Positions 1 to 49,024 of a DNA stretch of 49,024 nt are shown one piece after another. The position numbers and the translations under genes are program-made. This DNA comes from a virus. The notes beneath the pieces were generated by a model. The model did not search any database. It saw only the letters and a list, made by a program, of their open reading frames with translations, and was not told the origin of the DNA. Each line of letters begins with the position of its first letter. The first letter of the stretch is position 1. The stretch is from positions 1 through 49,024 of the IMG/VR virus record IMGVR_UViG_3300030098_004410; one strand, 5' to 3'.

Positions 1-16
1 TTCTTCTTATTGACAT
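1..16 (-). CDS. Start of a second MSIRR-type fibre gene (cut by window edge)
   Basis: Only the first five codons (MSIRR) are inside the window. The start codon overlaps the stop of the 1340-aa gene as TAATG, exactly as at 46740, where the same five residues open a 259-aa fibre-type protein. The first 60 bases are identical to 46725-46784. The inference is that a paralogue of the 259-aa gene continues to the left; nothing more can be said about its body. Confidence 0.55.
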
Positions 17-60
17 TATTTAACTCTTTTCATTCTATATACAATTGTTATATCATTAAT
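1..60. repeat. 60-base repeat identical to 46725-46784
   Basis: The first 60 bases of the window match 46725-46784 without a mismatch (offset 46724), covering the end of the propeller gene and the start of the MSIRR gene. Further in, the two copies diverge. It is the left tip of a larger duplicated module. Confidence 0.9.
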
Positions 61-3000
61 CTCAAAATCTGAAGCTATAGAGCCTAAAACGTATTTAGAT
101 GTATCGCTAGGCTGATTAGTATAACCTTTATTAGTCATAGCACTATATAAAGTAACTGTTTTAGATGTTCCATTATACCCAGTCCCATTGCTATCATTCT
201 CAATAAGACTAGAATTATATCTCGCAGTGCCTCCATGAATATAAATGTTATAATCATTATATATATCATCAGTAGTGCTAGCATCTGAATTGTTTAAAAT
301 AATAGATGTTGAGTCTCCACCGTTTTGAGCTGTGCTTGTCTGAACAGTGATTTGGTCAAGGCTAAATTGAATACTTTTAATATTATTAATTGAAGATGAT
401 GGTTTTAATTCAGCTACTGCCCATTCTCCAGATGAATTCTTAAATCCTGTTCTAGTCCCATTTGCAGTAAAGGTTTCCACGTCATAATTTGAACTTTTAG
501 ATGAACTGAAACTTGAAAATGAAGTCCCCCCATCAGTGGTATATTTCATCTCAACTCCAGAATGCCCAGTACACTTATAAGTAACATATACTTTATATAT
601 TTTTTTTCTAACTCCAGGAGAACCTAAATCAATATCTTTACTTTTATATATATTAGTCCCACCCATATATTGATGACCTCTATCAGAGTTAGTCCATGTA
701 TAAAAATTTATTTTATTATTTGTAGCATCATCAACATACCCAATAACTAAATCTCCATTTGAATCATTAATCATATTGGTATAATAATTATCATTTGACT
801 CTGAGAATGGAAATATTTGGGCAAAATAATTTCCTTGATAGGCTTTTAAATTTAAATTATAAATATACCATGGAGTCTGTATCCCTCCAGACACTCTAGG
901 GGTATAGATAATTTGATTTTCTTTTTTATAAAATCCAATCTTAGGACCACCTTTATCATCTGTTCCTAATGCATACCCGTCATCTTCAACGTGTAAAGTT
1001 AAATTTTGTACTTGCTTGCCATCAAAATACCATAAACCAGAATCATTAACCCATGCAATTCCATCATTTGTTTTTGTTATCTGAGATGGATAGGTAATTC
1101 CAGCATTGTTATATTCAGCCTCTAATACTTCTGATTCTCCTGCAACATTAATGATATATACTTTATTCTTTTTGAATTGTAATAATCTATCACCAAATGA
1201 TTTAAGTGCAGTGATTGAATCTCCATCACCAACTGCAACGTCAATATAATTTGTCTCTGGAAATGTATCAAACTTGTTAACAGGGGTTCTTAGCATTCTA
1301 TCAGGATATGTTCTCCCTCCTTGTCTAATATTTCCAATATATGCTCTTCTTCCAACAACTTCAATTGCTTTATATTGAGCATCAATAATTGTTTCTTCTG
1401 TAAATAAATTCTCTGATAAATATGTATCAACTGGCTTTATTGTTAACTCTGTACCTGTTGATATTGTGCAGACCTGGCCATCGCTTGACCATGTCCCAGG
1501 TTGCTCAAGAATAAGTTCTGAGTCATCAGCTGCAAATAGTGTATATGTTCCTTTATTGAAATTAACATCAGAAAACAACCTCCATTCCTTTGAAGAATCT
1601 CCTTCAGTTACATCTCTCATATATATTTTAAATCCATTAATTCTTGCATTCCAAGTCTTTTCATCAACTCCATGATTATATACAGTTTTAATTACACATT
1701 CTGGGACTCCAATAAAGTTAGTCCAATCAACTGTTGCTGTTGGACTTAATTCTGTTATTTTATAAATCTGGGCATCATCACTATGAGTTGCTGCAGTTGA
1801 GCCATTATAACCCCTAGTTACATTAATATGGTCAGGAGTAGCAGATGTGTCTACTGCAGTTATAAGCATTTGCTCTGAATCTACCATAATAATATCTCCA
1901 ACAGAAAGAACAGAAGCGTCATCTATATCGTGATTTGCTGTCGTACTTGTGTCTCCCATAGCTGCTGCTAACCTATTTGCATTTCCATCATTTTGGTCTA
2001 AAGGAACAATTGTATGTCCCATTGTCAATAATGATTCTTGAACTTCTTGGCCTGGACCATCATATGTGAATGACATTGCAAAGTTCCATTTTCTTTTTAA
2101 ATCTTCATTAATTGCTCCAGACCCTTCAGGCCTTACAATTCCAAGTAATTGTTGTATTTCTGTTGTTCCAGCAACATCACCAACACTTGCATGCGTATTA
2201 ATTGGAAAACTTAAATCGTCTGCGTCAATCATAGTAGCTATATGTATACCATTATAAGAAGGTACTCCAGTTTGACCTGTAATATGTATAGGGAATGTGT
2301 CTCCAGCGCTTCCTTGCAACCCTGGTAAATTGGCCTCATCATTACTTACCTTTACATGCCCTTCTACTGTCGCATTATAATCAGTCCAACCGTCAACTGT
2401 AGCCGAATAAGCCGCATCTCCACTTGGAGTTGCATCCTCTACCATTGATGCACTAAAATTATCATCTTGGATAGTAAATGTTGTAGCTGTAGGGGTACTT
2501 AATACTTCAAATGTCCCAGACAAATTAGATAAATCTACTCCTGTAGATGTTTGGACGTTATCAATGGAAATCATTGTCCCTTCAGTTAATTTATGACCTA
2601 ATGTTGTGCTCGCCCCTCTTCCGCTTGTTGTTAATCTCAAAGTAGTTCCTGAAACATGCTCAACTCTTATTATCCCAACGTCTCCCACACCTTCTCTAAA
2701 TTCAAGAACAACTTTTTCAGATTCTGCTGGATAATTTGACGTTGAGCCTTCAATTAAATCATATATTCTTAATGATTGTACTCCAAGACTTGATGCCAAT
2801 GTTCCTGTTGCTCCATCTGATTTTCTTGTATTGTTTGGAGGCTGTGGTGTTTGAACGTCTTCAACCCAAGCGTTAATTGAATTTGATGTATCACATTCAA
2901 ATAATCTATCTTGTTTTATATGTCCAAAATATTTAGGAACATTAGCATAATAAATCTTTGAATTATGCGCATGAGTTGCTATTTTAGTATTTGCAAATCC

Positions 3001-4038
3001 TCTTATAACGGTTATATCAGTTGAGGTAGAAGACCCGCTGGTTACATACATAAGTTCTTGGTCAATCTGTATTATTGAACCTAACGTTATCGTCCCACTT
3101 GTATGTTTTAAATCTACATCATTTTTTGTTATACTTACATCTCCAGTCATATCAACAGTTTCACCTGTATCAGTCACCTCAAAACTTGAGTCGCAAGACC
3201 TTAAAGCTCCATCAACATTATAATAAGATGGTTTTACTGTGGCAGTTCTTGAGCCTAATCTAAACTTAGCATCTTGCCATGATGATTTATTAGGGTCATA
3301 TATATCGATATCTGCGCCATCGTTTGTTACAACAAACTCTGTATCAACTTCATCTGGCATTCTATAGCAAGAAACATTATCTAAAGTTCCAAGGTCATCT
3401 CCTCCACTTCCTGTTGCTGTAAACCATAAATGACTTCTGTCTGTTGGCGCAGTAAAAACAACAGAATGTGAGCCTACCGCATAACTTGTTGCAGCTATAT
3501 ATGTATCATCTGCAGAACCACCTGTACTTTGACTCGCCCCTCCAATTGCTAATGTTAACGCAGCAACGCCAACATCAAATGATAGTCTGTATGTCTTTTC
3601 TGCGTCAATTGCATCCCCACTTAAAGTATTAATAAGCGAAGCTGTTTCATCATCTTCAAAAGCCGAAGGTTCAGCTTCTGTCCAGCCATCTTCCACGCCT
3701 CCTGCGTCACGTCTTGTCCAAAAACCTTCAGCAACTCCAGGTCGTGTAGTTGTTCCTGCTGAAATAATATCATCATATTGCATGCTATAATCATGAGAGA
3801 ATGCAAACAACCCATACCCACCTTTAAATCCTTTACTCCCGCCAATATCATTAATTGTTTTATCATTTAATCCTGTTTTATTGTAAAGAGTCATTGCTGA
3901 CCCCTCAAGAGTAAGTCTTCCAGGATTTCTTATTGAAAATTGAGAGAATGCATTTTGATTATCCTCAATATCTCTTGGGTCAAACTTATTGTTTGTTCCC
4001 CCATGAAAGGATTGTATTTTATATTCCTGCTTTGGCAT
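16..4038 (-). CDS. 1340-aa propeller-like tail/virion protein, copy 1
   Basis: Large beta-rich virion protein. The N terminus (GGTNNKFDPRDIEDNQ, then NPGRL) is of the kind that opens phage head-tail and tail-hub propeller proteins; the P22 gp10 type is the closest comparison I can offer. Residues about 130-228 look like a carbohydrate-binding jelly-roll insert. Two related modules with the pattern GDII-x-DSEQM then TRG-x-NGS-x-AATH lie at about 318-365 and 711-760. The C-terminal half from about residue 780 is shared with the gene at the right edge of the window, with a nearly identical core (residues about 870-965). It begins one base after the stop of the 50-aa gene. The exact role in the tail is inferred. 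Confidence 0.6.
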   Translation of the reverse strand: MPKQEYKIQSFHGGTNNKFDPRDIEDNQNAFSQFSIRNPGRLTLEGSAMTLYNKTGLNDKTINDIGGSKGFKGGYGLFAFSHDYSMQYDDIISAGTTTRPGVAEGFWTRRDAGGVEDGWTEAEPSAFEDDETASLINTLSGDAIDAEKTYRLSFDVGVAALTLAIGGASQSTGGSADDTYIAATSYAVGSHSVVFTAPTDRSHLWFTATGSGGDDLGTLDNVSCYRMPDEVDTEFVVTNDGADIDIYDPNKSSWQDAKFRLGSRTATVKPSYYNVDGALRSCDSSFEVTDTGETVDMTGDVSITKNDVDLKHTSGTITLGSIIQIDQELMYVTSGSSTSTDITVIRGFANTKIATHAHNSKIYYANVPKYFGHIKQDRLFECDTSNSINAWVEDVQTPQPPNNTRKSDGATGTLASSLGVQSLRIYDLIEGSTSNYPAESEKVVLEFREGVGDVGIIRVEHVSGTTLRLTTSGRGASTTLGHKLTEGTMISIDNVQTSTGVDLSNLSGTFEVLSTPTATTFTIQDDNFSASMVEDATPSGDAAYSATVDGWTDYNATVEGHVKVSNDEANLPGLQGSAGDTFPIHITGQTGVPSYNGIHIATMIDADDLSFPINTHASVGDVAGTTEIQQLLGIVRPEGSGAINEDLKRKWNFAMSFTYDGPGQEVQESLLTMGHTIVPLDQNDGNANRLAAAMGDTSTTANHDIDDASVLSVGDIIMVDSEQMLITAVDTSATPDHINVTRGYNGSTAATHSDDAQIYKITELSPTATVDWTNFIGVPECVIKTVYNHGVDEKTWNARINGFKIYMRDVTEGDSSKEWRLFSDVNFNKGTYTLFAADDSELILEQPGTWSSDGQVCTISTGTELTIKPVDTYLSENLFTEETIIDAQYKAIEVVGRRAYIGNIRQGGRTYPDRMLRTPVNKFDTFPETNYIDVAVGDGDSITALKSFGDRLLQFKKNKVYIINVAGESEVLEAEYNNAGITYPSQITKTNDGIAWVNDSGLWYFDGKQVQNLTLHVEDDGYALGTDDKGGPKIGFYKKENQIIYTPRVSGGIQTPWYIYNLNLKAYQGNYFAQIFPFSESNDNYYTNMINDSNGDLVIGYVDDATNNKINFYTWTNSDRGHQYMGGTNIYKSKDIDLGSPGVRKKIYKVYVTYKCTGHSGVEMKYTTDGGTSFSSFSSSKSSNYDVETFTANGTRTGFKNSSGEWAVAELKPSSSINNIKSIQFSLDQITVQTSTAQNGGDSTSIILNNSDASTTDDIYNDYNIYIHGGTARYNSSLIENDSNGTGYNGTSKTVTLYSAMTNKGYTNQPSDTSKYVLGSIASDFEINDITIVYRMKRVK
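1151..1436. repeat. Near-identical core shared with 47881-48166
   Basis: This stretch of copy 1 of the propeller gene and the matching stretch of copy 2 differ at only about half a dozen positions, while flanking parts of the two genes differ far more. It codes for the segment from IDAQYKAIEVVGRRAYIGNI to the RLLQFKKNKVYIINVAGE region. Such a conserved core between diverged flanks points to gene conversion or strong selection. Confidence 0.85.
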
Positions 4039-4191
4039 TTATAATAATTTTTCTTTACAAACAGCCCAAACTTTATCGTCTAATTTATTCTTTGACGATG
4101 ATACCAAATAGTCTCCAACCTTAACGAAAACTGATTTAAGTACATTTTCACTGAATAAGTTCTTCACTATTATTGCTACGACTTTCTTCAT
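4039..4191 (-). CDS. Small 50-aa hypothetical protein
   Basis: The start at 4191 is chosen because AAGGAG lies six bases upstream of the ATG; a longer frame to 4263 lacks such a site. The protein begins MKKVVAIIVKNLF and has an amphipathic, basic middle and no clear membrane span. It lies between the 82-aa zinc protein and the propeller gene, and its stop abuts the start of the latter. Function is not recognised; the position in the lysis and tail segment is the only hint. Confidence 0.6.
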   Translation of the reverse strand: MKKVVAIIVKNLFSENVLKSVFVKVGDYLVSSSKNKLDDKVWAVCKEKLL

Positions 4192-4201
4192 TGTATTCTC
4201 C

Positions 4202-4450
4202 TTATAATAAACTATTACGGTATTCTTTACCGTCTTCTTTAATTTCTTTTTTACACTTCTCACACCTTACAAACTCTCTCTTTGGATGTGAGTCTCTTGC
4301 TAATTCATCAACTTTTCTACCAAGCTGAAAAAACCTTATCTCCAATTCATCAATACGTGCATCAGCATCATTTGGCTCTTTAACATATTTCATTATATCG
4401 TATAACTTGAATTGCTTTGCAATCAAATCTACAATTTTATTAATCACCAT
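4202..4450 (-). CDS. 82-aa protein with CxxC pair
   Basis: Start MVINKIV at 4450, overlapping the last codons of the MscS-like gene upstream; a start four codons earlier (4462) is also possible. The N-terminal half is helical, the middle (about residues 36-52) is a short coiled coil, and the C-terminal part has a single CEKC pair in a charged context. One pair alone does not make a full zinc site, so dimerisation would be needed to bind metal. Function unknown. Confidence 0.6.
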   Translation of the reverse strand: MVINKIVDLIAKQFKLYDIMKYVKEPNDADARIDELEIRFFQLGRKVDELARDSHPKREFVRCEKCKKEIKEDGKEYRNSLL

Positions 4451-4826
4451 CTTTTGTAACACTTTGACCCTCCCATTTGCTTAAATCCAGCATCTGTAAT
4501 GGACTTTCAATTACATGGTCTTTAAGCTTGTCATTTTGTATTTGAATCTTTGTTCCACCCTTGACAAAAGGCTTTCCATTAGCTATTCCAATATCATATG
4601 CAAAAAATGTTGTCTTCCACATCCCCACTCTTATACACCTAGCAGGTCTTCCATCTAATATAACAACATCGTCAGTGTTTAAATCTTTTCCAAGAAAGAC
4701 CTTGAGACCTTCAACAACAGTCTCAATTGTGGACTTAAATAATAAAAGAGCAACTCCAGATACAAATAGCCAAACCCAGTTGCCCAAAAAGCTTTCTGCT
4801 TGTTTCTGTAATTCCTCTTCGTTCAT
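4440..4826 (-). CDS. Membrane protein with MscS-like beta domain
   Basis: 128 aa. One clear transmembrane helix (about residues 16-32: NWVWLFVSGVALLLFK) is followed by an amphipathic helix and a small beta domain. The pattern DDVVILDGRPARCIRV, then KIQIQNDKLKDHVIESP, resembles the beta domain of MscS mechanosensitive channels, where a VGD-V-x-I strand and an IPN-x-x-L strand occur in that order. If correct it is a minimal one-helix MscS-like protein. It is placed between the metallophosphoesterase and small genes near the tail cluster. A holin-like or membrane-tension role is speculation; the family call is moderate. Confidence 0.5.
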   Translation of the reverse strand: MNEEELQKQAESFLGNWVWLFVSGVALLLFKSTIETVVEGLKVFLGKDLNTDDVVILDGRPARCIRVGMWKTTFFAYDIGIANGKPFVKGGTKIQIQNDKLKDHVIESPLQMLDLSKWEGQSVTKDGD

Positions 4827-4828
4827 AA

Positions 4829-5614
4829 TTATCCATTTATAAGCTCACCCCATAATGAGGTTCTTCCATCAATAATTTGTATTACATGCACTGTAAAGTG
4901 TCCCTTTGTGAAAAAATCAACAATTGCAAATGCATGTGACCAATTATGTTTTCTATTTCCTAGCCAAGCATTTTCTTCATCAGACATATCTTTTAAACAA
5001 CCAATACTCCAAGCAGATTTAGCTCCATCAATATGTGTAACTGATGACTGTTGGATATCGTGATGATGTCCGTACATTACATTGGTTCCCAGTCTTATCA
5101 AATGATTGCGGGTATGATGTACTCCAGCAAAATGATGGCCATGGTAAAAGTGTAACTTCCCAATCTTTAGATACTTCCCCATCTGATAATACTTGTAATT
5201 TCTTTCTTTTAGTTTTACACATTCTGCAAACCTATATTTAGTTAAGAATGGATTCTCATCAACAAATTTATTCATCCAATCATCGTGATTACCTTCAATC
5301 ATATATCTTTCCTTGCAACCAGCTTTATCTAATGACTTGTCAATGCGATTCATTCCACGATTAACATCTCTAATATCTTTGTCAATGAACGGTATCTGAT
5401 ATTCTAAAGGAGGTCTTTTTCTTTTACTCCATTGCCAGTGAGAGCAACCATGCCATTCACCAACATCTCCTAAATCTATATAGACATCAGGCTGTACAAT
5501 CTCAATTGCCTTTTTAACCACATTGATTGCCTTTTTATCAGCAAGTGGAAAATGTTTATCAGGTGTTACAAATACTCTTTTTACTACACCTTTATCTTGT
5601 TTTGTTTTATTCAA
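4829..5614 (-). CDS. Calcineurin-like metallophosphoesterase
   Basis: 261 aa with all the metal-binding motifs of the family in order: PDKH (D19, H21), LGDVGEW (D50), GNHDD (108-112), HGHH (158-161) and GHHH (182-185). The fold binds two divalent metals and hydrolyses phosphomonoesters or phosphodiesters. The substrate cannot be read from the sequence; phage members include nucleases and phosphatases acting on nucleotides or nucleic acids. It sits in the late operon between connector genes and the MscS-like gene, so it is made with the virion proteins. The start at 5614 is the first ATG of the frame. Confidence 0.85.
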   Translation of the reverse strand: MNKTKQDKGVVKRVFVTPDKHFPLADKKAINVVKKAIEIVQPDVYIDLGDVGEWHGCSHWQWSKRKRPPLEYQIPFIDKDIRDVNRGMNRIDKSLDKAGCKERYMIEGNHDDWMNKFVDENPFLTKYRFAECVKLKERNYKYYQMGKYLKIGKLHFYHGHHFAGVHHTRNHLIRLGTNVMYGHHHDIQQSSVTHIDGAKSAWSIGCLKDMSDEENAWLGNRKHNWSHAFAIVDFFTKGHFTVHVIQIIDGRTSLWGELING

Positions 5615-5633
5615 ACAATCCTATTGTTTAATT

Positions 5634-6032
5634 TTATAGCCTAGGCACAGCTAGTGCCCTAACTCCAGACTTTCTTAATGGGTATTGATGTACACCTTTT
5701 TCATACATTTGTCTAAAATAATTCGCCCTTTCTAAATCTCCTGAATCTTCAAACATTCTTGCTTTTATATAACATACAACCATTGGATGCAACCCACTGT
5801 CTAACCCTGCATCTGTTTTTAAATCTTCAGTTTGAGCATCAATTGTTCCATATTTAGAGTGATATGTTATCCTTATTCCATTTGAAATATCACTTCCTTG
5901 ATACGTATCATATCTTTCAGTAGTTCTTTCTGATGATGTTGATGCAGTATCTTCACATAAAATAGCTAACCTATCGTCATCATTGTACCATGCAAAATAA
6001 CTGTTTGGATATGTTCTTTTATTTGTTGCCAT
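5634..6032 (-). CDS. Probable head-tail/neck protein, 132 aa
   Basis: The C-terminal half (HPMVVCYIKARMFEDSGDLE, then YFRQMYEKGV and YPLRKSGVRAL) is a helical module that I associate with small proteins of the connector region in environmental podo- and siphoviruses. It lies next to two other connector-type genes and is transcribed with them. The N-terminal part is polar and beta-rich. The precise role (neck ring or head completion) is inferred from the position. Confidence 0.6.
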   Translation of the reverse strand: MATNKRTYPNSYFAWYNDDDRLAILCEDTASTSSERTTERYDTYQGSDISNGIRITYHSKYGTIDAQTEDLKTDAGLDSGLHPMVVCYIKARMFEDSGDLERANYFRQMYEKGVHQYPLRKSGVRALAVPRL

Positions 6033-6039
6033 AATTTCC

Positions 6040-6375
6040 CTAAGTTAGTGAATCGTCTCCTGCATCAGTATCTGACCAAGTACTAGCTGTGTCGTCAGTA
6101 TCTCCCCTAAGAAGTAAGTGAGGGTCTGCAAGTTTTGGTATCATTACATACCTATCATTTGTATCTTTTATTTCAACTTTTTTAACATCAATCACATCAT
6201 CACTAAGAGTATACCATCTATCATAACCTATTAAATTAGTTGTTTTAGATACTGTTCGATGTTGCTTTTGAGCAGCTATATCATCTAATGCATCATTAAT
6301 TAATTGAAACATATATTGCTCAGATTGCCTGCCAAACATTTTTTCAATTTGTTCTATAATATTTTTAGCTGTCAC
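6040..6375 (-). CDS. Connector-region protein, 111 aa
   Basis: N-terminal helices (IIEQIEKMFGRQSEQYMFQL) are followed by a beta-rich segment containing DRWYTLSDDVIDVKKVEI, and the protein ends in an acidic Asp/Thr tail. The helix-plus-strand layout and 'YxLPxDvixv-kV-i' type pattern are common in head-tail adaptor proteins. Its start overlaps the stop of the 238-aa gene by one base. No enzymatic motif is seen. Confidence 0.55.
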   Translation of the reverse strand: MTAKNIIEQIEKMFGRQSEQYMFQLINDALDDIAAQKQHRTVSKTTNLIGYDRWYTLSDDVIDVKKVEIKDTNDRYVMIPKLADPHLLLRGDTDDTASTWSDTDAGDDSLT

Positions 6376-7091
6376 TACCCACCTCCCTGTTGAGGTTGTT
6401 GAACCCCTACACCTAAAGCTTGAAGCCCTTGATTTAAATCTTGTTTTAAATTTTGAATCATTGGTAAATATATTTCAGGGTCTTCCTCTGTCATTAACAT
6501 ATATTCAGCTGCTGTTATTGATGCCCTTAATACAACTAAATGCTCAAACTCATCAGGAAAATTATCTATAGATACTGATACTGTTGGGAGAAGACTCCCC
6601 TCAGTAGAAAAAGATGTTGAATTAGGAGGATAAGTAACATGAACAACTTTCGCAGGCTGTGCTGCTGTAACTGTAGGTTTAACAAATAAAGTTGAGGCAT
6701 TGCTAGAATTACTCTCAATCCAATATACTGGGTCTGTTGCGGTTGCATAATGTAAACTTGAAGAATCATTTGAAAGGTCCCCTTGCCAAGGTTCTATTTG
6801 TCTGCAAGGAGTATAGTATCCCGAATCAGCATTCTCACGAGTGACTTGCAAAACATCTCCAACACCGTCTAAATCCATAGTAGTATTAGTATTTCCAATA
6901 TATAAATTAGTAACTGTAGAGCATTTGTACTTCATTTTCATTGGCATCATATTAATAATTTCTTTTGCCGCATCAACTAACCACCTGTCAGCCATTAAAG
7001 AAAAAGTATCTCCTGTCTCTGTTGCAGTTGAATCATCATCTGCATCGAATCCTGTTAAAGCGTGTATTTGTGCTGCAAAATTCCAGGCCAT
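6375..7091 (-). CDS. Probable head-tail adaptor
   Basis: 238 aa. The N terminus carries DRWLVDAAKEIINMMP, a helical opening typical of connector or adaptor proteins, the middle is beta-rich with a DLDGVGDVLQVTR strand, and the C-terminal part (FPDEFEHLVVLRASITAAEY, then EIYLPMIQNLKQDLNQGLQ) is the helical pattern of P22 gp4- or T7 gp11-type adaptors that bind under the portal. The tail ends in a Gln/Gly-rich stretch. It is flanked by other connector-type genes, and its start overlaps the previous stop by one base, which suggests coupled translation. Confidence 0.6.
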   Translation of the reverse strand: MAWNFAAQIHALTGFDADDDSTATETGDTFSLMADRWLVDAAKEIINMMPMKMKYKCSTVTNLYIGNTNTTMDLDGVGDVLQVTRENADSGYYTPCRQIEPWQGDLSNDSSSLHYATATDPVYWIESNSSNASTLFVKPTVTAAQPAKVVHVTYPPNSTSFSTEGSLLPTVSVSIDNFPDEFEHLVVLRASITAAEYMLMTEEDPEIYLPMIQNLKQDLNQGLQALGVGVQQPQQGGG

Positions 7092-7345
7092 TATAAATCC
7101 TTTAAAATTTCTTCTAATTTATCAAATCTGTTGTCCAACTTGGACTCAATCTTTGCAACACTAACTTCTAACTTCTGAATCTTATCACTATTCTTATTTG
7201 TTTTAACCGAATGAATGGTAATTTCTTTTTCAAATGAATCAACCTTAGCAGAGAAAATACCTTGCGTATAAACAAAAGTGCCGATAAGTGTGCCTATTGT
7301 GATTAATGTTCCCAAAGATATCTTCTTATCAATGATTTTATTCAT
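7091..7345 (-). CDS. Membrane-anchored coiled-coil protein (holin/spanin-like)
   Basis: 84 aa. A short basic N terminus is followed by one hydrophobic helix (about residues 10-31: SLGTLITIGTLIGTFVYTQG) and then a long heptad-rich helix to the end. This layout is seen in small phage membrane proteins, including some holins and i-spanins, but no family signature is visible. It starts on the stop of the 59-aa gene (TAATG) and its stop abuts the adaptor gene. No separate spanin partner was found. Confidence 0.6.
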   Translation of the reverse strand: MNKIIDKKISLGTLITIGTLIGTFVYTQGIFSAKVDSFEKEITIHSVKTNKNSDKIQKLEVSVAKIESKLDNRFDKLEEILKDL

Positions 7346-7524
7346 TAACGTGCATTCCTTTGTGCAATATCTTCATCCATTGTTGTCTGACTAAATTCAA
7401 CCTGTGTTTGACCACTCCAGGTTGTTCTCATATTAACATGGTCTTTTGTATTATTAAAATTTACAGGGGCTTGCTTCAACTCAACAACCTTGCCCTTTTC
7501 TTTATCATATTTAAATATTGCCAT
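7345..7524 (-). CDS. Small 59-aa late protein
   Basis: Frame MAIFKYDKEKGKVVELKQ to DEDIAQRNAR. Start and stop codons are shared with neighbours in TAATG overlaps on both sides, which supports it as a translated gene within a coupled trio (7643, 7524, 7345). It is polar with no membrane segment and no known motif. Unknown function, made with the structural genes. Confidence 0.65.
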   Translation of the reverse strand: MAIFKYDKEKGKVVELKQAPVNFNNTKDHVNMRTTWSGQTQVEFSQTTMDEDIAQRNAR

Positions 7525-7643
7525 TAATACTTCCTTCGCTTTTTAGCGTTTGTAGACTTATAAGAACTTTTTTTCTTAGCTTTTTTAAGTTTTTTCTTAG
7601 GTCTACCTACTTTACTTCCGTATGTTCCTTTACCATATGGCAT
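7524..7643 (-). CDS. Small basic protein (MPYGKGTYGS type)
   Basis: 39 aa, extremely Lys/Arg-rich after the opening MPYGKGTYGSKVGRPKKK. A GGAGG site lies just upstream (AAGGAGGTTTTTATG). From memory, short proteins opening MPYGKGTYGS recur among environmental phages near structural genes; a nucleic-acid-binding or packaged role would fit the charge but is not shown. TAATG overlap with the 59-aa gene. Confidence 0.65.
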   Translation of the reverse strand: MPYGKGTYGSKVGRPKKKLKKAKKKSSYKSTNAKKRRKY

Positions 7644-7691
7644 AAAAACCTCCTTGTAATTTAAGTTTATTATATTGTTTTTCCAAAACGA

Positions 7692-8042
7692 CTACTCGCC
7701 TGTAAATGTTGAACTAGCAGCTAATGTCTGTGCTTCAGATTTAGTTAGTACACTAAAGTTAGGGTATGACTTACTAGCACCTAATGCTATAAGCTCACTT
7801 AATACTCCTTCCTTCATTGACCATTCACCTTTGATAATACAATATGCTTTATCATGTGAATATCTAGGAGCACCAACTTTACCTGCAAATATAATATCTT
7901 CCCATGTAGGAGCTGATTTATATGTTACAGTACCATCCTCTGCTACTGATTCCACTATTGGATATAGTGCCTTTATCTTTGTGCCTACTGCACTGCTATA
8001 TGCACTGCTTGGTAAGCAAAAATACATTTCATAATGTGCCAT
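7692..8042 (-). CDS. Hypothetical 116-aa late protein
   Basis: Frame MAHYEMYFCLPSSAYSSAVG to the stop at 7692. It contains a compact alpha-beta pattern with APTWEDIIFAG and KGEWSMKEGVLSEL. The GGAG site before the ATG supports the start. It lies between the 1160-aa adhesin and the small basic gene. It may be a fibre-associated or chaperone-type protein by position only; no family is recognised. Confidence 0.55.
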   Translation of the reverse strand: MAHYEMYFCLPSSAYSSAVGTKIKALYPIVESVAEDGTVTYKSAPTWEDIIFAGKVGAPRYSHDKAYCIIKGEWSMKEGVLSELIALGASKSYPNFSVLTKSEAQTLAASSTFTGE

Positions 8043-8057
8043 TATCTATTTTCTCCT

Positions 8058-11000
8058 TTAAACTGGATTCCTATGACTCCTTTTTCCTGCGTTATAATTT
8101 CTTTTTACTTCTGCTGCTGATAATGCTTTACTTTCATATATCTTTAAATCGTCTATCTCTCCTACTGTGTCATGATTAGCATTACCACTTTTGCCTATTT
8201 GAGATAATTTAATATCTTTATCTAATTCACCTCCTGTTCCATAAGCAACTGTACCTAAAGTAGCTCCATCTTTATATAAAACAACTGACTTATCTCCATT
8301 AAAAACAGCTACAAAATGATACCAATCTCCAGGAGTTAAAGCTGTGAAGGCTGAATCATTTCGTGCCCAATGGTCGTTAGTCACACCTTCTACAAACAAT
8401 CTTACGCCATTATCAATTCTTATAATATTATAATCTCCAGTAGAAGATTCTCCCATAATAACTTGACCTGTTGGATTTAATTGATGAGGTTTATACCAAA
8501 AATCAAAAGAATGAGCTGTTCCATTAACATCGTAAGTTTTTTCTTCAATAGACACATAAGCACCAGCTCCTGAATCTGTTCTAGGTAAATTCAATGCATT
8601 AGTATCTTTCTGTCTATTCATTAAGAAACCTTGACAATCCCTTGAAGAATCCACTCCTGCTTGTTGTAATATGGTTTCAGTTAATCCTGCTGACACTGTT
8701 CCATCATTAGTCCCAGGGTCTTTTAAATTAGTCCATGCAGCCAATCCATTATTTCTCCAATATCCCTCTAAATTGCCAGCAGATGAAGTATAGGAAGAGT
8801 GTTCTAGTGCATTTAAAGCCTTACCATCATTATAGAGTTCATTTACCTCTGCTTGAGTCAATACCACATTCCATGCTGATATTTCTGTAATACATCCATC
8901 TAATTTGTGGAAATAACCACTACTATGCCTAGCTCCAACAAGTGTTTTGTCCGAAGTTCTATGCGCCCCACTACCAGCTGTAACAGATTGCTTTTCTCCA
9001 TCTACATATATATCAAACCATGGGCTAGCATCACTTGCTAATTTAATTACTGTGCAATGATGCCATTTTCCGTCATGCCAAGTAGTATCTGTTTCACATT
9101 TATTTGTAGCTCCTACAGTATGTGCGCATGATATTTTACCAGCATCATTGTCACCGCCTATAACAATAGAACCATAGGATGTAATATTCATAAGACCTGA
9201 AAGCAGTACCTGTTCTTCACTGTTATTAGTTATAAACCAAAATGAAACTGATTCTGCAGTGTATGTTGAGGAATTGCCATCTACTATAGTTATGTATTCA
9301 GTTGAAGCATCAGCCTCAGTTGCTGTAGAATTTTCTTTCCACCAAGCTAATTGATTGTAAGATTGCAATGCTGTTTGTGGTATATCAAGTTGTTGGTCTG
9401 CATCTGTCCAACCTGAAGCTATGCCTACTTCTTTTAAATACACAGCATCAATTTCAAAAGTCAAAGCAGTGGTATTTGCAAGATTTACTATATATAACTT
9501 TCCTGTAGCATCTGTAGCGGTTAAAGTTACCTCGTACTGTTCTTCACTATCAGTAATCTCTCCGTTTGAAGGACTGCCATCTGTTGCCTTAACAGCAGCA
9601 GAAACCCCTCCATAATATATATGTATTGTTGCAGGGTCAAGCCCACTAATTCTTTTTAATTTCGCTCTAATTCTATAAGTTCTTCCAACAACTGGAGTTC
9701 CTGAATTAGCTAGAGGCAACTCAACTCCTTGAACAGCCTCTGCTGTTGTTGTAACTACTCTCAATTTTCCACCTGTTACCGACTCTGTAGTTCCAGTTCC
9801 ATAAGCATCCCAATTATTAGTACCTCCCATACCTATATCATTATTACCAGCTACAATAGTATTATCACCATAAAATACAGTTGTTGCATGATTTTTATCA
9901 TTGATTCTTTTAACTGAAAAATGAGATATTGCAAACTTATAATTTTCCTTTGTATATATAATAACACCTGCGTTTTTTATTCTCCTAATAAAAGTATATG
10001 TACCTGGACTATCTACTCCTAATGTGTTTAAACTATGAACTGTATCATTTCCTGTAGTAGGACTTCTAAATCCAATTCCACAGTGAGCGTTATCATCAAA
10101 AGAATCTATTGTTACAGTCACTTTACACATAGCATTTTCATCAGCGCCATCAACTTGATTAATTCTAGCATAAGTAAATAGTCCATCGCTAGTATCATAA
10201 GTACCATCGTTAGATAAAACCCCATTAGATATACTCCATCCATAAGCCCCTGCAGTTCCATCTACAGACTGTGAATACCATTGAGAAGAAGACGTTCCAT
10301 CGGTTTTAAGAGCGTTAGCAAAATCTGTATCTGCAATTTGCTCTGCAACTGGGCCTGTATTTGAAGCATCAAGAACATATGATTGTTGTCCTCTATGCCC
10401 ATCATTCATTGGATACCAGAGTTTTAGATTAGAGTTTGTTAAAGATGTACCACCTCTATTTAAAGCTAATTGTTCAGGGTTTGCATAATCAAAAGCTACA
10501 TCATCAGCTGACCAAGCAGCATCCCATACCTGAGCATCAGACATCATTCCATCAAAATATACTGAAGTCCCTCCTAGCTTTAAATTTTCAGAGTTATCTA
10601 AATTCCCTATATCTGTATCTGTCGCTGTACCTACTTGAACTCCATTAACATATAAAATTCCTACTCCTGTAGATGAATTGTAAGTACCAACAAATCTATA
10701 CCAAGTATTCGCTTCTAAATCATATGTTATTCTGGTTCCATCGGACCCGTCTCCAACATTAAAAACAACTCTATTTTCCGAATGTCTCCAATACAATCCA
10801 TATCCTAAAGTATTAGCGTTGTAATTTTCTTGTTTTGTTAGTAAATGAGAACCATGCACACTACTTGTATTGCCTTTAGCCCATAAAGCTAAAGTTAAAG
10901 AGTTTGTGCCCATATCTACAACATCACCTGCATCTAAATAATCAGTAACCCCATCAAATTCTAAGCCTCTACCTGAATATATTTGTCCATGGTTATTATT

Positions 11001-11540
11001 ACCGAAGGATTCTAGTTTATATATTTCCATATCGTCCATATAATATATATCATTAGAATCAACGTCTGAATCAGTATGTTGAAAGCCTATATACATTGTA
11101 TCATTTGAGCTAGGATAGTCATATGTGAAATTAAATTCATAATCTTGAAAACTCGTTGTAAGATTAGGATTTTTAATTGTATCACTATCCGTTATATGTG
11201 AAAGGTCTCCAGCATAGTTAAAGTTAATATTCATTGTAGTAGAAGCATCACGCTTTGCTTTAAACTTAATTTTAAATCTTGTTCCAACAGCATAACTAGA
11301 GAAAAAGTTATTATATCTGATACCTATAGGAGAACCTGTTTCAGGGTCTGCCATAGTACATTTTAAAGTATTACTATCCACTTCAATAGATGTTCTATGA
11401 CCTATCCAATCACCTACTCCATCAGTAAATGTACTATTGTTCCCTGTAAATAAATTTTGAGATACTATTTGTTCTGAACTAGAGGTATCCCATGCTCTCC
11501 ATCTTTTTGGTGTTTCTATTATTTGTATTGTTGCTGGCAT
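8058..11540 (-). CDS. Multi-LamG adhesin/tail fibre, 1160 aa
   Basis: Modular beta-sandwich protein. A jelly-roll carbohydrate-binding-like segment at about residues 25-180 ends in a metal-type DDMEIYKL strand. LamG/concanavalin-like domain 1 (about 190-355) opens LEFDGVTDYLDAGD and contains WYRFVGTYNSSTG. A second CBM-like segment lies at about 555-715, LamG domain 2 at about 735-905 (KWHHCTVIKL) and LamG domain 3 at about 985-1150 (DWYHFVAVFNGDKS). Such arrays bind glycans or cell-surface polymers, so a receptor-binding role is likely. Its start overlaps the stop of the 265-aa LamG gene, which suggests that the two act in one fibre. Confidence 0.75.
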   Translation of the reverse strand: MPATIQIIETPKRWRAWDTSSSEQIVSQNLFTGNNSTFTDGVGDWIGHRTSIEVDSNTLKCTMADPETGSPIGIRYNNFFSSYAVGTRFKIKFKAKRDASTTMNINFNYAGDLSHITDSDTIKNPNLTTSFQDYEFNFTYDYPSSNDTMYIGFQHTDSDVDSNDIYYMDDMEIYKLESFGNNNHGQIYSGRGLEFDGVTDYLDAGDVVDMGTNSLTLALWAKGNTSSVHGSHLLTKQENYNANTLGYGLYWRHSENRVVFNVGDGSDGTRITYDLEANTWYRFVGTYNSSTGVGILYVNGVQVGTATDTDIGNLDNSENLKLGGTSVYFDGMMSDAQVWDAAWSADDVAFDYANPEQLALNRGGTSLTNSNLKLWYPMNDGHRGQQSYVLDASNTGPVAEQIADTDFANALKTDGTSSSQWYSQSVDGTAGAYGWSISNGVLSNDGTYDTSDGLFTYARINQVDGADENAMCKVTVTIDSFDDNAHCGIGFRSPTTGNDTVHSLNTLGVDSPGTYTFIRRIKNAGVIIYTKENYKFAISHFSVKRINDKNHATTVFYGDNTIVAGNNDIGMGGTNNWDAYGTGTTESVTGGKLRVVTTTAEAVQGVELPLANSGTPVVGRTYRIRAKLKRISGLDPATIHIYYGGVSAAVKATDGSPSNGEITDSEEQYEVTLTATDATGKLYIVNLANTTALTFEIDAVYLKEVGIASGWTDADQQLDIPQTALQSYNQLAWWKENSTATEADASTEYITIVDGNSSTYTAESVSFWFITNNSEEQVLLSGLMNITSYGSIVIGGDNDAGKISCAHTVGATNKCETDTTWHDGKWHHCTVIKLASDASPWFDIYVDGEKQSVTAGSGAHRTSDKTLVGARHSSGYFHKLDGCITEISAWNVVLTQAEVNELYNDGKALNALEHSSYTSSAGNLEGYWRNNGLAAWTNLKDPGTNDGTVSAGLTETILQQAGVDSSRDCQGFLMNRQKDTNALNLPRTDSGAGAYVSIEEKTYDVNGTAHSFDFWYKPHQLNPTGQVIMGESSTGDYNIIRIDNGVRLFVEGVTNDHWARNDSAFTALTPGDWYHFVAVFNGDKSVVLYKDGATLGTVAYGTGGELDKDIKLSQIGKSGNANHDTVGEIDDLKIYESKALSAAEVKRNYNAGKRSHRNPV

Positions 11541-12337
11541 TATTCTAAATCTCCATGATTACTTCCATGTGAATCTTTGACTCCACCACTTCCAGCAGTT
11601 CCATCTGTAGCAGTTTGAACATCCAAATTCCACCATGATACTAAATTTGTTTTTTCACTATCTATTAAACCTGCATAATTCTTAAACATAATTGATTTGA
11701 TTTGAGCTTGAGTTAAAGCAGTGGTCCATATAGCTGCATTACACATATAGTAATTTGCGTAATTTGAACCAATTCTACCTAAATATAATTCTTCAGATGT
11801 ATCTGGAATATCAACCCAACTTCCTGTAGGACCAGAACTTGGAGCAAATGCAACTCCGTTTATATAGAAAGTAATATTTTCAGCCGATTTATTATAAGTT
11901 ACCGCTAAATGAGCCCAGCTCCCAGTGTCTGTAGTTGTACTCCAAGCATGTGCATTGTCATTTAATGAATCTTTGTATGCAGTAATACTATTCGCTATAG
12001 AAAATGACATTCTCCCACTACCAGTTCCAACATCATACATCCAAGCAAAAGAATCTCCAGCAGTATTGTATGCCCCTTTAGAAATTAAAGGGTCAATAGC
12101 TGAGTCTTTTAAATTTACCCAACAAGCTAAAGTAAGAGCAGACGCTCCATCTGCCCCTGTAATATCACCCATTGTAATATAATCATCGGTTCCGTCAAAA
12201 TATGCAGCACCATCACTTACAGGTACAACTGAACCTGTATTATACCGATGTAGCATTTTAAGATTACTTGTTACGTGGGATGGGATGGATTTTACAATCC
12301 CACCTTTGCCCATCTGAGCTCCTAGTCCTAAAGGCAT
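11540..12337 (-). CDS. Single-LamG fibre protein, 265 aa
   Basis: One LamG domain spans about residues 45-225: AAYFDGTDDYITMGD, then TLACWVNLKD, then WAHLAVTYNKSAENITFYIN and ELYLGRIGS, which are the usual strand landmarks. The short N terminus may be the assembly anchor. It directly precedes the 1160-aa multi-LamG gene with an overlapping stop and start. Function in host surface binding is inferred from the domain and the company it keeps. Confidence 0.75.
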   Translation of the reverse strand: MPLGLGAQMGKGGIVKSIPSHVTSNLKMLHRYNTGSVVPVSDGAAYFDGTDDYITMGDITGADGASALTLACWVNLKDSAIDPLISKGAYNTAGDSFAWMYDVGTGSGRMSFSIANSITAYKDSLNDNAHAWSTTTDTGSWAHLAVTYNKSAENITFYINGVAFAPSSGPTGSWVDIPDTSEELYLGRIGSNYANYYMCNAAIWTTALTQAQIKSIMFKNYAGLIDSEKTNLVSWWNLDVQTATDGTAGSGGVKDSHGSNHGDLE

Positions 12338-12338
12338 A

Positions 12339-12683
12339 TTAACCTACGTAGGCTATAATACTTCCAGAAGCCAATATAATTTGAGTCCATCTACCGTATA
12401 TCGTCATACCTGCTGTAAATGTAACTGAATCAACTGCATCACCATCTGAATCAATTCCTGTTGCACCACTTTGTGTATTTGGAAATAAAGTATCTTCTGC
12501 TGAAACAAGACCACTTGTTGAATTAAATACTGTATCTGTTATGAATTGAATTGCAACAAAGTCTCCTGTTGCGCATGTTAATGTATCAGTTCCACCATGA
12601 TATATTGAACCAGCTTGTCCAAGTCCAACATTTTGTGATTCTTGGACTGATAATTTATGTATTCCTGCGTCTCTTACTGCCAT
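12339..12683 (-). CDS. Structural protein, 114 aa
   Basis: A beta-rich, Gly/Thr/Asp-rich protein ending in TIYGRWTQIILASGSIIAYV, a C-terminal pattern frequent in capsid-decoration or fibre-associated proteins of environmental phages that sit near the capsid gene. Good Shine-Dalgarno (AGGAGG) upstream of the ATG. It is separated from the 153-aa gene by about 145 bases with a hairpin and leads into the LamG genes. Confidence 0.55.
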   Translation of the reverse strand: MAVRDAGIHKLSVQESQNVGLGQAGSIYHGGTDTLTCATGDFVAIQFITDTVFNSTSGLVSAEDTLFPNTQSGATGIDSDGDAVDSVTFTAGMTIYGRWTQIILASGSIIAYVG

Positions 12684-12757
12684 TTTATCCTCCTGCCCTA
12701 AGCACTGGCTGTGCGTGAATGGGCTTGTTATTATTATATTAAATTCTTAGTAGATTG

Positions 12758-12785
12758 GGGGTAAGCCCTTTATACGACTTACCCC
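12758..12785. terminator. 8-bp hairpin between capsid block and fibre block
   Basis: GGGGTAAG (12758-12765) pairs perfectly with CTTACCCC (12778-12785) across a 12-base loop. It is in the 144-base gap between the 153-aa capsid-associated gene and the 114-aa gene. On the minus strand no run of T follows, so this is not a classic intrinsic terminator; attenuation, RNA processing or 3'-end protection of the abundant capsid message are alternatives. Confidence 0.5.
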
Positions 12786-12827
12786 ATAGTTCTACAAAAC
12801 TATTAAACCTTATTGATTTGGTTATTA

Positions 12828-13289
12828 TTATCCAGCTGCAGTTGCAAACGGGCACTCTGATGCATCCATAACCAATCCATGAACATACCATCTTGCTCCA
12901 TCTGTAAATATGTCAAACATATCTCCAGGACTTGCATTAGTAGTACATGCAATAAAGTCGTCATTGTTAACCGCTTGGTCACCTGCGTCTCCATCACCAA
13001 TACCACCTATTAATCCAACCACATCATTACCTGAGCCAAAGTCAATATTTACTTTTTGACCCATACCTTGGTCAGAACCGTCAGTATCTTCTGTTAGAAC
13101 TATTTTACAATTCCAACCAGATTTAATATCTGATAGTGCTGGCAGGTCTATTTCAGTTGTAGCTGTAGGATTAACCATTATAACTGAACCACTGTCATCT
13201 GCTGTTAGTGTTGTATCAGCCAATACTTTTTTTATTTTTATATAAAAATCACTAACATTGCTATTTTGATTTAGATAATCACTTCTCAT
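12828..13289 (-). CDS. Capsid-associated/decoration-type protein, 153 aa
   Basis: Starts two bases after the major capsid stop codon. It is acidic and beta-rich (LADTTLTADDSGSVIMVNPT, then FDIFTDGARWYVHGL) with a fibre- or decoration-like fold and a hydrophobic C terminus. The place right after the capsid gene is where decoration proteins normally lie. The WYVHG end resembles phage spike or fibre beta-domains, so a head fibre is an alternative. Confidence 0.6.
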   Translation of the reverse strand: MRSDYLNQNSNVSDFYIKIKKVLADTTLTADDSGSVIMVNPTATTEIDLPALSDIKSGWNCKIVLTEDTDGSDQGMGQKVNIDFGSGNDVVGLIGGIGDGDAGDQAVNNDDFIACTTNASPGDMFDIFTDGARWYVHGLVMDASECPFATAAG

Positions 13290-13290
13290 C

Positions 13291-14649
13291 TTACGCCTCC
13301 TCTAAGTTAATCAACGCATGTGTTTCAGGAAGAGATACTTCAAGACCTGCTTCTGTAAGAATCATATCCTTACGCAAATCTTCATCTGCTTGTTGCACAT
13401 TTGTTGTAATTGAGGTGTCTCGATTAACGCCATTACCAACAAGAGGTCTATAAGATACGTGGTCTAAATCAACCATGCACATAAAACCTGCTGCAAAACC
13501 TCTAAATAAAGGTTCTTTAACAAGAGATACATCACCATGAATGGTTTCAATCTTCATAATTTTATGTCCAAAAGAACCATTACTTTGATTGAAATTGTAT
13601 CTAAATGGATTATCCTCAGAAGCTGTTCCTGCCGTACCTGCAACAAAACCAGCTGAAGTACCTAACTTATTAAAGAAAGATATTACTGGCAATGATGCTA
13701 ATGCCAATTTAGAAGAACCTCCACCCCTTGCAGGGTCAAAAATTACTTCAAAATCAGAAAGCAAGTCATCATATGTCCATTGAGTTGCTGTATTAGATTT
13801 ATAATAAGAATTATCTTCAGTGTATGACAATTGTGCACCGCCACCTTCAACTGTTGAATTCTTTATTATTTGACCAACTACTCCATCAGTATACTGAATA
13901 CCGCCTCTTGTAGCTTGCTGACCAAAAAGCATTGCTCTTTCAATGTCCACTTTATGCTCTCTTAATTTAAGATTCCATAATCGTGCCCATTCATCAGCAT
14001 ATCCACGATATACTGTAGCTCTTGCTGTATTAGACATTTCGCAAGCTGTTTTAAAGATTTGGGTGTACCCAAAACCATTTTCAAGCTCTTGAGACCATAC
14101 ATCAGGCGAACCTGAACCTTCTTCAAATGAAGTACCAATTACAGTACATTGAGCGTTGTCAACTATTGTAAATGTGCTTGCACCCCCAGTATGGGAAATT
14201 GCAGTAACATTGCATGTTGTTGATGAGCTTCCGTGAGAAACTGTGTTAATCCTAACATTTGCTGTTAAAGGTGTTGTTTGTGATGTTTCTGCTGCAGATA
14301 TACCGCAAGCAACAACCATTCCAGGAAGTAACCACGATACAGCAGCACCCCCTACAGTGTCAAACGTCAAATCCATGCTGCTTCCTTCAGCAACTAATGT
14401 TGCTCCACCCGTAGATAAAAAGCTTCTATCAGCTATTGATATTTTTGTTCTATCTTCTAAGTAACGGAATTGTGAATCTGATGTTGGCACTTTTGCAACT
14501 TTTGACAAGTATACGAAAAACGGAGATTCTTCTGGTGACAGTTCTGCGACCCTATCGCTAAAGTCATACAGTCTTCTTGAAGGTATAGTACTATCAATGA
14601 CTGCACCAGGAGTTCCAAATTTCACTTGTCCACTATTATAAGTAGCCAT
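13291..14649 (-). CDS. Major capsid protein
   Basis: 452 aa. It follows a scaffold-type gene and the portal gene, the canonical order. The opening IPSRRLYDFSDRVAELSPEE and YLEDRTKISIADR is a pattern I know from HK97-fold capsid proteins of environmental phages; the middle carries an inserted Thr/Ser-rich beta segment (about 100-175), and the C-terminal half has VDLDHVSYRPLVGNGVNRDT. No protease gene or protease domain lies next to it, so N-terminal cleavage is uncertain. A GGAG site precedes the ATG. Confidence 0.85.
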   Translation of the reverse strand: MATYNSGQVKFGTPGAVIDSTIPSRRLYDFSDRVAELSPEESPFFVYLSKVAKVPTSDSQFRYLEDRTKISIADRSFLSTGGATLVAEGSSMDLTFDTVGGAAVSWLLPGMVVACGISAAETSQTTPLTANVRINTVSHGSSSTTCNVTAISHTGGASTFTIVDNAQCTVIGTSFEEGSGSPDVWSQELENGFGYTQIFKTACEMSNTARATVYRGYADEWARLWNLKLREHKVDIERAMLFGQQATRGGIQYTDGVVGQIIKNSTVEGGGAQLSYTEDNSYYKSNTATQWTYDDLLSDFEVIFDPARGGGSSKLALASLPVISFFNKLGTSAGFVAGTAGTASEDNPFRYNFNQSNGSFGHKIMKIETIHGDVSLVKEPLFRGFAAGFMCMVDLDHVSYRPLVGNGVNRDTSITTNVQQADEDLRKDMILTEAGLEVSLPETHALINLEEA

Positions 14650-14671
14650 TATTATTATTCTCCTTAGTTAT

Positions 14672-15409
14672 TTATTTTAAAACGTTTGTGCGGCTACCAG
14701 CACTTACAATATTATCCCACATTTCATCCTTTCCGCTTTTAGCTTGAGGTTGTTGACCTTGCAATATACCACCAGGTGTTGGGGTATCTTGCGTTTGTCT
14801 AACATTATCAAGTGGGTTTTCTGTAACTGTGCCTTGGCCTTCGTTCATAACAGCTCTCCACATTTTAATAGCACCTTCCACGCCATACTCTCCAGGATTT
14901 TTTGATGCAAAATTCATAAAAGAATCAACTTCTTGAGGGGTTAAACCTTGTTGTAAAAGATTTCCCTTCAATTGCTCGACTCCTTGTCGTTTCATTACAC
15001 CAGCCATCCTTTCGTTTACAGCTTGTCCAATACTATCTTGCAGTTCTTGCTGTCTGAACTTATACGATTTAGATTTAGGGTCATTATAGGCTTCCCACGG
15101 GTCAAATTCATCTTTATCTAATTCAATACGTTGCGGGCCAACGGGCTGCCCATTGTTACCACCTTGAACCATACTTGCAACTGTATTAGCAATATCTGGT
15201 CTAGCTTGTAACAGCTGCCCAATCGCTTCATATTTCTTTAGATTCTGATTTTCATTATGGAGTTTATCCTTCTCAGATTGGAAGTACTTGGCCTGTTCTT
15301 CCCAAGTCTGTTCCGAATTCTCGTTTAATGCTTGTCCTTCATCCTGCCCTACATTATCAACGACTTGACCTTCTTCTTGAAGATTTTCGTTTTCATATGC
15401 GTCTGTCAT
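14672..15409 (-). CDS. Scaffolding protein
   Basis: 245 aa, acidic, Gln-rich and largely helical. A coiled-coil segment (about residues 35-65) is followed by a helical middle and a disordered Gln/Pro-rich tail. It lies between portal and major capsid, where scaffolds are found, and its start overlaps the portal stop. A small basic C-terminal patch (SAGSRTNVLK) may contact the capsid protein. No protease motif. The identification rests on composition and synteny rather than a sequence signature. Confidence 0.75.
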   Translation of the reverse strand: MTDAYENENLQEEGQVVDNVGQDEGQALNENSEQTWEEQAKYFQSEKDKLHNENQNLKKYEAIGQLLQARPDIANTVASMVQGGNNGQPVGPQRIELDKDEFDPWEAYNDPKSKSYKFRQQELQDSIGQAVNERMAGVMKRQGVEQLKGNLLQQGLTPQEVDSFMNFASKNPGEYGVEGAIKMWRAVMNEGQGTVTENPLDNVRQTQDTPTPGGILQGQQPQAKSGKDEMWDNIVSAGSRTNVLK

Positions 15410-17439
15410 TATTTTTTCTCCTTTTGCGATTTCTCTTGTCTTTGTTGAGCTTGACTGCTTAAACGCAATTTCTCTGACTCGAGTTTGACCGCATCTTTTA
15501 ACCTGTCTACGGACAACTTATTAGCTGTCTTAGATTCTAAAGACTGACCTTTAAGTTCAGCCTTGAATTTTTCTACCTCAGTACGCTTACGTGCCTGTAT
15601 TGATTCTCTATGTGCAGTTTGTAAGTCACCTGAAACTTTCTTAATTTGTTCTTGAGCTTGACCCAATGCTTGTTGTAATTGCATAATTTGGTCTGTTCTT
15701 GACAATACGCCCTCCTTATCAAATATATCAGTTTTCTTAAGTGCTTCAACCTTATCAATAAGTCCTGACTGATAAGCTTGCATATATACTTCCCATTCGC
15801 CCCATTTATTTGAAGGCATTGTTGAGTTGCCAATAACTCTAATATCAAATTGACCAACTGATACATCATTTTCAATTTGCATTAATTCTTTTGTCTTATC
15901 ATCATACAGTCTTTTATTAACTGTATATTCATTTATATCATTATTAGGTTGTGCAATTCTAAATGTCTTTTGAAAATTATAATGAGATTTAGCTAAATTA
16001 TAAACAACCTTTCCAATTCTTTTTAAAGAACCTTCAACATCTCTTAATTTTGACTTTGAACGTCTTTGACCAAAATCCTCCATCATCATTGTTGCTGAAG
16101 ATGTTCTTGGTGCTGCTTCTGTATTCCCTTGCATCATTTCAAATATCCCCATGTTAAGGTCAATATATCTCTCAATTAACTGAGGAAGTTGCATAATTGA
16201 ACTTGACAATGGTTGAGGTGAAGGAAAATGTGGTTCCCCAAAAGAGGCATCATATTCTAGGGTTGCGTTTGGATTTGCCCAGTCTCTTTCGAGTTCTTCA
16301 ATGTCTTGGACACTTCCTTGAGGGATAAGAAGCTTGAGTCCAGAACTAGCTTGTGCGTGTGATGTAATCAATGACACTACTTTATTGAGGAACCGTTGAA
16401 AATCTTTATTCTTTCTAACATCGCTCATTGGATAAGGGGTATTAGTCCATATATTAGGAACAGGTACAATTGGATATATATCAGTATCTAACACTAAATC
16501 ATATAAAACAATCTGTCCCACTGAACATGTTTGTCTAATTCTTGTTTGCTGAACTTCAACAAAGTCAATTAGACCTTTATTAATTGCACCTAAAAACTGC
16601 TTATCCTGAGATAATGCGTCAAATTGCTCTTTTGAAACAATCTTTTCCTGGTTATTTCGTTTGTCAAGAAGCCTGTAATATGGAACCTTTACTTTTGAAT
16701 AATGTTCAATTAATCTATATTTTTGACTTGAACCCTGATAATCATAATCTTTAACAACATCAGGAGTAAAAGAATCCATTGTACGTTTATTTGAGTTATC
16801 TGGCCAATCTTCTTCAGAAACAGTATCAATCTTATCAATCAATAATGCTTCTTCGCCTTCCTCAATTGGTTGCCCAAGCTGGGGATAAGCGTCAAGAAGT
16901 TGCATTTTACTCATTACATGTGATACCATCATTCCTGTGGCATCATCAAAATATCTATCCCTTGAATTAGGGTCTACATAAACCTTAAAAGGATTAAGGT
17001 GCTTAAATTTTATTTCGCCTCTACCGTAATCAGCTTCTTTATCGATATAGGCATAAAAATATCCAAGCCCTGTAACTGCATAATCATGCACTGCTTGTTT
17101 AAATTGTTCGTCTCCGTCAGATATATCCCATATGTATTCAAGAATAACCTTCCAAACATGTGACAACTTAGTATCTGAATCTTCACGACCAACTGCTGAA
17201 AACTTTGGAGGCTTAGATGTTATAATTGCTTTGAACTGCTCAATCGCAGAATAAAGTCTATCCATTGGAACTGCTGATTGATTTCGAGATGATAATTCAT
17301 CTGCTTCATCTGCACTAAAATGATTACCTAAATAGAAGTCAATATCTTCACGAGCAGCAACATCCCAATCTTCTCTTGCGTTAGACCAACGGTCAAACAG
17401 CTCTCTAATCTCTTTTGCTCTAAAATCTTCTTTAATCAC
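15409..17439 (-). CDS. Portal protein
   Basis: 676 aa, the length usual for P22/podovirus-type portals. The N-terminal helices contain WDVAAREDIDFYLGNHFS and the capsid-proximal NQSAVPMDRLYSAIEQFKA; the wing has HLNPFKVYVDPNSR; a later helix has TEAAPRTSSATMMMEDFGQR. The C-terminal 110 residues form a long coiled coil rich in Gln, Lys and Glu, a possible barrel or ejection-core contact. It lies downstream of TerL, with an AT-rich gap that holds a 16-base palindrome. The DNA translocation pore role follows from the family. Confidence 0.85.
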   Translation of the reverse strand: MIKEDFRAKEIRELFDRWSNAREDWDVAAREDIDFYLGNHFSADEADELSSRNQSAVPMDRLYSAIEQFKAIITSKPPKFSAVGREDSDTKLSHVWKVILEYIWDISDGDEQFKQAVHDYAVTGLGYFYAYIDKEADYGRGEIKFKHLNPFKVYVDPNSRDRYFDDATGMMVSHVMSKMQLLDAYPQLGQPIEEGEEALLIDKIDTVSEEDWPDNSNKRTMDSFTPDVVKDYDYQGSSQKYRLIEHYSKVKVPYYRLLDKRNNQEKIVSKEQFDALSQDKQFLGAINKGLIDFVEVQQTRIRQTCSVGQIVLYDLVLDTDIYPIVPVPNIWTNTPYPMSDVRKNKDFQRFLNKVVSLITSHAQASSGLKLLIPQGSVQDIEELERDWANPNATLEYDASFGEPHFPSPQPLSSSIMQLPQLIERYIDLNMGIFEMMQGNTEAAPRTSSATMMMEDFGQRRSKSKLRDVEGSLKRIGKVVYNLAKSHYNFQKTFRIAQPNNDINEYTVNKRLYDDKTKELMQIENDVSVGQFDIRVIGNSTMPSNKWGEWEVYMQAYQSGLIDKVEALKKTDIFDKEGVLSRTDQIMQLQQALGQAQEQIKKVSGDLQTAHRESIQARKRTEVEKFKAELKGQSLESKTANKLSVDRLKDAVKLESEKLRLSSQAQQRQEKSQKEKK

Positions 17440-17482
17440 AGTATATAATATAGTAATAAATTGTTATATATAACAAATCGGT
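17440..17482 (-). promoter_or_regulatory. AT-rich gap with 16-base palindrome and promoter-like boxes
   Basis: The only gap in this part of the late operon. TTGTTATATATAACAA (17461-17476) is a perfect palindrome. Read on the minus strand, TTGTTA within it lies 18 bases before TATATT, an acceptable sigma70-like pair about 20 bases ahead of the portal start. It could be an internal late promoter under an operator, or a hairpin between TerL and portal messages. AT-richness makes chance hits likely. Confidence 0.35.
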
Positions 17483-19045
17483 TTAAATTCGTCTTCCAGT
17501 CATCCAATCATACATCTTTCTTGGCTTGTGCCAAATACCATCTCTTGATTTTTCACGTTTAGTTGTTGAAGCTTTTGGATTCCCTTTTGCCCACTGGGTT
17601 GCCAAGTAAAAAGCATCAATAACATCATCATGAGAACCTTTAGGAAAATCAATTAATTCATCAATAAATTCATGATGTTGTTTTTTAAGATGAACTGCAC
17701 CAGCTTTAAACATAGGTTGCAACCCTTCAAACAATCTATCTTTCTTTTTTGAATTATAATTCTTAATACCTTTTTCAATTCCTGGTAAAAACAATCCTTC
17801 CTTCTTGCTTCTTTTCATTATATAATCACGAAGCATTTCCTGATATGCAATTGTTTCAATATTTATTCGTCTGATTGGCGAGTACTGTTTAGCGATTTTA
17901 AATATCTCATCGGCACATTCCATGGGTAATACTCTTTTGCGCCAATAGTCAATAACGTAATAATCATATTCAGCAGTAACACCAAGAACCATAATAACAG
18001 AATAGTCACTCCTGCTACTAACTGTTGAAGCGGGGTCAACACCAATATATATATTAATATATTCTTTGCTCCCATCAGAAAATTGTATATACCATGAGTC
18101 AGCCGCTTCATCAAACCTTGTATTACCTTGATAAATCCCTTCATTAATATCCTCCTCACTAAATATCTGGTCTTCAGGTGATTTAGCTTGATTCATATAT
18201 TCCTGATAAAACTTTGCAGGAGTACCTGAATCAATATAAAACTGTTTTCTTTCTTCTAACTTTTTAATTGGCCACCTTGAAGGCCATATAGGTTTACCAT
18301 CTTCAATGGCTTTTCTAGTAAAAACTGACCAAGTATATTCTTCACCAGTTTTATCTGCTTCTTGCTTTGACCTAACAAGTCCATTAAGGAAACTATCATA
18401 ATGCACAATAGTACCATTACACCATAAGAACCCATTTTTGTCAAAATCAATTGCAGGATATACCGCTGCAGTCACCCATTCCTTAATTTGTCGTCTTGAA
18501 TCAGGAGTTTTGGTATTTAGCTCAGATTCAAAGTCATCAAGGATTATACCAGTATAACGAGTAGATAATTGTTTTTTACCTCTAAGTCTTTGTGATGTAC
18601 CCTTTCCAATCATTCTACATCCATTCTTTAGAGTAAATTCATCTTTAGTCCATTTATCTCCTTCCAGGTCTCCAAAATAATAGTGAATAGCTGGGTTTGA
18701 GTATATATGGTTTGCAATCCAATTCAAGTTATCACGAGCCTGGTCTTGTGCTTCTCCAATCCAAGCAATAAATTCAGGCCTATCTTTGGTTGCAAATAAA
18801 AATTTATGTAAGACCGCTGTAGCTGCAAGTGTTGATTTTGCATGGTCACGAGGTAAAACTAACGCTAATTGCTGTTTTGTATTGTCAAGCAACAGTTTTC
18901 CAACATCAATATGAAAATCTGGGGTTGCACTTGCTAAAAAATCTTGAGGGGAAAATAGCTTTCCAAATGTAATTAAGTTTGAATAAGCTAATTGTAATGC
19001 TTCTTCATTCTTTGAAACATTACCATTCAGGTTTAAATTTGCCAT
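17483..19045 (-). CDS. terL: Terminase large subunit
   Basis: 520 aa with both halves of the packaging motor. The ATPase has a Walker-A-type loop PRDHAKST (65-72) and Walker B IILDDFES (167-174). The RNase-H-fold nuclease carries D337 in IGVDPAS, E397 in NIETIA and the DD pair in GSHDDVIDAF (473-474). It docks on the portal and cuts concatemeric DNA. It is downstream of the endolysin and a 215-aa unknown protein and ahead of the portal gene. Start MANLNLNGNV at 19045 is one base after the previous stop. Confidence 0.95.
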   Translation of the reverse strand: MANLNLNGNVSKNEEALQLAYSNLITFGKLFSPQDFLASATPDFHIDVGKLLLDNTKQQLALVLPRDHAKSTLAATAVLHKFLFATKDRPEFIAWIGEAQDQARDNLNWIANHIYSNPAIHYYFGDLEGDKWTKDEFTLKNGCRMIGKGTSQRLRGKKQLSTRYTGIILDDFESELNTKTPDSRRQIKEWVTAAVYPAIDFDKNGFLWCNGTIVHYDSFLNGLVRSKQEADKTGEEYTWSVFTRKAIEDGKPIWPSRWPIKKLEERKQFYIDSGTPAKFYQEYMNQAKSPEDQIFSEEDINEGIYQGNTRFDEAADSWYIQFSDGSKEYINIYIGVDPASTVSSRSDYSVIMVLGVTAEYDYYVIDYWRKRVLPMECADEIFKIAKQYSPIRRINIETIAYQEMLRDYIMKRSKKEGLFLPGIEKGIKNYNSKKKDRLFEGLQPMFKAGAVHLKKQHHEFIDELIDFPKGSHDDVIDAFYLATQWAKGNPKASTTKREKSRDGIWHKPRKMYDWMTGRRI

Positions 19046-19693
19046 CTATTTAAATTTCTGTTTGAGTCTAGGAGACAAAGGAAACTCATGAGGAAATTCT
19101 TTATGTGCTTTAATATAATTCTCCTCTCTTTTCTTTTTTAATTTATTTATTTGCTCTTCATTTGGATTTATAGATTCGCCAATCATCTGAGACATTATTG
19201 ATGTTTCTTTAAGAAATTCATCCATAATATTTGGGTCAGCCCCCATAACCCCTTTACCAAATATATTTTGAGATTCACTCATTGCATTTATTAAATAATG
19301 AAGAATATCTCTTTGTTGTATTATATCAAGAATATTTGTTTCATCGTCTATAGCTGATGCTCGTGCAACATGAGTTTCAAAATCTACTTTATGAGGGTAT
19401 TCGCCTGACATTAATGGAGGAAACTTGTGACGATTTCTTTTTTGGAATAAAGGTGCATCTAAAGCTGAAAGAACGTCAACATAGGGCCCCTCTGTTTTTA
19501 ACTCTACTTCAAGGTCTTTAGGTATATTAGCTTCTTGGATTCGTTTATCTAAATCATATTTTTTAGCAAAAGGTCTTGGAAAATGAGGAGGCTTATTTGT
19601 TATATATTTTAAAAGATGTGGGTCGTATTCAGAATTATAATATTCAGCATTTGCTAATTGTTCTAAAAGTGTTTTTATTTTTTGATTGGCCAT
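19046..19693 (-). CDS. Hypothetical protein upstream of TerL, 215 aa
   Basis: Charged, mainly helical protein with a Pro/Phe-rich N-terminal region (KPPHFPRPFAKKYD) and a Lys-rich C-terminal helix (EEQINKLKKKREENYIKAHK). It abuts the TerL start with no spacing, so the two are probably translated together. A packaging accessory or a second terminase-associated factor would fit the position, but there is no motif to support it. Confidence 0.6.
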   Translation of the reverse strand: MANQKIKTLLEQLANAEYYNSEYDPHLLKYITNKPPHFPRPFAKKYDLDKRIQEANIPKDLEVELKTEGPYVDVLSALDAPLFQKRNRHKFPPLMSGEYPHKVDFETHVARASAIDDETNILDIIQQRDILHYLINAMSESQNIFGKGVMGADPNIMDEFLKETSIMSQMIGESINPNEEQINKLKKKREENYIKAHKEFPHEFPLSPRLKQKFK

Positions 19694-19701
19694 AATACTT
19701 C

Positions 19702-20097
19702 CTATATATTTGTTAATTCAAAATGCGGTAAGTCATCAAAGCCATTATCTTCAAGGTCAGTGTTTTGATTCCAATCACCCCCCCATCTAAGGCCAATACC
19801 CTTTGCTTTGGCAATTCCCATCACCATTCCAGCAAAATAGGTCATTCTTTCTCTGTCATCCCAATCAATTGGATATGGGCAGACATCAACAGCGTTTGAA
19901 GGATTTGCGTTATGACGACCATTTGGCCATGCAGCTTTTGAATTTCCAGATGCAACCGCAGCATCTTGGTCTTCTTTGCCTCGATGTCCACATATTACTG
20001 AACAATCAAAGTATTTAATAACTTCATTGAATATTTCTTGCAAGTCTTCATGACATGTTGCTAATCTTCGTTTTGAACTTTTTCCAAATTTTGGCAT
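19702..20097 (-). CDS. Endolysin, M15-family L-Ala-D-Glu/D-Ala-D-Ala peptidase
   Basis: 131 aa. The zinc-peptidase landmarks are present: H62 and D71 in GRHNANPSNAVDVCPY, a W105-G-G-D-W segment, and H125 in DDLPHFEL, the typical PHFEL ending of phage M15 enzymes. It cuts peptide cross-links of peptidoglycan during lysis. There is no signal peptide, so it needs a holin; the candidates here are the small membrane proteins at 7091-7345 and 4440-4826. It is unusually placed among packaging genes. Confidence 0.85.
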   Translation of the reverse strand: MPKFGKSSKRRLATCHEDLQEIFNEVIKYFDCSVICGHRGKEDQDAAVASGNSKAAWPNGRHNANPSNAVDVCPYPIDWDDRERMTYFAGMVMGIAKAKGIGLRWGGDWNQNTDLEDNGFDDLPHFELTNI

Positions 20098-20100
20098 AAT

Positions 20101-20682
20101 CTATCCTTGTAATTTTTTTAATAAGTCATCTAATATATTTTGTTGTCCACCAATTCCACTTCCAACTGATGCAAAACCACCCTGTGTACCAGGATAGTAT
20201 AATCTTTTTGCTGCTTGTCCACCAACTCCTCCACCTCCTGTAAATTCAGTAGGGGCAACAGGTCCAGGCATCGCCCATCCCCCAGTTCCAGCCCCACCTT
20301 CTTGGGTTTGATTCATATAATTTAATAATGCTTGAATCATTTCAGGAGTTACTCCAGATTGCTGTTGAAGCCATGTTATATCAAATAAATCAACCATTCC
20401 ATCTTGGTTATAATCAAAAGGGTCATATTCAGTAGGCTGTGAAGGGTCTACATCTGGAGAAAATCCACCTGTTTCCGTATCAACAATATTTGTCATTCCC
20501 CCATATTGAGCACCACCCTGCTGACCTCCCATAACATTTCCACCACTGCCACCAGTAAAAGAATGAGATAATGGGTTATGAATAGCTGGGTTGCTTGGTT
20601 GGTTCATATTATTAATATTTTTATTGGTATTATTCATACCTTGTGTTAAAAAACTTGTAAATGGTTTAAATCTTGGTGGCAT
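20101..20682 (-). CDS. Gly-rich protein with dockerin-like calcium loop
   Basis: 193 aa, mostly low-complexity Gly/Gln/Pro/Asn. The exception is residues 86-110, where YDPFDYNQDGMVDLFDITWL contains D90-x-N92-x-D94-G-x-V-D98-x-x-D101, the calcium-binding loop of type I dockerin and EF-hand-like repeats. Only one such loop is visible; true dockerins have two. It is coupled by overlap to the zinc-ribbon gene upstream. It may be a calcium-stabilised virion or scaffold-like linker; function unknown. Confidence 0.6.
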   Translation of the reverse strand: MPPRFKPFTSFLTQGMNNTNKNINNMNQPSNPAIHNPLSHSFTGGSGGNVMGGQQGGAQYGGMTNIVDTETGGFSPDVDPSQPTEYDPFDYNQDGMVDLFDITWLQQQSGVTPEMIQALLNYMNQTQEGGAGTGGWAMPGPVAPTEFTGGGGVGGQAAKRLYYPGTQGGFASVGSGIGGQQNILDDLLKKLQG

Positions 20683-20927
20683 TATGCTTTTCCTTGTATT
20701 GAATTCTCGCCATAAATATACACAATATTATCATTTAAATCAAATTCACTCTTGCATTGTGGGCATACCCACCCACTAACTTCACGATGTGAGTCCAAAA
20801 GTCCAATTCTTTTTGTGAATTCTTCGTTAAGATATAGGTCAGATTCACAGATTGGGCAAGGGTCTTTTAAGATATCACTCTGATTCTTTTTCTTTGTGTG
20901 CAATGAGCTCTGTTTTGTTGCCGCCAT
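20682..20927 (-). CDS. Zinc-ribbon protein, 81 aa
   Basis: Two cysteine pairs, CPIC (about residue 24) and CPQC (about residue 55), form a four-cysteine zinc ribbon. A GGAGG site lies eight bases before the ATG at 20927, inside the 3' end of the TerS-like gene, which it overlaps by 53 bases. Between TerS and TerL genes such ribbons may bind DNA or act in packaging. This is inference from the context. Confidence 0.65.
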   Translation of the reverse strand: MAATKQSSLHTKKKNQSDILKDPCPICESDLYLNEEFTKRIGLLDSHREVSGWVCPQCKSEFDLNDNIVYIYGENSIQGKA

Positions 20928-21639
20928 TAAGTGCCTCCATTTGTTCTGATGTAAAACCTGACCATACAGTTAACTGTTCCTGCTTTGTATCTGTATCAAA
21001 TAACCCTGCAATCTTGGATAATGACTCCAATGAACGTAATTTATCAGAATCTTTATCAGCAACCTGCGCAAGGTCCTTATATCTGGATAATATCCAATCA
21101 GCTGTAATGCCCTCATCCTGCAGCACTTTCTTGATTTCCTCTTTGACCATCTTCTTAACCTCATCTTTTTTCATTAATTTGTTGGCTGAGTTGGCAATGT
21201 GCTCACTACTCTTTGATTTCTTGAACACCTTTGCGTATGCCTGTGAGATATCTACTCCCTCAGCCACATATCTTGCAAAAACGAACTCTTTTGGTTTGAG
21301 TCCTGCTTTCTTATATTCCTTAAATGCCTTATAAGTTCTTGAAAATGTATATATATTCTCTGCAATTCCGTCTTCACCAAGCATTTTGGCGTTTAAATTG
21401 TCCACTCTGAAGGTTCCAAGCACGGTTCTTACACAACGTGTATACTTTTCCGAAGCATGAATCTTCAAAGAATAGCATTTAAGTATCTGACAAACGTTTT
21501 CATCGTCAGTAAGCACCCAATCATCCTCTTTTGCCTTTCTCCACTGCTCATTTAGCTGAACATCAGGATGATGAATGCGAAATTCCTGCACAGAATCGTA
21601 TAAATAATGCTTTTTTCCCTTAATTTCTTTAAAATCCAT
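20875..21639 (-). CDS. terS: Probable terminase small subunit
   Basis: 254 aa. The C-terminal 140 residues follow the terminase-small layout: a helix-turn-helix-like region (FVFARYVAEGVDISQAYAKV, then SSEHIANSANKLM) followed by EVKKMVKEEIKKVL, a long helix with DWILSRYKDLAQVADKDSDK, and LESLSKIAGLFDTDTKQ. The N-terminal 100 residues are an extra domain (WRKAKEDDWVLTDDE, two cysteines) not usual in short TerS proteins. It would recognise the packaging start and feed TerL. Start overlaps the previous stop (TAATG). Confidence 0.7.
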   Translation of the reverse strand: MDFKEIKGKKHYLYDSVQEFRIHHPDVQLNEQWRKAKEDDWVLTDDENVCQILKCYSLKIHASEKYTRCVRTVLGTFRVDNLNAKMLGEDGIAENIYTFSRTYKAFKEYKKAGLKPKEFVFARYVAEGVDISQAYAKVFKKSKSSEHIANSANKLMKKDEVKKMVKEEIKKVLQDEGITADWILSRYKDLAQVADKDSDKLRSLESLSKIAGLFDTDTKQEQLTVWSGFTSEQMEALNGGNKTELIAHKEKESE

Positions 21640-22409
21640 TAATATACCACCTTTCTAGGTAATCCCAATGAAGCTGGTTGCTCAACCAATGACTCCAAGA
21701 AGCTTTTAAGGTCAGAATGTCCTTCATATTTCTCAAGAATGCCAGAAGTTTTATAATGTTCATCCCCAACTGGCCTATCTTTTTCATTATAAGGCAACAT
21801 TTCCTTTAATTTAAAATACATATCCCTTAAAGCATCTTCATCTTTAAGTTCTTCCAATAACTCCAACTCCATGACATCAAAATCTTCTTGAGTTCCATAC
21901 ATAGGATAATCCTCATCAGGGCTTCCAGCGTGATGGCTCTTCATATCATGAATTCCACCAACTCCATGCAAAAATGATTCATGCATTAAAATTCTTAATG
22001 CGTTTTCTGCAAGAGTGGTTTTAGGATAAACCTTGTCATGATAAACAAAAGCAGTATCAGGGTCTTCTGGATTAACGGATTTCCTATAAAAACCTTGAGC
22101 AAACCCTGGAGCTTCCTCCCAATCCGCCAAATAAGATATAATTCTTTCGTTTTCAAAATTGTTAATTAATTCATCAACAGCATGATGAGCACTTGAAGAA
22201 CCTAACCCGCCAAGGAAGTTCTTAAGAGCACCAACCTGATAGTCCTCTTTGTTTCTAGCCATGAAATTTGGGTTTTCAGGATTATAAAATTCTGCATCAT
22301 CCCTTTGAGGCATAGTATAGTCCGCTTTCTTTAACACCTTATAAAGAGGGTCTTTTGCAGATATAGCTAAAGCTGTAAGTAAATCTTGAGGTATTCTTTG
22401 TCTTGCCAT
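21639..22409 (-). CDS. First gene of the packaging operon, unknown 256-aa protein
   Basis: Start MARQRIPQDL at 22409 chosen as the internal Met nearest the conserved-looking body; an upstream Met (22466) adds a hydrophobic stretch that looks like non-coding sequence. The protein is acidic with LMHESFLHGVGGIHDMKSHH at about 145-165, a histidine-rich motif reminiscent of metal sites but with HExxxH spacing, so not a standard zincin. C-terminal helices are acidic. No family recognised; position ahead of TerS suggests a packaging or early-late role. Confidence 0.55.
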   Translation of the reverse strand: MARQRIPQDLLTALAISAKDPLYKVLKKADYTMPQRDDAEFYNPENPNFMARNKEDYQVGALKNFLGGLGSSSAHHAVDELINNFENERIISYLADWEEAPGFAQGFYRKSVNPEDPDTAFVYHDKVYPKTTLAENALRILMHESFLHGVGGIHDMKSHHAGSPDEDYPMYGTQEDFDVMELELLEELKDEDALRDMYFKLKEMLPYNEKDRPVGDEHYKTSGILEKYEGHSDLKSFLESLVEQPASLGLPRKVVY

Positions 22410-22777
22410 GCCATAATATAATACCAATTTTGTTTTTAAAAAAATTTGTACTAATTTATGGCTCACATAAATGGTTTGGTTTAATACTTATTGCGTTTAT
22501 GTTGAAAAAAGTGGTCACAATAAGGGGAGAATCAAAGCCACAGTCCAACTCGAAGACAATTGAGGACGATTCTAGGGGAATAACCCGAAACTGATGATTG
22601 TCCGTGTTTTTAACTTATTCATTAGAAACATATCCAAAGGCAGCATGGCTCCAGATGAGCAAAGTTGCAAAGGATTCTGAGTACTCTATCTATATGGTAG
22701 GGGTAATATCTCTCTATCCTTTCAACAACATTCACCAAATGAGCAATTATAAATTAGAAATTATATAAGGAAATATT
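22410..22777 (+). other. Divergent spacer/leader with RNA-like stems and tiny frames
   Basis: Space between the minus packaging operon and the plus 57-aa gene. It is less AT-rich than its surroundings. AGAATC (22528-22533) pairs with GATTCT (22568-22573), and inside it GTCC (22543-22546) pairs with GGAC (22564-22567), a nested stem. Possible frames on the plus strand: a 31-aa frame from 22500 (MLKKVVTIRGESK), a 37-aa frame 22655-22768 (MSKVAKDSEYSIYMVG) that reads upstream from TTG 22598 as LSVFLTYSLETYPK. None has a convincing ribosome site. Either a degraded gene, a leader RNA, or both. Confidence 0.35.
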
Positions 22778-22951
22778 ATGAAAGTAAAAGGAATAGATTT
22801 AAAAGACTTAACTAAAAAACAACAAAATGCAATGAAAAGACATTCTGTTCATCATACAGGAAATCATCTAAAAGAAATGGTAAATGCAATGAGAAAAGGA
22901 AAAACATTTACTGAGTCTCACAAACAAGCAATGAAAAAAATAGGTAAATAA
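22778..22951 (+). CDS. 57-aa conserved small phage protein (Lys/His-rich)
   Basis: Frame MKVKGIDLKDLTKKQQNAMK to MKKIGK. The pattern LT-K-QQ-x-AM-KRHS-x-HHT, then MRKGKTF-x-x-SHKQAMKKIGK, is one I recall from cyanophages and other marine phages, where it is encoded as a tiny gene near structural blocks. Ribosome site AAGGAAAT lies upstream. It is the only solid gene on the plus strand between the two minus blocks, and a strong terminator follows about 190 bases downstream. Basic, His-rich, possibly DNA-binding; function unknown. Confidence 0.75.
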   Translation: MKVKGIDLKDLTKKQQNAMKRHSVHHTGNHLKEMVNAMRKGKTFTESHKQAMKKIGK

Positions 22952-23140
22952 GAACCTAAATTACCATCCAAAAGAAATAAGTTATTAAAGTTATAAAAAG
23001 TTGAAAAATAATATTAGAATGTGTGTCTGTCTTTTTCTTACTCACACACCCCATTGAATTGCCCCTATTGGGTTGAAATTAGGTTGAAATTACATAAAAT
23101 TATAATTTTAATTCAATTTTATATTATTTATCTATAAAGG
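22952..23140 (+). other. Non-coding tail with repeats, possible control or origin region
   Basis: No ORF. It contains a potential hairpin, GTGTGT to ACACAC at about 23021-23050, an 11-base direct repeat GGTTGAAATTA occurring twice back to back (about 23070-23092), a palindromic AAAATTATAATTTT, and long A/T runs before the terminator. Such repeat-rich AT segments occur at phage origins and operators, but nothing here is decisive. Confidence 0.3.
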
Positions 23141-23170
23141 AAAGCCCTCTATTAACGAGGGCTTTTTTTA
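23141..23170 (+). terminator. Strong intrinsic terminator
   Basis: AAAGCCCTC (23141-23149) pairs perfectly with GAGGGCTTT (23157-23165) over a seven-base loop and runs straight into seven T. This is a textbook rho-independent terminator for plus-strand transcription ending the 57-aa gene unit. Nothing comparable is seen for the minus transcript on the other side. Confidence 0.9.
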
Positions 23171-23212
23171 TTGGTAGGCTGTTTATGGTTGCGAGTGTTG
23201 GCTATTGACAAG

Positions 23213-23389
23213 TTAATCAAAACAAGCTTTAATAAATCTTTCCTTATCAAACCTTTCATTATCTTTTTTAAACATAATAACAAAGTCCTTAATTAAGGGG
23301 TCTTTAGCGATATACCTAATTAATTTATCATCACTTACACTATTATCTTTTATTATACTTGCAATCTTTATATAATCTTTCTTAGTCAT
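23213..23389 (-). CDS. Small 58-aa protein
   Basis: Frame MTKKDYIKIASIIKDN to FIKACFD, charged and helical. GGAGG lies at the end of the upstream 245-aa gene, a few bases before this ATG, so the pair is co-translated. The KKDYIKIA-x-IIKDN opening is similar to short phage proteins that I have seen near early control genes, with no known function. Confidence 0.65.
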   Translation of the reverse strand: MTKKDYIKIASIIKDNSVSDDKLIRYIAKDPLIKDFVIMFKKDNERFDKERFIKACFD

Positions 23390-23391
23390 TA

Positions 23392-24129
23392 TTATACCTC
23401 CACTTTAGATTTAAAGTTATAACTAAATAATCTTTTAATAAGCGAAGATAATTTAGATAATAAACCTTTATTATTATTCTTGTTTTCAAGTATGCTCAAC
23501 CTATCTTTTAAGACATTTAAATCAATCTTAAAATCATCATAATCAACAAGTCCTTCAACCTTCCTTTCAACTATTCTTTCAACTTCATATTCATCAACAA
23601 AGTCACCTGTCATATTACTTATTTCATCTTCAATATAATATCTATCTGGCAAGTCATCAACTGTATATTCTAGGTCTTTCACTTTTTCTTTCAACTCTTT
23701 AAGCTCTAAGGAGTCGTTCCATGAGCATAAGTCTTTTAATACTTCTTGAACGTCATCAGCGTGTAGCTTTGATAACATTTCTTCAGCTTCATTAACTCTT
23801 TCAATTAATTCATCACTTGACTTTGAAATGCTTTCACTTATTAGCTTTTGAAGGTATCTTTGAGGCATTACGATTTGAACACTGTCAGTATTAATAACAT
23901 CAAGTTTACTTTGCAAAGCTTCATTCTTTTCATGCATTGAATCAAGTCTCATTTTATAGCTTTTCAAACTTTCTTCTAACTCATCAACTTTGGTAACTTC
24001 TGTTGCTATTGCTTTTTCATCTGTACTGCTTTCATTATATGTCCAATCAGTGCAAACACCTTTCTTGGCTGGTGTTTTTTTTGCTGGAGCTTTCTTTTTT
24101 ATTGTTGTATTTTCTGTTATTGTAGTCAT
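23392..24129 (-). CDS. Coiled-coil protein with Ala/Lys/Pro-rich basic N terminus, 245 aa
   Basis: Start MTTITENTT at 24129 has AAAGGAAAA upstream; an earlier Met at 24162 does not. Residues 11-23 (KKKAPAKKTPAKK) resemble the basic tails of histone-H1-like DNA-binding proteins. Residues about 40-85 and 130-170 are coiled coil, and the rest is acidic. It forms its own short minus unit, divergent from the early operon, so it is a candidate DNA-associated or regulatory protein; no catalytic motif. Confidence 0.65.
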   Translation of the reverse strand: MTTITENTTIKKKAPAKKTPAKKGVCTDWTYNESSTDEKAIATEVTKVDELEESLKSYKMRLDSMHEKNEALQSKLDVINTDSVQIVMPQRYLQKLISESISKSSDELIERVNEAEEMLSKLHADDVQEVLKDLCSWNDSLELKELKEKVKDLEYTVDDLPDRYYIEDEISNMTGDFVDEYEVERIVERKVEGLVDYDDFKIDLNVLKDRLSILENKNNNKGLLSKLSSLIKRLFSYNFKSKVEV

Positions 24130-24283
24130 TTTATTTTTTCCTTTATTTGTTCTTGTCAACATTTAAATCTAAGCATTATATTTATATATACAAATAATTT
24201 TTTATTATTTTTATGTTGCTTTATTATTTATTGTTATTTAGTTTTGATTGTTGATTTATTGAAATAATTAAGGAAAATAAAAA
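24130..24283. promoter_or_regulatory. Divergent promoter region between minus unit and early operon
   Basis: About 150 bases of almost pure A/T separating divergent genes. It must contain promoters in both directions, but so many TTGAtt and TAtaaT-like words occur that no single pair can be chosen. The plus gene start is preceded by AAGGAAAAT. No long palindromic operator is visible. Confidence 0.45.
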
Positions 24284-24598
24284 ATGAAACAAACAGTTAA
24301 TGAATATCAATTTGAAAGGGCCTTTAATGAATGCAGACCGAATAGCTTTAGTTATGCAGGGTTAAAGGCTCTTTTTGATTATTTAGAACAATATGAAGAA
24401 GAAACAGGGCAAGAAATAGAATTAGATGTTATTGGGTTATGTTGTGACTTCACCGAATACGAAAATTTAAAAGAATTTCAAGGCGAATATTATGATGAAG
24501 TTCAAGGTGATAAATATGAAGATATTGAAGAAATAGAAGAAGAAACAATTGTAATTCCAATTCCAGATACTGACGGATTTATTATACAACAATTTTAA
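24284..24598 (+). CDS. First early gene, acidic 104-aa protein
   Basis: Frame MKQTVNEYQFERAFNECRPN with a strongly acidic C-terminal half (runs of Glu in EDIEEIEEE) and a hydrophobic IPIPDTDGFIIQQF end. The N-terminal 45 residues look like a small helical domain. The charge is that of a DNA-mimic or antirestriction protein, which would suit the first gene transcribed on entry, but no family motif is present. Followed at once by a terminator-like hairpin. Confidence 0.7.
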   Translation: MKQTVNEYQFERAFNECRPNSFSYAGLKALFDYLEQYEEETGQEIELDVIGLCCDFTEYENLKEFQGEYYDEVQGDKYEDIEEIEEETIVIPIPDTDGFIIQQF

Positions 24599-24610
24599 AT
24601 AAAGGAGATT

Positions 24611-24648
24611 AAAAGGCTCTGGGGCATTATGCTCTGGAGCTTTTTTTT
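24611..24648 (+). terminator. Terminator-like hairpin after first early gene
   Basis: Outer arm AAAAGGCTC and GAGCTTTT plus inner GGGCAT with ATGCTC form an imperfect stem, followed by eight T. It would stop or attenuate transcription after the first early gene. The next ORF (24657) starts nine bases past the T run and has no ribosome site of its own, so read-through or a second promoter is needed for the rest of the operon. Confidence 0.65.
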
Positions 24649-24656
24649 AATTAAAT

Positions 24657-24830
24657 ATGAATTTAACAAAACAAAAACTTAAAGATTATTGTTGTGAAAA
24701 TTGTGGAGAACAAGACAACTGGATTGATAGAGGTGAAGAAGGGCATATATTAGAAAGAGTATTTTTTAAAGAGATATTTTGTCATACTTGTCAAAATCAC
24801 TCTGAATTAGTGCGAAAAGAGGACAGATAA
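24657..24830 (+). CDS. 57-aa zinc-ribbon protein
   Basis: MNLTKQKLKDYCCENCGEQ, later FCHTCQNHSE. The two CxxC pairs make a four-cysteine zinc knuckle. No Shine-Dalgarno is visible because the T tract of the preceding hairpin lies just upstream. Unknown function; first of several small cysteine-rich early proteins. Confidence 0.55.
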   Translation: MNLTKQKLKDYCCENCGEQDNWIDRGEEGHILERVFFKEIFCHTCQNHSELVRKEDR

Positions 24831-24831
24831 C

Positions 24832-25005
24832 ATGATAATAGAAAAAAAGAAAATGAACGGAGCAATTCAAATATCTGACATCATTGACGGACAATTAATC
24901 ACAAAGACTTATATTGGATATACAAAAAAAGAAGCAATGAAATTATTTGAAAAGGAAATTGACCAAGAACATTATGAATCTTTTGAGTGGTTCTGGGATA
25001 AATAA
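24832..25005 (+). CDS. 57-aa early protein
   Basis: Frame MIIEKKKMNGAIQISDIIDG to ESFEWFWDK, one base after the previous stop. The segment TKTYIGYTKKEAMKLFEKEI is a strand-helix pattern common in small phage proteins that ride in early arrays. No motif assigned. Confidence 0.6.
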   Translation: MIIEKKKMNGAIQISDIIDGQLITKTYIGYTKKEAMKLFEKEIDQEHYESFEWFWDK

Positions 25006-25024
25006 AAAGGGAAAGGAAAAGAAA

Positions 25025-25288
25025 ATGAAAAAGACAAGAAAAATATATGGTGGATTTACAGAAGATATAAGTGATGTGCAATGTGAATATTGTGGACAAA
25101 CTCCAAATGAAACAGAAATACAAGAGGCTTATGCAAGTAGCACATATATCTGTGGAGATATTGAATGTTGGAATAGTTATTGTTGGGATTGGGTATGGAC
25201 TGGTAATGTAGTAGAGATTACAGAAGTAGAATATGAGGTCTGTGATGAGTGTGAAGAAGAAGATTGTATATGCGAGGAGGAAGAATAA
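25025..25288 (+). CDS. 87-aa Cys-rich acidic early protein
   Basis: Start MKKTRKIYGGFTED at 25025 after a purine-rich GGAAAAG site; the frame is open further upstream but without a site. CEYCGQ, CGDIECW and a tail of CDECEEEDCICEEEE give up to eight cysteines, fitting one or two zinc sites. The Asp/Glu-rich end overlaps the next gene start. Confidence 0.6.
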   Translation: MKKTRKIYGGFTEDISDVQCEYCGQTPNETEIQEAYASSTYICGDIECWNSYCWDWVWTGNVVEITEVEYEVCDECEEEDCICEEEE

Positions 25289-25509
25289 TGTATGACGAAG
25301 AAATAAAAGCAAATTGTAGAGGTTGTGAAAAGGAAAGCGATTTTGTTAGACCTATTCAATATCATATGTGGGCAAGAAATGATGCATATGGTATCTATAC
25401 AGGACTTTTTTGTAGTAAGTGTTATAATAACCCAGAAATATATACTTATCGTAAAGATGAATATTTTGATGAGGCGTATGCAGGTGAACGATTAGAGGAG
25501 GATTATTAA
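25288..25509 (+). CDS. 73-aa zinc-ribbon early protein
   Basis: Starts on the previous stop (TAATG) with a GAGGAGG site inside the upstream gene. CRGCEK near the N terminus and CSKCYN in the middle form a four-cysteine ribbon, followed by a Tyr/Glu-rich tail. Unknown function. Confidence 0.65.
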   Translation: MYDEEIKANCRGCEKESDFVRPIQYHMWARNDAYGIYTGLFCSKCYNNPEIYTYRKDEYFDEAYAGERLEEDY

Positions 25510-25659
25510 ATGAAAGAAGTAATTGCAATGTTAAGATGGTTAAAAGAAAATGGTAAGGATAGCGGAGAATCTATATCAGAGCACGATTTAGACTATTTTA
25601 CACGATTAGCTAGTATGTATTTTGAAGAGGATATTAAAGAGAAAATGGAGGAAAAATAA
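25510..25659 (+). CDS. 49-aa early protein
   Basis: MKEVIAMLRWLKENGKDSGE to KEKMEEK, helical throughout. Ribosome site GAGGAGG overlaps the end of the upstream gene. Start and stop are both within coupling distance of neighbours. No motif. Confidence 0.6.
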   Translation: MKEVIAMLRWLKENGKDSGESISEHDLDYFTRLASMYFEEDIKEKMEEK

Positions 25660-25826
25660 TGTTAATATATAAAGTAACAAAAAAGATGGTGGAGGAATGG
25701 CTAGGCACGGATAATCAACTTGAAGAGGCTATTGAGGTAATCCAAGAATTAGCTAATGGACAATATACAATTGACAATTTAAATGAAGATATAATCACAA
25801 CAAATATTGGGAGGGAGGAAAAATGA
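25659..25826 (+). CDS. 55-aa early protein
   Basis: MLIYKVTKKMVEEWLGTDNQ to GREEK. It starts on the stop of the previous gene (TAATG) with GGAGG upstream. Helical with an acidic tail. Unknown. Confidence 0.6.
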   Translation: MLIYKVTKKMVEEWLGTDNQLEEAIEVIQELANGQYTIDNLNEDIITTNIGREEK

Positions 25827-25999
25827 AGAAAGAAGATTGGGGTAATTGCCCTAGATGTGAAAAAGAAATAGAAACATTTCCTGCATTATCAAGAAGGGAT
25901 AATAAGACAGATATATGTTCGGATTGTGGAAGAACGGAAGCATTGGAAGATTTTTATAAAGAAAAGTGGACTGGTAAAATATATTGGGAGGAAAAATGA
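25823..25999 (+). CDS. 58-aa zinc-ribbon early protein
   Basis: MKKEDWGNCPRCEKEIETFP then ICSDCGRTEALEDFY, a clear four-cysteine ribbon. Overlaps the preceding gene by four bases (ATGA) with GGGAGG upstream. The ribbon and the following helix resemble the small phage proteins annotated only as zinc-binding. Confidence 0.7.
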   Translation: MKKEDWGNCPRCEKEIETFPALSRRDNKTDICSDCGRTEALEDFYKEKWTGKIYWEEK

Positions 26000-26160
26000 A
26001 AGAAAAAATGTATTATGCAGATGTAAGAATAGAGTTTGGTATGAGTTTTGATGCTAAAAATAAAAAGGAAGCCATAGAGTTCCTTAAGGATAATTTTAAA
26101 GACGATTATGGTATTGATTTGAGAGAAGATGAAATTATAAAACTAGAGGAGGTAAAATGA
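25996..26160 (+). CDS. 54-aa early protein
   Basis: MKEKMYYADVRIEFGMSFDA to LEEVK, four-base ATGA overlap with the upstream gene and GGGAGG site. Contains the strand-helix unit DVRIEFGMSFDAKNKKEAIE seen in small ferredoxin-like folds. Function unknown. Confidence 0.6.
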   Translation: MKEKMYYADVRIEFGMSFDAKNKKEAIEFLKDNFKDDYGIDLREDEIIKLEEVK

Positions 26161-26339
26161 AAGTGAAAGACTATAGAGAAAAGAATAGGCAGATACACAT
26201 TCCAATAAGCGAATATGATATTGAGATATTTGAAGACCTAGTAAATAAAAGAACAAATCACATTGATTGGACATTTGAAACTGATGATGGAGAGCCAATT
26301 AATTTAAAGTTTGTAAGAGACTATGAGGAAGAAGAGTGA
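26157..26339 (+). CDS. 60-aa early protein
   Basis: MKVKDYREKNRQIHIPISEYD to DYEEEE. Four-base ATGA overlap and GAGGAGG site upstream. Acidic, short beta-alpha pattern, no motif. Confidence 0.6.
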   Translation: MKVKDYREKNRQIHIPISEYDIEIFEDLVNKRTNHIDWTFETDDGEPINLKFVRDYEEEE

Positions 26340-26344
26340 AAAAG

Positions 26345-26629
26345 ATGGACAGATGGTTAAATGTATTATGGGAGATTGGTCAATATACTAAAGTGATGAC
26401 CAAATCTGAAATAAGAGCATTGCATGAAATACGAGTTTTTGTATTTAAAGAAAAGGAAAAGGAGAAAAATAAAATGAAAAGACCAAAATTAAGTGAAGGT
26501 GAAATAGACACAATAATCTCACTTGTTGATGATTTATACTGGGAATGGGATAGATTATCATCTTCTGGACAAGAAACATTAGAAAAAATAGGAAAACTTT
26601 TAGACATAGAACCAGAGGAGGAAAAATGA
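26345..26629 (+). CDS. 94-aa early protein (possibly two genes)
   Basis: The frame is open from a GTG at 26336 on the previous stop; the first ATG is 26345. A second ATG at 26474 (MKRPKLSEGEIDTII) has an excellent AAGGAG site and could be the start of a separate 51-aa protein, with the N-terminal part a different small gene. The C-terminal half is helical and acidic with DDLYWEWDRLSSSGQE. No family. Confidence 0.5.
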   Translation: MDRWLNVLWEIGQYTKVMTKSEIRALHEIRVFVFKEKEKEKNKMKRPKLSEGEIDTIISLVDDLYWEWDRLSSSGQETLEKIGKLLDIEPEEEK

Positions 26630-26892
26630 AACCGATTGAAATAAATGAAGATTGTAAGTTTTTAAAAGATTGTACTGAAAATCCAAATATGGCTATGTAC
26701 AACCTAATAACATCAAAAGGAGCTCTTCAGCTATGGTGTAAAGGAATAAAGCCTAATATGAACTGGAGGCTTAAAGATGTAAAGAAATACTTCGGAGTAA
26801 CTGGTAATGCTGAAAAAATCAAGGTTGCCTTAGAAACAATATATGGATTAATGTCTAAAAAGGGTAATAATTACCCTAAAAAAGGAGAATAA
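26626..26892 (+). CDS. 88-aa early protein, conserved phage type
   Basis: MKPIEINEDCKFLKDCTENP to NYPKKGE. The core SKGALQLWCKGIKPNMNWRL followed by VKKYFGVTGNAEKI is a pattern I recall in small phage proteins of unknown function. Basic, with two tryptophans in a helical region. Four-base overlap with the upstream gene and GAGGAGG site. Confidence 0.65.
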   Translation: MKPIEINEDCKFLKDCTENPNMAMYNLITSKGALQLWCKGIKPNMNWRLKDVKKYFGVTGNAEKIKVALETIYGLMSKKGNNYPKKGE

Positions 26893-26963
26893 TGGAATCA
26901 TTTATAACATTTATGGCTATGATGGTGGCAATTTCACTGATTGGGTCATTTTTTGAAAAATAA
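26892..26963 (+). CDS. Tiny 23-aa membrane protein
   Basis: MESFITFMAMMVAISLIGSF, a single hydrophobic helix with a charged end. It starts on the stop of the preceding gene (TAATG) with AAAGGAG upstream. A good ribosome site before such a short frame supports it as real; function unknown, perhaps a regulator of a host membrane complex. Confidence 0.55.
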   Translation: MESFITFMAMMVAISLIGSFFEK

Positions 26964-26973
26964 AGGAGAGTAA

Positions 26974-27042
26974 ATGGAGTTTATAATATTTTTAGCACTT
27001 TTAACACTTATGGTATTAGTAATTAACATATTCAACGAATAA
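26974..27042 (+). CDS. Tiny 22-aa membrane protein
   Basis: MEFIIFLALLTLMVLVINIF, again one hydrophobic helix, immediately after the previous tiny membrane ORF with an AAAGGAG site upstream. Two tandem one-helix frames suggest a duplicated pair or a two-component membrane unit. Confidence 0.55.
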   Translation: MEFIIFLALLTLMVLVINIFNE

Positions 27043-27051
27043 AGGAGAAAA

Positions 27052-27216
27052 ATGAAGAAGATATTAGTTAAATACACAGCAGAAATTGATAATGATGAAT
27101 ATTATCGGTATTGCAAGAAGAATATGATTGGAGATAGGGATTTTCACATCATACTTCAAGGACTTGCAAAAAACGAAGGCTTGAAAGCAATTAGAATAAA
27201 AATGCAGGAGGAATGA
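27052..27216 (+). CDS. 54-aa early protein
   Basis: MKKILVKYTAEIDNDEYYRY to RIKMQEE. AAAGGAG site upstream. A strand-helix-strand profile (ILVKYTAEI, LQGLAKNEGLKAIRIKM) fits a small alpha-beta fold. Unknown. Confidence 0.6.
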   Translation: MKKILVKYTAEIDNDEYYRYCKKNMIGDRDFHIILQGLAKNEGLKAIRIKMQEE

Positions 27217-27217
27217 A

Positions 27218-27385
27218 ATGGCTTATTTTAGTAATAGAGAGTTTAATATGAGCAAAAACCTACACAAACACCAAACTGCGATTGAGGAGATTATTCACGC
27301 AATTGAGGTTTGCAAAAGAAACGGAAATAAATGGAACTGTGTGGAAGAAATAGAAGAAATACTGAAGGAGTATAGGTTAAAATGA
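27218..27385 (+). CDS. 55-aa early protein
   Basis: MAYFSNREFNMSKNLHKHQT to EYRLK. GGAGG site overlaps the previous stop. Mostly helical with two cysteines (VCKRNGNKWNCVEE). Unknown. Confidence 0.6.
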   Translation: MAYFSNREFNMSKNLHKHQTAIEEIIHAIEVCKRNGNKWNCVEEIEEILKEYRLK

Positions 27386-27576
27386 ACAAAAAACAAAAAC
27401 GAAGGATATTGCAATATATCAAGAAGGCAAGCAAGGTGGATAAAGGTAGGAATAAATACCCTGCAATGACAAATACTTACGGATATGTTGCAAAGCCAAA
27501 AGGTGATGGAAAAATAAGAGATAAACATTACAATATAATGAAACCAGATAAAGCAAACAGGAGAAGTAAAAAATGA
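27382..27576 (+). CDS. 64-aa very basic early protein
   Basis: MNKKQKRRILQYIKKASKVD to NRRSKK. About a third of the residues are Lys or Arg, so nucleic-acid binding is likely. Four-base ATGA overlap with the previous gene and AAGGAG upstream. Confidence 0.6.
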   Translation: MNKKQKRRILQYIKKASKVDKGRNKYPAMTNTYGYVAKPKGDGKIRDKHYNIMKPDKANRRSKK

Positions 27577-27704
27577 AAGAGTTAATAAGAGAAGCATTAT
27601 ATAAATTCATTGATTATTATACTGAAGATAAATTTGCAAGAGTTGATTTGCAGATAATAGCCGATAAGTTTATTGAAGAACATATTAAAGATATAAGCAA
27701 CTAA
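27573..27704 (+). CDS. 43-aa early protein
   Basis: MKELIREALYKFIDYYTEDK to KDISN. Four-base overlap with the preceding gene, AGGAG site upstream. Helical, no motif. Confidence 0.55.
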   Translation: MKELIREALYKFIDYYTEDKFARVDLQIIADKFIEEHIKDISN

Positions 27705-27714
27705 AAGGAGAAAA

Positions 27715-27852
27715 ATGATGACTGAAGCAATGTTTGACCTATTATATGTAACAGACTCAACAATTACCATTATATTAAAGCTTATGGTGATTATGCTAAT
27801 TTTTAAACTAATAATAAGCAGAAAAAACTGCATTAAGGAGCTAAACAAATGA
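27715..27852 (+). CDS. 45-aa early membrane protein
   Basis: [20 protein letters not shown] then [14 protein letters not shown] and a basic end. One membrane helix of about 22 residues. AAAGGAG site upstream, and the stop overlaps the next start. Confidence 0.6.
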
Positions 27853-28031
27853 CTGCAATATCAAAAGCACTAGAAGACATAAAAAAACACTATTACATGG
27901 ATGAACTAGAAAACCTTGTTGTTCAGTATGGAAAAGAAACAGTATTAACCTTTAAATCAAACGGAAGAAACTTTAAAATGATAGTTTCTCTTGAAGATGC
28001 TAAAGAGGAAGGTGAGAGTGGAATATTGTAG
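27849..28031 (+). CDS. 60-aa early protein
   Basis: [20 protein letters not shown] to EGESGIL. AAGGAG site upstream and four-base ATGA overlap. Strand-helix pattern with a [20 protein letters not shown] core. This is the last of the tiny-ORF array; an intergenic promoter region follows. Confidence 0.6.
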
Positions 28032-28082
28032 TGAGAAAAGTGTGAGAATAAGAAGGAAGTAATAAAAATAATAAAAAATAAC

Positions 28083-28112
28083 TTGACTATATTATGATAT
28101 ATAAAATAATAT
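28083..28112 (+). promoter_or_regulatory. Promoter candidate for recombination/replication genes
   Basis: TTGACT (28083-28088) and TAATAT (28107-28112) separated by 18 bases, in the only sizeable gap (about 110 bases) of this part of the plus block. The next gene begins 33 bases further with AAAGGAG. The -35 is good, the -10 matches four of six bases. It would allow the recombination block to be driven apart from the tiny-ORF array. Confidence 0.45.
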
Positions 28113-28144
28113 TAAGGTTATAGAGGCAAAGGAGAGCTTAAATT

Positions 28145-28300
28145 ATGAATGAGAAAATGAAATCATATTTGATTAAAGACATACCAAGCTCTTGCTGGAG
28201 AGACTTTAGAATTAAGCTCCTGCAAGATGGTTTTGATACATACAACCAAGCGATGTTACATTTAATCAAAAAGTATGCAAACAACGAACTGGGAGATTAA
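28145..28300 (+). CDS. Small ribbon-helix-helix-like regulator, 51 aa
   Basis: MNEKMKSYLIKDIPSSCWRD to NNELGD. The pattern YLIKDIP (strand), then CWRDFRIKLLQDGFDTYNQA and LHLIKKYA (two helices) matches CopG/Arc-type DNA-binding proteins in length and layout. First gene behind the promoter candidate and overlapping the nuclease start (TAATG), so it could autoregulate this block. Fold assigned by eye. Confidence 0.55.
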   Translation: MNEKMKSYLIKDIPSSCWRDFRIKLLQDGFDTYNQAMLHLIKKYANNELGD

Positions 28301-29088
28301 TGAAGTCACCAATTAATTTTGAAAAGATATATGAGGATTATATCGACAAGGAGAATGAGATTAATCGTCAAGAGCGATATGAGGGTAAGGAAAGCTTTTA
28401 TAGAGCCAGTAGCAGTGGTTTTTGCTCACGAAAGATATATTATGAGTCTGTTCTTAAAGTAGAACCTACAAATCCAACCGAACCAAAAGGAAAAAGAATA
28501 ATGAGACTTGGAACTGTGGTTCATGAGGATTTACAGAACGCACTCGTATATTATAATAATATTATTAATAAAGAAATTAATAATAAAGAAACTATTAAGA
28601 ACAAAGAAAAAGAAAATAAAAATAAAGAAAAAGAAAAGTTCCATATTGAAAAAGAAGTTGAGATTAAAGAATTGAATGTTAGAGGTCATTATGACTGCGT
28701 ATTTGAAGGAGATAAAGTTTACTTATTTGATTTCAAGACAATTGCTAGTTGGTCTTATTCAAAAAAGTTTGGACATAAAAAAGACTTTGACCCTTCAATT
28801 CATCAGGAGCTTCAACTTGGTACTTATGGCTATGCTGTAAAGGAAGAGTTTGGAAAGATTGATGGTATGTATCTTATTTACTACAACAAAGATAATTCAA
28901 TGATGAATGCAATGGAAGTACCAACGACTTATACATCAAGAGCATTTAATTTCTGGTATAATATCAATGAAGAACATAAAAGAGGATTGCCAGATTTTAA
29001 GAAAGGGGTATCACCAGTTCAAGATTGGAATTGTAGTTACTGTCCTTACTTAGACCACTGTAATCCACCAAATAGAAAAAGGAGATAA
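28300..29088 (+). CDS. Cas4/RecB-type PD-(D/E)XK exonuclease with Fe-S cysteines
   Basis: 262 aa. C42 in SGFCSRKIYY, H75 in LGTVVHE, D132 in RGHYDCV, D144-F-K146 in LFDFKT, then Q169 and Y176 make the full nuclease motif set; C245, C248 and C254 in WNCSYCPYLDHC complete the four-cysteine iron-sulphur cluster with C42. Such enzymes resect DNA ends. Between H75 and D132 there is a low-complexity insert of Asn/Lys/Glu (about residues 88-113). It precedes the annealing protein, so the pair can act as a phage recombination system. No cas1 or cas2 is nearby. Confidence 0.85.
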   Translation: MKSPINFEKIYEDYIDKENEINRQERYEGKESFYRASSSGFCSRKIYYESVLKVEPTNPTEPKGKRIMRLGTVVHEDLQNALVYYNNIINKEINNKETIKNKEKENKNKEKEKFHIEKEVEIKELNVRGHYDCVFEGDKVYLFDFKTIASWSYSKKFGHKKDFDPSIHQELQLGTYGYAVKEEFGKIDGMYLIYYNKDNSMMNAMEVPTTYTSRAFNFWYNINEEHKRGLPDFKKGVSPVQDWNCSYCPYLDHCNPPNRKRR

Positions 29089-29090
29089 GA

Positions 29091-29303
29091 ATGAAAATAA
29101 AGGTTGAAGACACAGACTATACATACCCAAAAATGTATATGAAAACATCTGTCCGTGGTAATAAATATTCAATACGATTTGAGTCTCTTAATGCGAAAGG
29201 GTTAAAATATGATTGGGATATAAGGCCTTGGGGGCATTTAAGTAAAAAACAAGCAGAAAGATTAATTAACGATATAAAAAAATCTTTATGGCAATTGCGT
29301 TAA
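29091..29303 (+). CDS. 70-aa protein between nuclease and annealase
   Basis: MKIKVEDTDYTYPKMYMKTS to KKSLWQLR. Basic, with a RPWGHLSKKQAERLINDIKK helix. It sits two bases after the nuclease stop, with its ribosome site (AAAAGGAG) inside that gene. Likely a small accessory of the recombination block; no known family. Confidence 0.6.
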   Translation: MKIKVEDTDYTYPKMYMKTSVRGNKYSIRFESLNAKGLKYDWDIRPWGHLSKKQAERLINDIKKSLWQLR

Positions 29304-29320
29304 TAAAAAGGAGATAAGAA

Positions 29321-29887
29321 ATGAGCCTATTTGAAAAGTTAAATAAAATAGATGTCAATAAACATAAAAAGAAGAAAGGTCAGTTTGATTACTTGAGTTG
29401 GCCTTTAGCAATCCAAGAGCTATTAAAGGTTTGTCCTGATGCTACTTGGGAGGTGCATGAATATTCAAACGAAGATGGATTGGTTGCACCTTATATGACA
29501 ACAAATGCAGGTTGCTTTGTTAGGGTGTCCGTTACTTGTGAAGATGTTACCAGAAGTCAGGTGCATCCAGTTACAGATAATAGAAATCAAACAATAGCAC
29601 AACCAACTGCACAAGACATTAATACATCAATACAAAGATGTTTAGCTAAAGCCATTGCATTGCATGGTCTTGGGTTATATATCTTTGCAGGTGAGGATTT
29701 ACCTGAGCCTGATGCATTAAATAGCAAGCAAAGAGGCGAGCTACTGGCGGTTGTTAAGAAACTTGACAATAAGTCGCTAGAAAGCGATATTTTGCGTAAA
29801 ATGGATAACTTACAGATTAATGTGAGAAACTTTGACGCATCTATCGAGAAACTAAACGAAATGAAAAAAGATAAGGAGAAGAAGTAA
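29321..29887 (+). CDS. Single-strand annealing protein, DUF1071/Sak3 type
   Basis: 188 aa. The family hallmarks are visible: a FDYLSWPLAIQELLKVCPDA opening, a VRVSVTCEDV strand, PVTDNRNQTI, and the conserved SIQRCLAKAIALHGLGLYIF followed by AGEDLP. DUF1071 proteins such as Sak3 bind and anneal single strands in phage recombination. AAAGGAG site upstream; the next gene (SSB-like) starts in its stop. With the Cas4-like nuclease upstream it forms a nuclease plus annealase pair. Confidence 0.85.
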   Translation: MSLFEKLNKIDVNKHKKKKGQFDYLSWPLAIQELLKVCPDATWEVHEYSNEDGLVAPYMTTNAGCFVRVSVTCEDVTRSQVHPVTDNRNQTIAQPTAQDINTSIQRCLAKAIALHGLGLYIFAGEDLPEPDALNSKQRGELLAVVKKLDNKSLESDILRKMDNLQINVRNFDASIEKLNEMKKDKEKK

Positions 29888-30531
29888 TGGCGAAAGTAAC
29901 AGATGACTTGTTTGATAAAGCAGTAAATGAAACAAGCTTTGCGATTCCAACAGAAGGAAAAGCAAAATCAGAAAGAAAAGGTAAAAAACATCCTTTGGTT
30001 GCAGGAGATTATCTTGGACATATTGTTCAAGTGAATAGCAAGGTTGTGGATGTTAAAGGGGGAGAGTTTAAAGCAAGAGTATATGATTACTTTGTTGAGG
30101 TTGCTCCTGAGAATAAAGAAAATACATACACATACACAGAGTACGACACAGATAATACTGTGAGTTGTGATGGCTCAAGTTATTCTGGTTATAAATTTAA
30201 AGGTTCTACTTTTAAATATTTAGAGCCAGGAAAAGATGATAAGTTTAAATCAAGGTCAGAGTTTAATAAATATTATCTTTGGTTTTGTGAGGCCTGTGGT
30301 ATTGAATGTAAGAGCATAACAACAGAGATAGATGGCAAGGATGTTGAGGTTAAAGAGCTCCCTGTTATTGATATGGAGGCTCTCGTTGGAACACCTGTGA
30401 GTGCAGTTGTTGGAAAAGGTAAAACTTGGACAGATAGTGAAGGTAGAGAAAGAACTCCTTGGGTGTGCAAGTTTGTAAGACCTTGGAAAGATGGGAAAAA
30501 GAAGGAGATGAGTGATGAAATACCGTTCTAG
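29887..30531 (+). CDS. SSB-like single-strand DNA-binding protein
   Basis: 214 aa ending EMSDEIPF. The acidic tail with a terminal Ile-Pro-Phe is the hallmark of bacterial SSB C-tips that recruit partner enzymes. The body is beta-rich (GDYLGHIVQVNSKVVDVKGG, then ARVYDYFVEVAPE) as expected for an OB fold and has a Cys pair at about residues 138-145. Start overlaps the annealase stop. Some phages carry such an SSB-like protein next to Sak-type annealases, so DNA-binding is a confident inference. Confidence 0.75.
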   Translation: MAKVTDDLFDKAVNETSFAIPTEGKAKSERKGKKHPLVAGDYLGHIVQVNSKVVDVKGGEFKARVYDYFVEVAPENKENTYTYTEYDTDNTVSCDGSSYSGYKFKGSTFKYLEPGKDDKFKSRSEFNKYYLWFCEACGIECKSITTEIDGKDVEVKELPVIDMEALVGTPVSAVVGKGKTWTDSEGRERTPWVCKFVRPWKDGKKKEMSDEIPF

Positions 30532-30649
30532 GATTAATAGTTTCAAATCCGTAATGATGAAGGGTGCATATTTTCTAGGCATGAAGCCTAAGAAGATTGC
30601 AAACAGGTTTAATGTGTCTTTAGCTAGTGTCTATAGACATATTAAATAA
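30515..30649 (+). CDS. 44-aa helix-turn-helix protein
   Basis: MKYRSRINSFKSVMMKGAYF to YRHIK. The C-terminal half GMKPKKIANRFNVSLASVYR is a resolvase- or homeodomain-type helix-turn-helix (helix KKIANRF, turn NVS, recognition helix LASVYRHI). Its start lies inside the end of the SSB-like gene after a GGAGATG site. Probably a small DNA-binding regulator. Confidence 0.65.
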   Translation: MKYRSRINSFKSVMMKGAYFLGMKPKKIANRFNVSLASVYRHIK

Positions 30650-30857
30650 TAAATTGGGAGAGTTCAGTGACCGTGAGGCTCTGACTGTAGCTGGGCGTTT
30701 TCGTGGTTCTCAGCAACCACTCCTTTCCGCCTTGAATCACAGGATTTGCTCTCCCAAAAAATTAACACCAGAAGAAAGGCTTAGGAGATATGTTGAACTT
30801 AAATACGGTAAACTAAATGTTAAGAAGAAACAAAAAATCGTCGAAAAGAAATCTTAA
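30627..30857 (+). CDS. Possible 76-aa protein (GTG start) overlapping an RNA-like stem
   Basis: A frame with a weak GTG start. The second half (KKLTPEERLRRYVELKYGKL) looks like real protein, the first half lies over the GC-rich inverted repeat at 30654-30757 and reads like noise. Either a genuine gene starting further downstream on a non-ATG codon, or a chance frame. No good ribosome site. Confidence 0.3.
   Translation: MSIDILNNKLGEFSDREALTVAGRFRGSQQPLLSALNHRICSPKKLTPEERLRRYVELKYGKLNVKKKQKIVEKKS
30654..30757 (+). ncRNA. Structured RNA candidate, GC-rich, closed by 9-bp stem
   Basis: TTGGGAGAG (30654-30662) pairs with CTCTCCCAA (30749-30757). Inside: GTGGTT (30703-30708) with AACCAC (30715-30720) over a six-base loop, GGCG (30694-30697) with CGCC (30728-30731), CTGT (30685-30688) with ACAG (30739-30742), and CAGT (30665-30668) with ACTG (30684-30687) as an alternative. 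About half G/C in a genome that is far more A/T-rich. Orientation on the plus strand assumed from neighbours. Known riboswitch and ribozyme cores were not recognised. Confidence 0.45.
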
Positions 30858-30984
30858 GCCTTTCAGAAGGTTTGATGAGGTTAGCATGAAGAGTAATATC
30901 TCTTTTTATGAGTGGTTTATTTTTATACTATCGTTTGGACAACTTTGTTTTTTGATATATTTAATGATAAGATTTTTTATATAA
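30817..30984 (+). CDS. 55-aa protein with basic N terminus and membrane helix
   Basis: MLRRNKKSSKRNLKPFRRFD to LMIRFFI: a strongly basic first 20 residues, then a hydrophobic span (WFIFILSFGQLCFLIYLMIR). An internal Met at 30886 with GATGAGG upstream would give a 32-aa membrane protein only. The frame overlaps the tail of the 76-aa frame. Confidence 0.45.
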   Translation: MLRRNKKSSKRNLKPFRRFDEVSMKSNISFYEWFIFILSFGQLCFLIYLMIRFFI

Positions 30985-30992
30985 GGAGAAAG

Positions 30993-31229
30993 ATGATGAG
31001 AAAGATAATAATATGTTTTTTAGCTATAGGGTTTATGTTTGGGCAAATTACAAAGATAGAGACCGATTATGGAGATTCAACTATAGTTAATGGGTTTTAC
31101 AAAAATGGGAGCTTAAAATTTGAGGGAACTAAAATCAAGAGATTTAAACACGGTAAATGGTATTATTATGATGAAAAAGGCTTTCTGATTAAAGTAGAGA
31201 AGTATCATCATGGGAGAAAAGTAAACTAA
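30993..31229 (+). CDS. Secreted/lipid-side protein with MORN-like repeats, 78 aa
   Basis: Start MMRKIIICFL at 30993 with AAGGAG just upstream; an open GTG-started extension upstream has none. The first 18 residues are a signal peptide (MRKIIICFLAIGFMFGQ). The rest, GFYKNGSLKFEGTKIKRFKH followed by GKWYYYDEKGFL, is the YwqK/MORN-type short beta-repeat that often occurs in exported proteins. A phage protein acting outside the cytoplasm, such as a superinfection or membrane modifier, would fit, but is inferred. Confidence 0.6.
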   Translation: MMRKIIICFLAIGFMFGQITKIETDYGDSTIVNGFYKNGSLKFEGTKIKRFKHGKWYYYDEKGFLIKVEKYHHGRKVN

Positions 31230-31351
31230 TGGATTGGAATGAAACTATAATATATAAAGAACTCCATTTTGTTTATATTGTAAATGGTCATAAATTTCTT
31301 ACCGAAGAGGAAGCTAGGAAATATATAGAGGAACAAAAGAATGCCAAATAA
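31229..31351 (+). CDS. 40-aa early protein
   Basis: MDWNETIIYKELHFVYIVNG to EEQKNAK. Starts on the previous stop (TAATG). A short strand-helix unit, no motif. Confidence 0.5.
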   Translation: MDWNETIIYKELHFVYIVNGHKFLTEEEARKYIEEQKNAK

Positions 31352-31454
31352 AAAAGCCAAACAAAGAAAATGGGATAAAAGAGAAAGGAGAGAGAAAATT
31401 AAAAGATGGAAAAGAGAGCAAAAAAGAAAAAAGAAGGAGATGAGAAATGGGTAA
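31341..31454 (+). CDS. 37-aa very basic protein
   Basis: MPNKKAKQRKWDKRERREKI to KEMRNG. Around two thirds of its residues are Lys, Arg, Glu or Gln; overlaps the preceding gene by 11 bases. Likely nucleic-acid binding or a charged filler; no motif. Confidence 0.45.
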   Translation: MPNKKAKQRKWDKRERREKIKRWKREQKRKKKEMRNG

Positions 31455-31608
31455 GATGAAGAATCATATATATGGATGGTTAGAGGATTATGGATTTGAT
31501 TTAGGCTATGATATGACAAACACTCCTTATCTGGAGGATTTTGAGTGGGTTGCAAATGATAGTGTTGATGCACAGACATATTGGAAAACAAAAACAATAG
31601 GAGAATAA
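31447..31608 (+). CDS. 53-aa early protein
   Basis: MGKMKNHIYGWLEDYGFDLG to KTIGE. AAGGAGATGAG site upstream inside the previous gene, with eight-base overlap. Acidic; no motif. Confidence 0.55.
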   Translation: MGKMKNHIYGWLEDYGFDLGYDMTNTPYLEDFEWVANDSVDAQTYWKTKTIGE

Positions 31609-31610
31609 TA

Positions 31611-31850
31611 ATGGGAAGAGCAATAGAGGTAGATAAAAGGCTTGATTCTTTAGAATTTAAAGTTAATGAGCTTTTTTTAATACTAGAGGAGTTGAGTAAA
31701 ACAAACACAACACAGGAGCATATAGATTTACATGAAACAGAAAAAAAAGAAGCCAACGATGAACCAAGTGGAGACAGTGGTAAACAGTCTGATAGTGGAA
31801 AATCAAAATCTAAGGCTAAATCTGGAGGCAGTACAAAGAGTTCTAAGTAG
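31611..31850 (+). CDS. 79-aa coiled-coil protein with Ser/Lys-rich tail
   Basis: MGRAIEVDKRLDSLEFKVNE, a heptad helix over about 45 residues, then a disordered GDSGKQSDSGKSKSKAKSGG tail. AGGAG site upstream. The last 92-119 bases also encode the start of the next gene in another frame, so the tail is overprinted. Function unknown. Confidence 0.6.
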   Translation: MGRAIEVDKRLDSLEFKVNELFLILEELSKTNTTQEHIDLHETEKKEANDEPSGDSGKQSDSGKSKSKAKSGGSTKSSK

Positions 31851-31956
31851 TTATATAGAATTTAAAAAAGACGAAAAGAAGTTTAAACAATACATAGAGG
31901 AAAAAAATGGAAAAGAAAATAACAGAAATAGTGATGCAAGTTCTAAAAAGAAATAA
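31759..31956 (+). CDS. 65-aa coiled-coil protein overlapping its neighbour
   Basis: MNQVETVVNSLIVENQNLRL to KKK, helical with heptads. The first possible ATG is 31732, the one given here 31759; neither has a good ribosome site, and no ATG exists after the upstream gene ends. Translation must therefore start inside that gene or arrive by reading-frame slip at the A8 run (31741-31748). Confidence 0.5.
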   Translation: MNQVETVVNSLIVENQNLRLNLEAVQRVLSSYIEFKKDEKKFKQYIEEKNGKENNRNSDASSKKK

Positions 31957-32158
31957 CTGGGGCGTTTATTTTAGAGGGCAAGCATTACAAGAACTCCCTG
32001 TAAGTGGAGAAGCATCTATGTACAGGGTAAACAGCGTGCGTGACGAATCAATAAGGGATGCAATATCGGAGGAGCTCAGTAGTATAGTAGACAACATCAA
32101 CAGTGAAGGAGAGACCGAATGGCATCAAAAGGAGAACAAAAGTTTAAACGAGACATAG
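31907..32158 (+). CDS. 83-aa early protein
   Basis: MEKKITEIVMQVLKRNNWGV to NKSLNET, overlapping the previous gene by 50 bases and the next by 40. GAGG site upstream. An N-terminal helix and an acidic middle; no motif. Confidence 0.6.
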   Translation: MEKKITEIVMQVLKRNNWGVYFRGQALQELPVSGEASMYRVNSVRDESIRDAISEELSSIVDNINSEGETEWHQKENKSLNET

Positions 32159-32385
32159 AGAATGGTTCGCACCTAGAGTATGTTCGCAAGATGAAGGTAT
32201 TTTATGAAGGGCTGTTTAGTGACCTAAGCTCTAAAATAGGTCAAGAATCAGAAGAGAAAGTAGTAGTGACAGAAAAAATGCTACACAAAATAGAAGAACG
32301 TTTGTCTGAGTTCGAGAAAGAAGAGAAAGAAATAATACATAGTTGCAGGAGACTAATCGGAGAAGTAGAAGGAATTACTGCTTAA
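32119..32385 (+). CDS. 88-aa helical early protein
   Basis: MASKGEQKFKRDIENGSHLE to EGITA. AAGGAGAG site upstream inside the previous gene. Largely coiled coil with a charged middle. It precedes the helicase by 30 bases, so it might be a helicase loader or accessory; this is only positional. Confidence 0.6.
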   Translation: MASKGEQKFKRDIENGSHLEYVRKMKVFYEGLFSDLSSKIGQESEEKVVVTEKMLHKIEERLSEFEKEEKEIIHSCRRLIGEVEGITA

Positions 32386-32414
32386 GCTCCTGCCTTAATA
32401 GAAAAGGAGAAAAA

Positions 32415-33773
32415 ATGAACACATTTGTTCCATTTGACACCAACTTAGAAAACGGTGTCTTGGGAGCATTGATTCTAACTCCTGAAGTGTACCCTAAAAT
32501 AAGAGATTTTTTATCCACTGATGAAGTCTTTCATCAAAAGAAATCTCGTATGCTTTGGAAGAAACTAAAATCAATGCTTGATAGAGAAGAATTTATTGAC
32601 TTAAATACAGTAACAGCAACCCTAACAGATGAAGATGTGAATAAAGGGTTGAATCATATATATGTTGTTGATTGCACAATGGCTACAGGAGTTTCAAGCT
32701 CCGCACCTGCTTATGCAAGAAAACTATATGAGAAATATCTTCTTAGAAAGGTTGTTGAAGAAACCCAAAAGATACAAGATTCAGCAATGGATAATAGCAA
32801 TGAGACCTATGATTGTATTGTTAGTGCTCATACATTATTTGCAGAGCTTATTGACCTTAATCCAGGCAAAGAAAAACAATCCATTGATTCATTATTATAT
32901 GATGCAGTTGAAGATATCCAAAACAAGGAAAGCAATCTAATAAAGACAGGATATGAAGCTGTTGATAAGTTTGCTGGTGGGTTAACAAGAGGTGAGATTA
33001 CAATCATTGGAGGGAGGCCAGGACATGGAAAAACCACAATGATGATTAACTTACTTGCAAGCCTAATAGAAAGCGGTCATAAAGTAGCCTTGTTTAACCG
33101 AGAATTGCCTAATGTAGAGGTTATTAAGAAGCTTATGTGTCTGGAGTCGAAGAAGCTATCATATTCGCTTATAAGGCAAGGAATACATAGTCAAGAATCT
33201 TTGGCGTATGTGAAAACCGTCAAAGAATTAATCAAAAATAAATATAATGAAGATAAATTTATGATGTTTGACAACATTAGAGACTTTGCAAAAACAGCAT
33301 CAGAGGTTAAGAAATTCAAGCCTGATGTTATTATGGATGATTATATTCAGCTTGTTGCTCCTGATGGTAAAATACCTGAGAGAAGATTGCAACTTGAGAA
33401 GCTTGTTAATGATTATAAATGGCTTTCAAAGCAGATGAAATGTGCTGTAATATTAGCATCACAGCTTAATCGCTCTATTGAGTCAAGATATAAGAATGTC
33501 AGGCCTCAGCTATCAGACCTTGCAGAAAGTGGTGCAATTGAGCAGGTGGCTGAGAATGTATTCTTTGTTTATTATGATTATAAAATAAATGGAGAAGATG
33601 GAAAAGGAAAGAACATCATCACGTTCGTTGCCAAGAAAGTTAGATATGGAGAGACTGGAGAGTCTGATATGGGGTACAATGGTGATAAATGCAAGATATA
33701 TGATAATTATGATGAGTTTATTAACTCAATCAAAAGAAAGGAGATGATGGATGAAAAAGAACTCCCATTTTAA
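32415..33773 (+). CDS. dnaB: DnaB-type replicative helicase
   Basis: 452 aa, start MNTFVPFDTN at 32415 behind AAAGGAG. N-terminal domain about 1-145 with LENGVLGALILTPEVY; RecA-like motor with Walker A GRPGHGKT (200-207), Walker B VIMDDYIQL (305-313), ASQLNRS (348-354) and an AKKVRYG (406-412) arginine-finger-like motif. Unwinds DNA at replication forks and depends here on the host or outside-window primase. The last residues, MMDEKELPF, resemble an SSB C-tip, which is unusual for a helicase. Its end overlaps the resolvase start. Confidence 0.9.
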   Translation: MNTFVPFDTNLENGVLGALILTPEVYPKIRDFLSTDEVFHQKKSRMLWKKLKSMLDREEFIDLNTVTATLTDEDVNKGLNHIYVVDCTMATGVSSSAPAYARKLYEKYLLRKVVEETQKIQDSAMDNSNETYDCIVSAHTLFAELIDLNPGKEKQSIDSLLYDAVEDIQNKESNLIKTGYEAVDKFAGGLTRGEITIIGGRPGHGKTTMMINLLASLIESGHKVALFNRELPNVEVIKKLMCLESKKLSYSLIRQGIHSQESLAYVKTVKELIKNKYNEDKFMMFDNIRDFAKTASEVKKFKPDVIMDDYIQLVAPDGKIPERRLQLEKLVNDYKWLSKQMKCAVILASQLNRSIESRYKNVRPQLSDLAESGAIEQVAENVFFVYYDYKINGEDGKGKNIITFVAKKVRYGETGESDMGYNGDKCKIYDNYDEFINSIKRKEMMDEKELPF

Positions 33774-34227
33774 GTATATAGGAATCGACCCAGGAAAGTC
33801 TGGGGGAATAACAGTAATTGAAAATGGGTCTATCAAGACCTATAAATGCCCTCAGCGAACAGAAGACATGTCGACATTATTTTCTCTGCTTGTTGGGAGT
33901 ACTTCCTCCTATGATGTTAAGCTGTTAATGGAGAGGGTGTGGGCAAGACCAAATAACGCAGTAAGGTCAGCATTTGCGTATGGAGTTAATTATGGACAAT
34001 GGATGGGCATTGTGGCCTGTCATGAGATTCCACTGCAAACCTGCCTTCCAAATGAATGGATTAAATATTATGGGTGCAGTAAAGACCTTGAATACCAAGA
34101 AAGAAAAAGATGGCTTAAAGATAAAGCCAAGTCCTTATATCCGAATTTGAATGTTACTTTAATGACAGCAGATTCAATATTGATTGCTGACTATGCAAAA
34201 AAGGAACATTTTAAGGATAGGGATTGA
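33751..34227 (+). CDS. RuvC-like Holliday junction resolvase
   Basis: 158 aa RNase-H fold. D13 in YIGIDPGKSGG, E61 in LLMERVWARPNN, and D141 with D147 in TADSILIADYAKK are the metal-binding acids in the expected order. It would cleave branched replication and recombination intermediates before packaging. It overlaps the helicase end by 23 bases with a GGAGATG site inside that gene and the next gene starts in its stop. Confidence 0.8.
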   Translation: MKKNSHFKYIGIDPGKSGGITVIENGSIKTYKCPQRTEDMSTLFSLLVGSTSSYDVKLLMERVWARPNNAVRSAFAYGVNYGQWMGIVACHEIPLQTCLPNEWIKYYGCSKDLEYQERKRWLKDKAKSLYPNLNVTLMTADSILIADYAKKEHFKDRD

Positions 34228-34682
34228 TTACATTAAAAAAAATAATAGAAACCTGCGGAAAAGCAGAAATATATAAAGGAGATAGATGGATGCCAGTAAC
34301 AGAAGAAGTGCAACAAAAGTTTGATTTGGATTTAGAGTTTGGAAGATTGGGAGAGGATTTTGTTGAAGCCTTCCAGAGTGAGAATACAAAGATTGAAGTT
34401 AAAACAGAAAGAGATATGTGGAAGACAACAGGCAATATTGCAATTGAGATTAGATGTAATGGGAAGTTGTCAGGTTTATCTGTAACAGAAGCTGAGACTT
34501 GGATTCACTTATTAAGCTATAATAATAAGATTGAAGGTGGCTTTATATTTAATACAGGATATTTAAAGGATAGAATCGGTGAATTGCATAAGAATAAAGA
34601 GGTTAAGGTTATAATGGGGGGAGATAATAAGCTATCTCAAATGGTTCTTGTTCCAATTGAAAAGTTATTTAAGGTTGACTGA
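34224..34682 (+). CDS. PD-(D/E)XK nuclease, last early gene
   Basis: 152 aa with a TTG start that overlaps the resolvase stop (TTGATTAC). Motifs: E44 in GRLGEDF, E58-V-K60 in KIEVKTERD, then TGNIAIEI and LSGLSVTEAETWIHLL, the arrangement of a phage PD-(D/E)XK endonuclease family. It may cut branched or host DNA. Its final 18 bases overlap the end of the giant minus-strand gene. Confidence 0.7.
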   Translation: MITLKKIIETCGKAEIYKGDRWMPVTEEVQQKFDLDLEFGRLGEDFVEAFQSENTKIEVKTERDMWKTTGNIAIEIRCNGKLSGLSVTEAETWIHLLSYNNKIEGGFIFNTGYLKDRIGELHKNKEVKVIMGGDNKLSQMVLVPIEKLFKVD

Positions 34683-37600
34683 TGAATAAACAGAGTATTT
34701 ATTCCAATATTTTCTATTGTTTATTACTTTTTCGTAGCTAGCTTTTAATTTTTTATAATCTTTAACAGCTTGTCTAAATTCATAGCTTCCTTTATCTCCA
34801 AATTTTTCTTGGATAAATCTTAAAAAGTCAGCTTTTTTAGACAAGACAACGCCTTTAGGTGTTTCTGCTGACAAGTTCCCAGGCTCCATTGTTCTAAGTG
34901 AGCTGTTCAAGGCCTTCTTAGCATTTTTATGCTTCCAAGCTAGAGTGGTTTTCCCTTCCATTCTTTCTAATTCTGTTATAATGTAGTTATAAGCAGCATA
35001 ATATGCTTTTGCAATTTTCTCTTCATTCCCAACATAAATTGCTTCTTTTAAATCTTTATAATAGACTTGTCTCTTTGAGAACTCTTGTTCTGAAGACATT
35101 TTAAATTCACCTCTTCTGTCAATATAAAATTGTCTTTCCCAGTTATTAATTTTACGAGCATTAGCATATTCTTTTGAAAGAGTAGTTTTTCTCATCGTAT
35201 CGTATTGATTAAAAACAACTACAGTTTCAAGAGCTGTGTTGTTTATGAATTTTGAAAGAGATTGGTCCCCTGAAAACCATTTATAAAAATTGCTTCCAGC
35301 ACTCATTAAATTTCTATGTATAACTGGTTGAGATAATGATTGAAACATACCCTTATCATACGGGCTAATAGTCTCTCCAAATAAACCTAAAAACTCTGAC
35401 CTCCATAAATACATTGATGCCTTATCAAGTTCAGTGCTTGCAGACTTTGGAGGTTCAGTTTGAAATAAATATTTGTATAATCCATACAATCCTATACCTG
35501 CAAAATAATGCCCTAATGTAGCCCTTGCAAGAGGTGCAAAATTTCCATATTGAATTGCTGGTTTGAAATAGTTTTTAGCAGAATCATATGTTGTTGCGTA
35601 TGCCATTCTTTGGAATAAAGTAAAAGGTTTTGCTATAGATGATGATGCCCATAAAGGCAACCTCCATGCTGATGTTCCCCCTTGTGTTGAAAAATGAGAC
35701 ATTTGCTCAACGTGCTTAATAATATCTTCAAGTCTTTTTTGATTTTTAGGAAGACTTAAGTCTGCAGTTTCAAGCATTAATCTCTCTTTTTTAGGTATTT
35801 GCCAAACATCCTTCATCATCCTTCTAACATCTCGCTTTCTAAAACCTGAAAAAAGACCAGGTCTATTTCTTAGCACATCTAATTTAGTTCTAAATGCTAA
35901 TTTCCCAGCTTCCATTGCAACAATTCTATTCATATTCTCTGTTGAGGTCATTAAGTTAAACTTAAACAATTTCTCCATTATACTTCCTGGAGTTTTTCCG
36001 AGTTCTAAAGTATCAGGGGCGTAATTTAGTATTCCTTTTTCTTTTGCTTCTTTCCAAGCCCTAGGAGAAAATACTTTTGCCATTCCTCTCATAGTGTTAA
36101 TAGGGCCAAAAGTAGCAACATTACGAGGCATTCCAATTAATAAGTTTTTAATACCTGAAGTTGGAGAAGATAAACCAATCGCTGCAGAAGTATGAGCAAC
36201 ACCTGCAAATAAATCCGATATACCTTTACCAACTACTTCAGTTTTTTCAGCTCCTATTAATCTTTGAATTCCTTTTAAAGCATATGCAGAAGCATATGTG
36301 TCTTTTATTCCAAGTCTTGTAATAGCCTCTACTGTACTACCAGCTCCAAATTTTCCACCAAGGTCTGTAAATTCAGGAAAATGCCTTACTGTTGAAATGC
36401 TTTTACCCATACCTTCGGTATATTTTTCAGCACTTTTTCTTTTAGTATGCTCGTAAGTTCTAATTACTTTAAATTTTCCATTTGCATCTTTAACTTGAAT
36501 AAACTCATCTAATAAAGGCCCTCTTTCCATTAAAAATGTATTACGAGCTACTTTATTTTCTTTAATTGATTGATAGTAATAAGATTTATATATATCAGGC
36601 TCAAACTCTATTTCGTATTTTTCTTTTAATTTTGCATATTCAGCATCATATTTCTCTGTTCCTTTTTTATACTTTTTAGATGCTTGTTTCCTTGCAAACT
36701 TGGAGGCTTTAGCAGAAACTTTTTCTTTTATAGCCTTTTCAATAGCTCCAGACTGAATGCCATGTTTTATCAAGTCTTTGGTAGCAACCCTTGAAAAATA
36801 TCCAGTCACATGTTTTTCATTATGCTCTTGTAAAAACTTTTCAAATTCTGCAGGGTTTAAATTTTTCTTAGCAGCAGTCTCCCTTAGTCTCCACATTTTC
36901 TTGCTATATCTATCCCAAATTCTTTTTGCTCTATATTCGGGAGATTTTTTGTCGAATAACATATTTTCTAAAAATTGAATTTTATCTTTAGATAAAGAAT
37001 GCTTACTGTCTATCCACCATTCAGGCTTTTGGTGCTTTTCGTTAATTACAAACTTTTTCTTTTTACTATCAAGCTTGTATCCAGACTGTTTAATCCTATG
37101 GAGTGCTCTTTCTCCGTCAAATAAATCCCAATAACTAAGTTCTTTTTTACCATACCTAGGTCGTAAAATCTCACTCATTAAATCTATTGCATCTCTCCCT
37201 CTTCCTCTAAGACGATTAAAATCTCTTTCCCATGCAAATCCAGAATCAGCCACTTTACCTAAGTTAAACTTTCTTAAAACCTCATACACTGGAAGAAAAC
37301 TATTAATAAGTTTTTGTTGCCAAGTAACATTCCCTTCCATTCCTGCAAAAGAATCTATCCCTGTAAAACGCTCAGTTTTTGTAGCTCCTTCCTTTACCAC
37401 TTGTTGATATAATTTTTTACTTTTTGGAGTTAACGAGCCTAAGCTTCCATCTAAAGAGCCTAATGATTTAGCAATTCCTTGCGAAGTAATTGTATTGATT
37501 CCATACTCCAAATTTAAATCTTCAAGCCTATTGTTTATCTTCTTTTTATTTAACTTAATTTCACGAAGTTCGTCAGCCCACTGCTTAACTTGACCTAAAG

Positions 37601-40600
37601 AAACCTTGCCTTCTTTAATCCAACCTTTTTGAGTTCCTTCTTTTGGAATATTATAACTCTCTCTCAATGCATCCATATCAGCTTTTTTCATACCATAGGT
37701 TGAATATTTATTTAATATTTCTTTTTCAAAAGGTTTTCCTATTTTACCATACTCTGCCTGGACAACCTTACTATCAGTTTGATAATGAGTTTCAAGTTGA
37801 TTTACAAAGTTTTTAACTCTCCTGTCGAGAGGGAAATCCCCTTTTACAACTTTACGAGATAATAAATAAGCGACATCTTCTGGCTTAGATAAGCCTAAAA
37901 CATCTTTTAAGCGAAGAACTAATTCTTTTATCCAGTTTTTTGCCCTTGTTGTAAGTGCTACATTTTTAACTTTACCTGGAATTTGCTCAGGAATCAACCT
38001 CCCTATAGCGTCTACAAGCTCTTCTTTCTGAGCTTCTCTAAATTTAAAATCTCCCTTTGCTCCTTTTTCATAGTTTTCTCTTTTTATATCTCTTGCAAAA
38101 GTTTTAATTCCTCTTTCTATATGAGATTTATCTCTGGCTGTTCCAAATTTTTCTAAAATATCAATAACTGGGTGTGTGAGTTCATGTGGAAGAGTGTCAG
38201 GTTTAACCTTTCCCTTTGAAACTTGAACAGTAAATGTTTCTATTTGACCTAAAATTCTTTTGCCATTATTCTTACCAAGTTTTTGGCCTAGTAGAATTTC
38301 AAAGTCATCATATTTAGGATTTTTTCTAAAGAACTGTTTTTGAGTTTCTACAAGTTCTTGCGTTGCCTCAAGCTTTTCTTTTAACTCAGCAAGTTGACGT
38401 TTAGTTGCAGGGGATTTTTTTGCTGGAACGACACCTTCTCTTGCGTCTAATATTTTCATCAACGCAGCATGTGTATCTTCTATTAAAGTGGCACGATTAA
38501 CATCCTTACCATATATTGATTGTATTGTAGTTCTTTCATGTCCTAACATGTTATTTATAAGTCTTGTCTCTGTAGCAGTTAAATTTGCTTTTGTGCCAAA
38601 AAACATTTCCTGTTGAAGCATGTCCCTAAAATCATCAAAAACAGCCTTATCATAACCCGTTTTAATTTTAGCATTAACTGCCTTTCTCACTTGGTCTTTA
38701 AACTTGTCTCCTAAAAGAACTTCGTTTGACTTTAATTTATATTTATCTATAAAACTTTTAACTGACTTTGCAAGTTTATTAGATATTGGAATTGTTCGAG
38801 GCTCTCCTTGCTTGTCAGTAACTTTTCTCATTTCAATAACATTAATAGCGTCCTTAGATGTGTCAATTCCTTTTGATATTTTACCATTTTTTAAATGAAC
38901 AAAATCTTTAACAGATATTCCTGAGCGAGGAACATTTACAGGGTCCACTGTAAAAAATTCTTGATTTCTTATTCCAACCTCATTTCCAATTTCAAGCATA
39001 AGCTTAGCTCTGTCGTTAACAGGCTTATTGTTTTTAGCTTTACTTAAATCGGAAACAAATTTATTTATTTTTTTTACAAAACTTTCTGGTGAAGGTAATT
39101 CCTTTTTTCTTAATTTTACTTGTTTATTATAGGCATTAAACACCGAATTTAGCCACGCTGCAGGATTATCAGGAGCATTAAAACCTTGCTTTGATGATGT
39201 CCAGTTATAAAGATTCCTTAAAGGAGAGACAGTGTCAGGTCTTAGGTCTTTTATTTTTTTACCTTTTGATTCAAAATATAATCTAATATCTTCAGGACCA
39301 ACATCATAAAAATCTATTTTTTTATCTTTTAAGTATTGAATGTAGTCTTTTAATTTAGCCCCATAGCTTTTTATTGTCCCTGTTGCCACATCGCCTTTTT
39401 TAGCTTTTATTTGTTTTAAGGATTGTTCAACTGAAGTTTGCAATAAAGGGTCTTCATTAATTTTAGAAATTTCATTTAATCTTTTTTGAATAAGGTCTTT
39501 AGTAGTTCCTTTAGGCCATTTCGTAGCCACGGTTTCGCCTGTACCCCTATAAAATCTTTCTAATTTTTCTTTAGATATGCCTAACTTCCTTCCTTTAAAA
39601 GGCTCTCTTATCATTCCTACGCCTTCTTCAACTATTGGGAGAAGTTCTTCTTTCATTTTTTTCAATGGGGCTTGAGCCAACTTTTCAGCTTTAATCTGTT
39701 CTGCCTCAGCTTGCTTGAAAATTCTTTCTATAATTCTTTCTTTTTTAGAAGGTTCTGATAAAGCTTTAACAGGGACTTCTATACCATATTTCTTTGCCTC
39801 TTTTTTTATTGCTTTGTCAGACATTTCTACTTTAGCTTCTGATAAACTAAATCCGTCTATTAAATATTCTTCAGGAGCTTTTGCTGCCTTAACTTTACCA
39901 TCAACCCATTCATACTTGTTAAATTCTCCGCTAGTCCATTCTTTAAGTGCGGTAGCTTCACTTAATAGTTGTTCTTGTGCAGAAGTTTTATTACTTTTAC
40001 CTTCAAGTTCTTGTTTGATAGCTTCTAAGTTATTATTTAGTTTCTTTATTAATACTGGATTGTCTTCAATTTTCCTTGCATCACCAGATTCAAATGCTTT
40101 ACGTATATAATCAGCATCTTTTTGCAATTGCTTCAATCTTCCTTGCGTTTCAGCTATCTCAACATCAAACCCAGCTTTTTGAGCTGCAACCTCAGCAAGC
40201 CCTTCTCCATTTGTTTTTTCATTGACAGTCTTTTCAAGACCATCCATAGCATCTTTTTCAGCTTGCTTTCTTCTTACATACTCTTTTTCAGTATCTTTCC
40301 AAAAATCTTTACCTTTTTTCCAAAACTTTCCACCAGCCTCAGCTCCTCTCTCAACCCCTTTACCTAATCCTTTATGAACTAATTTTAATCCAGAGAACAA
40401 TCCAACATTACGTGCAAATGTTCTTAGTATTGAATCTGCATCTAAATCTTCTCCTGATGCTAATTTATGACCAAGTTCACTTATAGAGAATACTGATGAC
40501 TCTGCTGCAATCTGGCCAGGCATTCCATATATTCCATAAGCTCTAATTTTATCAAAGCCAACAGGGTTCCCTTTTGTTTGTGCTAATATCTGGGCTTGCT

Positions 40601-41366
40601 TTGCCCCCATACCGCCACCAATACCTCCAGTAAGGGCTCCCATAACACCACCATGAAAAACTCCTTTAGCAATAGCAGGAAACACATCCTCGCCATTCAA
40701 CCGAGCCTGAACACCGCCAACAGCCCCTTCATATAATGCTAACGCAGGAGCTTGTCTGGTTGCTCCAATTAACGCACTTTTAACTTTTGAATTTGATAAA
40801 ACTTTAGCGATGGCTTGTTGTGAAATATCTTTTGCTGCCTCACCAGTTAATCCTTTTTTAACGCCAGCTTTTGAAGCTTCTTTTAAGGCATTACCAAAAA
40901 GCCCGTTTTTGACAGCTGTACCAGCAATAGCTCTTCCTGCAAGAGAACCCGCACCAAGTGTTAATAAATCAAGAGGCATAAAGAAAGATATAAGGCTAGC
41001 CCCGATATCCTGCAATAATGTAAAATCCTCTTCATCAACATTATATCTTTGGTCGCCTGATATTAATTGTTCAGTCATTCCTCCCAATGAACGATTATAA
41101 CCAGCCTTCATCCAGTCATAAGAATCTTCATTGACAAACCAATCTGCCGCCCTTGCAAAGAACCCTAAATCTTGTTGCGGTCTTGCACTTAATCCTTGAG
41201 ACGTTCTGATTTGTTTATCTTTTTCTTTCCAAATTGCGCTTTCGGGGATTTGATTTTTTCTACTTAAAATAGAATAAAGCTGTTCATCATTAAACATATT
41301 ATATGTTGATGGGCCTGTTTGTCTGGCTTTATTTAGAAAACTTGCTGTTTGTTGTGGTATTGGCAT
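34665..41366 (-). CDS. 2233-aa giant virion protein with tyrosine recombinase and metalloprotease modules
   Basis: About residues 1-350 are rich in Gly/Ala with hydrophobic, membrane-like spans (LQDIGASLISFFMPLDLLTL; GVMGALTGGIGGGMG). About 360-600 is helical. Residues about 650-745 look like the SAM-like core-binding domain and 770-970 like the catalytic domain of tyrosine recombinases: R800 in EVGIRNQEF, K848 in MRKVTDKQGEPR, R914 in FDDFRDM (Asp where His is usual), H943 in NMLGHERTT, Y952 in QSIYGK. H1061-E-L-T-H1065 with E1116 in EELVDA matches a zincin metallopeptidase. The C-terminal 800 residues are large and helical with a hydrophobic FAGIGLYGLYKYLF. It closes the virion-protein cluster, so it is probably an ejected internal protein of the polyvalent kind. 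Confidence 0.7.
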   Translation of the reverse strand: MPIPQQTASFLNKARQTGPSTYNMFNDEQLYSILSRKNQIPESAIWKEKDKQIRTSQGLSARPQQDLGFFARAADWFVNEDSYDWMKAGYNRSLGGMTEQLISGDQRYNVDEEDFTLLQDIGASLISFFMPLDLLTLGAGSLAGRAIAGTAVKNGLFGNALKEASKAGVKKGLTGEAAKDISQQAIAKVLSNSKVKSALIGATRQAPALALYEGAVGGVQARLNGEDVFPAIAKGVFHGGVMGALTGGIGGGMGAKQAQILAQTKGNPVGFDKIRAYGIYGMPGQIAAESSVFSISELGHKLASGEDLDADSILRTFARNVGLFSGLKLVHKGLGKGVERGAEAGGKFWKKGKDFWKDTEKEYVRRKQAEKDAMDGLEKTVNEKTNGEGLAEVAAQKAGFDVEIAETQGRLKQLQKDADYIRKAFESGDARKIEDNPVLIKKLNNNLEAIKQELEGKSNKTSAQEQLLSEATALKEWTSGEFNKYEWVDGKVKAAKAPEEYLIDGFSLSEAKVEMSDKAIKKEAKKYGIEVPVKALSEPSKKERIIERIFKQAEAEQIKAEKLAQAPLKKMKEELLPIVEEGVGMIREPFKGRKLGISKEKLERFYRGTGETVATKWPKGTTKDLIQKRLNEISKINEDPLLQTSVEQSLKQIKAKKGDVATGTIKSYGAKLKDYIQYLKDKKIDFYDVGPEDIRLYFESKGKKIKDLRPDTVSPLRNLYNWTSSKQGFNAPDNPAAWLNSVFNAYNKQVKLRKKELPSPESFVKKINKFVSDLSKAKNNKPVNDRAKLMLEIGNEVGIRNQEFFTVDPVNVPRSGISVKDFVHLKNGKISKGIDTSKDAINVIEMRKVTDKQGEPRTIPISNKLAKSVKSFIDKYKLKSNEVLLGDKFKDQVRKAVNAKIKTGYDKAVFDDFRDMLQQEMFFGTKANLTATETRLINNMLGHERTTIQSIYGKDVNRATLIEDTHAALMKILDAREGVVPAKKSPATKRQLAELKEKLEATQELVETQKQFFRKNPKYDDFEILLGQKLGKNNGKRILGQIETFTVQVSKGKVKPDTLPHELTHPVIDILEKFGTARDKSHIERGIKTFARDIKRENYEKGAKGDFKFREAQKEELVDAIGRLIPEQIPGKVKNVALTTRAKNWIKELVLRLKDVLGLSKPEDVAYLLSRKVVKGDFPLDRRVKNFVNQLETHYQTDSKVVQAEYGKIGKPFEKEILNKYSTYGMKKADMDALRESYNIPKEGTQKGWIKEGKVSLGQVKQWADELREIKLNKKKINNRLEDLNLEYGINTITSQGIAKSLGSLDGSLGSLTPKSKKLYQQVVKEGATKTERFTGIDSFAGMEGNVTWQQKLINSFLPVYEVLRKFNLGKVADSGFAWERDFNRLRGRGRDAIDLMSEILRPRYGKKELSYWDLFDGERALHRIKQSGYKLDSKKKKFVINEKHQKPEWWIDSKHSLSKDKIQFLENMLFDKKSPEYRAKRIWDRYSKKMWRLRETAAKKNLNPAEFEKFLQEHNEKHVTGYFSRVATKDLIKHGIQSGAIEKAIKEKVSAKASKFARKQASKKYKKGTEKYDAEYAKLKEKYEIEFEPDIYKSYYYQSIKENKVARNTFLMERGPLLDEFIQVKDANGKFKVIRTYEHTKRKSAEKYTEGMGKSISTVRHFPEFTDLGGKFGAGSTVEAITRLGIKDTYASAYALKGIQRLIGAEKTEVVGKGISDLFAGVAHTSAAIGLSSPTSGIKNLLIGMPRNVATFGPINTMRGMAKVFSPRAWKEAKEKGILNYAPDTLELGKTPGSIMEKLFKFNLMTSTENMNRIVAMEAGKLAFRTKLDVLRNRPGLFSGFRKRDVRRMMKDVWQIPKKERLMLETADLSLPKNQKRLEDIIKHVEQMSHFSTQGGTSAWRLPLWASSSIAKPFTLFQRMAYATTYDSAKNYFKPAIQYGNFAPLARATLGHYFAGIGLYGLYKYLFQTEPPKSASTELDKASMYLWRSEFLGLFGETISPYDKGMFQSLSQPVIHRNLMSAGSNFYKWFSGDQSLSKFINNTALETVVVFNQYDTMRKTTLSKEYANARKINNWERQFYIDRRGEFKMSSEQEFSKRQVYYKDLKEAIYVGNEEKIAKAYYAAYNYIITELERMEGKTTLAWKHKNAKKALNSSLRTMEPGNLSAETPKGVVLSKKADFLRFIQEKFGDKGSYEFRQAVKDYKKLKASYEKVINNRKYWNKYSVYSSVNLK

Positions 41367-41376
41367 TTAATAATAT

Positions 41377-42921
41377 TTATTTTCTCACACCTTGACGACC
41401 AGTTCCACCTAATATTGGTTCACGCTTTGGAAGCTTTGTTAACTCACCGAGAATTCCAACATTATAACCCTCTGAGTTAAGTTGCGAAAGAATATCTCTC
41501 CTTAATTCTTTTACTTTATTAATAGCTTTAGCGTTATTTGGAGAATTTTTATAAATTTGTTTTAGCTTGTTACTATAGTCGGTATATTTTTTATGCAAAT
41601 TATTTATTTTGGCTGAAGGAGGTTTTATTTTTGACTCTTCTGCATGTATAATTTTTCTTTCAAAGCCTGGCAAACCAAGTTCTTTATCTATTTCGTCTTT
41701 CACAACAACTACTTTTGATGCTTGACCTGCTTTAGGTCTTTCAACGCCTTCTGGTAAAGCGTCTTCAGTGGTAATTATAGTAGATTGTGAAGTTTCTTCA
41801 CCAGTTTGATTAATAATATCTGCATTTATTTTAAAATCATTTTTAGAGAAATCAGCCCAACTACCTTCAAACCCATAAGCTTCAGGAACTTTTTCAAAAG
41901 ATTCATCTCTATACATTAAATCCTGATAAGCAGCTCCTGTTATGCTACTATTTAATTTTTTTAATTCTTTATATATCTCTGCTTGAGAAAGCCGCAGCAT
42001 AACCTCATCCCCTGGCTGTAGTTTTGTATACCCTTCTTCATCACCACCACCAATTAAATCTTGGTTAATATATTGCGCATATAAAAGATTACTAAGTGAG
42101 CCAGTGCTAGAAGCTCTACCTAAAGCATCAAATTGCTCTTTTAATGCTTTAAATTGCTTAATATCTGTATCAGCTAAATTGTCTGCCAAACCTTGTCTTC
42201 TATTTTCAAATGCTTTTAAGTCCTCATAATTCCCCGTACTTATTCCACTAGAATAAAGATTATATTCAGTTTCATCAATCTTATCGTCTGCTCTCCAGTT
42301 ATCTAATATTGACTTCATATATGATTGCGATGTAACCATATCATTCATCATGTACGGGTCAATCCTATCTCCATGTTTCCCATACCAATTTCTTAAATCA
42401 TAAGAATAAGTTTGCATCATTTTTTTAAAATTAGCTTCTTCTTCTAATCTAAATTGTTTTTCGTCTTTTCCTCCACGAATTTCTGCTCTTTGTTCTTCAG
42501 TTGTACCTTCTTTATTGTAATCATACATCATCTGAACCCAATCTGCAACACCTTTATGTTTATCAATCATTGACTGGTATTTCATATCAAAATCAGTGTT
42601 ATTTGCCATTTGATTTTTTAATCTTTGCTCCATAAGATTAAACATATCCATGCTTTCTGCAGTTGCATCGCTTATTTTTTCTTCTTTAAATTTTGTAAGA
42701 GAGTCAAGCCTTTGTTGTAAAATATTGTTATCAGTTATTTTTTCAAAACCTTCGGTTAAAGTCGCTAAATATCTTTGATTGTATGCTTCACGTCTATCTC
42801 TATTAGCCTGAACTCTGCCTGCAATGTTGGAACCAATGCCCAATACTCTTTCAAGTGTATCCAATGCAGACGATTGCTGAATACCTTCTCTTCTTCCTCT
42901 ATTCCAATATTCTTCAGCCAT
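41377..42921 (-). CDS. Internal virion/ejection protein, 514 aa
   Basis: Mainly helical, charged, with long heptad stretches (RLDSLTKFKEEKISDATAES, then QRLKNQMANNTDFDMKYQSM) and a disordered Lys-rich end. Length and composition resemble ejected core proteins of podoviruses, and it lies between two other internal-type genes and the giant protein, whose start is ten bases downstream. No enzymatic motif. A gp15-like role is positional inference. Confidence 0.6.
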   Translation of the reverse strand: MAEEYWNRGRREGIQQSSALDTLERVLGIGSNIAGRVQANRDRREAYNQRYLATLTEGFEKITDNNILQQRLDSLTKFKEEKISDATAESMDMFNLMEQRLKNQMANNTDFDMKYQSMIDKHKGVADWVQMMYDYNKEGTTEEQRAEIRGGKDEKQFRLEEEANFKKMMQTYSYDLRNWYGKHGDRIDPYMMNDMVTSQSYMKSILDNWRADDKIDETEYNLYSSGISTGNYEDLKAFENRRQGLADNLADTDIKQFKALKEQFDALGRASSTGSLSNLLYAQYINQDLIGGGDEEGYTKLQPGDEVMLRLSQAEIYKELKKLNSSITGAAYQDLMYRDESFEKVPEAYGFEGSWADFSKNDFKINADIINQTGEETSQSTIITTEDALPEGVERPKAGQASKVVVVKDEIDKELGLPGFERKIIHAEESKIKPPSAKINNLHKKYTDYSNKLKQIYKNSPNNAKAINKVKELRRDILSQLNSEGYNVGILGELTKLPKREPILGGTGRQGVRK

Positions 42922-42935
42922 ATAAATTTCCTATT

Positions 42936-43703
42936 TTAAGGGGTTGACATTAATTCTTGCCAGCCATATATTGTATCTAATACATCCTCAGTTGCACCAG
43001 CTCTCATTTTCATGATGTCACTAAGAATGTCTTCATATCCACCACGATATAATCTTTCAGCTCCTGATAATCCTGACTGTCTTGCTCCACTTCCTGCAAA
43101 CCCACCAGTTGATACTCCACCTCTTGCTTTTCCAAGTTTCTCAACAAGAGATTCTCTTTGAGCTTCTTCATATGGATTATAATATGCTGATGTTGTTTTC
43201 TCAATCATCTCAGGAGTTAATGCTTTGACTTCACCTGCTCTTATTGGGTCTCCTGTATCTGGGTCAATCCCCCCAAGCTGAGATAATGTTGCTGCAAGGC
43301 TTTCAGGGTCAAATACATTTGTAAGATTTAATAGACTTTCAAATGAATTTTCAGGGTCAAAATACCCTGTACCCGATTCTTGTACAGAGTCTGTAAGAGC
43401 TTGAACATCCCAATCGATAGATGTTCCCTCATCTCCAAATAACACATTTACATCTTCACCAAGAAAAGGATTACTTGCAGTTCCAGAAAATCCGCTTTGA
43501 AGTTGGGAGGCTATATTAAAAGAATCAGCAGAAAAAACATTGCCAAGTGCTTGCATTATTTCTGGAGACATTCCTTGATATTGATATCCAGGCAAAGTGA
43601 AATCCCATGCATAGTCTTCAGACATAGATGGAGAAGCCCAAAAACCTTGTAAGTAGCCTAAAAAGTCTTGCTCGTTTATATATGGATTACTTCCATTTGG
43701 CAT
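42936..43703 (-). CDS. Internal virion protein, 255 aa
   Basis: Start MPNGSNPYINEQDF at 43703 is preceded by AGAGGAGG; the longer frame to 43787 is unlikely. Gly/Ser/Asp-rich with TGGFAGSGARQSGLSGAERL, a pattern found in phage internal or tape-like proteins that end with an amphipathic helix (GYEDILSDIMKMRAG). Coupled to the 318-aa gene (stop and start within four bases). Function by position. Confidence 0.6.
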   Translation of the reverse strand: MPNGSNPYINEQDFLGYLQGFWASPSMSEDYAWDFTLPGYQYQGMSPEIMQALGNVFSADSFNIASQLQSGFSGTASNPFLGEDVNVLFGDEGTSIDWDVQALTDSVQESGTGYFDPENSFESLLNLTNVFDPESLAATLSQLGGIDPDTGDPIRAGEVKALTPEMIEKTTSAYYNPYEEAQRESLVEKLGKARGGVSTGGFAGSGARQSGLSGAERLYRGGYEDILSDIMKMRAGATEDVLDTIYGWQELMSTP

Positions 43704-43704
43704 T

Positions 43705-44661
43705 CTAATATCCTCCTCTATATGGATTTCTAAATTGTGGTTGTGCATAAGGACTTGATGTGACCTTTGGAGTTGATAATGCTCCATATGCTGATGGACC
43801 CATAGCTCTTAAAAGAGCCAGCGCTATTGGGCTCTTCATAAATTCTTGCTTAGTAAGGCCTTGCATCCAGTCTGGCATTATAGATTTAAACATTTCTTCA
43901 TCTAAAGCAATTGATGGCTTTCCAAGAGTTGCTTCAGCAATAGATTTAGGAAAACTCTTAGTTGGGATAATAGCTTCATCTAAAACATCATCACTATAAT
44001 TTGATTTAGGGACAGGATTCATATCTCTCATATCTTGATATAAGGTATTAGACCAGTCTCCTTTTGGTGCACCAGGACCCCCCTTATAATCCATTGCCTT
44101 CATAATATCTCCAGAATCTTTTACAGGAATATCTTCCATAATTGTTTCTCCAGGAACTTTCTCTCGTGAAACAGGCATAATTAAAGATGCAAGAATATTT
44201 GACATTATATCGCCTTGCATCATTGCATCAAGTTGGTCTGAGAATACTTCTTCAGTTGCTGCAACATCTTCATATTGCTTTCTACCTTTCAATTTTTGCT
44301 TGAGTTCTTTTAATTTTTGTGTTGGCTTATATTTATCTCTTCTTGCTTTCTCAGCAATTCCAGCCCCAGCACCTGCACTTAATGCTCCTATGCCTGAAGC
44401 TAACCCTGCTCCCATCCCTGGAAATAAAAGATTAGCCCCCATTCCAAGCAATCCACCGAGAAGAGAGCCTCCAAGGCCAGCAAAACCCTTATCCTTCTTT
44501 GACTTTCTCTTCGCATCAGCAATTGCTTCATTAATTTCTTTGATTATATCTTTTTGATGTTGATATTGAGCAAACAAAGCATCGGCCTCTCTTGCTCCTT
44601 CTTTAACTCTACCCATTGGGTCACCAGAGGCTATTTTTGCTAAGTCATATATGTTTGCCAT
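43705..44661 (-). CDS. Internal virion protein with hydrophobic Gly hairpin, 318 aa
   Basis: After a helical opening (ADALFAQYQHQKDIIKEINE) comes a long Gly/Ala/Leu stretch at about 59-105 (GLGGSLLGGLLGMGANLLFP) that could form a membrane hairpin. The rest is polar with several Pro/Asp turns. Such Gly-zipper hairpins are seen in podovirus ejection proteins that cross the inner membrane. GGGAG site upstream. Confidence 0.6.
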   Translation of the reverse strand: MANIYDLAKIASGDPMGRVKEGAREADALFAQYQHQKDIIKEINEAIADAKRKSKKDKGFAGLGGSLLGGLLGMGANLLFPGMGAGLASGIGALSAGAGAGIAEKARRDKYKPTQKLKELKQKLKGRKQYEDVAATEEVFSDQLDAMMQGDIMSNILASLIMPVSREKVPGETIMEDIPVKDSGDIMKAMDYKGGPGAPKGDWSNTLYQDMRDMNPVPKSNYSDDVLDEAIIPTKSFPKSIAEATLGKPSIALDEEMFKSIMPDWMQGLTKQEFMKSPIALALLRAMGPSAYGALSTPKVTSSPYAQPQFRNPYRGGY

Positions 44662-44738
44662 TTATCTCCCTTTTTTCCTTCTTAGTCTAACCAATAATTT
44701 AATACTAATAATTTAATTTTCATAATCGCTCAATTCTT

Positions 44739-45413
44739 CTAAAAATTTGCTCCAAAAAATATTGAGTTATCTGCTGCTGGTGCTAACGTATAATCAATGT
44801 AGGGGTCTCTACTTGTACCTGTATAATTTGTAAAATAAAGCCCATTTCTATTAGAGGTATATCCTGTTGGCTCTATATCCTTTAAATCATAATCATAATT
44901 AAGTAAGCATATATAAAGAATATTATCATCTCTCATATCGGCTAATGCTTGTGCGTTTAAAGCTATGTCATTATACCCAATTATGCTCCAAATTGATATT
45001 TCTGCTGAATACTTAGTAACATTACTTTCATTATCTCCACCACCACTTCCATCTGTTGTCGTGTTCCAGCCTGCTATTGAACCAAAATCTGCAGTTCCTA
45101 ATGTCGCTATATCTGCATTAGATTTTACTGCAATTAGGTCGCCACCTCCATTAGAATAACCTCTAACTTTAAAAGTTGCAGAACTTACGTCTGTTGATAT
45201 AGCTGATGTATCAAAAAAGAAGAAAGACCTATAAATGCTAAAAAGAGAACCACCGCCTCTTGAAGAGGTTTTATCTGCTCTTACTCCTGTATAATGCCCT
45301 GAAGAAGTAGACGATGCCGCTGTTCCTGTTGTACTGGCTCTTGCATTAGACCAGCTTGATTGATTAAACCTTGTAATATAGCCATCATTTGTATGTGCGT
45401 ATATAGTAGGCAT
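44739..45413 (-). CDS. Beta-rich fibre/appendage protein, 224 aa
   Basis: Opens MPTIYAHTNDGYITRFNQSS and contains YRSFFFFDTSAISTDVSSAT then FKVRGYSNGGGD, the pattern of DNRLRE-type and similar beta-sandwich adhesion domains; the end has RDPYIDYTLA. Asn/Gly/Ser/Thr-rich overall. Its start overlaps the stop of the methyltransferase gene. Likely part of a tail appendage. Confidence 0.6.
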   Translation of the reverse strand: MPTIYAHTNDGYITRFNQSSWSNARASTTGTAASSTSSGHYTGVRADKTSSRGGGSLFSIYRSFFFFDTSAISTDVSSATFKVRGYSNGGGDLIAVKSNADIATLGTADFGSIAGWNTTTDGSGGGDNESNVTKYSAEISIWSIIGYNDIALNAQALADMRDDNILYICLLNYDYDLKDIEPTGYTSNRNGLYFTNYTGTSRDPYIDYTLAPAADNSIFFGANF

Positions 45414-45961
45414 TACAACTCCACCTTTGGCATATGGTATACATTAGATATAAAATAGGTGTTATTGTCAGGTGATATTGATATGTCATCAAAACTAACC
45501 GAGTCAAAGCTGTGCTCATTTCTTTTATCTGTAAAGTTATTCCAATAAGTAACTTTAGCACCTGACTTAGTTTTAGATAATGCAAAGTTCTTAAAATTGC
45601 TCCAATTTTCATCACCATAAGTATCTATAAATATTCCATCATAAGTAGATAGACCACTAACAGTATTCCAATCACCTTCAATAATGGTAACATTAGATTT
45701 GCCTGATGCCCAGGTATTTAGCTTTTCAATTATTTGCGGATGTATTTCAACTATTGTATGAGAATTAACACCCTGAGCTTGAATATAATCAGAACATATC
45801 CCCATACCAAAACCTATCTCTAGAATATCTCCTTTGTTATGACATATAAATTCAGCACATTTTTCCATTATAGGAGATTCCCAAGACATCATTACCTCAG
45901 CCCCATCTTCATTCAATATTCTAGTATCTTCAAATGTTAATATCTCATTTTTAAAACTCAT
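45413..45961 (-). CDS. SAM-dependent methyltransferase, guanidinoacetate-methyltransferase-like
   Basis: 182 aa. Start MSFKNEILTF at 45961 overlaps the fibre gene stop as TAATG; an upstream frame is open but unlikely. VMMSWESPIMEKCAEFIC (23-40), motif I ILEIGFGMG (46-54), acidic E72 in TIVEIHP, GDWNT (96-100) and GIFIDTYGDENW (109-120) follow the layout of guanidinoacetate N-methyltransferase (GAMT) and arginine-methyltransferase-2 relatives. It would transfer a methyl group from SAM; the substrate is unknown. Placed between two fibre-type genes, it could modify a virion protein or a host metabolite. No other MTase motifs seen. Confidence 0.7.
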   Translation of the reverse strand: MSFKNEILTFEDTRILNEDGAEVMMSWESPIMEKCAEFICHNKGDILEIGFGMGICSDYIQAQGVNSHTIVEIHPQIIEKLNTWASGKSNVTIIEGDWNTVSGLSTYDGIFIDTYGDENWSNFKNFALSKTKSGAKVTYWNNFTDKRNEHSFDSVSFDDISISPDNNTYFISNVYHMPKVEL

Positions 45962-46740
45962 TATGGCGTCGTAAATCCTGCGTTTCCTACCCCAAAGCAT
46001 CTTTGAGTGGTAGCATCCCAATAGAAACTAAAAACATCATAGCCTGAGTTTGTATATGTAGGGGCTGTTCCTCCAGGCCACATTACACCTGCAGTTGTAG
46101 CAGCGCTTTCATCTGATTCATAAGCCTTCCAATTAGTGACTGACCAACCTCCTGAAGACCTTGTATTTAATAGAAAATTACCCGAGACTGATGGGAATAT
46201 AAGATTCATATTTGTAATTGATAATGCAGCAGGTTCTAAATAGTATTTATTTGAATGTCTAAAATCTATATCTGTATCATTTCCACCACCACCAATAACA
46301 ACAGAAGCTCCTGCGGTAGCCTCAATCTGAGTAAATCCTATACAAGCATTATCTACATCTACTGTATTTCCATCAACTCCTGCTTCTGTAATCTGAAAAA
46401 TCATATCATCACCTACTTTTAAGATAATATCACCTGATGCATCCAGTGTAAAATCGCCAGTAACTGAATATGTATTTGGAAGTCTGAATTTTTTGATTGT
46501 TGAAACAATCTTTTGAAGGTTATTCAAACTCTTTTCAAGGTCATCAAATGACTCTCCAACCTTGACTCCATTCCATTTGCCTGCTGCTTTGATATATAAT
46601 TTCAATCCATCAGAAGTTCTTCTGAATGTTAAATCTCCATCATCTCCTTGAGAGTTTAAAGGTTTTCCTTTGCCAATGGTTGGTCTTGCAGATTTTCTTG
46701 CTTCATTAAGTCTGTCAATGCTTGTTCTTCTTATTGACAT
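45961..46740 (-). CDS. Fibre-type protein (MSIRR), 259 aa
   Basis: Residues 30-55 (DDGDLTFRRTSDGLKLYIKA) form a short beta unit common near the N terminus of phage tail fibres; a coiled-coil helix (SFDDLEKSLNNLQKIVSTIK) follows, then beta-rich segments and a C terminus ending WDATTQRCFGVG. Start overlaps the propeller stop as TAATG. The same five-residue opening occurs at the left edge of the window, so the gene is part of a duplicated pair. Confidence 0.65.
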   Translation of the reverse strand: MSIRRTSIDRLNEARKSARPTIGKGKPLNSQGDDGDLTFRRTSDGLKLYIKAAGKWNGVKVGESFDDLEKSLNNLQKIVSTIKKFRLPNTYSVTGDFTLDASGDIILKVGDDMIFQITEAGVDGNTVDVDNACIGFTQIEATAGASVVIGGGGNDTDIDFRHSNKYYLEPAALSITNMNLIFPSVSGNFLLNTRSSGGWSVTNWKAYESDESAATTAGVMWPGGTAPTYTNSGYDVFSFYWDATTQRCFGVGNAGFTTP

Positions 46741-49024
46741 TATTTAACTCTTTTCATTCTATATACAATTGTTATATCATTAATTTCAAAATCAGGAGCT
46801 ATAGAGCCTAAAATATAGTCAGAACCATTACCTACTGAATTAGTATATCCTTTATCAGTCCAACTAGAAGCTACTGTAGCAGTCAAAGCTCCTGCCTCAC
46901 CCCCATCACCATCATATATAGAAATTCTTCTTGAATTATATCTACCATTATCTCCATATATATATATATTATAATTAACATATGCAGAATCAGTGGTGCT
47001 ACTTGATGTCCCAACTAATTCAATTGTATTAGTACTCCCTCCAGTAGCTGTCCCATTAGTCAGTTCATTGCTTTTTATTTTTAATTGAATACTTTTAATA
47101 TTGTTAATTGAAGATGATGGTTTTAATTCAGCAACTGCCCAAGCTCCAGATGAATTTTTAAATCCAGTCCCCTCCCCTGCAGTAAAAGTATCTTTATTGT
47201 AAGCAGTTATATCATAATTTGTACTTCTTGATGAACTAAAATCCGAAAATGATGAGCCTCCATCAGTTGCATATTGCATTTTTACCCCAGAATGTCCAGT
47301 ACATTTGTATGTAACATAAACTTTATATATCTTCTTTCTAATTCCAGGAGAACCTAAATCAATATCTTTTGATAAATAAAAATCTTGACTACTAAATAAC
47401 TGATGCCCCTTATCGTCATTATTCCATTTGAAAAAATTAAGTTCTGTATTTGACGCATCGTCAACATAACCAACAATTAAATCTCCATTTGAATCATTAA
47501 TCATATTTGTATAATAATTATTATTACTGTAAGAATATGGAAATATTGCAACCATATGTGGACCTTGATAAGACTTTAAGTCTAAATCATAAATATACCA
47601 TTTAGTTAATAACCCAGCAATAACAATAGGAGTATAAATGAGACGATTATTTTTTTTATCAAATGCAATCTTAGGGGCATTAAAATCAGTAGACCCTAAA
47701 TCATATCCTTCATCCTCAACAAATACTGTTAAATTTTGTACTTGTTTACCATCAAAATACCATAACCCTGCTGCATTAATCCAAGCAATTCCATCATTTG
47801 TTTTTGTTACCTGAGATGGGAAAGAAATACCAGCATTGTTATACTCAGCTTCTAATACTTCTGATTCACCTGCAACATTGATGATGTATACTTTATTCTT
47901 TTTGAATTGTAATAATCTATCACCAAATGATTTAAGTGCAGTGATTGAATCTCCATCACCAACTGCAACGTCAATATAATTTGTCTCTGGAAATGTATCA
48001 AACTTGTTAACAGGAGTTCTTAACATTCTATCAGGATATGTTCTTCCTCCTTGTCTAATATTTCCAATATATGCTCGTCTTCCAACAACTTCAATTGCCT
48101 TATATTGAGCATCAATAATTGTTTCTTCTGTAAATAAATTCTCTGATAAATATGTATCAACTGGCTTGATTTTAATGCTTGTTCCAGTTGTTAATGTTGC
48201 AATTGCACTTGTTGCTGGCTGTTCAAGAATAAGTTCTGAATCATCAGCTGCAAATAATGTATATGTTCCTTTATTGAAATTAACATGAGAGAATAATCTC
48301 CATTCCTTTGATGCATCTCCATCAGTTACATCTCTCATATATATTTTGAATCCATTAATTCTTGCATTCCACGTTTTCTCGTCAACACCATGATTATATA
48401 CACTTTTAATTACTGCTTTTTGAGCAACAGTCTTTCCAGTCCAATCAACTGTGGCTGTTGAGGTTAATTCTTCAACTTTATAAACTTGAAGATTATCTGC
48501 ATGAGTAGCTGCTGCAGAGCCATTCCATCCTCTCCCTAAGACATTTGCCCCAGCTCCAGCCCCTAACCCTACTGTTAAATTATTTCCACTAACACTATCA
48601 ATTTTTATTTGCTCAGACTCTATCATTATAACATCACCAGCGCTAAACACATCTCCATCATCAACAACTATAGTAGTTGCATCTGCAGCAACAGTACTTC
48701 CTAATGCATGCAGATTTGCTGCCCCTGTATCTTGTAATGCCGCTGTAATTTTATATCCTTGAGTTAATAATGATTCTTGAACTTCTTGGCCTGGACCATC
48801 ATATGTGAATGACATTGCAAAGTTCCATTTTCTTTTTAAATCTTCATCAATTGCATCTTCACCAGGTCGTGTAATTGTACCTAATAATTGCTGAAGTTGG
48901 CCAGTATTATCTCCTGTATCTGCAGAAGCATATGATGCATGTTTAAAATAACATTGGTCATTATCATTTGCAGTCGCAAGGTAAACACCATTAAAGGACG
49001 CTACCCCTGTTTGCGCTGTAATAT
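46740..49024 (-). CDS. Propeller-like tail/virion protein, copy 2 (N terminus outside window)
   Basis: The frame stays open to the right window edge; an internal Met at 48815 is not the true start, because DEDLKRKWNFAMSFTYDG aligns with residues about 645-660 of copy 1 and the upstream part continues as ITAQTGVASFNG. The C-terminal two thirds run parallel to copy 1, with a core (about 870-965 in copy 1 numbering) that is nearly identical, but the beta module near its start (VFSAGDVIMIESEQIKI, then LGRGWNGSAAATHAD) and the C-terminal loops differ. Tail attachment or hub protein by analogy with copy 1. About 585 residues are missing. Confidence 0.65.
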   Translation of the reverse strand, partial: ITAQTGVASFNGVYLATANDNDQCYFKHASYASADTGDNTGQLQQLLGTITRPGEDAIDEDLKRKWNFAMSFTYDGPGQEVQESLLTQGYKITAALQDTGAANLHALGSTVAADATTIVVDDGDVFSAGDVIMIESEQIKIDSVSGNNLTVGLGAGAGANVLGRGWNGSAAATHADNLQVYKVEELTSTATVDWTGKTVAQKAVIKSVYNHGVDEKTWNARINGFKIYMRDVTDGDASKEWRLFSHVNFNKGTYTLFAADDSELILEQPATSAIATLTTGTSIKIKPVDTYLSENLFTEETIIDAQYKAIEVVGRRAYIGNIRQGGRTYPDRMLRTPVNKFDTFPETNYIDVAVGDGDSITALKSFGDRLLQFKKNKVYIINVAGESEVLEAEYNNAGISFPSQVTKTNDGIAWINAAGLWYFDGKQVQNLTVFVEDEGYDLGSTDFNAPKIAFDKKNNRLIYTPIVIAGLLTKWYIYDLDLKSYQGPHMVAIFPYSYSNNNYYTNMINDSNGDLIVGYVDDASNTELNFFKWNNDDKGHQLFSSQDFYLSKDIDLGSPGIRKKIYKVYVTYKCTGHSGVKMQYATDGGSSFSDFSSSRSTNYDITAYNKDTFTAGEGTGFKNSSGAWAVAELKPSSSINNIKSIQLKIKSNELTNGTATGGSTNTIELVGTSSSTTDSAYVNYNIYIYGDNGRYNSRRISIYDGDGGEAGALTATVASSWTDKGYTNSVGNGSDYILGSIAPDFEINDITIVYRMKRVK

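Follow-up and report, generated by a model that had tools for sequence, protein, structure and literature searches.

The integrases and recombinases of well-studied phages are produced once infection has begun, and Cre circularises the incoming P1 genome. Among described systems, those closest to the locus analyzed here are the polyvalent proteins with a zincin hub, for which packaging in the virion, injection and self-processing have been proposed (Iyer et al. 2017, PMC5512222). The words recombinase and integrase are absent from the main text of that study, and FtsK wHTH domains are rare members of the polyvalent set. In podovirus JC1, a 4515-aa DarB-like giant protein is found in purified virions, and its gene follows that of a 510-aa virion protein (PMC9144972).

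The locus analyzed here lies in a window of 49,024 nucleotides (the whole stretch of DNA under study) that comes from an uncultivated virus record. It encodes a giant protein with the features of polyvalent proteins, namely, large size, unrelated catalytic domains, a tyrosine recombinase (YR) and a zincin, and virion genes as neighbors.

Genomic setting of the giant gene and its relatives

The initial annotation described a giant ORF that closes a cluster of internal virion protein genes. The ORF is present, on the minus strand and with an ATG start, and its terminal position in the cluster is collinear in the related record G001. The gene, its conserved parts and its upstream neighbors are as follows.

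34665..41366, minus strand: giant ORF, 2233 aa, final gene of the structural (tail/internal virion) cluster
40017..41366, minus strand: residues 1-450 of the giant, conserved N-terminal body, with a weakly hydrophobic stretch at residues 117-135
34665..37778, minus strand: residues 1197-2233 and the stop codon, conserved C-terminal body, the basis of the family tree
41377..42921, minus strand: 514-aa protein directly upstream of the giant, syntenic in relatives
42936..43787, minus strand: 283-aa protein, likewise part of this cluster and conserved in relatives
43705..44661, minus strand: 318-aa protein, weakly similar (E=0.0039) to the internal virion proteins with endolysin domain of PHROG 342

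The membrane-like segments previously suggested for the N-terminus reduce to the single weak stretch listed above (Kyte-Doolittle 1.42), with no clear transmembrane helices. Portal and terminase matches are present among the phage genes of the window. Its replication module (28300-34682) encodes a Cas4-like nuclease, a Sak annealing protein, a DnaB-like helicase and a RuvC-like resolvase; no DNA polymerase was detected among the ORFs scanned in this module. Near the ends of the window (16-4038 and 46740-48815), there are two minus-strand tail genes that both align to a single stretch of G001 (17.5-21.2 kb); these may be two versions of one locus on a circular map, or a tandem paralogue.

With the whole giant protein as the query, no relative was detected in viral contigs or phage isolates (50,697 phage records). 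Relatives were reached through the terminase TerL, whose 425 relatives led to related records and, from these, to their giants. The search with the family alignment yielded 63 loci, and that with the zincin alignment 34 more, partly overlapping; 57 giants were scored for the presence of a YR. The giant of record G008 is divided between two neighboring ORFs (L098, 1028-4084 and 4087-7773). Giant gp39 of CRP-5, which has a similar gene position, was rejected as a relative, there being no detectable relation.

Tyrosine recombinase and zincin-like domains

As judged by profile comparison and structure prediction, residues 640-975 are a tyrosine recombinase that consists of a core-binding domain and a catalytic domain, in agreement with the recombinase plan that the initial annotation had assigned to residues 650-970. 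Conservation was assessed in the A6 alignment, with the profile of residues 640-975 taken from the window protein and 19 relatives (20 rows). The features of this region are the following.

38442..39449, minus strand: YR module (core-binding and catalytic domain), residues 640-975, from profiles, profile-profile comparison and AlphaFold/Foldseek
39162..39404, minus strand: core-binding domain (SAM-like, helical), residues 655-735; PF02899/PF13495 sub-threshold, helical in the AlphaFold model
38967..38969, minus strand: R800, box I Arg (GIRNQE); R800 and E803 invariant in 20/20 A6 rows
38811..38813, minus strand: K852, probable catalytic Lys of the beta-hairpin (TDKQGEPRTIPI), from column conservation
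38625..38627, minus strand: R914, box II Arg, 16/20 A6 rows
38538..38540, minus strand: H943 of LGH, 14/20 A6 rows
38511..38513, minus strand: Y952, candidate nucleophile, 17/20 A6 rows, the other three being misaligned, with Tyr by eye
37779..38396, minus strand: zincin-like metallopeptidase domain, residues 991-1196
38172..38186, minus strand: HELTH, residues 1061-1065
38022..38024, minus strand: E1115, probable third zinc ligand

For the window protein alone, the matches to PF00589 (E=0.012 at 830-952), to SAM-like core-binding domains (660-703) and to the PHROG 216 integrase (E=0.0098) are sub-threshold but colinear. When the window's own record was searched in all six frames, PF00589 matched inside the giant ORF (E=1.8e-5) and nowhere else. 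Relative L107 matches Phage_integrase (PF00589) at 2.2e-13, above the curated cut-off, and contains the canonical HHFRHS...SHEPDKLTRTHY; core-binding domains score above curated cut-offs in L103 (PF02899), L124, L126 and L148. For comparison, a profile was built from XerD and eight plasmid YRs. In hhalign, the profile of residues 640-975 matched it with a probability of 97.1 and E=5.2e-11 over 248 columns that span the core-binding domain, box I, box II, LGH and Tyr. A bacterial YR profile that contains no giants matches the window giant (1.5e-5), L107 (4.6e-13) and L148 (2.2e-9), as well as giants L103, L123, L127, L101 and L128. Among PDB sequences, A6 has one significant match only, XerA (4a8e, E=2.5e-5).

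The AlphaFold model of residues 600-1190 (mean pLDDT 70.5; about 60-95 across most of the recombinase) is predicted to adopt a recombinase fold: in the Foldseek search against the PDB, the top matches were Cre, XerH and SroF (probability 1.00), with an integron integrase also matched, and the matches among viral models were integrases and VLF-1. The TM-scores are modest (0.4-0.5, depending on the target) because the two recombinase domains and a poorly modelled zincin share one chain. The dN/dS values in the YR part are 0.18-0.36 in four pairs.

All residues singled out in the initial annotation (R800, K848, D911, R914, H943, Y952, H1061-E-L-T-H1065 and E1116) occur at these positions, with nine residues from H943 to Y952. 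Conservation of R800, R914, H943 and Y952 had been set beforehand as a test of the recombinase reading, and all four are conserved in homologues that are only about 20% identical, ranking 2nd, 5th, 16th and 4th, respectively, among the 301 scored columns of residues 640-975. Three relatives (L104, L105 and L109) fail automatic alignment; by eye, R, R, GH or GQ, and Y are found in order. Given the predicted fold and the conservation of these four residues, the recombinase reading is not refuted. The catalytic Lys was reassigned: K848 occurs in the window protein only, with P or E in the nearest relatives, and in most A6 rows the beta-hairpin Lys falls on the K852 column or on one next to it, so that K852 rather than K848 is probably the catalytic residue. 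Asp911, noted earlier in place of the usual box II His (or Lys) three residues ahead of the Arg, is indeed present but is variable and not a family feature. D912 is D in 14 of the 20 A6 rows, and the textbook HxxRHS box, including the box II His, is found in relatives L107 and L125. The missing box II His weakens the YR assignment only a little because it is absent also from some accepted members of the YR family.

The zincin-like domain is located directly C-terminal to the YR. The HExxH motif recognized earlier is supported, with H1061, E1062, H1065 and E1115 invariant in 17/17 aligned zincin-bearing rows of A6. The invariant Glu after HExxH, and hence the probable third zinc ligand, is E1115, not E1116 as initially proposed. 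No Pfam zincin model matches the window protein (a SprT-like model reaches E=0.06 in two relatives), and the AlphaFold model is of low confidence around the motif. Weak relatives of the zincin domain (L192-L199) are present in large proteins encoded in contigs of mostly 68-119 kb (L199: 30 kb).

An exchangeable recombinase slot and a likely circular permutation

A YR is present in the same slot in 32 of the 37 giants of at least 2100 aa; these comprise 21 with the canonical domain order (20 identified by profile and L125 by eye) and 11 with a permuted one. The other five (L108, L136, L144, L148 and L154) have no clear YR, and none was found in the 18 shorter complete giants (1490-1880 aa). One shorter giant, L111, retains the zincin but has lost HExxH. 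The A6 and A7 profiles necessarily match the rows from which they were built, and independent support comes from the bacterial YR profile and from held-out matches, which the permuted profile gave to L126 (2.3e-20) and L121 (1.5e-60).

The recombinases in this slot are exchanged. In the C-terminal body tree (a quick tree), the sister of the window giant is L171, which carries a permuted YR, and L117 (canonical) is the sister of L178 (permuted); at least 8 changes between the canonical and permuted states are required. Giants L107 and L174 have close bodies and recombinases of different lineages. Thus, the slot keeps a tyrosine recombinase rather than one particular sequence. Nucleotide divergence between L103 and L123 is about 15-20% for the greater part of the N-terminal body and about 9-26% for that of the C-terminal body, whereas across residues 500-1100 it is 0-10%, mostly about 6% or less. 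Such a local drop in divergence would be expected if the slot had recently been exchanged as one block.

The giant L148 combines an FtsK-gamma domain (4e-14) with a lone YR core-binding domain (2.9e-10), at residues 579-637 and 859-943, respectively, without a catalytic domain. A general FtsK-Xer reading of the giant family was rejected because the FtsK-gamma of L148 is not joined to a catalytic YR domain.

The permuted catalytic domain is found in giants L112, L114, L116, L119, L171, L178, L181, L182, L184, L185 and L186 and is exemplified by one of them.

L112:5783-7015: likely permuted YR catalytic domain, in which box I comes last

The order in these proteins is core-binding domain, Lys hairpin, box II Arg, H/D, Tyr and, last, box I in the form T-x-P-R-x-x-E. 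In the numbering of the L112 segment, R235, Y275, T365, P367, R368 and E371 are invariant in the group and K166 is nearly so. In profile comparison, the match falls into two short, separate segments when the native order is kept (best score 22.7), whereas moving box I to the front results in a single continuous match with a score of 32.2. Among rotations of the profile, only those cut between Tyr and box I scored high. The improvement was more modest (33.7 to 38.6) when the core-binding domain was part of the comparison. Foldseek found no significant match for the model of the permuted domain, as expected, because the method depends on sequence order and cannot test a permuted one; the case for permutation therefore rests on profile rotation and on the conserved residues. 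That the YR catalytic domain of these giants is naturally circularly permuted, with box I at the C-terminus, is thus likely but not proven, given the modest profile scores. No such permutation has been described in the open-licence literature that we searched.

Proposed role and comparison with known systems

We consider it slightly more probable than the contrary that, in a P22-like podovirus, the giant serves as a polyvalent virion protein of the ejection type and delivers an active recombinase at DNA entry. The polyvalent, injected-protein reading fits the gene position, the zincin, the swapping slot and, by analogy, the podovirus giants (PMC5512222, PMC9144972). The synteny of the upstream genes and the portal and terminase matches likewise speak for packaging, delivery and self-processing. 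The giant, with its conserved N- and C-terminal bodies around an exchangeable central slot that holds the YR and then the zincin, would be made late, packed together with the head and tail parts, and enter the cell along with the DNA. The zincin would cut the polypeptide, probably in cis, and release the recombinase, which would introduce 3'-phosphotyrosine cuts and exchange strands in the first minutes, ahead of any phage gene expression. A late-made, particle-borne recombinase would act only on packaging or in the next infection, and the zincin neighbor favors the latter. The likeliest substrate would be the incoming linear phage genome, subject to circularisation or to end or dimer processing, as with Cre for P1; circularisation is our first guess, followed by integration and host interference. 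Points against this reading are the absence of giant homologues from the phage records searched, the replaced box II His, the low confidence of the zincin part of the model together with its missing Pfam match, and the outcome of the site searches. A scan of the window for dif-like sites found nothing above shuffled sequence, and no lox-type, near-perfect 12-bp inverted repeat was detected above chance in the window or G001, in a search that would miss degenerate sites. More tentatively, and at somewhat less than even confidence, the virion might carry a preloaded, active site-specific recombinase, held in a slot with interchanging lineages that include a circularly permuted one, which would recombine the incoming genome or the host chromosome before phage gene expression.

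Membership in the YR family would also be compatible with a virion-borne integrase that inserts the phage genome into the host chromosome at entry (for example, at dif or tRNA), making a separate int gene unnecessary. Indeed, as the initial annotation had stated, no separate integrase was found, in a PF00589 search that covered the window together with 34 related records, of which many are fragmentary. The replication genes examined, with Sak, the DnaB-like helicase and the RuvC-like resolvase present and no DNA polymerase, are consistent with integration, as is the combination of FtsK-gamma with a core-binding domain in L148. However, searches of 84,980 species genomes, with the zincin or TerL as the query and a reach limited to close relatives, identified no prophage of the group; no repressor was recognized among the scanned ORFs; the window contains no detected dif-like site; and the position in a late cluster would be unusual for an integrase, so that we regard integration as unlikely. 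We likewise doubt, somewhat more strongly, that the YR fold is catalytically idle or structural and serves to bind DNA while the genome is packaged or ejected, a use comparable to that in the repressors MrpR and SroF, which kept the fold. Although SroF and YopR (MrpR) are among the fold matches, MrpR kept the Lys and Tyr and lost the arginines and the recombinase function (PMC10516654), whereas the giants retain both arginines, His and Tyr at about 20% identity; in the permuted group, too, Tyr and the Arg residues of boxes I and II do not vary, and different YR lineages interchange in the slot.

A weapon against the host chromosome, nicking or relaxing host DNA like a type IB topoisomerase, or disturbing XerCD/dif like a hijacked Xer, seems more doubtful still. 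YRs and topoisomerase IB have a common catalytic core, polyvalent proteins are conflict effectors (PMC5512222), and the FtsK-gamma of L148 is, in bacteria, a KOPS-binding, XerD-activating domain; but this domain occurs in a single member, the topoisomerases among the Foldseek matches score much weaker than Cre and Xer, and the layout of core-binding and catalytic domains is that of a site-specific recombinase. We give very little weight to the idea that the virion recombinase works ahead of entry, when the genome is processed or packaged, in the manner of VLF-1/INT-1: these phages have an ordinary terminase, and the zincin neighbor and the ejection-protein-like position point to delivery. The precedent is VLF-1, also among the fold matches: this YR-family protein is part of the virion, production of infectious virus depends on its Tyr, and it has a role in bracovirus excision (PMC3649998).

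If the preferred reading, delivery of an active recombinase at DNA entry, is correct, the particle would be a hitherto undescribed vehicle for delivering site-specific recombination, and polyvalent proteins would gain a new activity. The permuted group would represent the YR catalytic domain in naturally circularly permuted form. Polyvalent proteins are already known, and the permuted group is the most surprising part.

With Cre, XerC/D/A/H and IntI, the giant shares the core-binding and catalytic domains, the R-K-x-R-H-Y order (with K852 as the probable Lys), the H-to-Y spacing and the fold; unlike these enzymes, its YR is embedded in a protein of the structural cluster, has Asp for the box II His, has no target site recognized in the scans and, in some relatives, has a permuted catalytic domain. 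VLF-1/INT-1 of baculoviruses, nudiviruses and bracoviruses are likewise YR-family proteins with a conserved Tyr, located in the virion, as the giant is presumed to be, but are stand-alone proteins of eukaryotic viruses, outside any giant zincin-bearing polypeptide. MrpR (YopR) and SroF of SP-beta-like phages are also phage proteins with a YR fold, MrpR being a repressor that lost the catalytic arginines kept in the giant family. JC1 gp69 and Bcep22 gp75 are similar in that a giant gene closes the virion module, after the gene of the 510-aa virion protein, the giant having been detected in purified particles in the case of JC1; these proteins differ in size (4515 aa in JC1), in being DarB-like antirestriction proteins and in having no detectable sequence relation to the giant. 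The polyvalent proteins (PMC5512222), including P1 DarB-like and N4 vRNAP-like giants, are the most similar in being very large, multidomain and encoded among virion genes, with a zincin hub and exchangeable catalytic domains; the giant described here shows no sequence similarity to the phages searched and differs from them in that its main catalytic cargo is a tyrosine recombinase.
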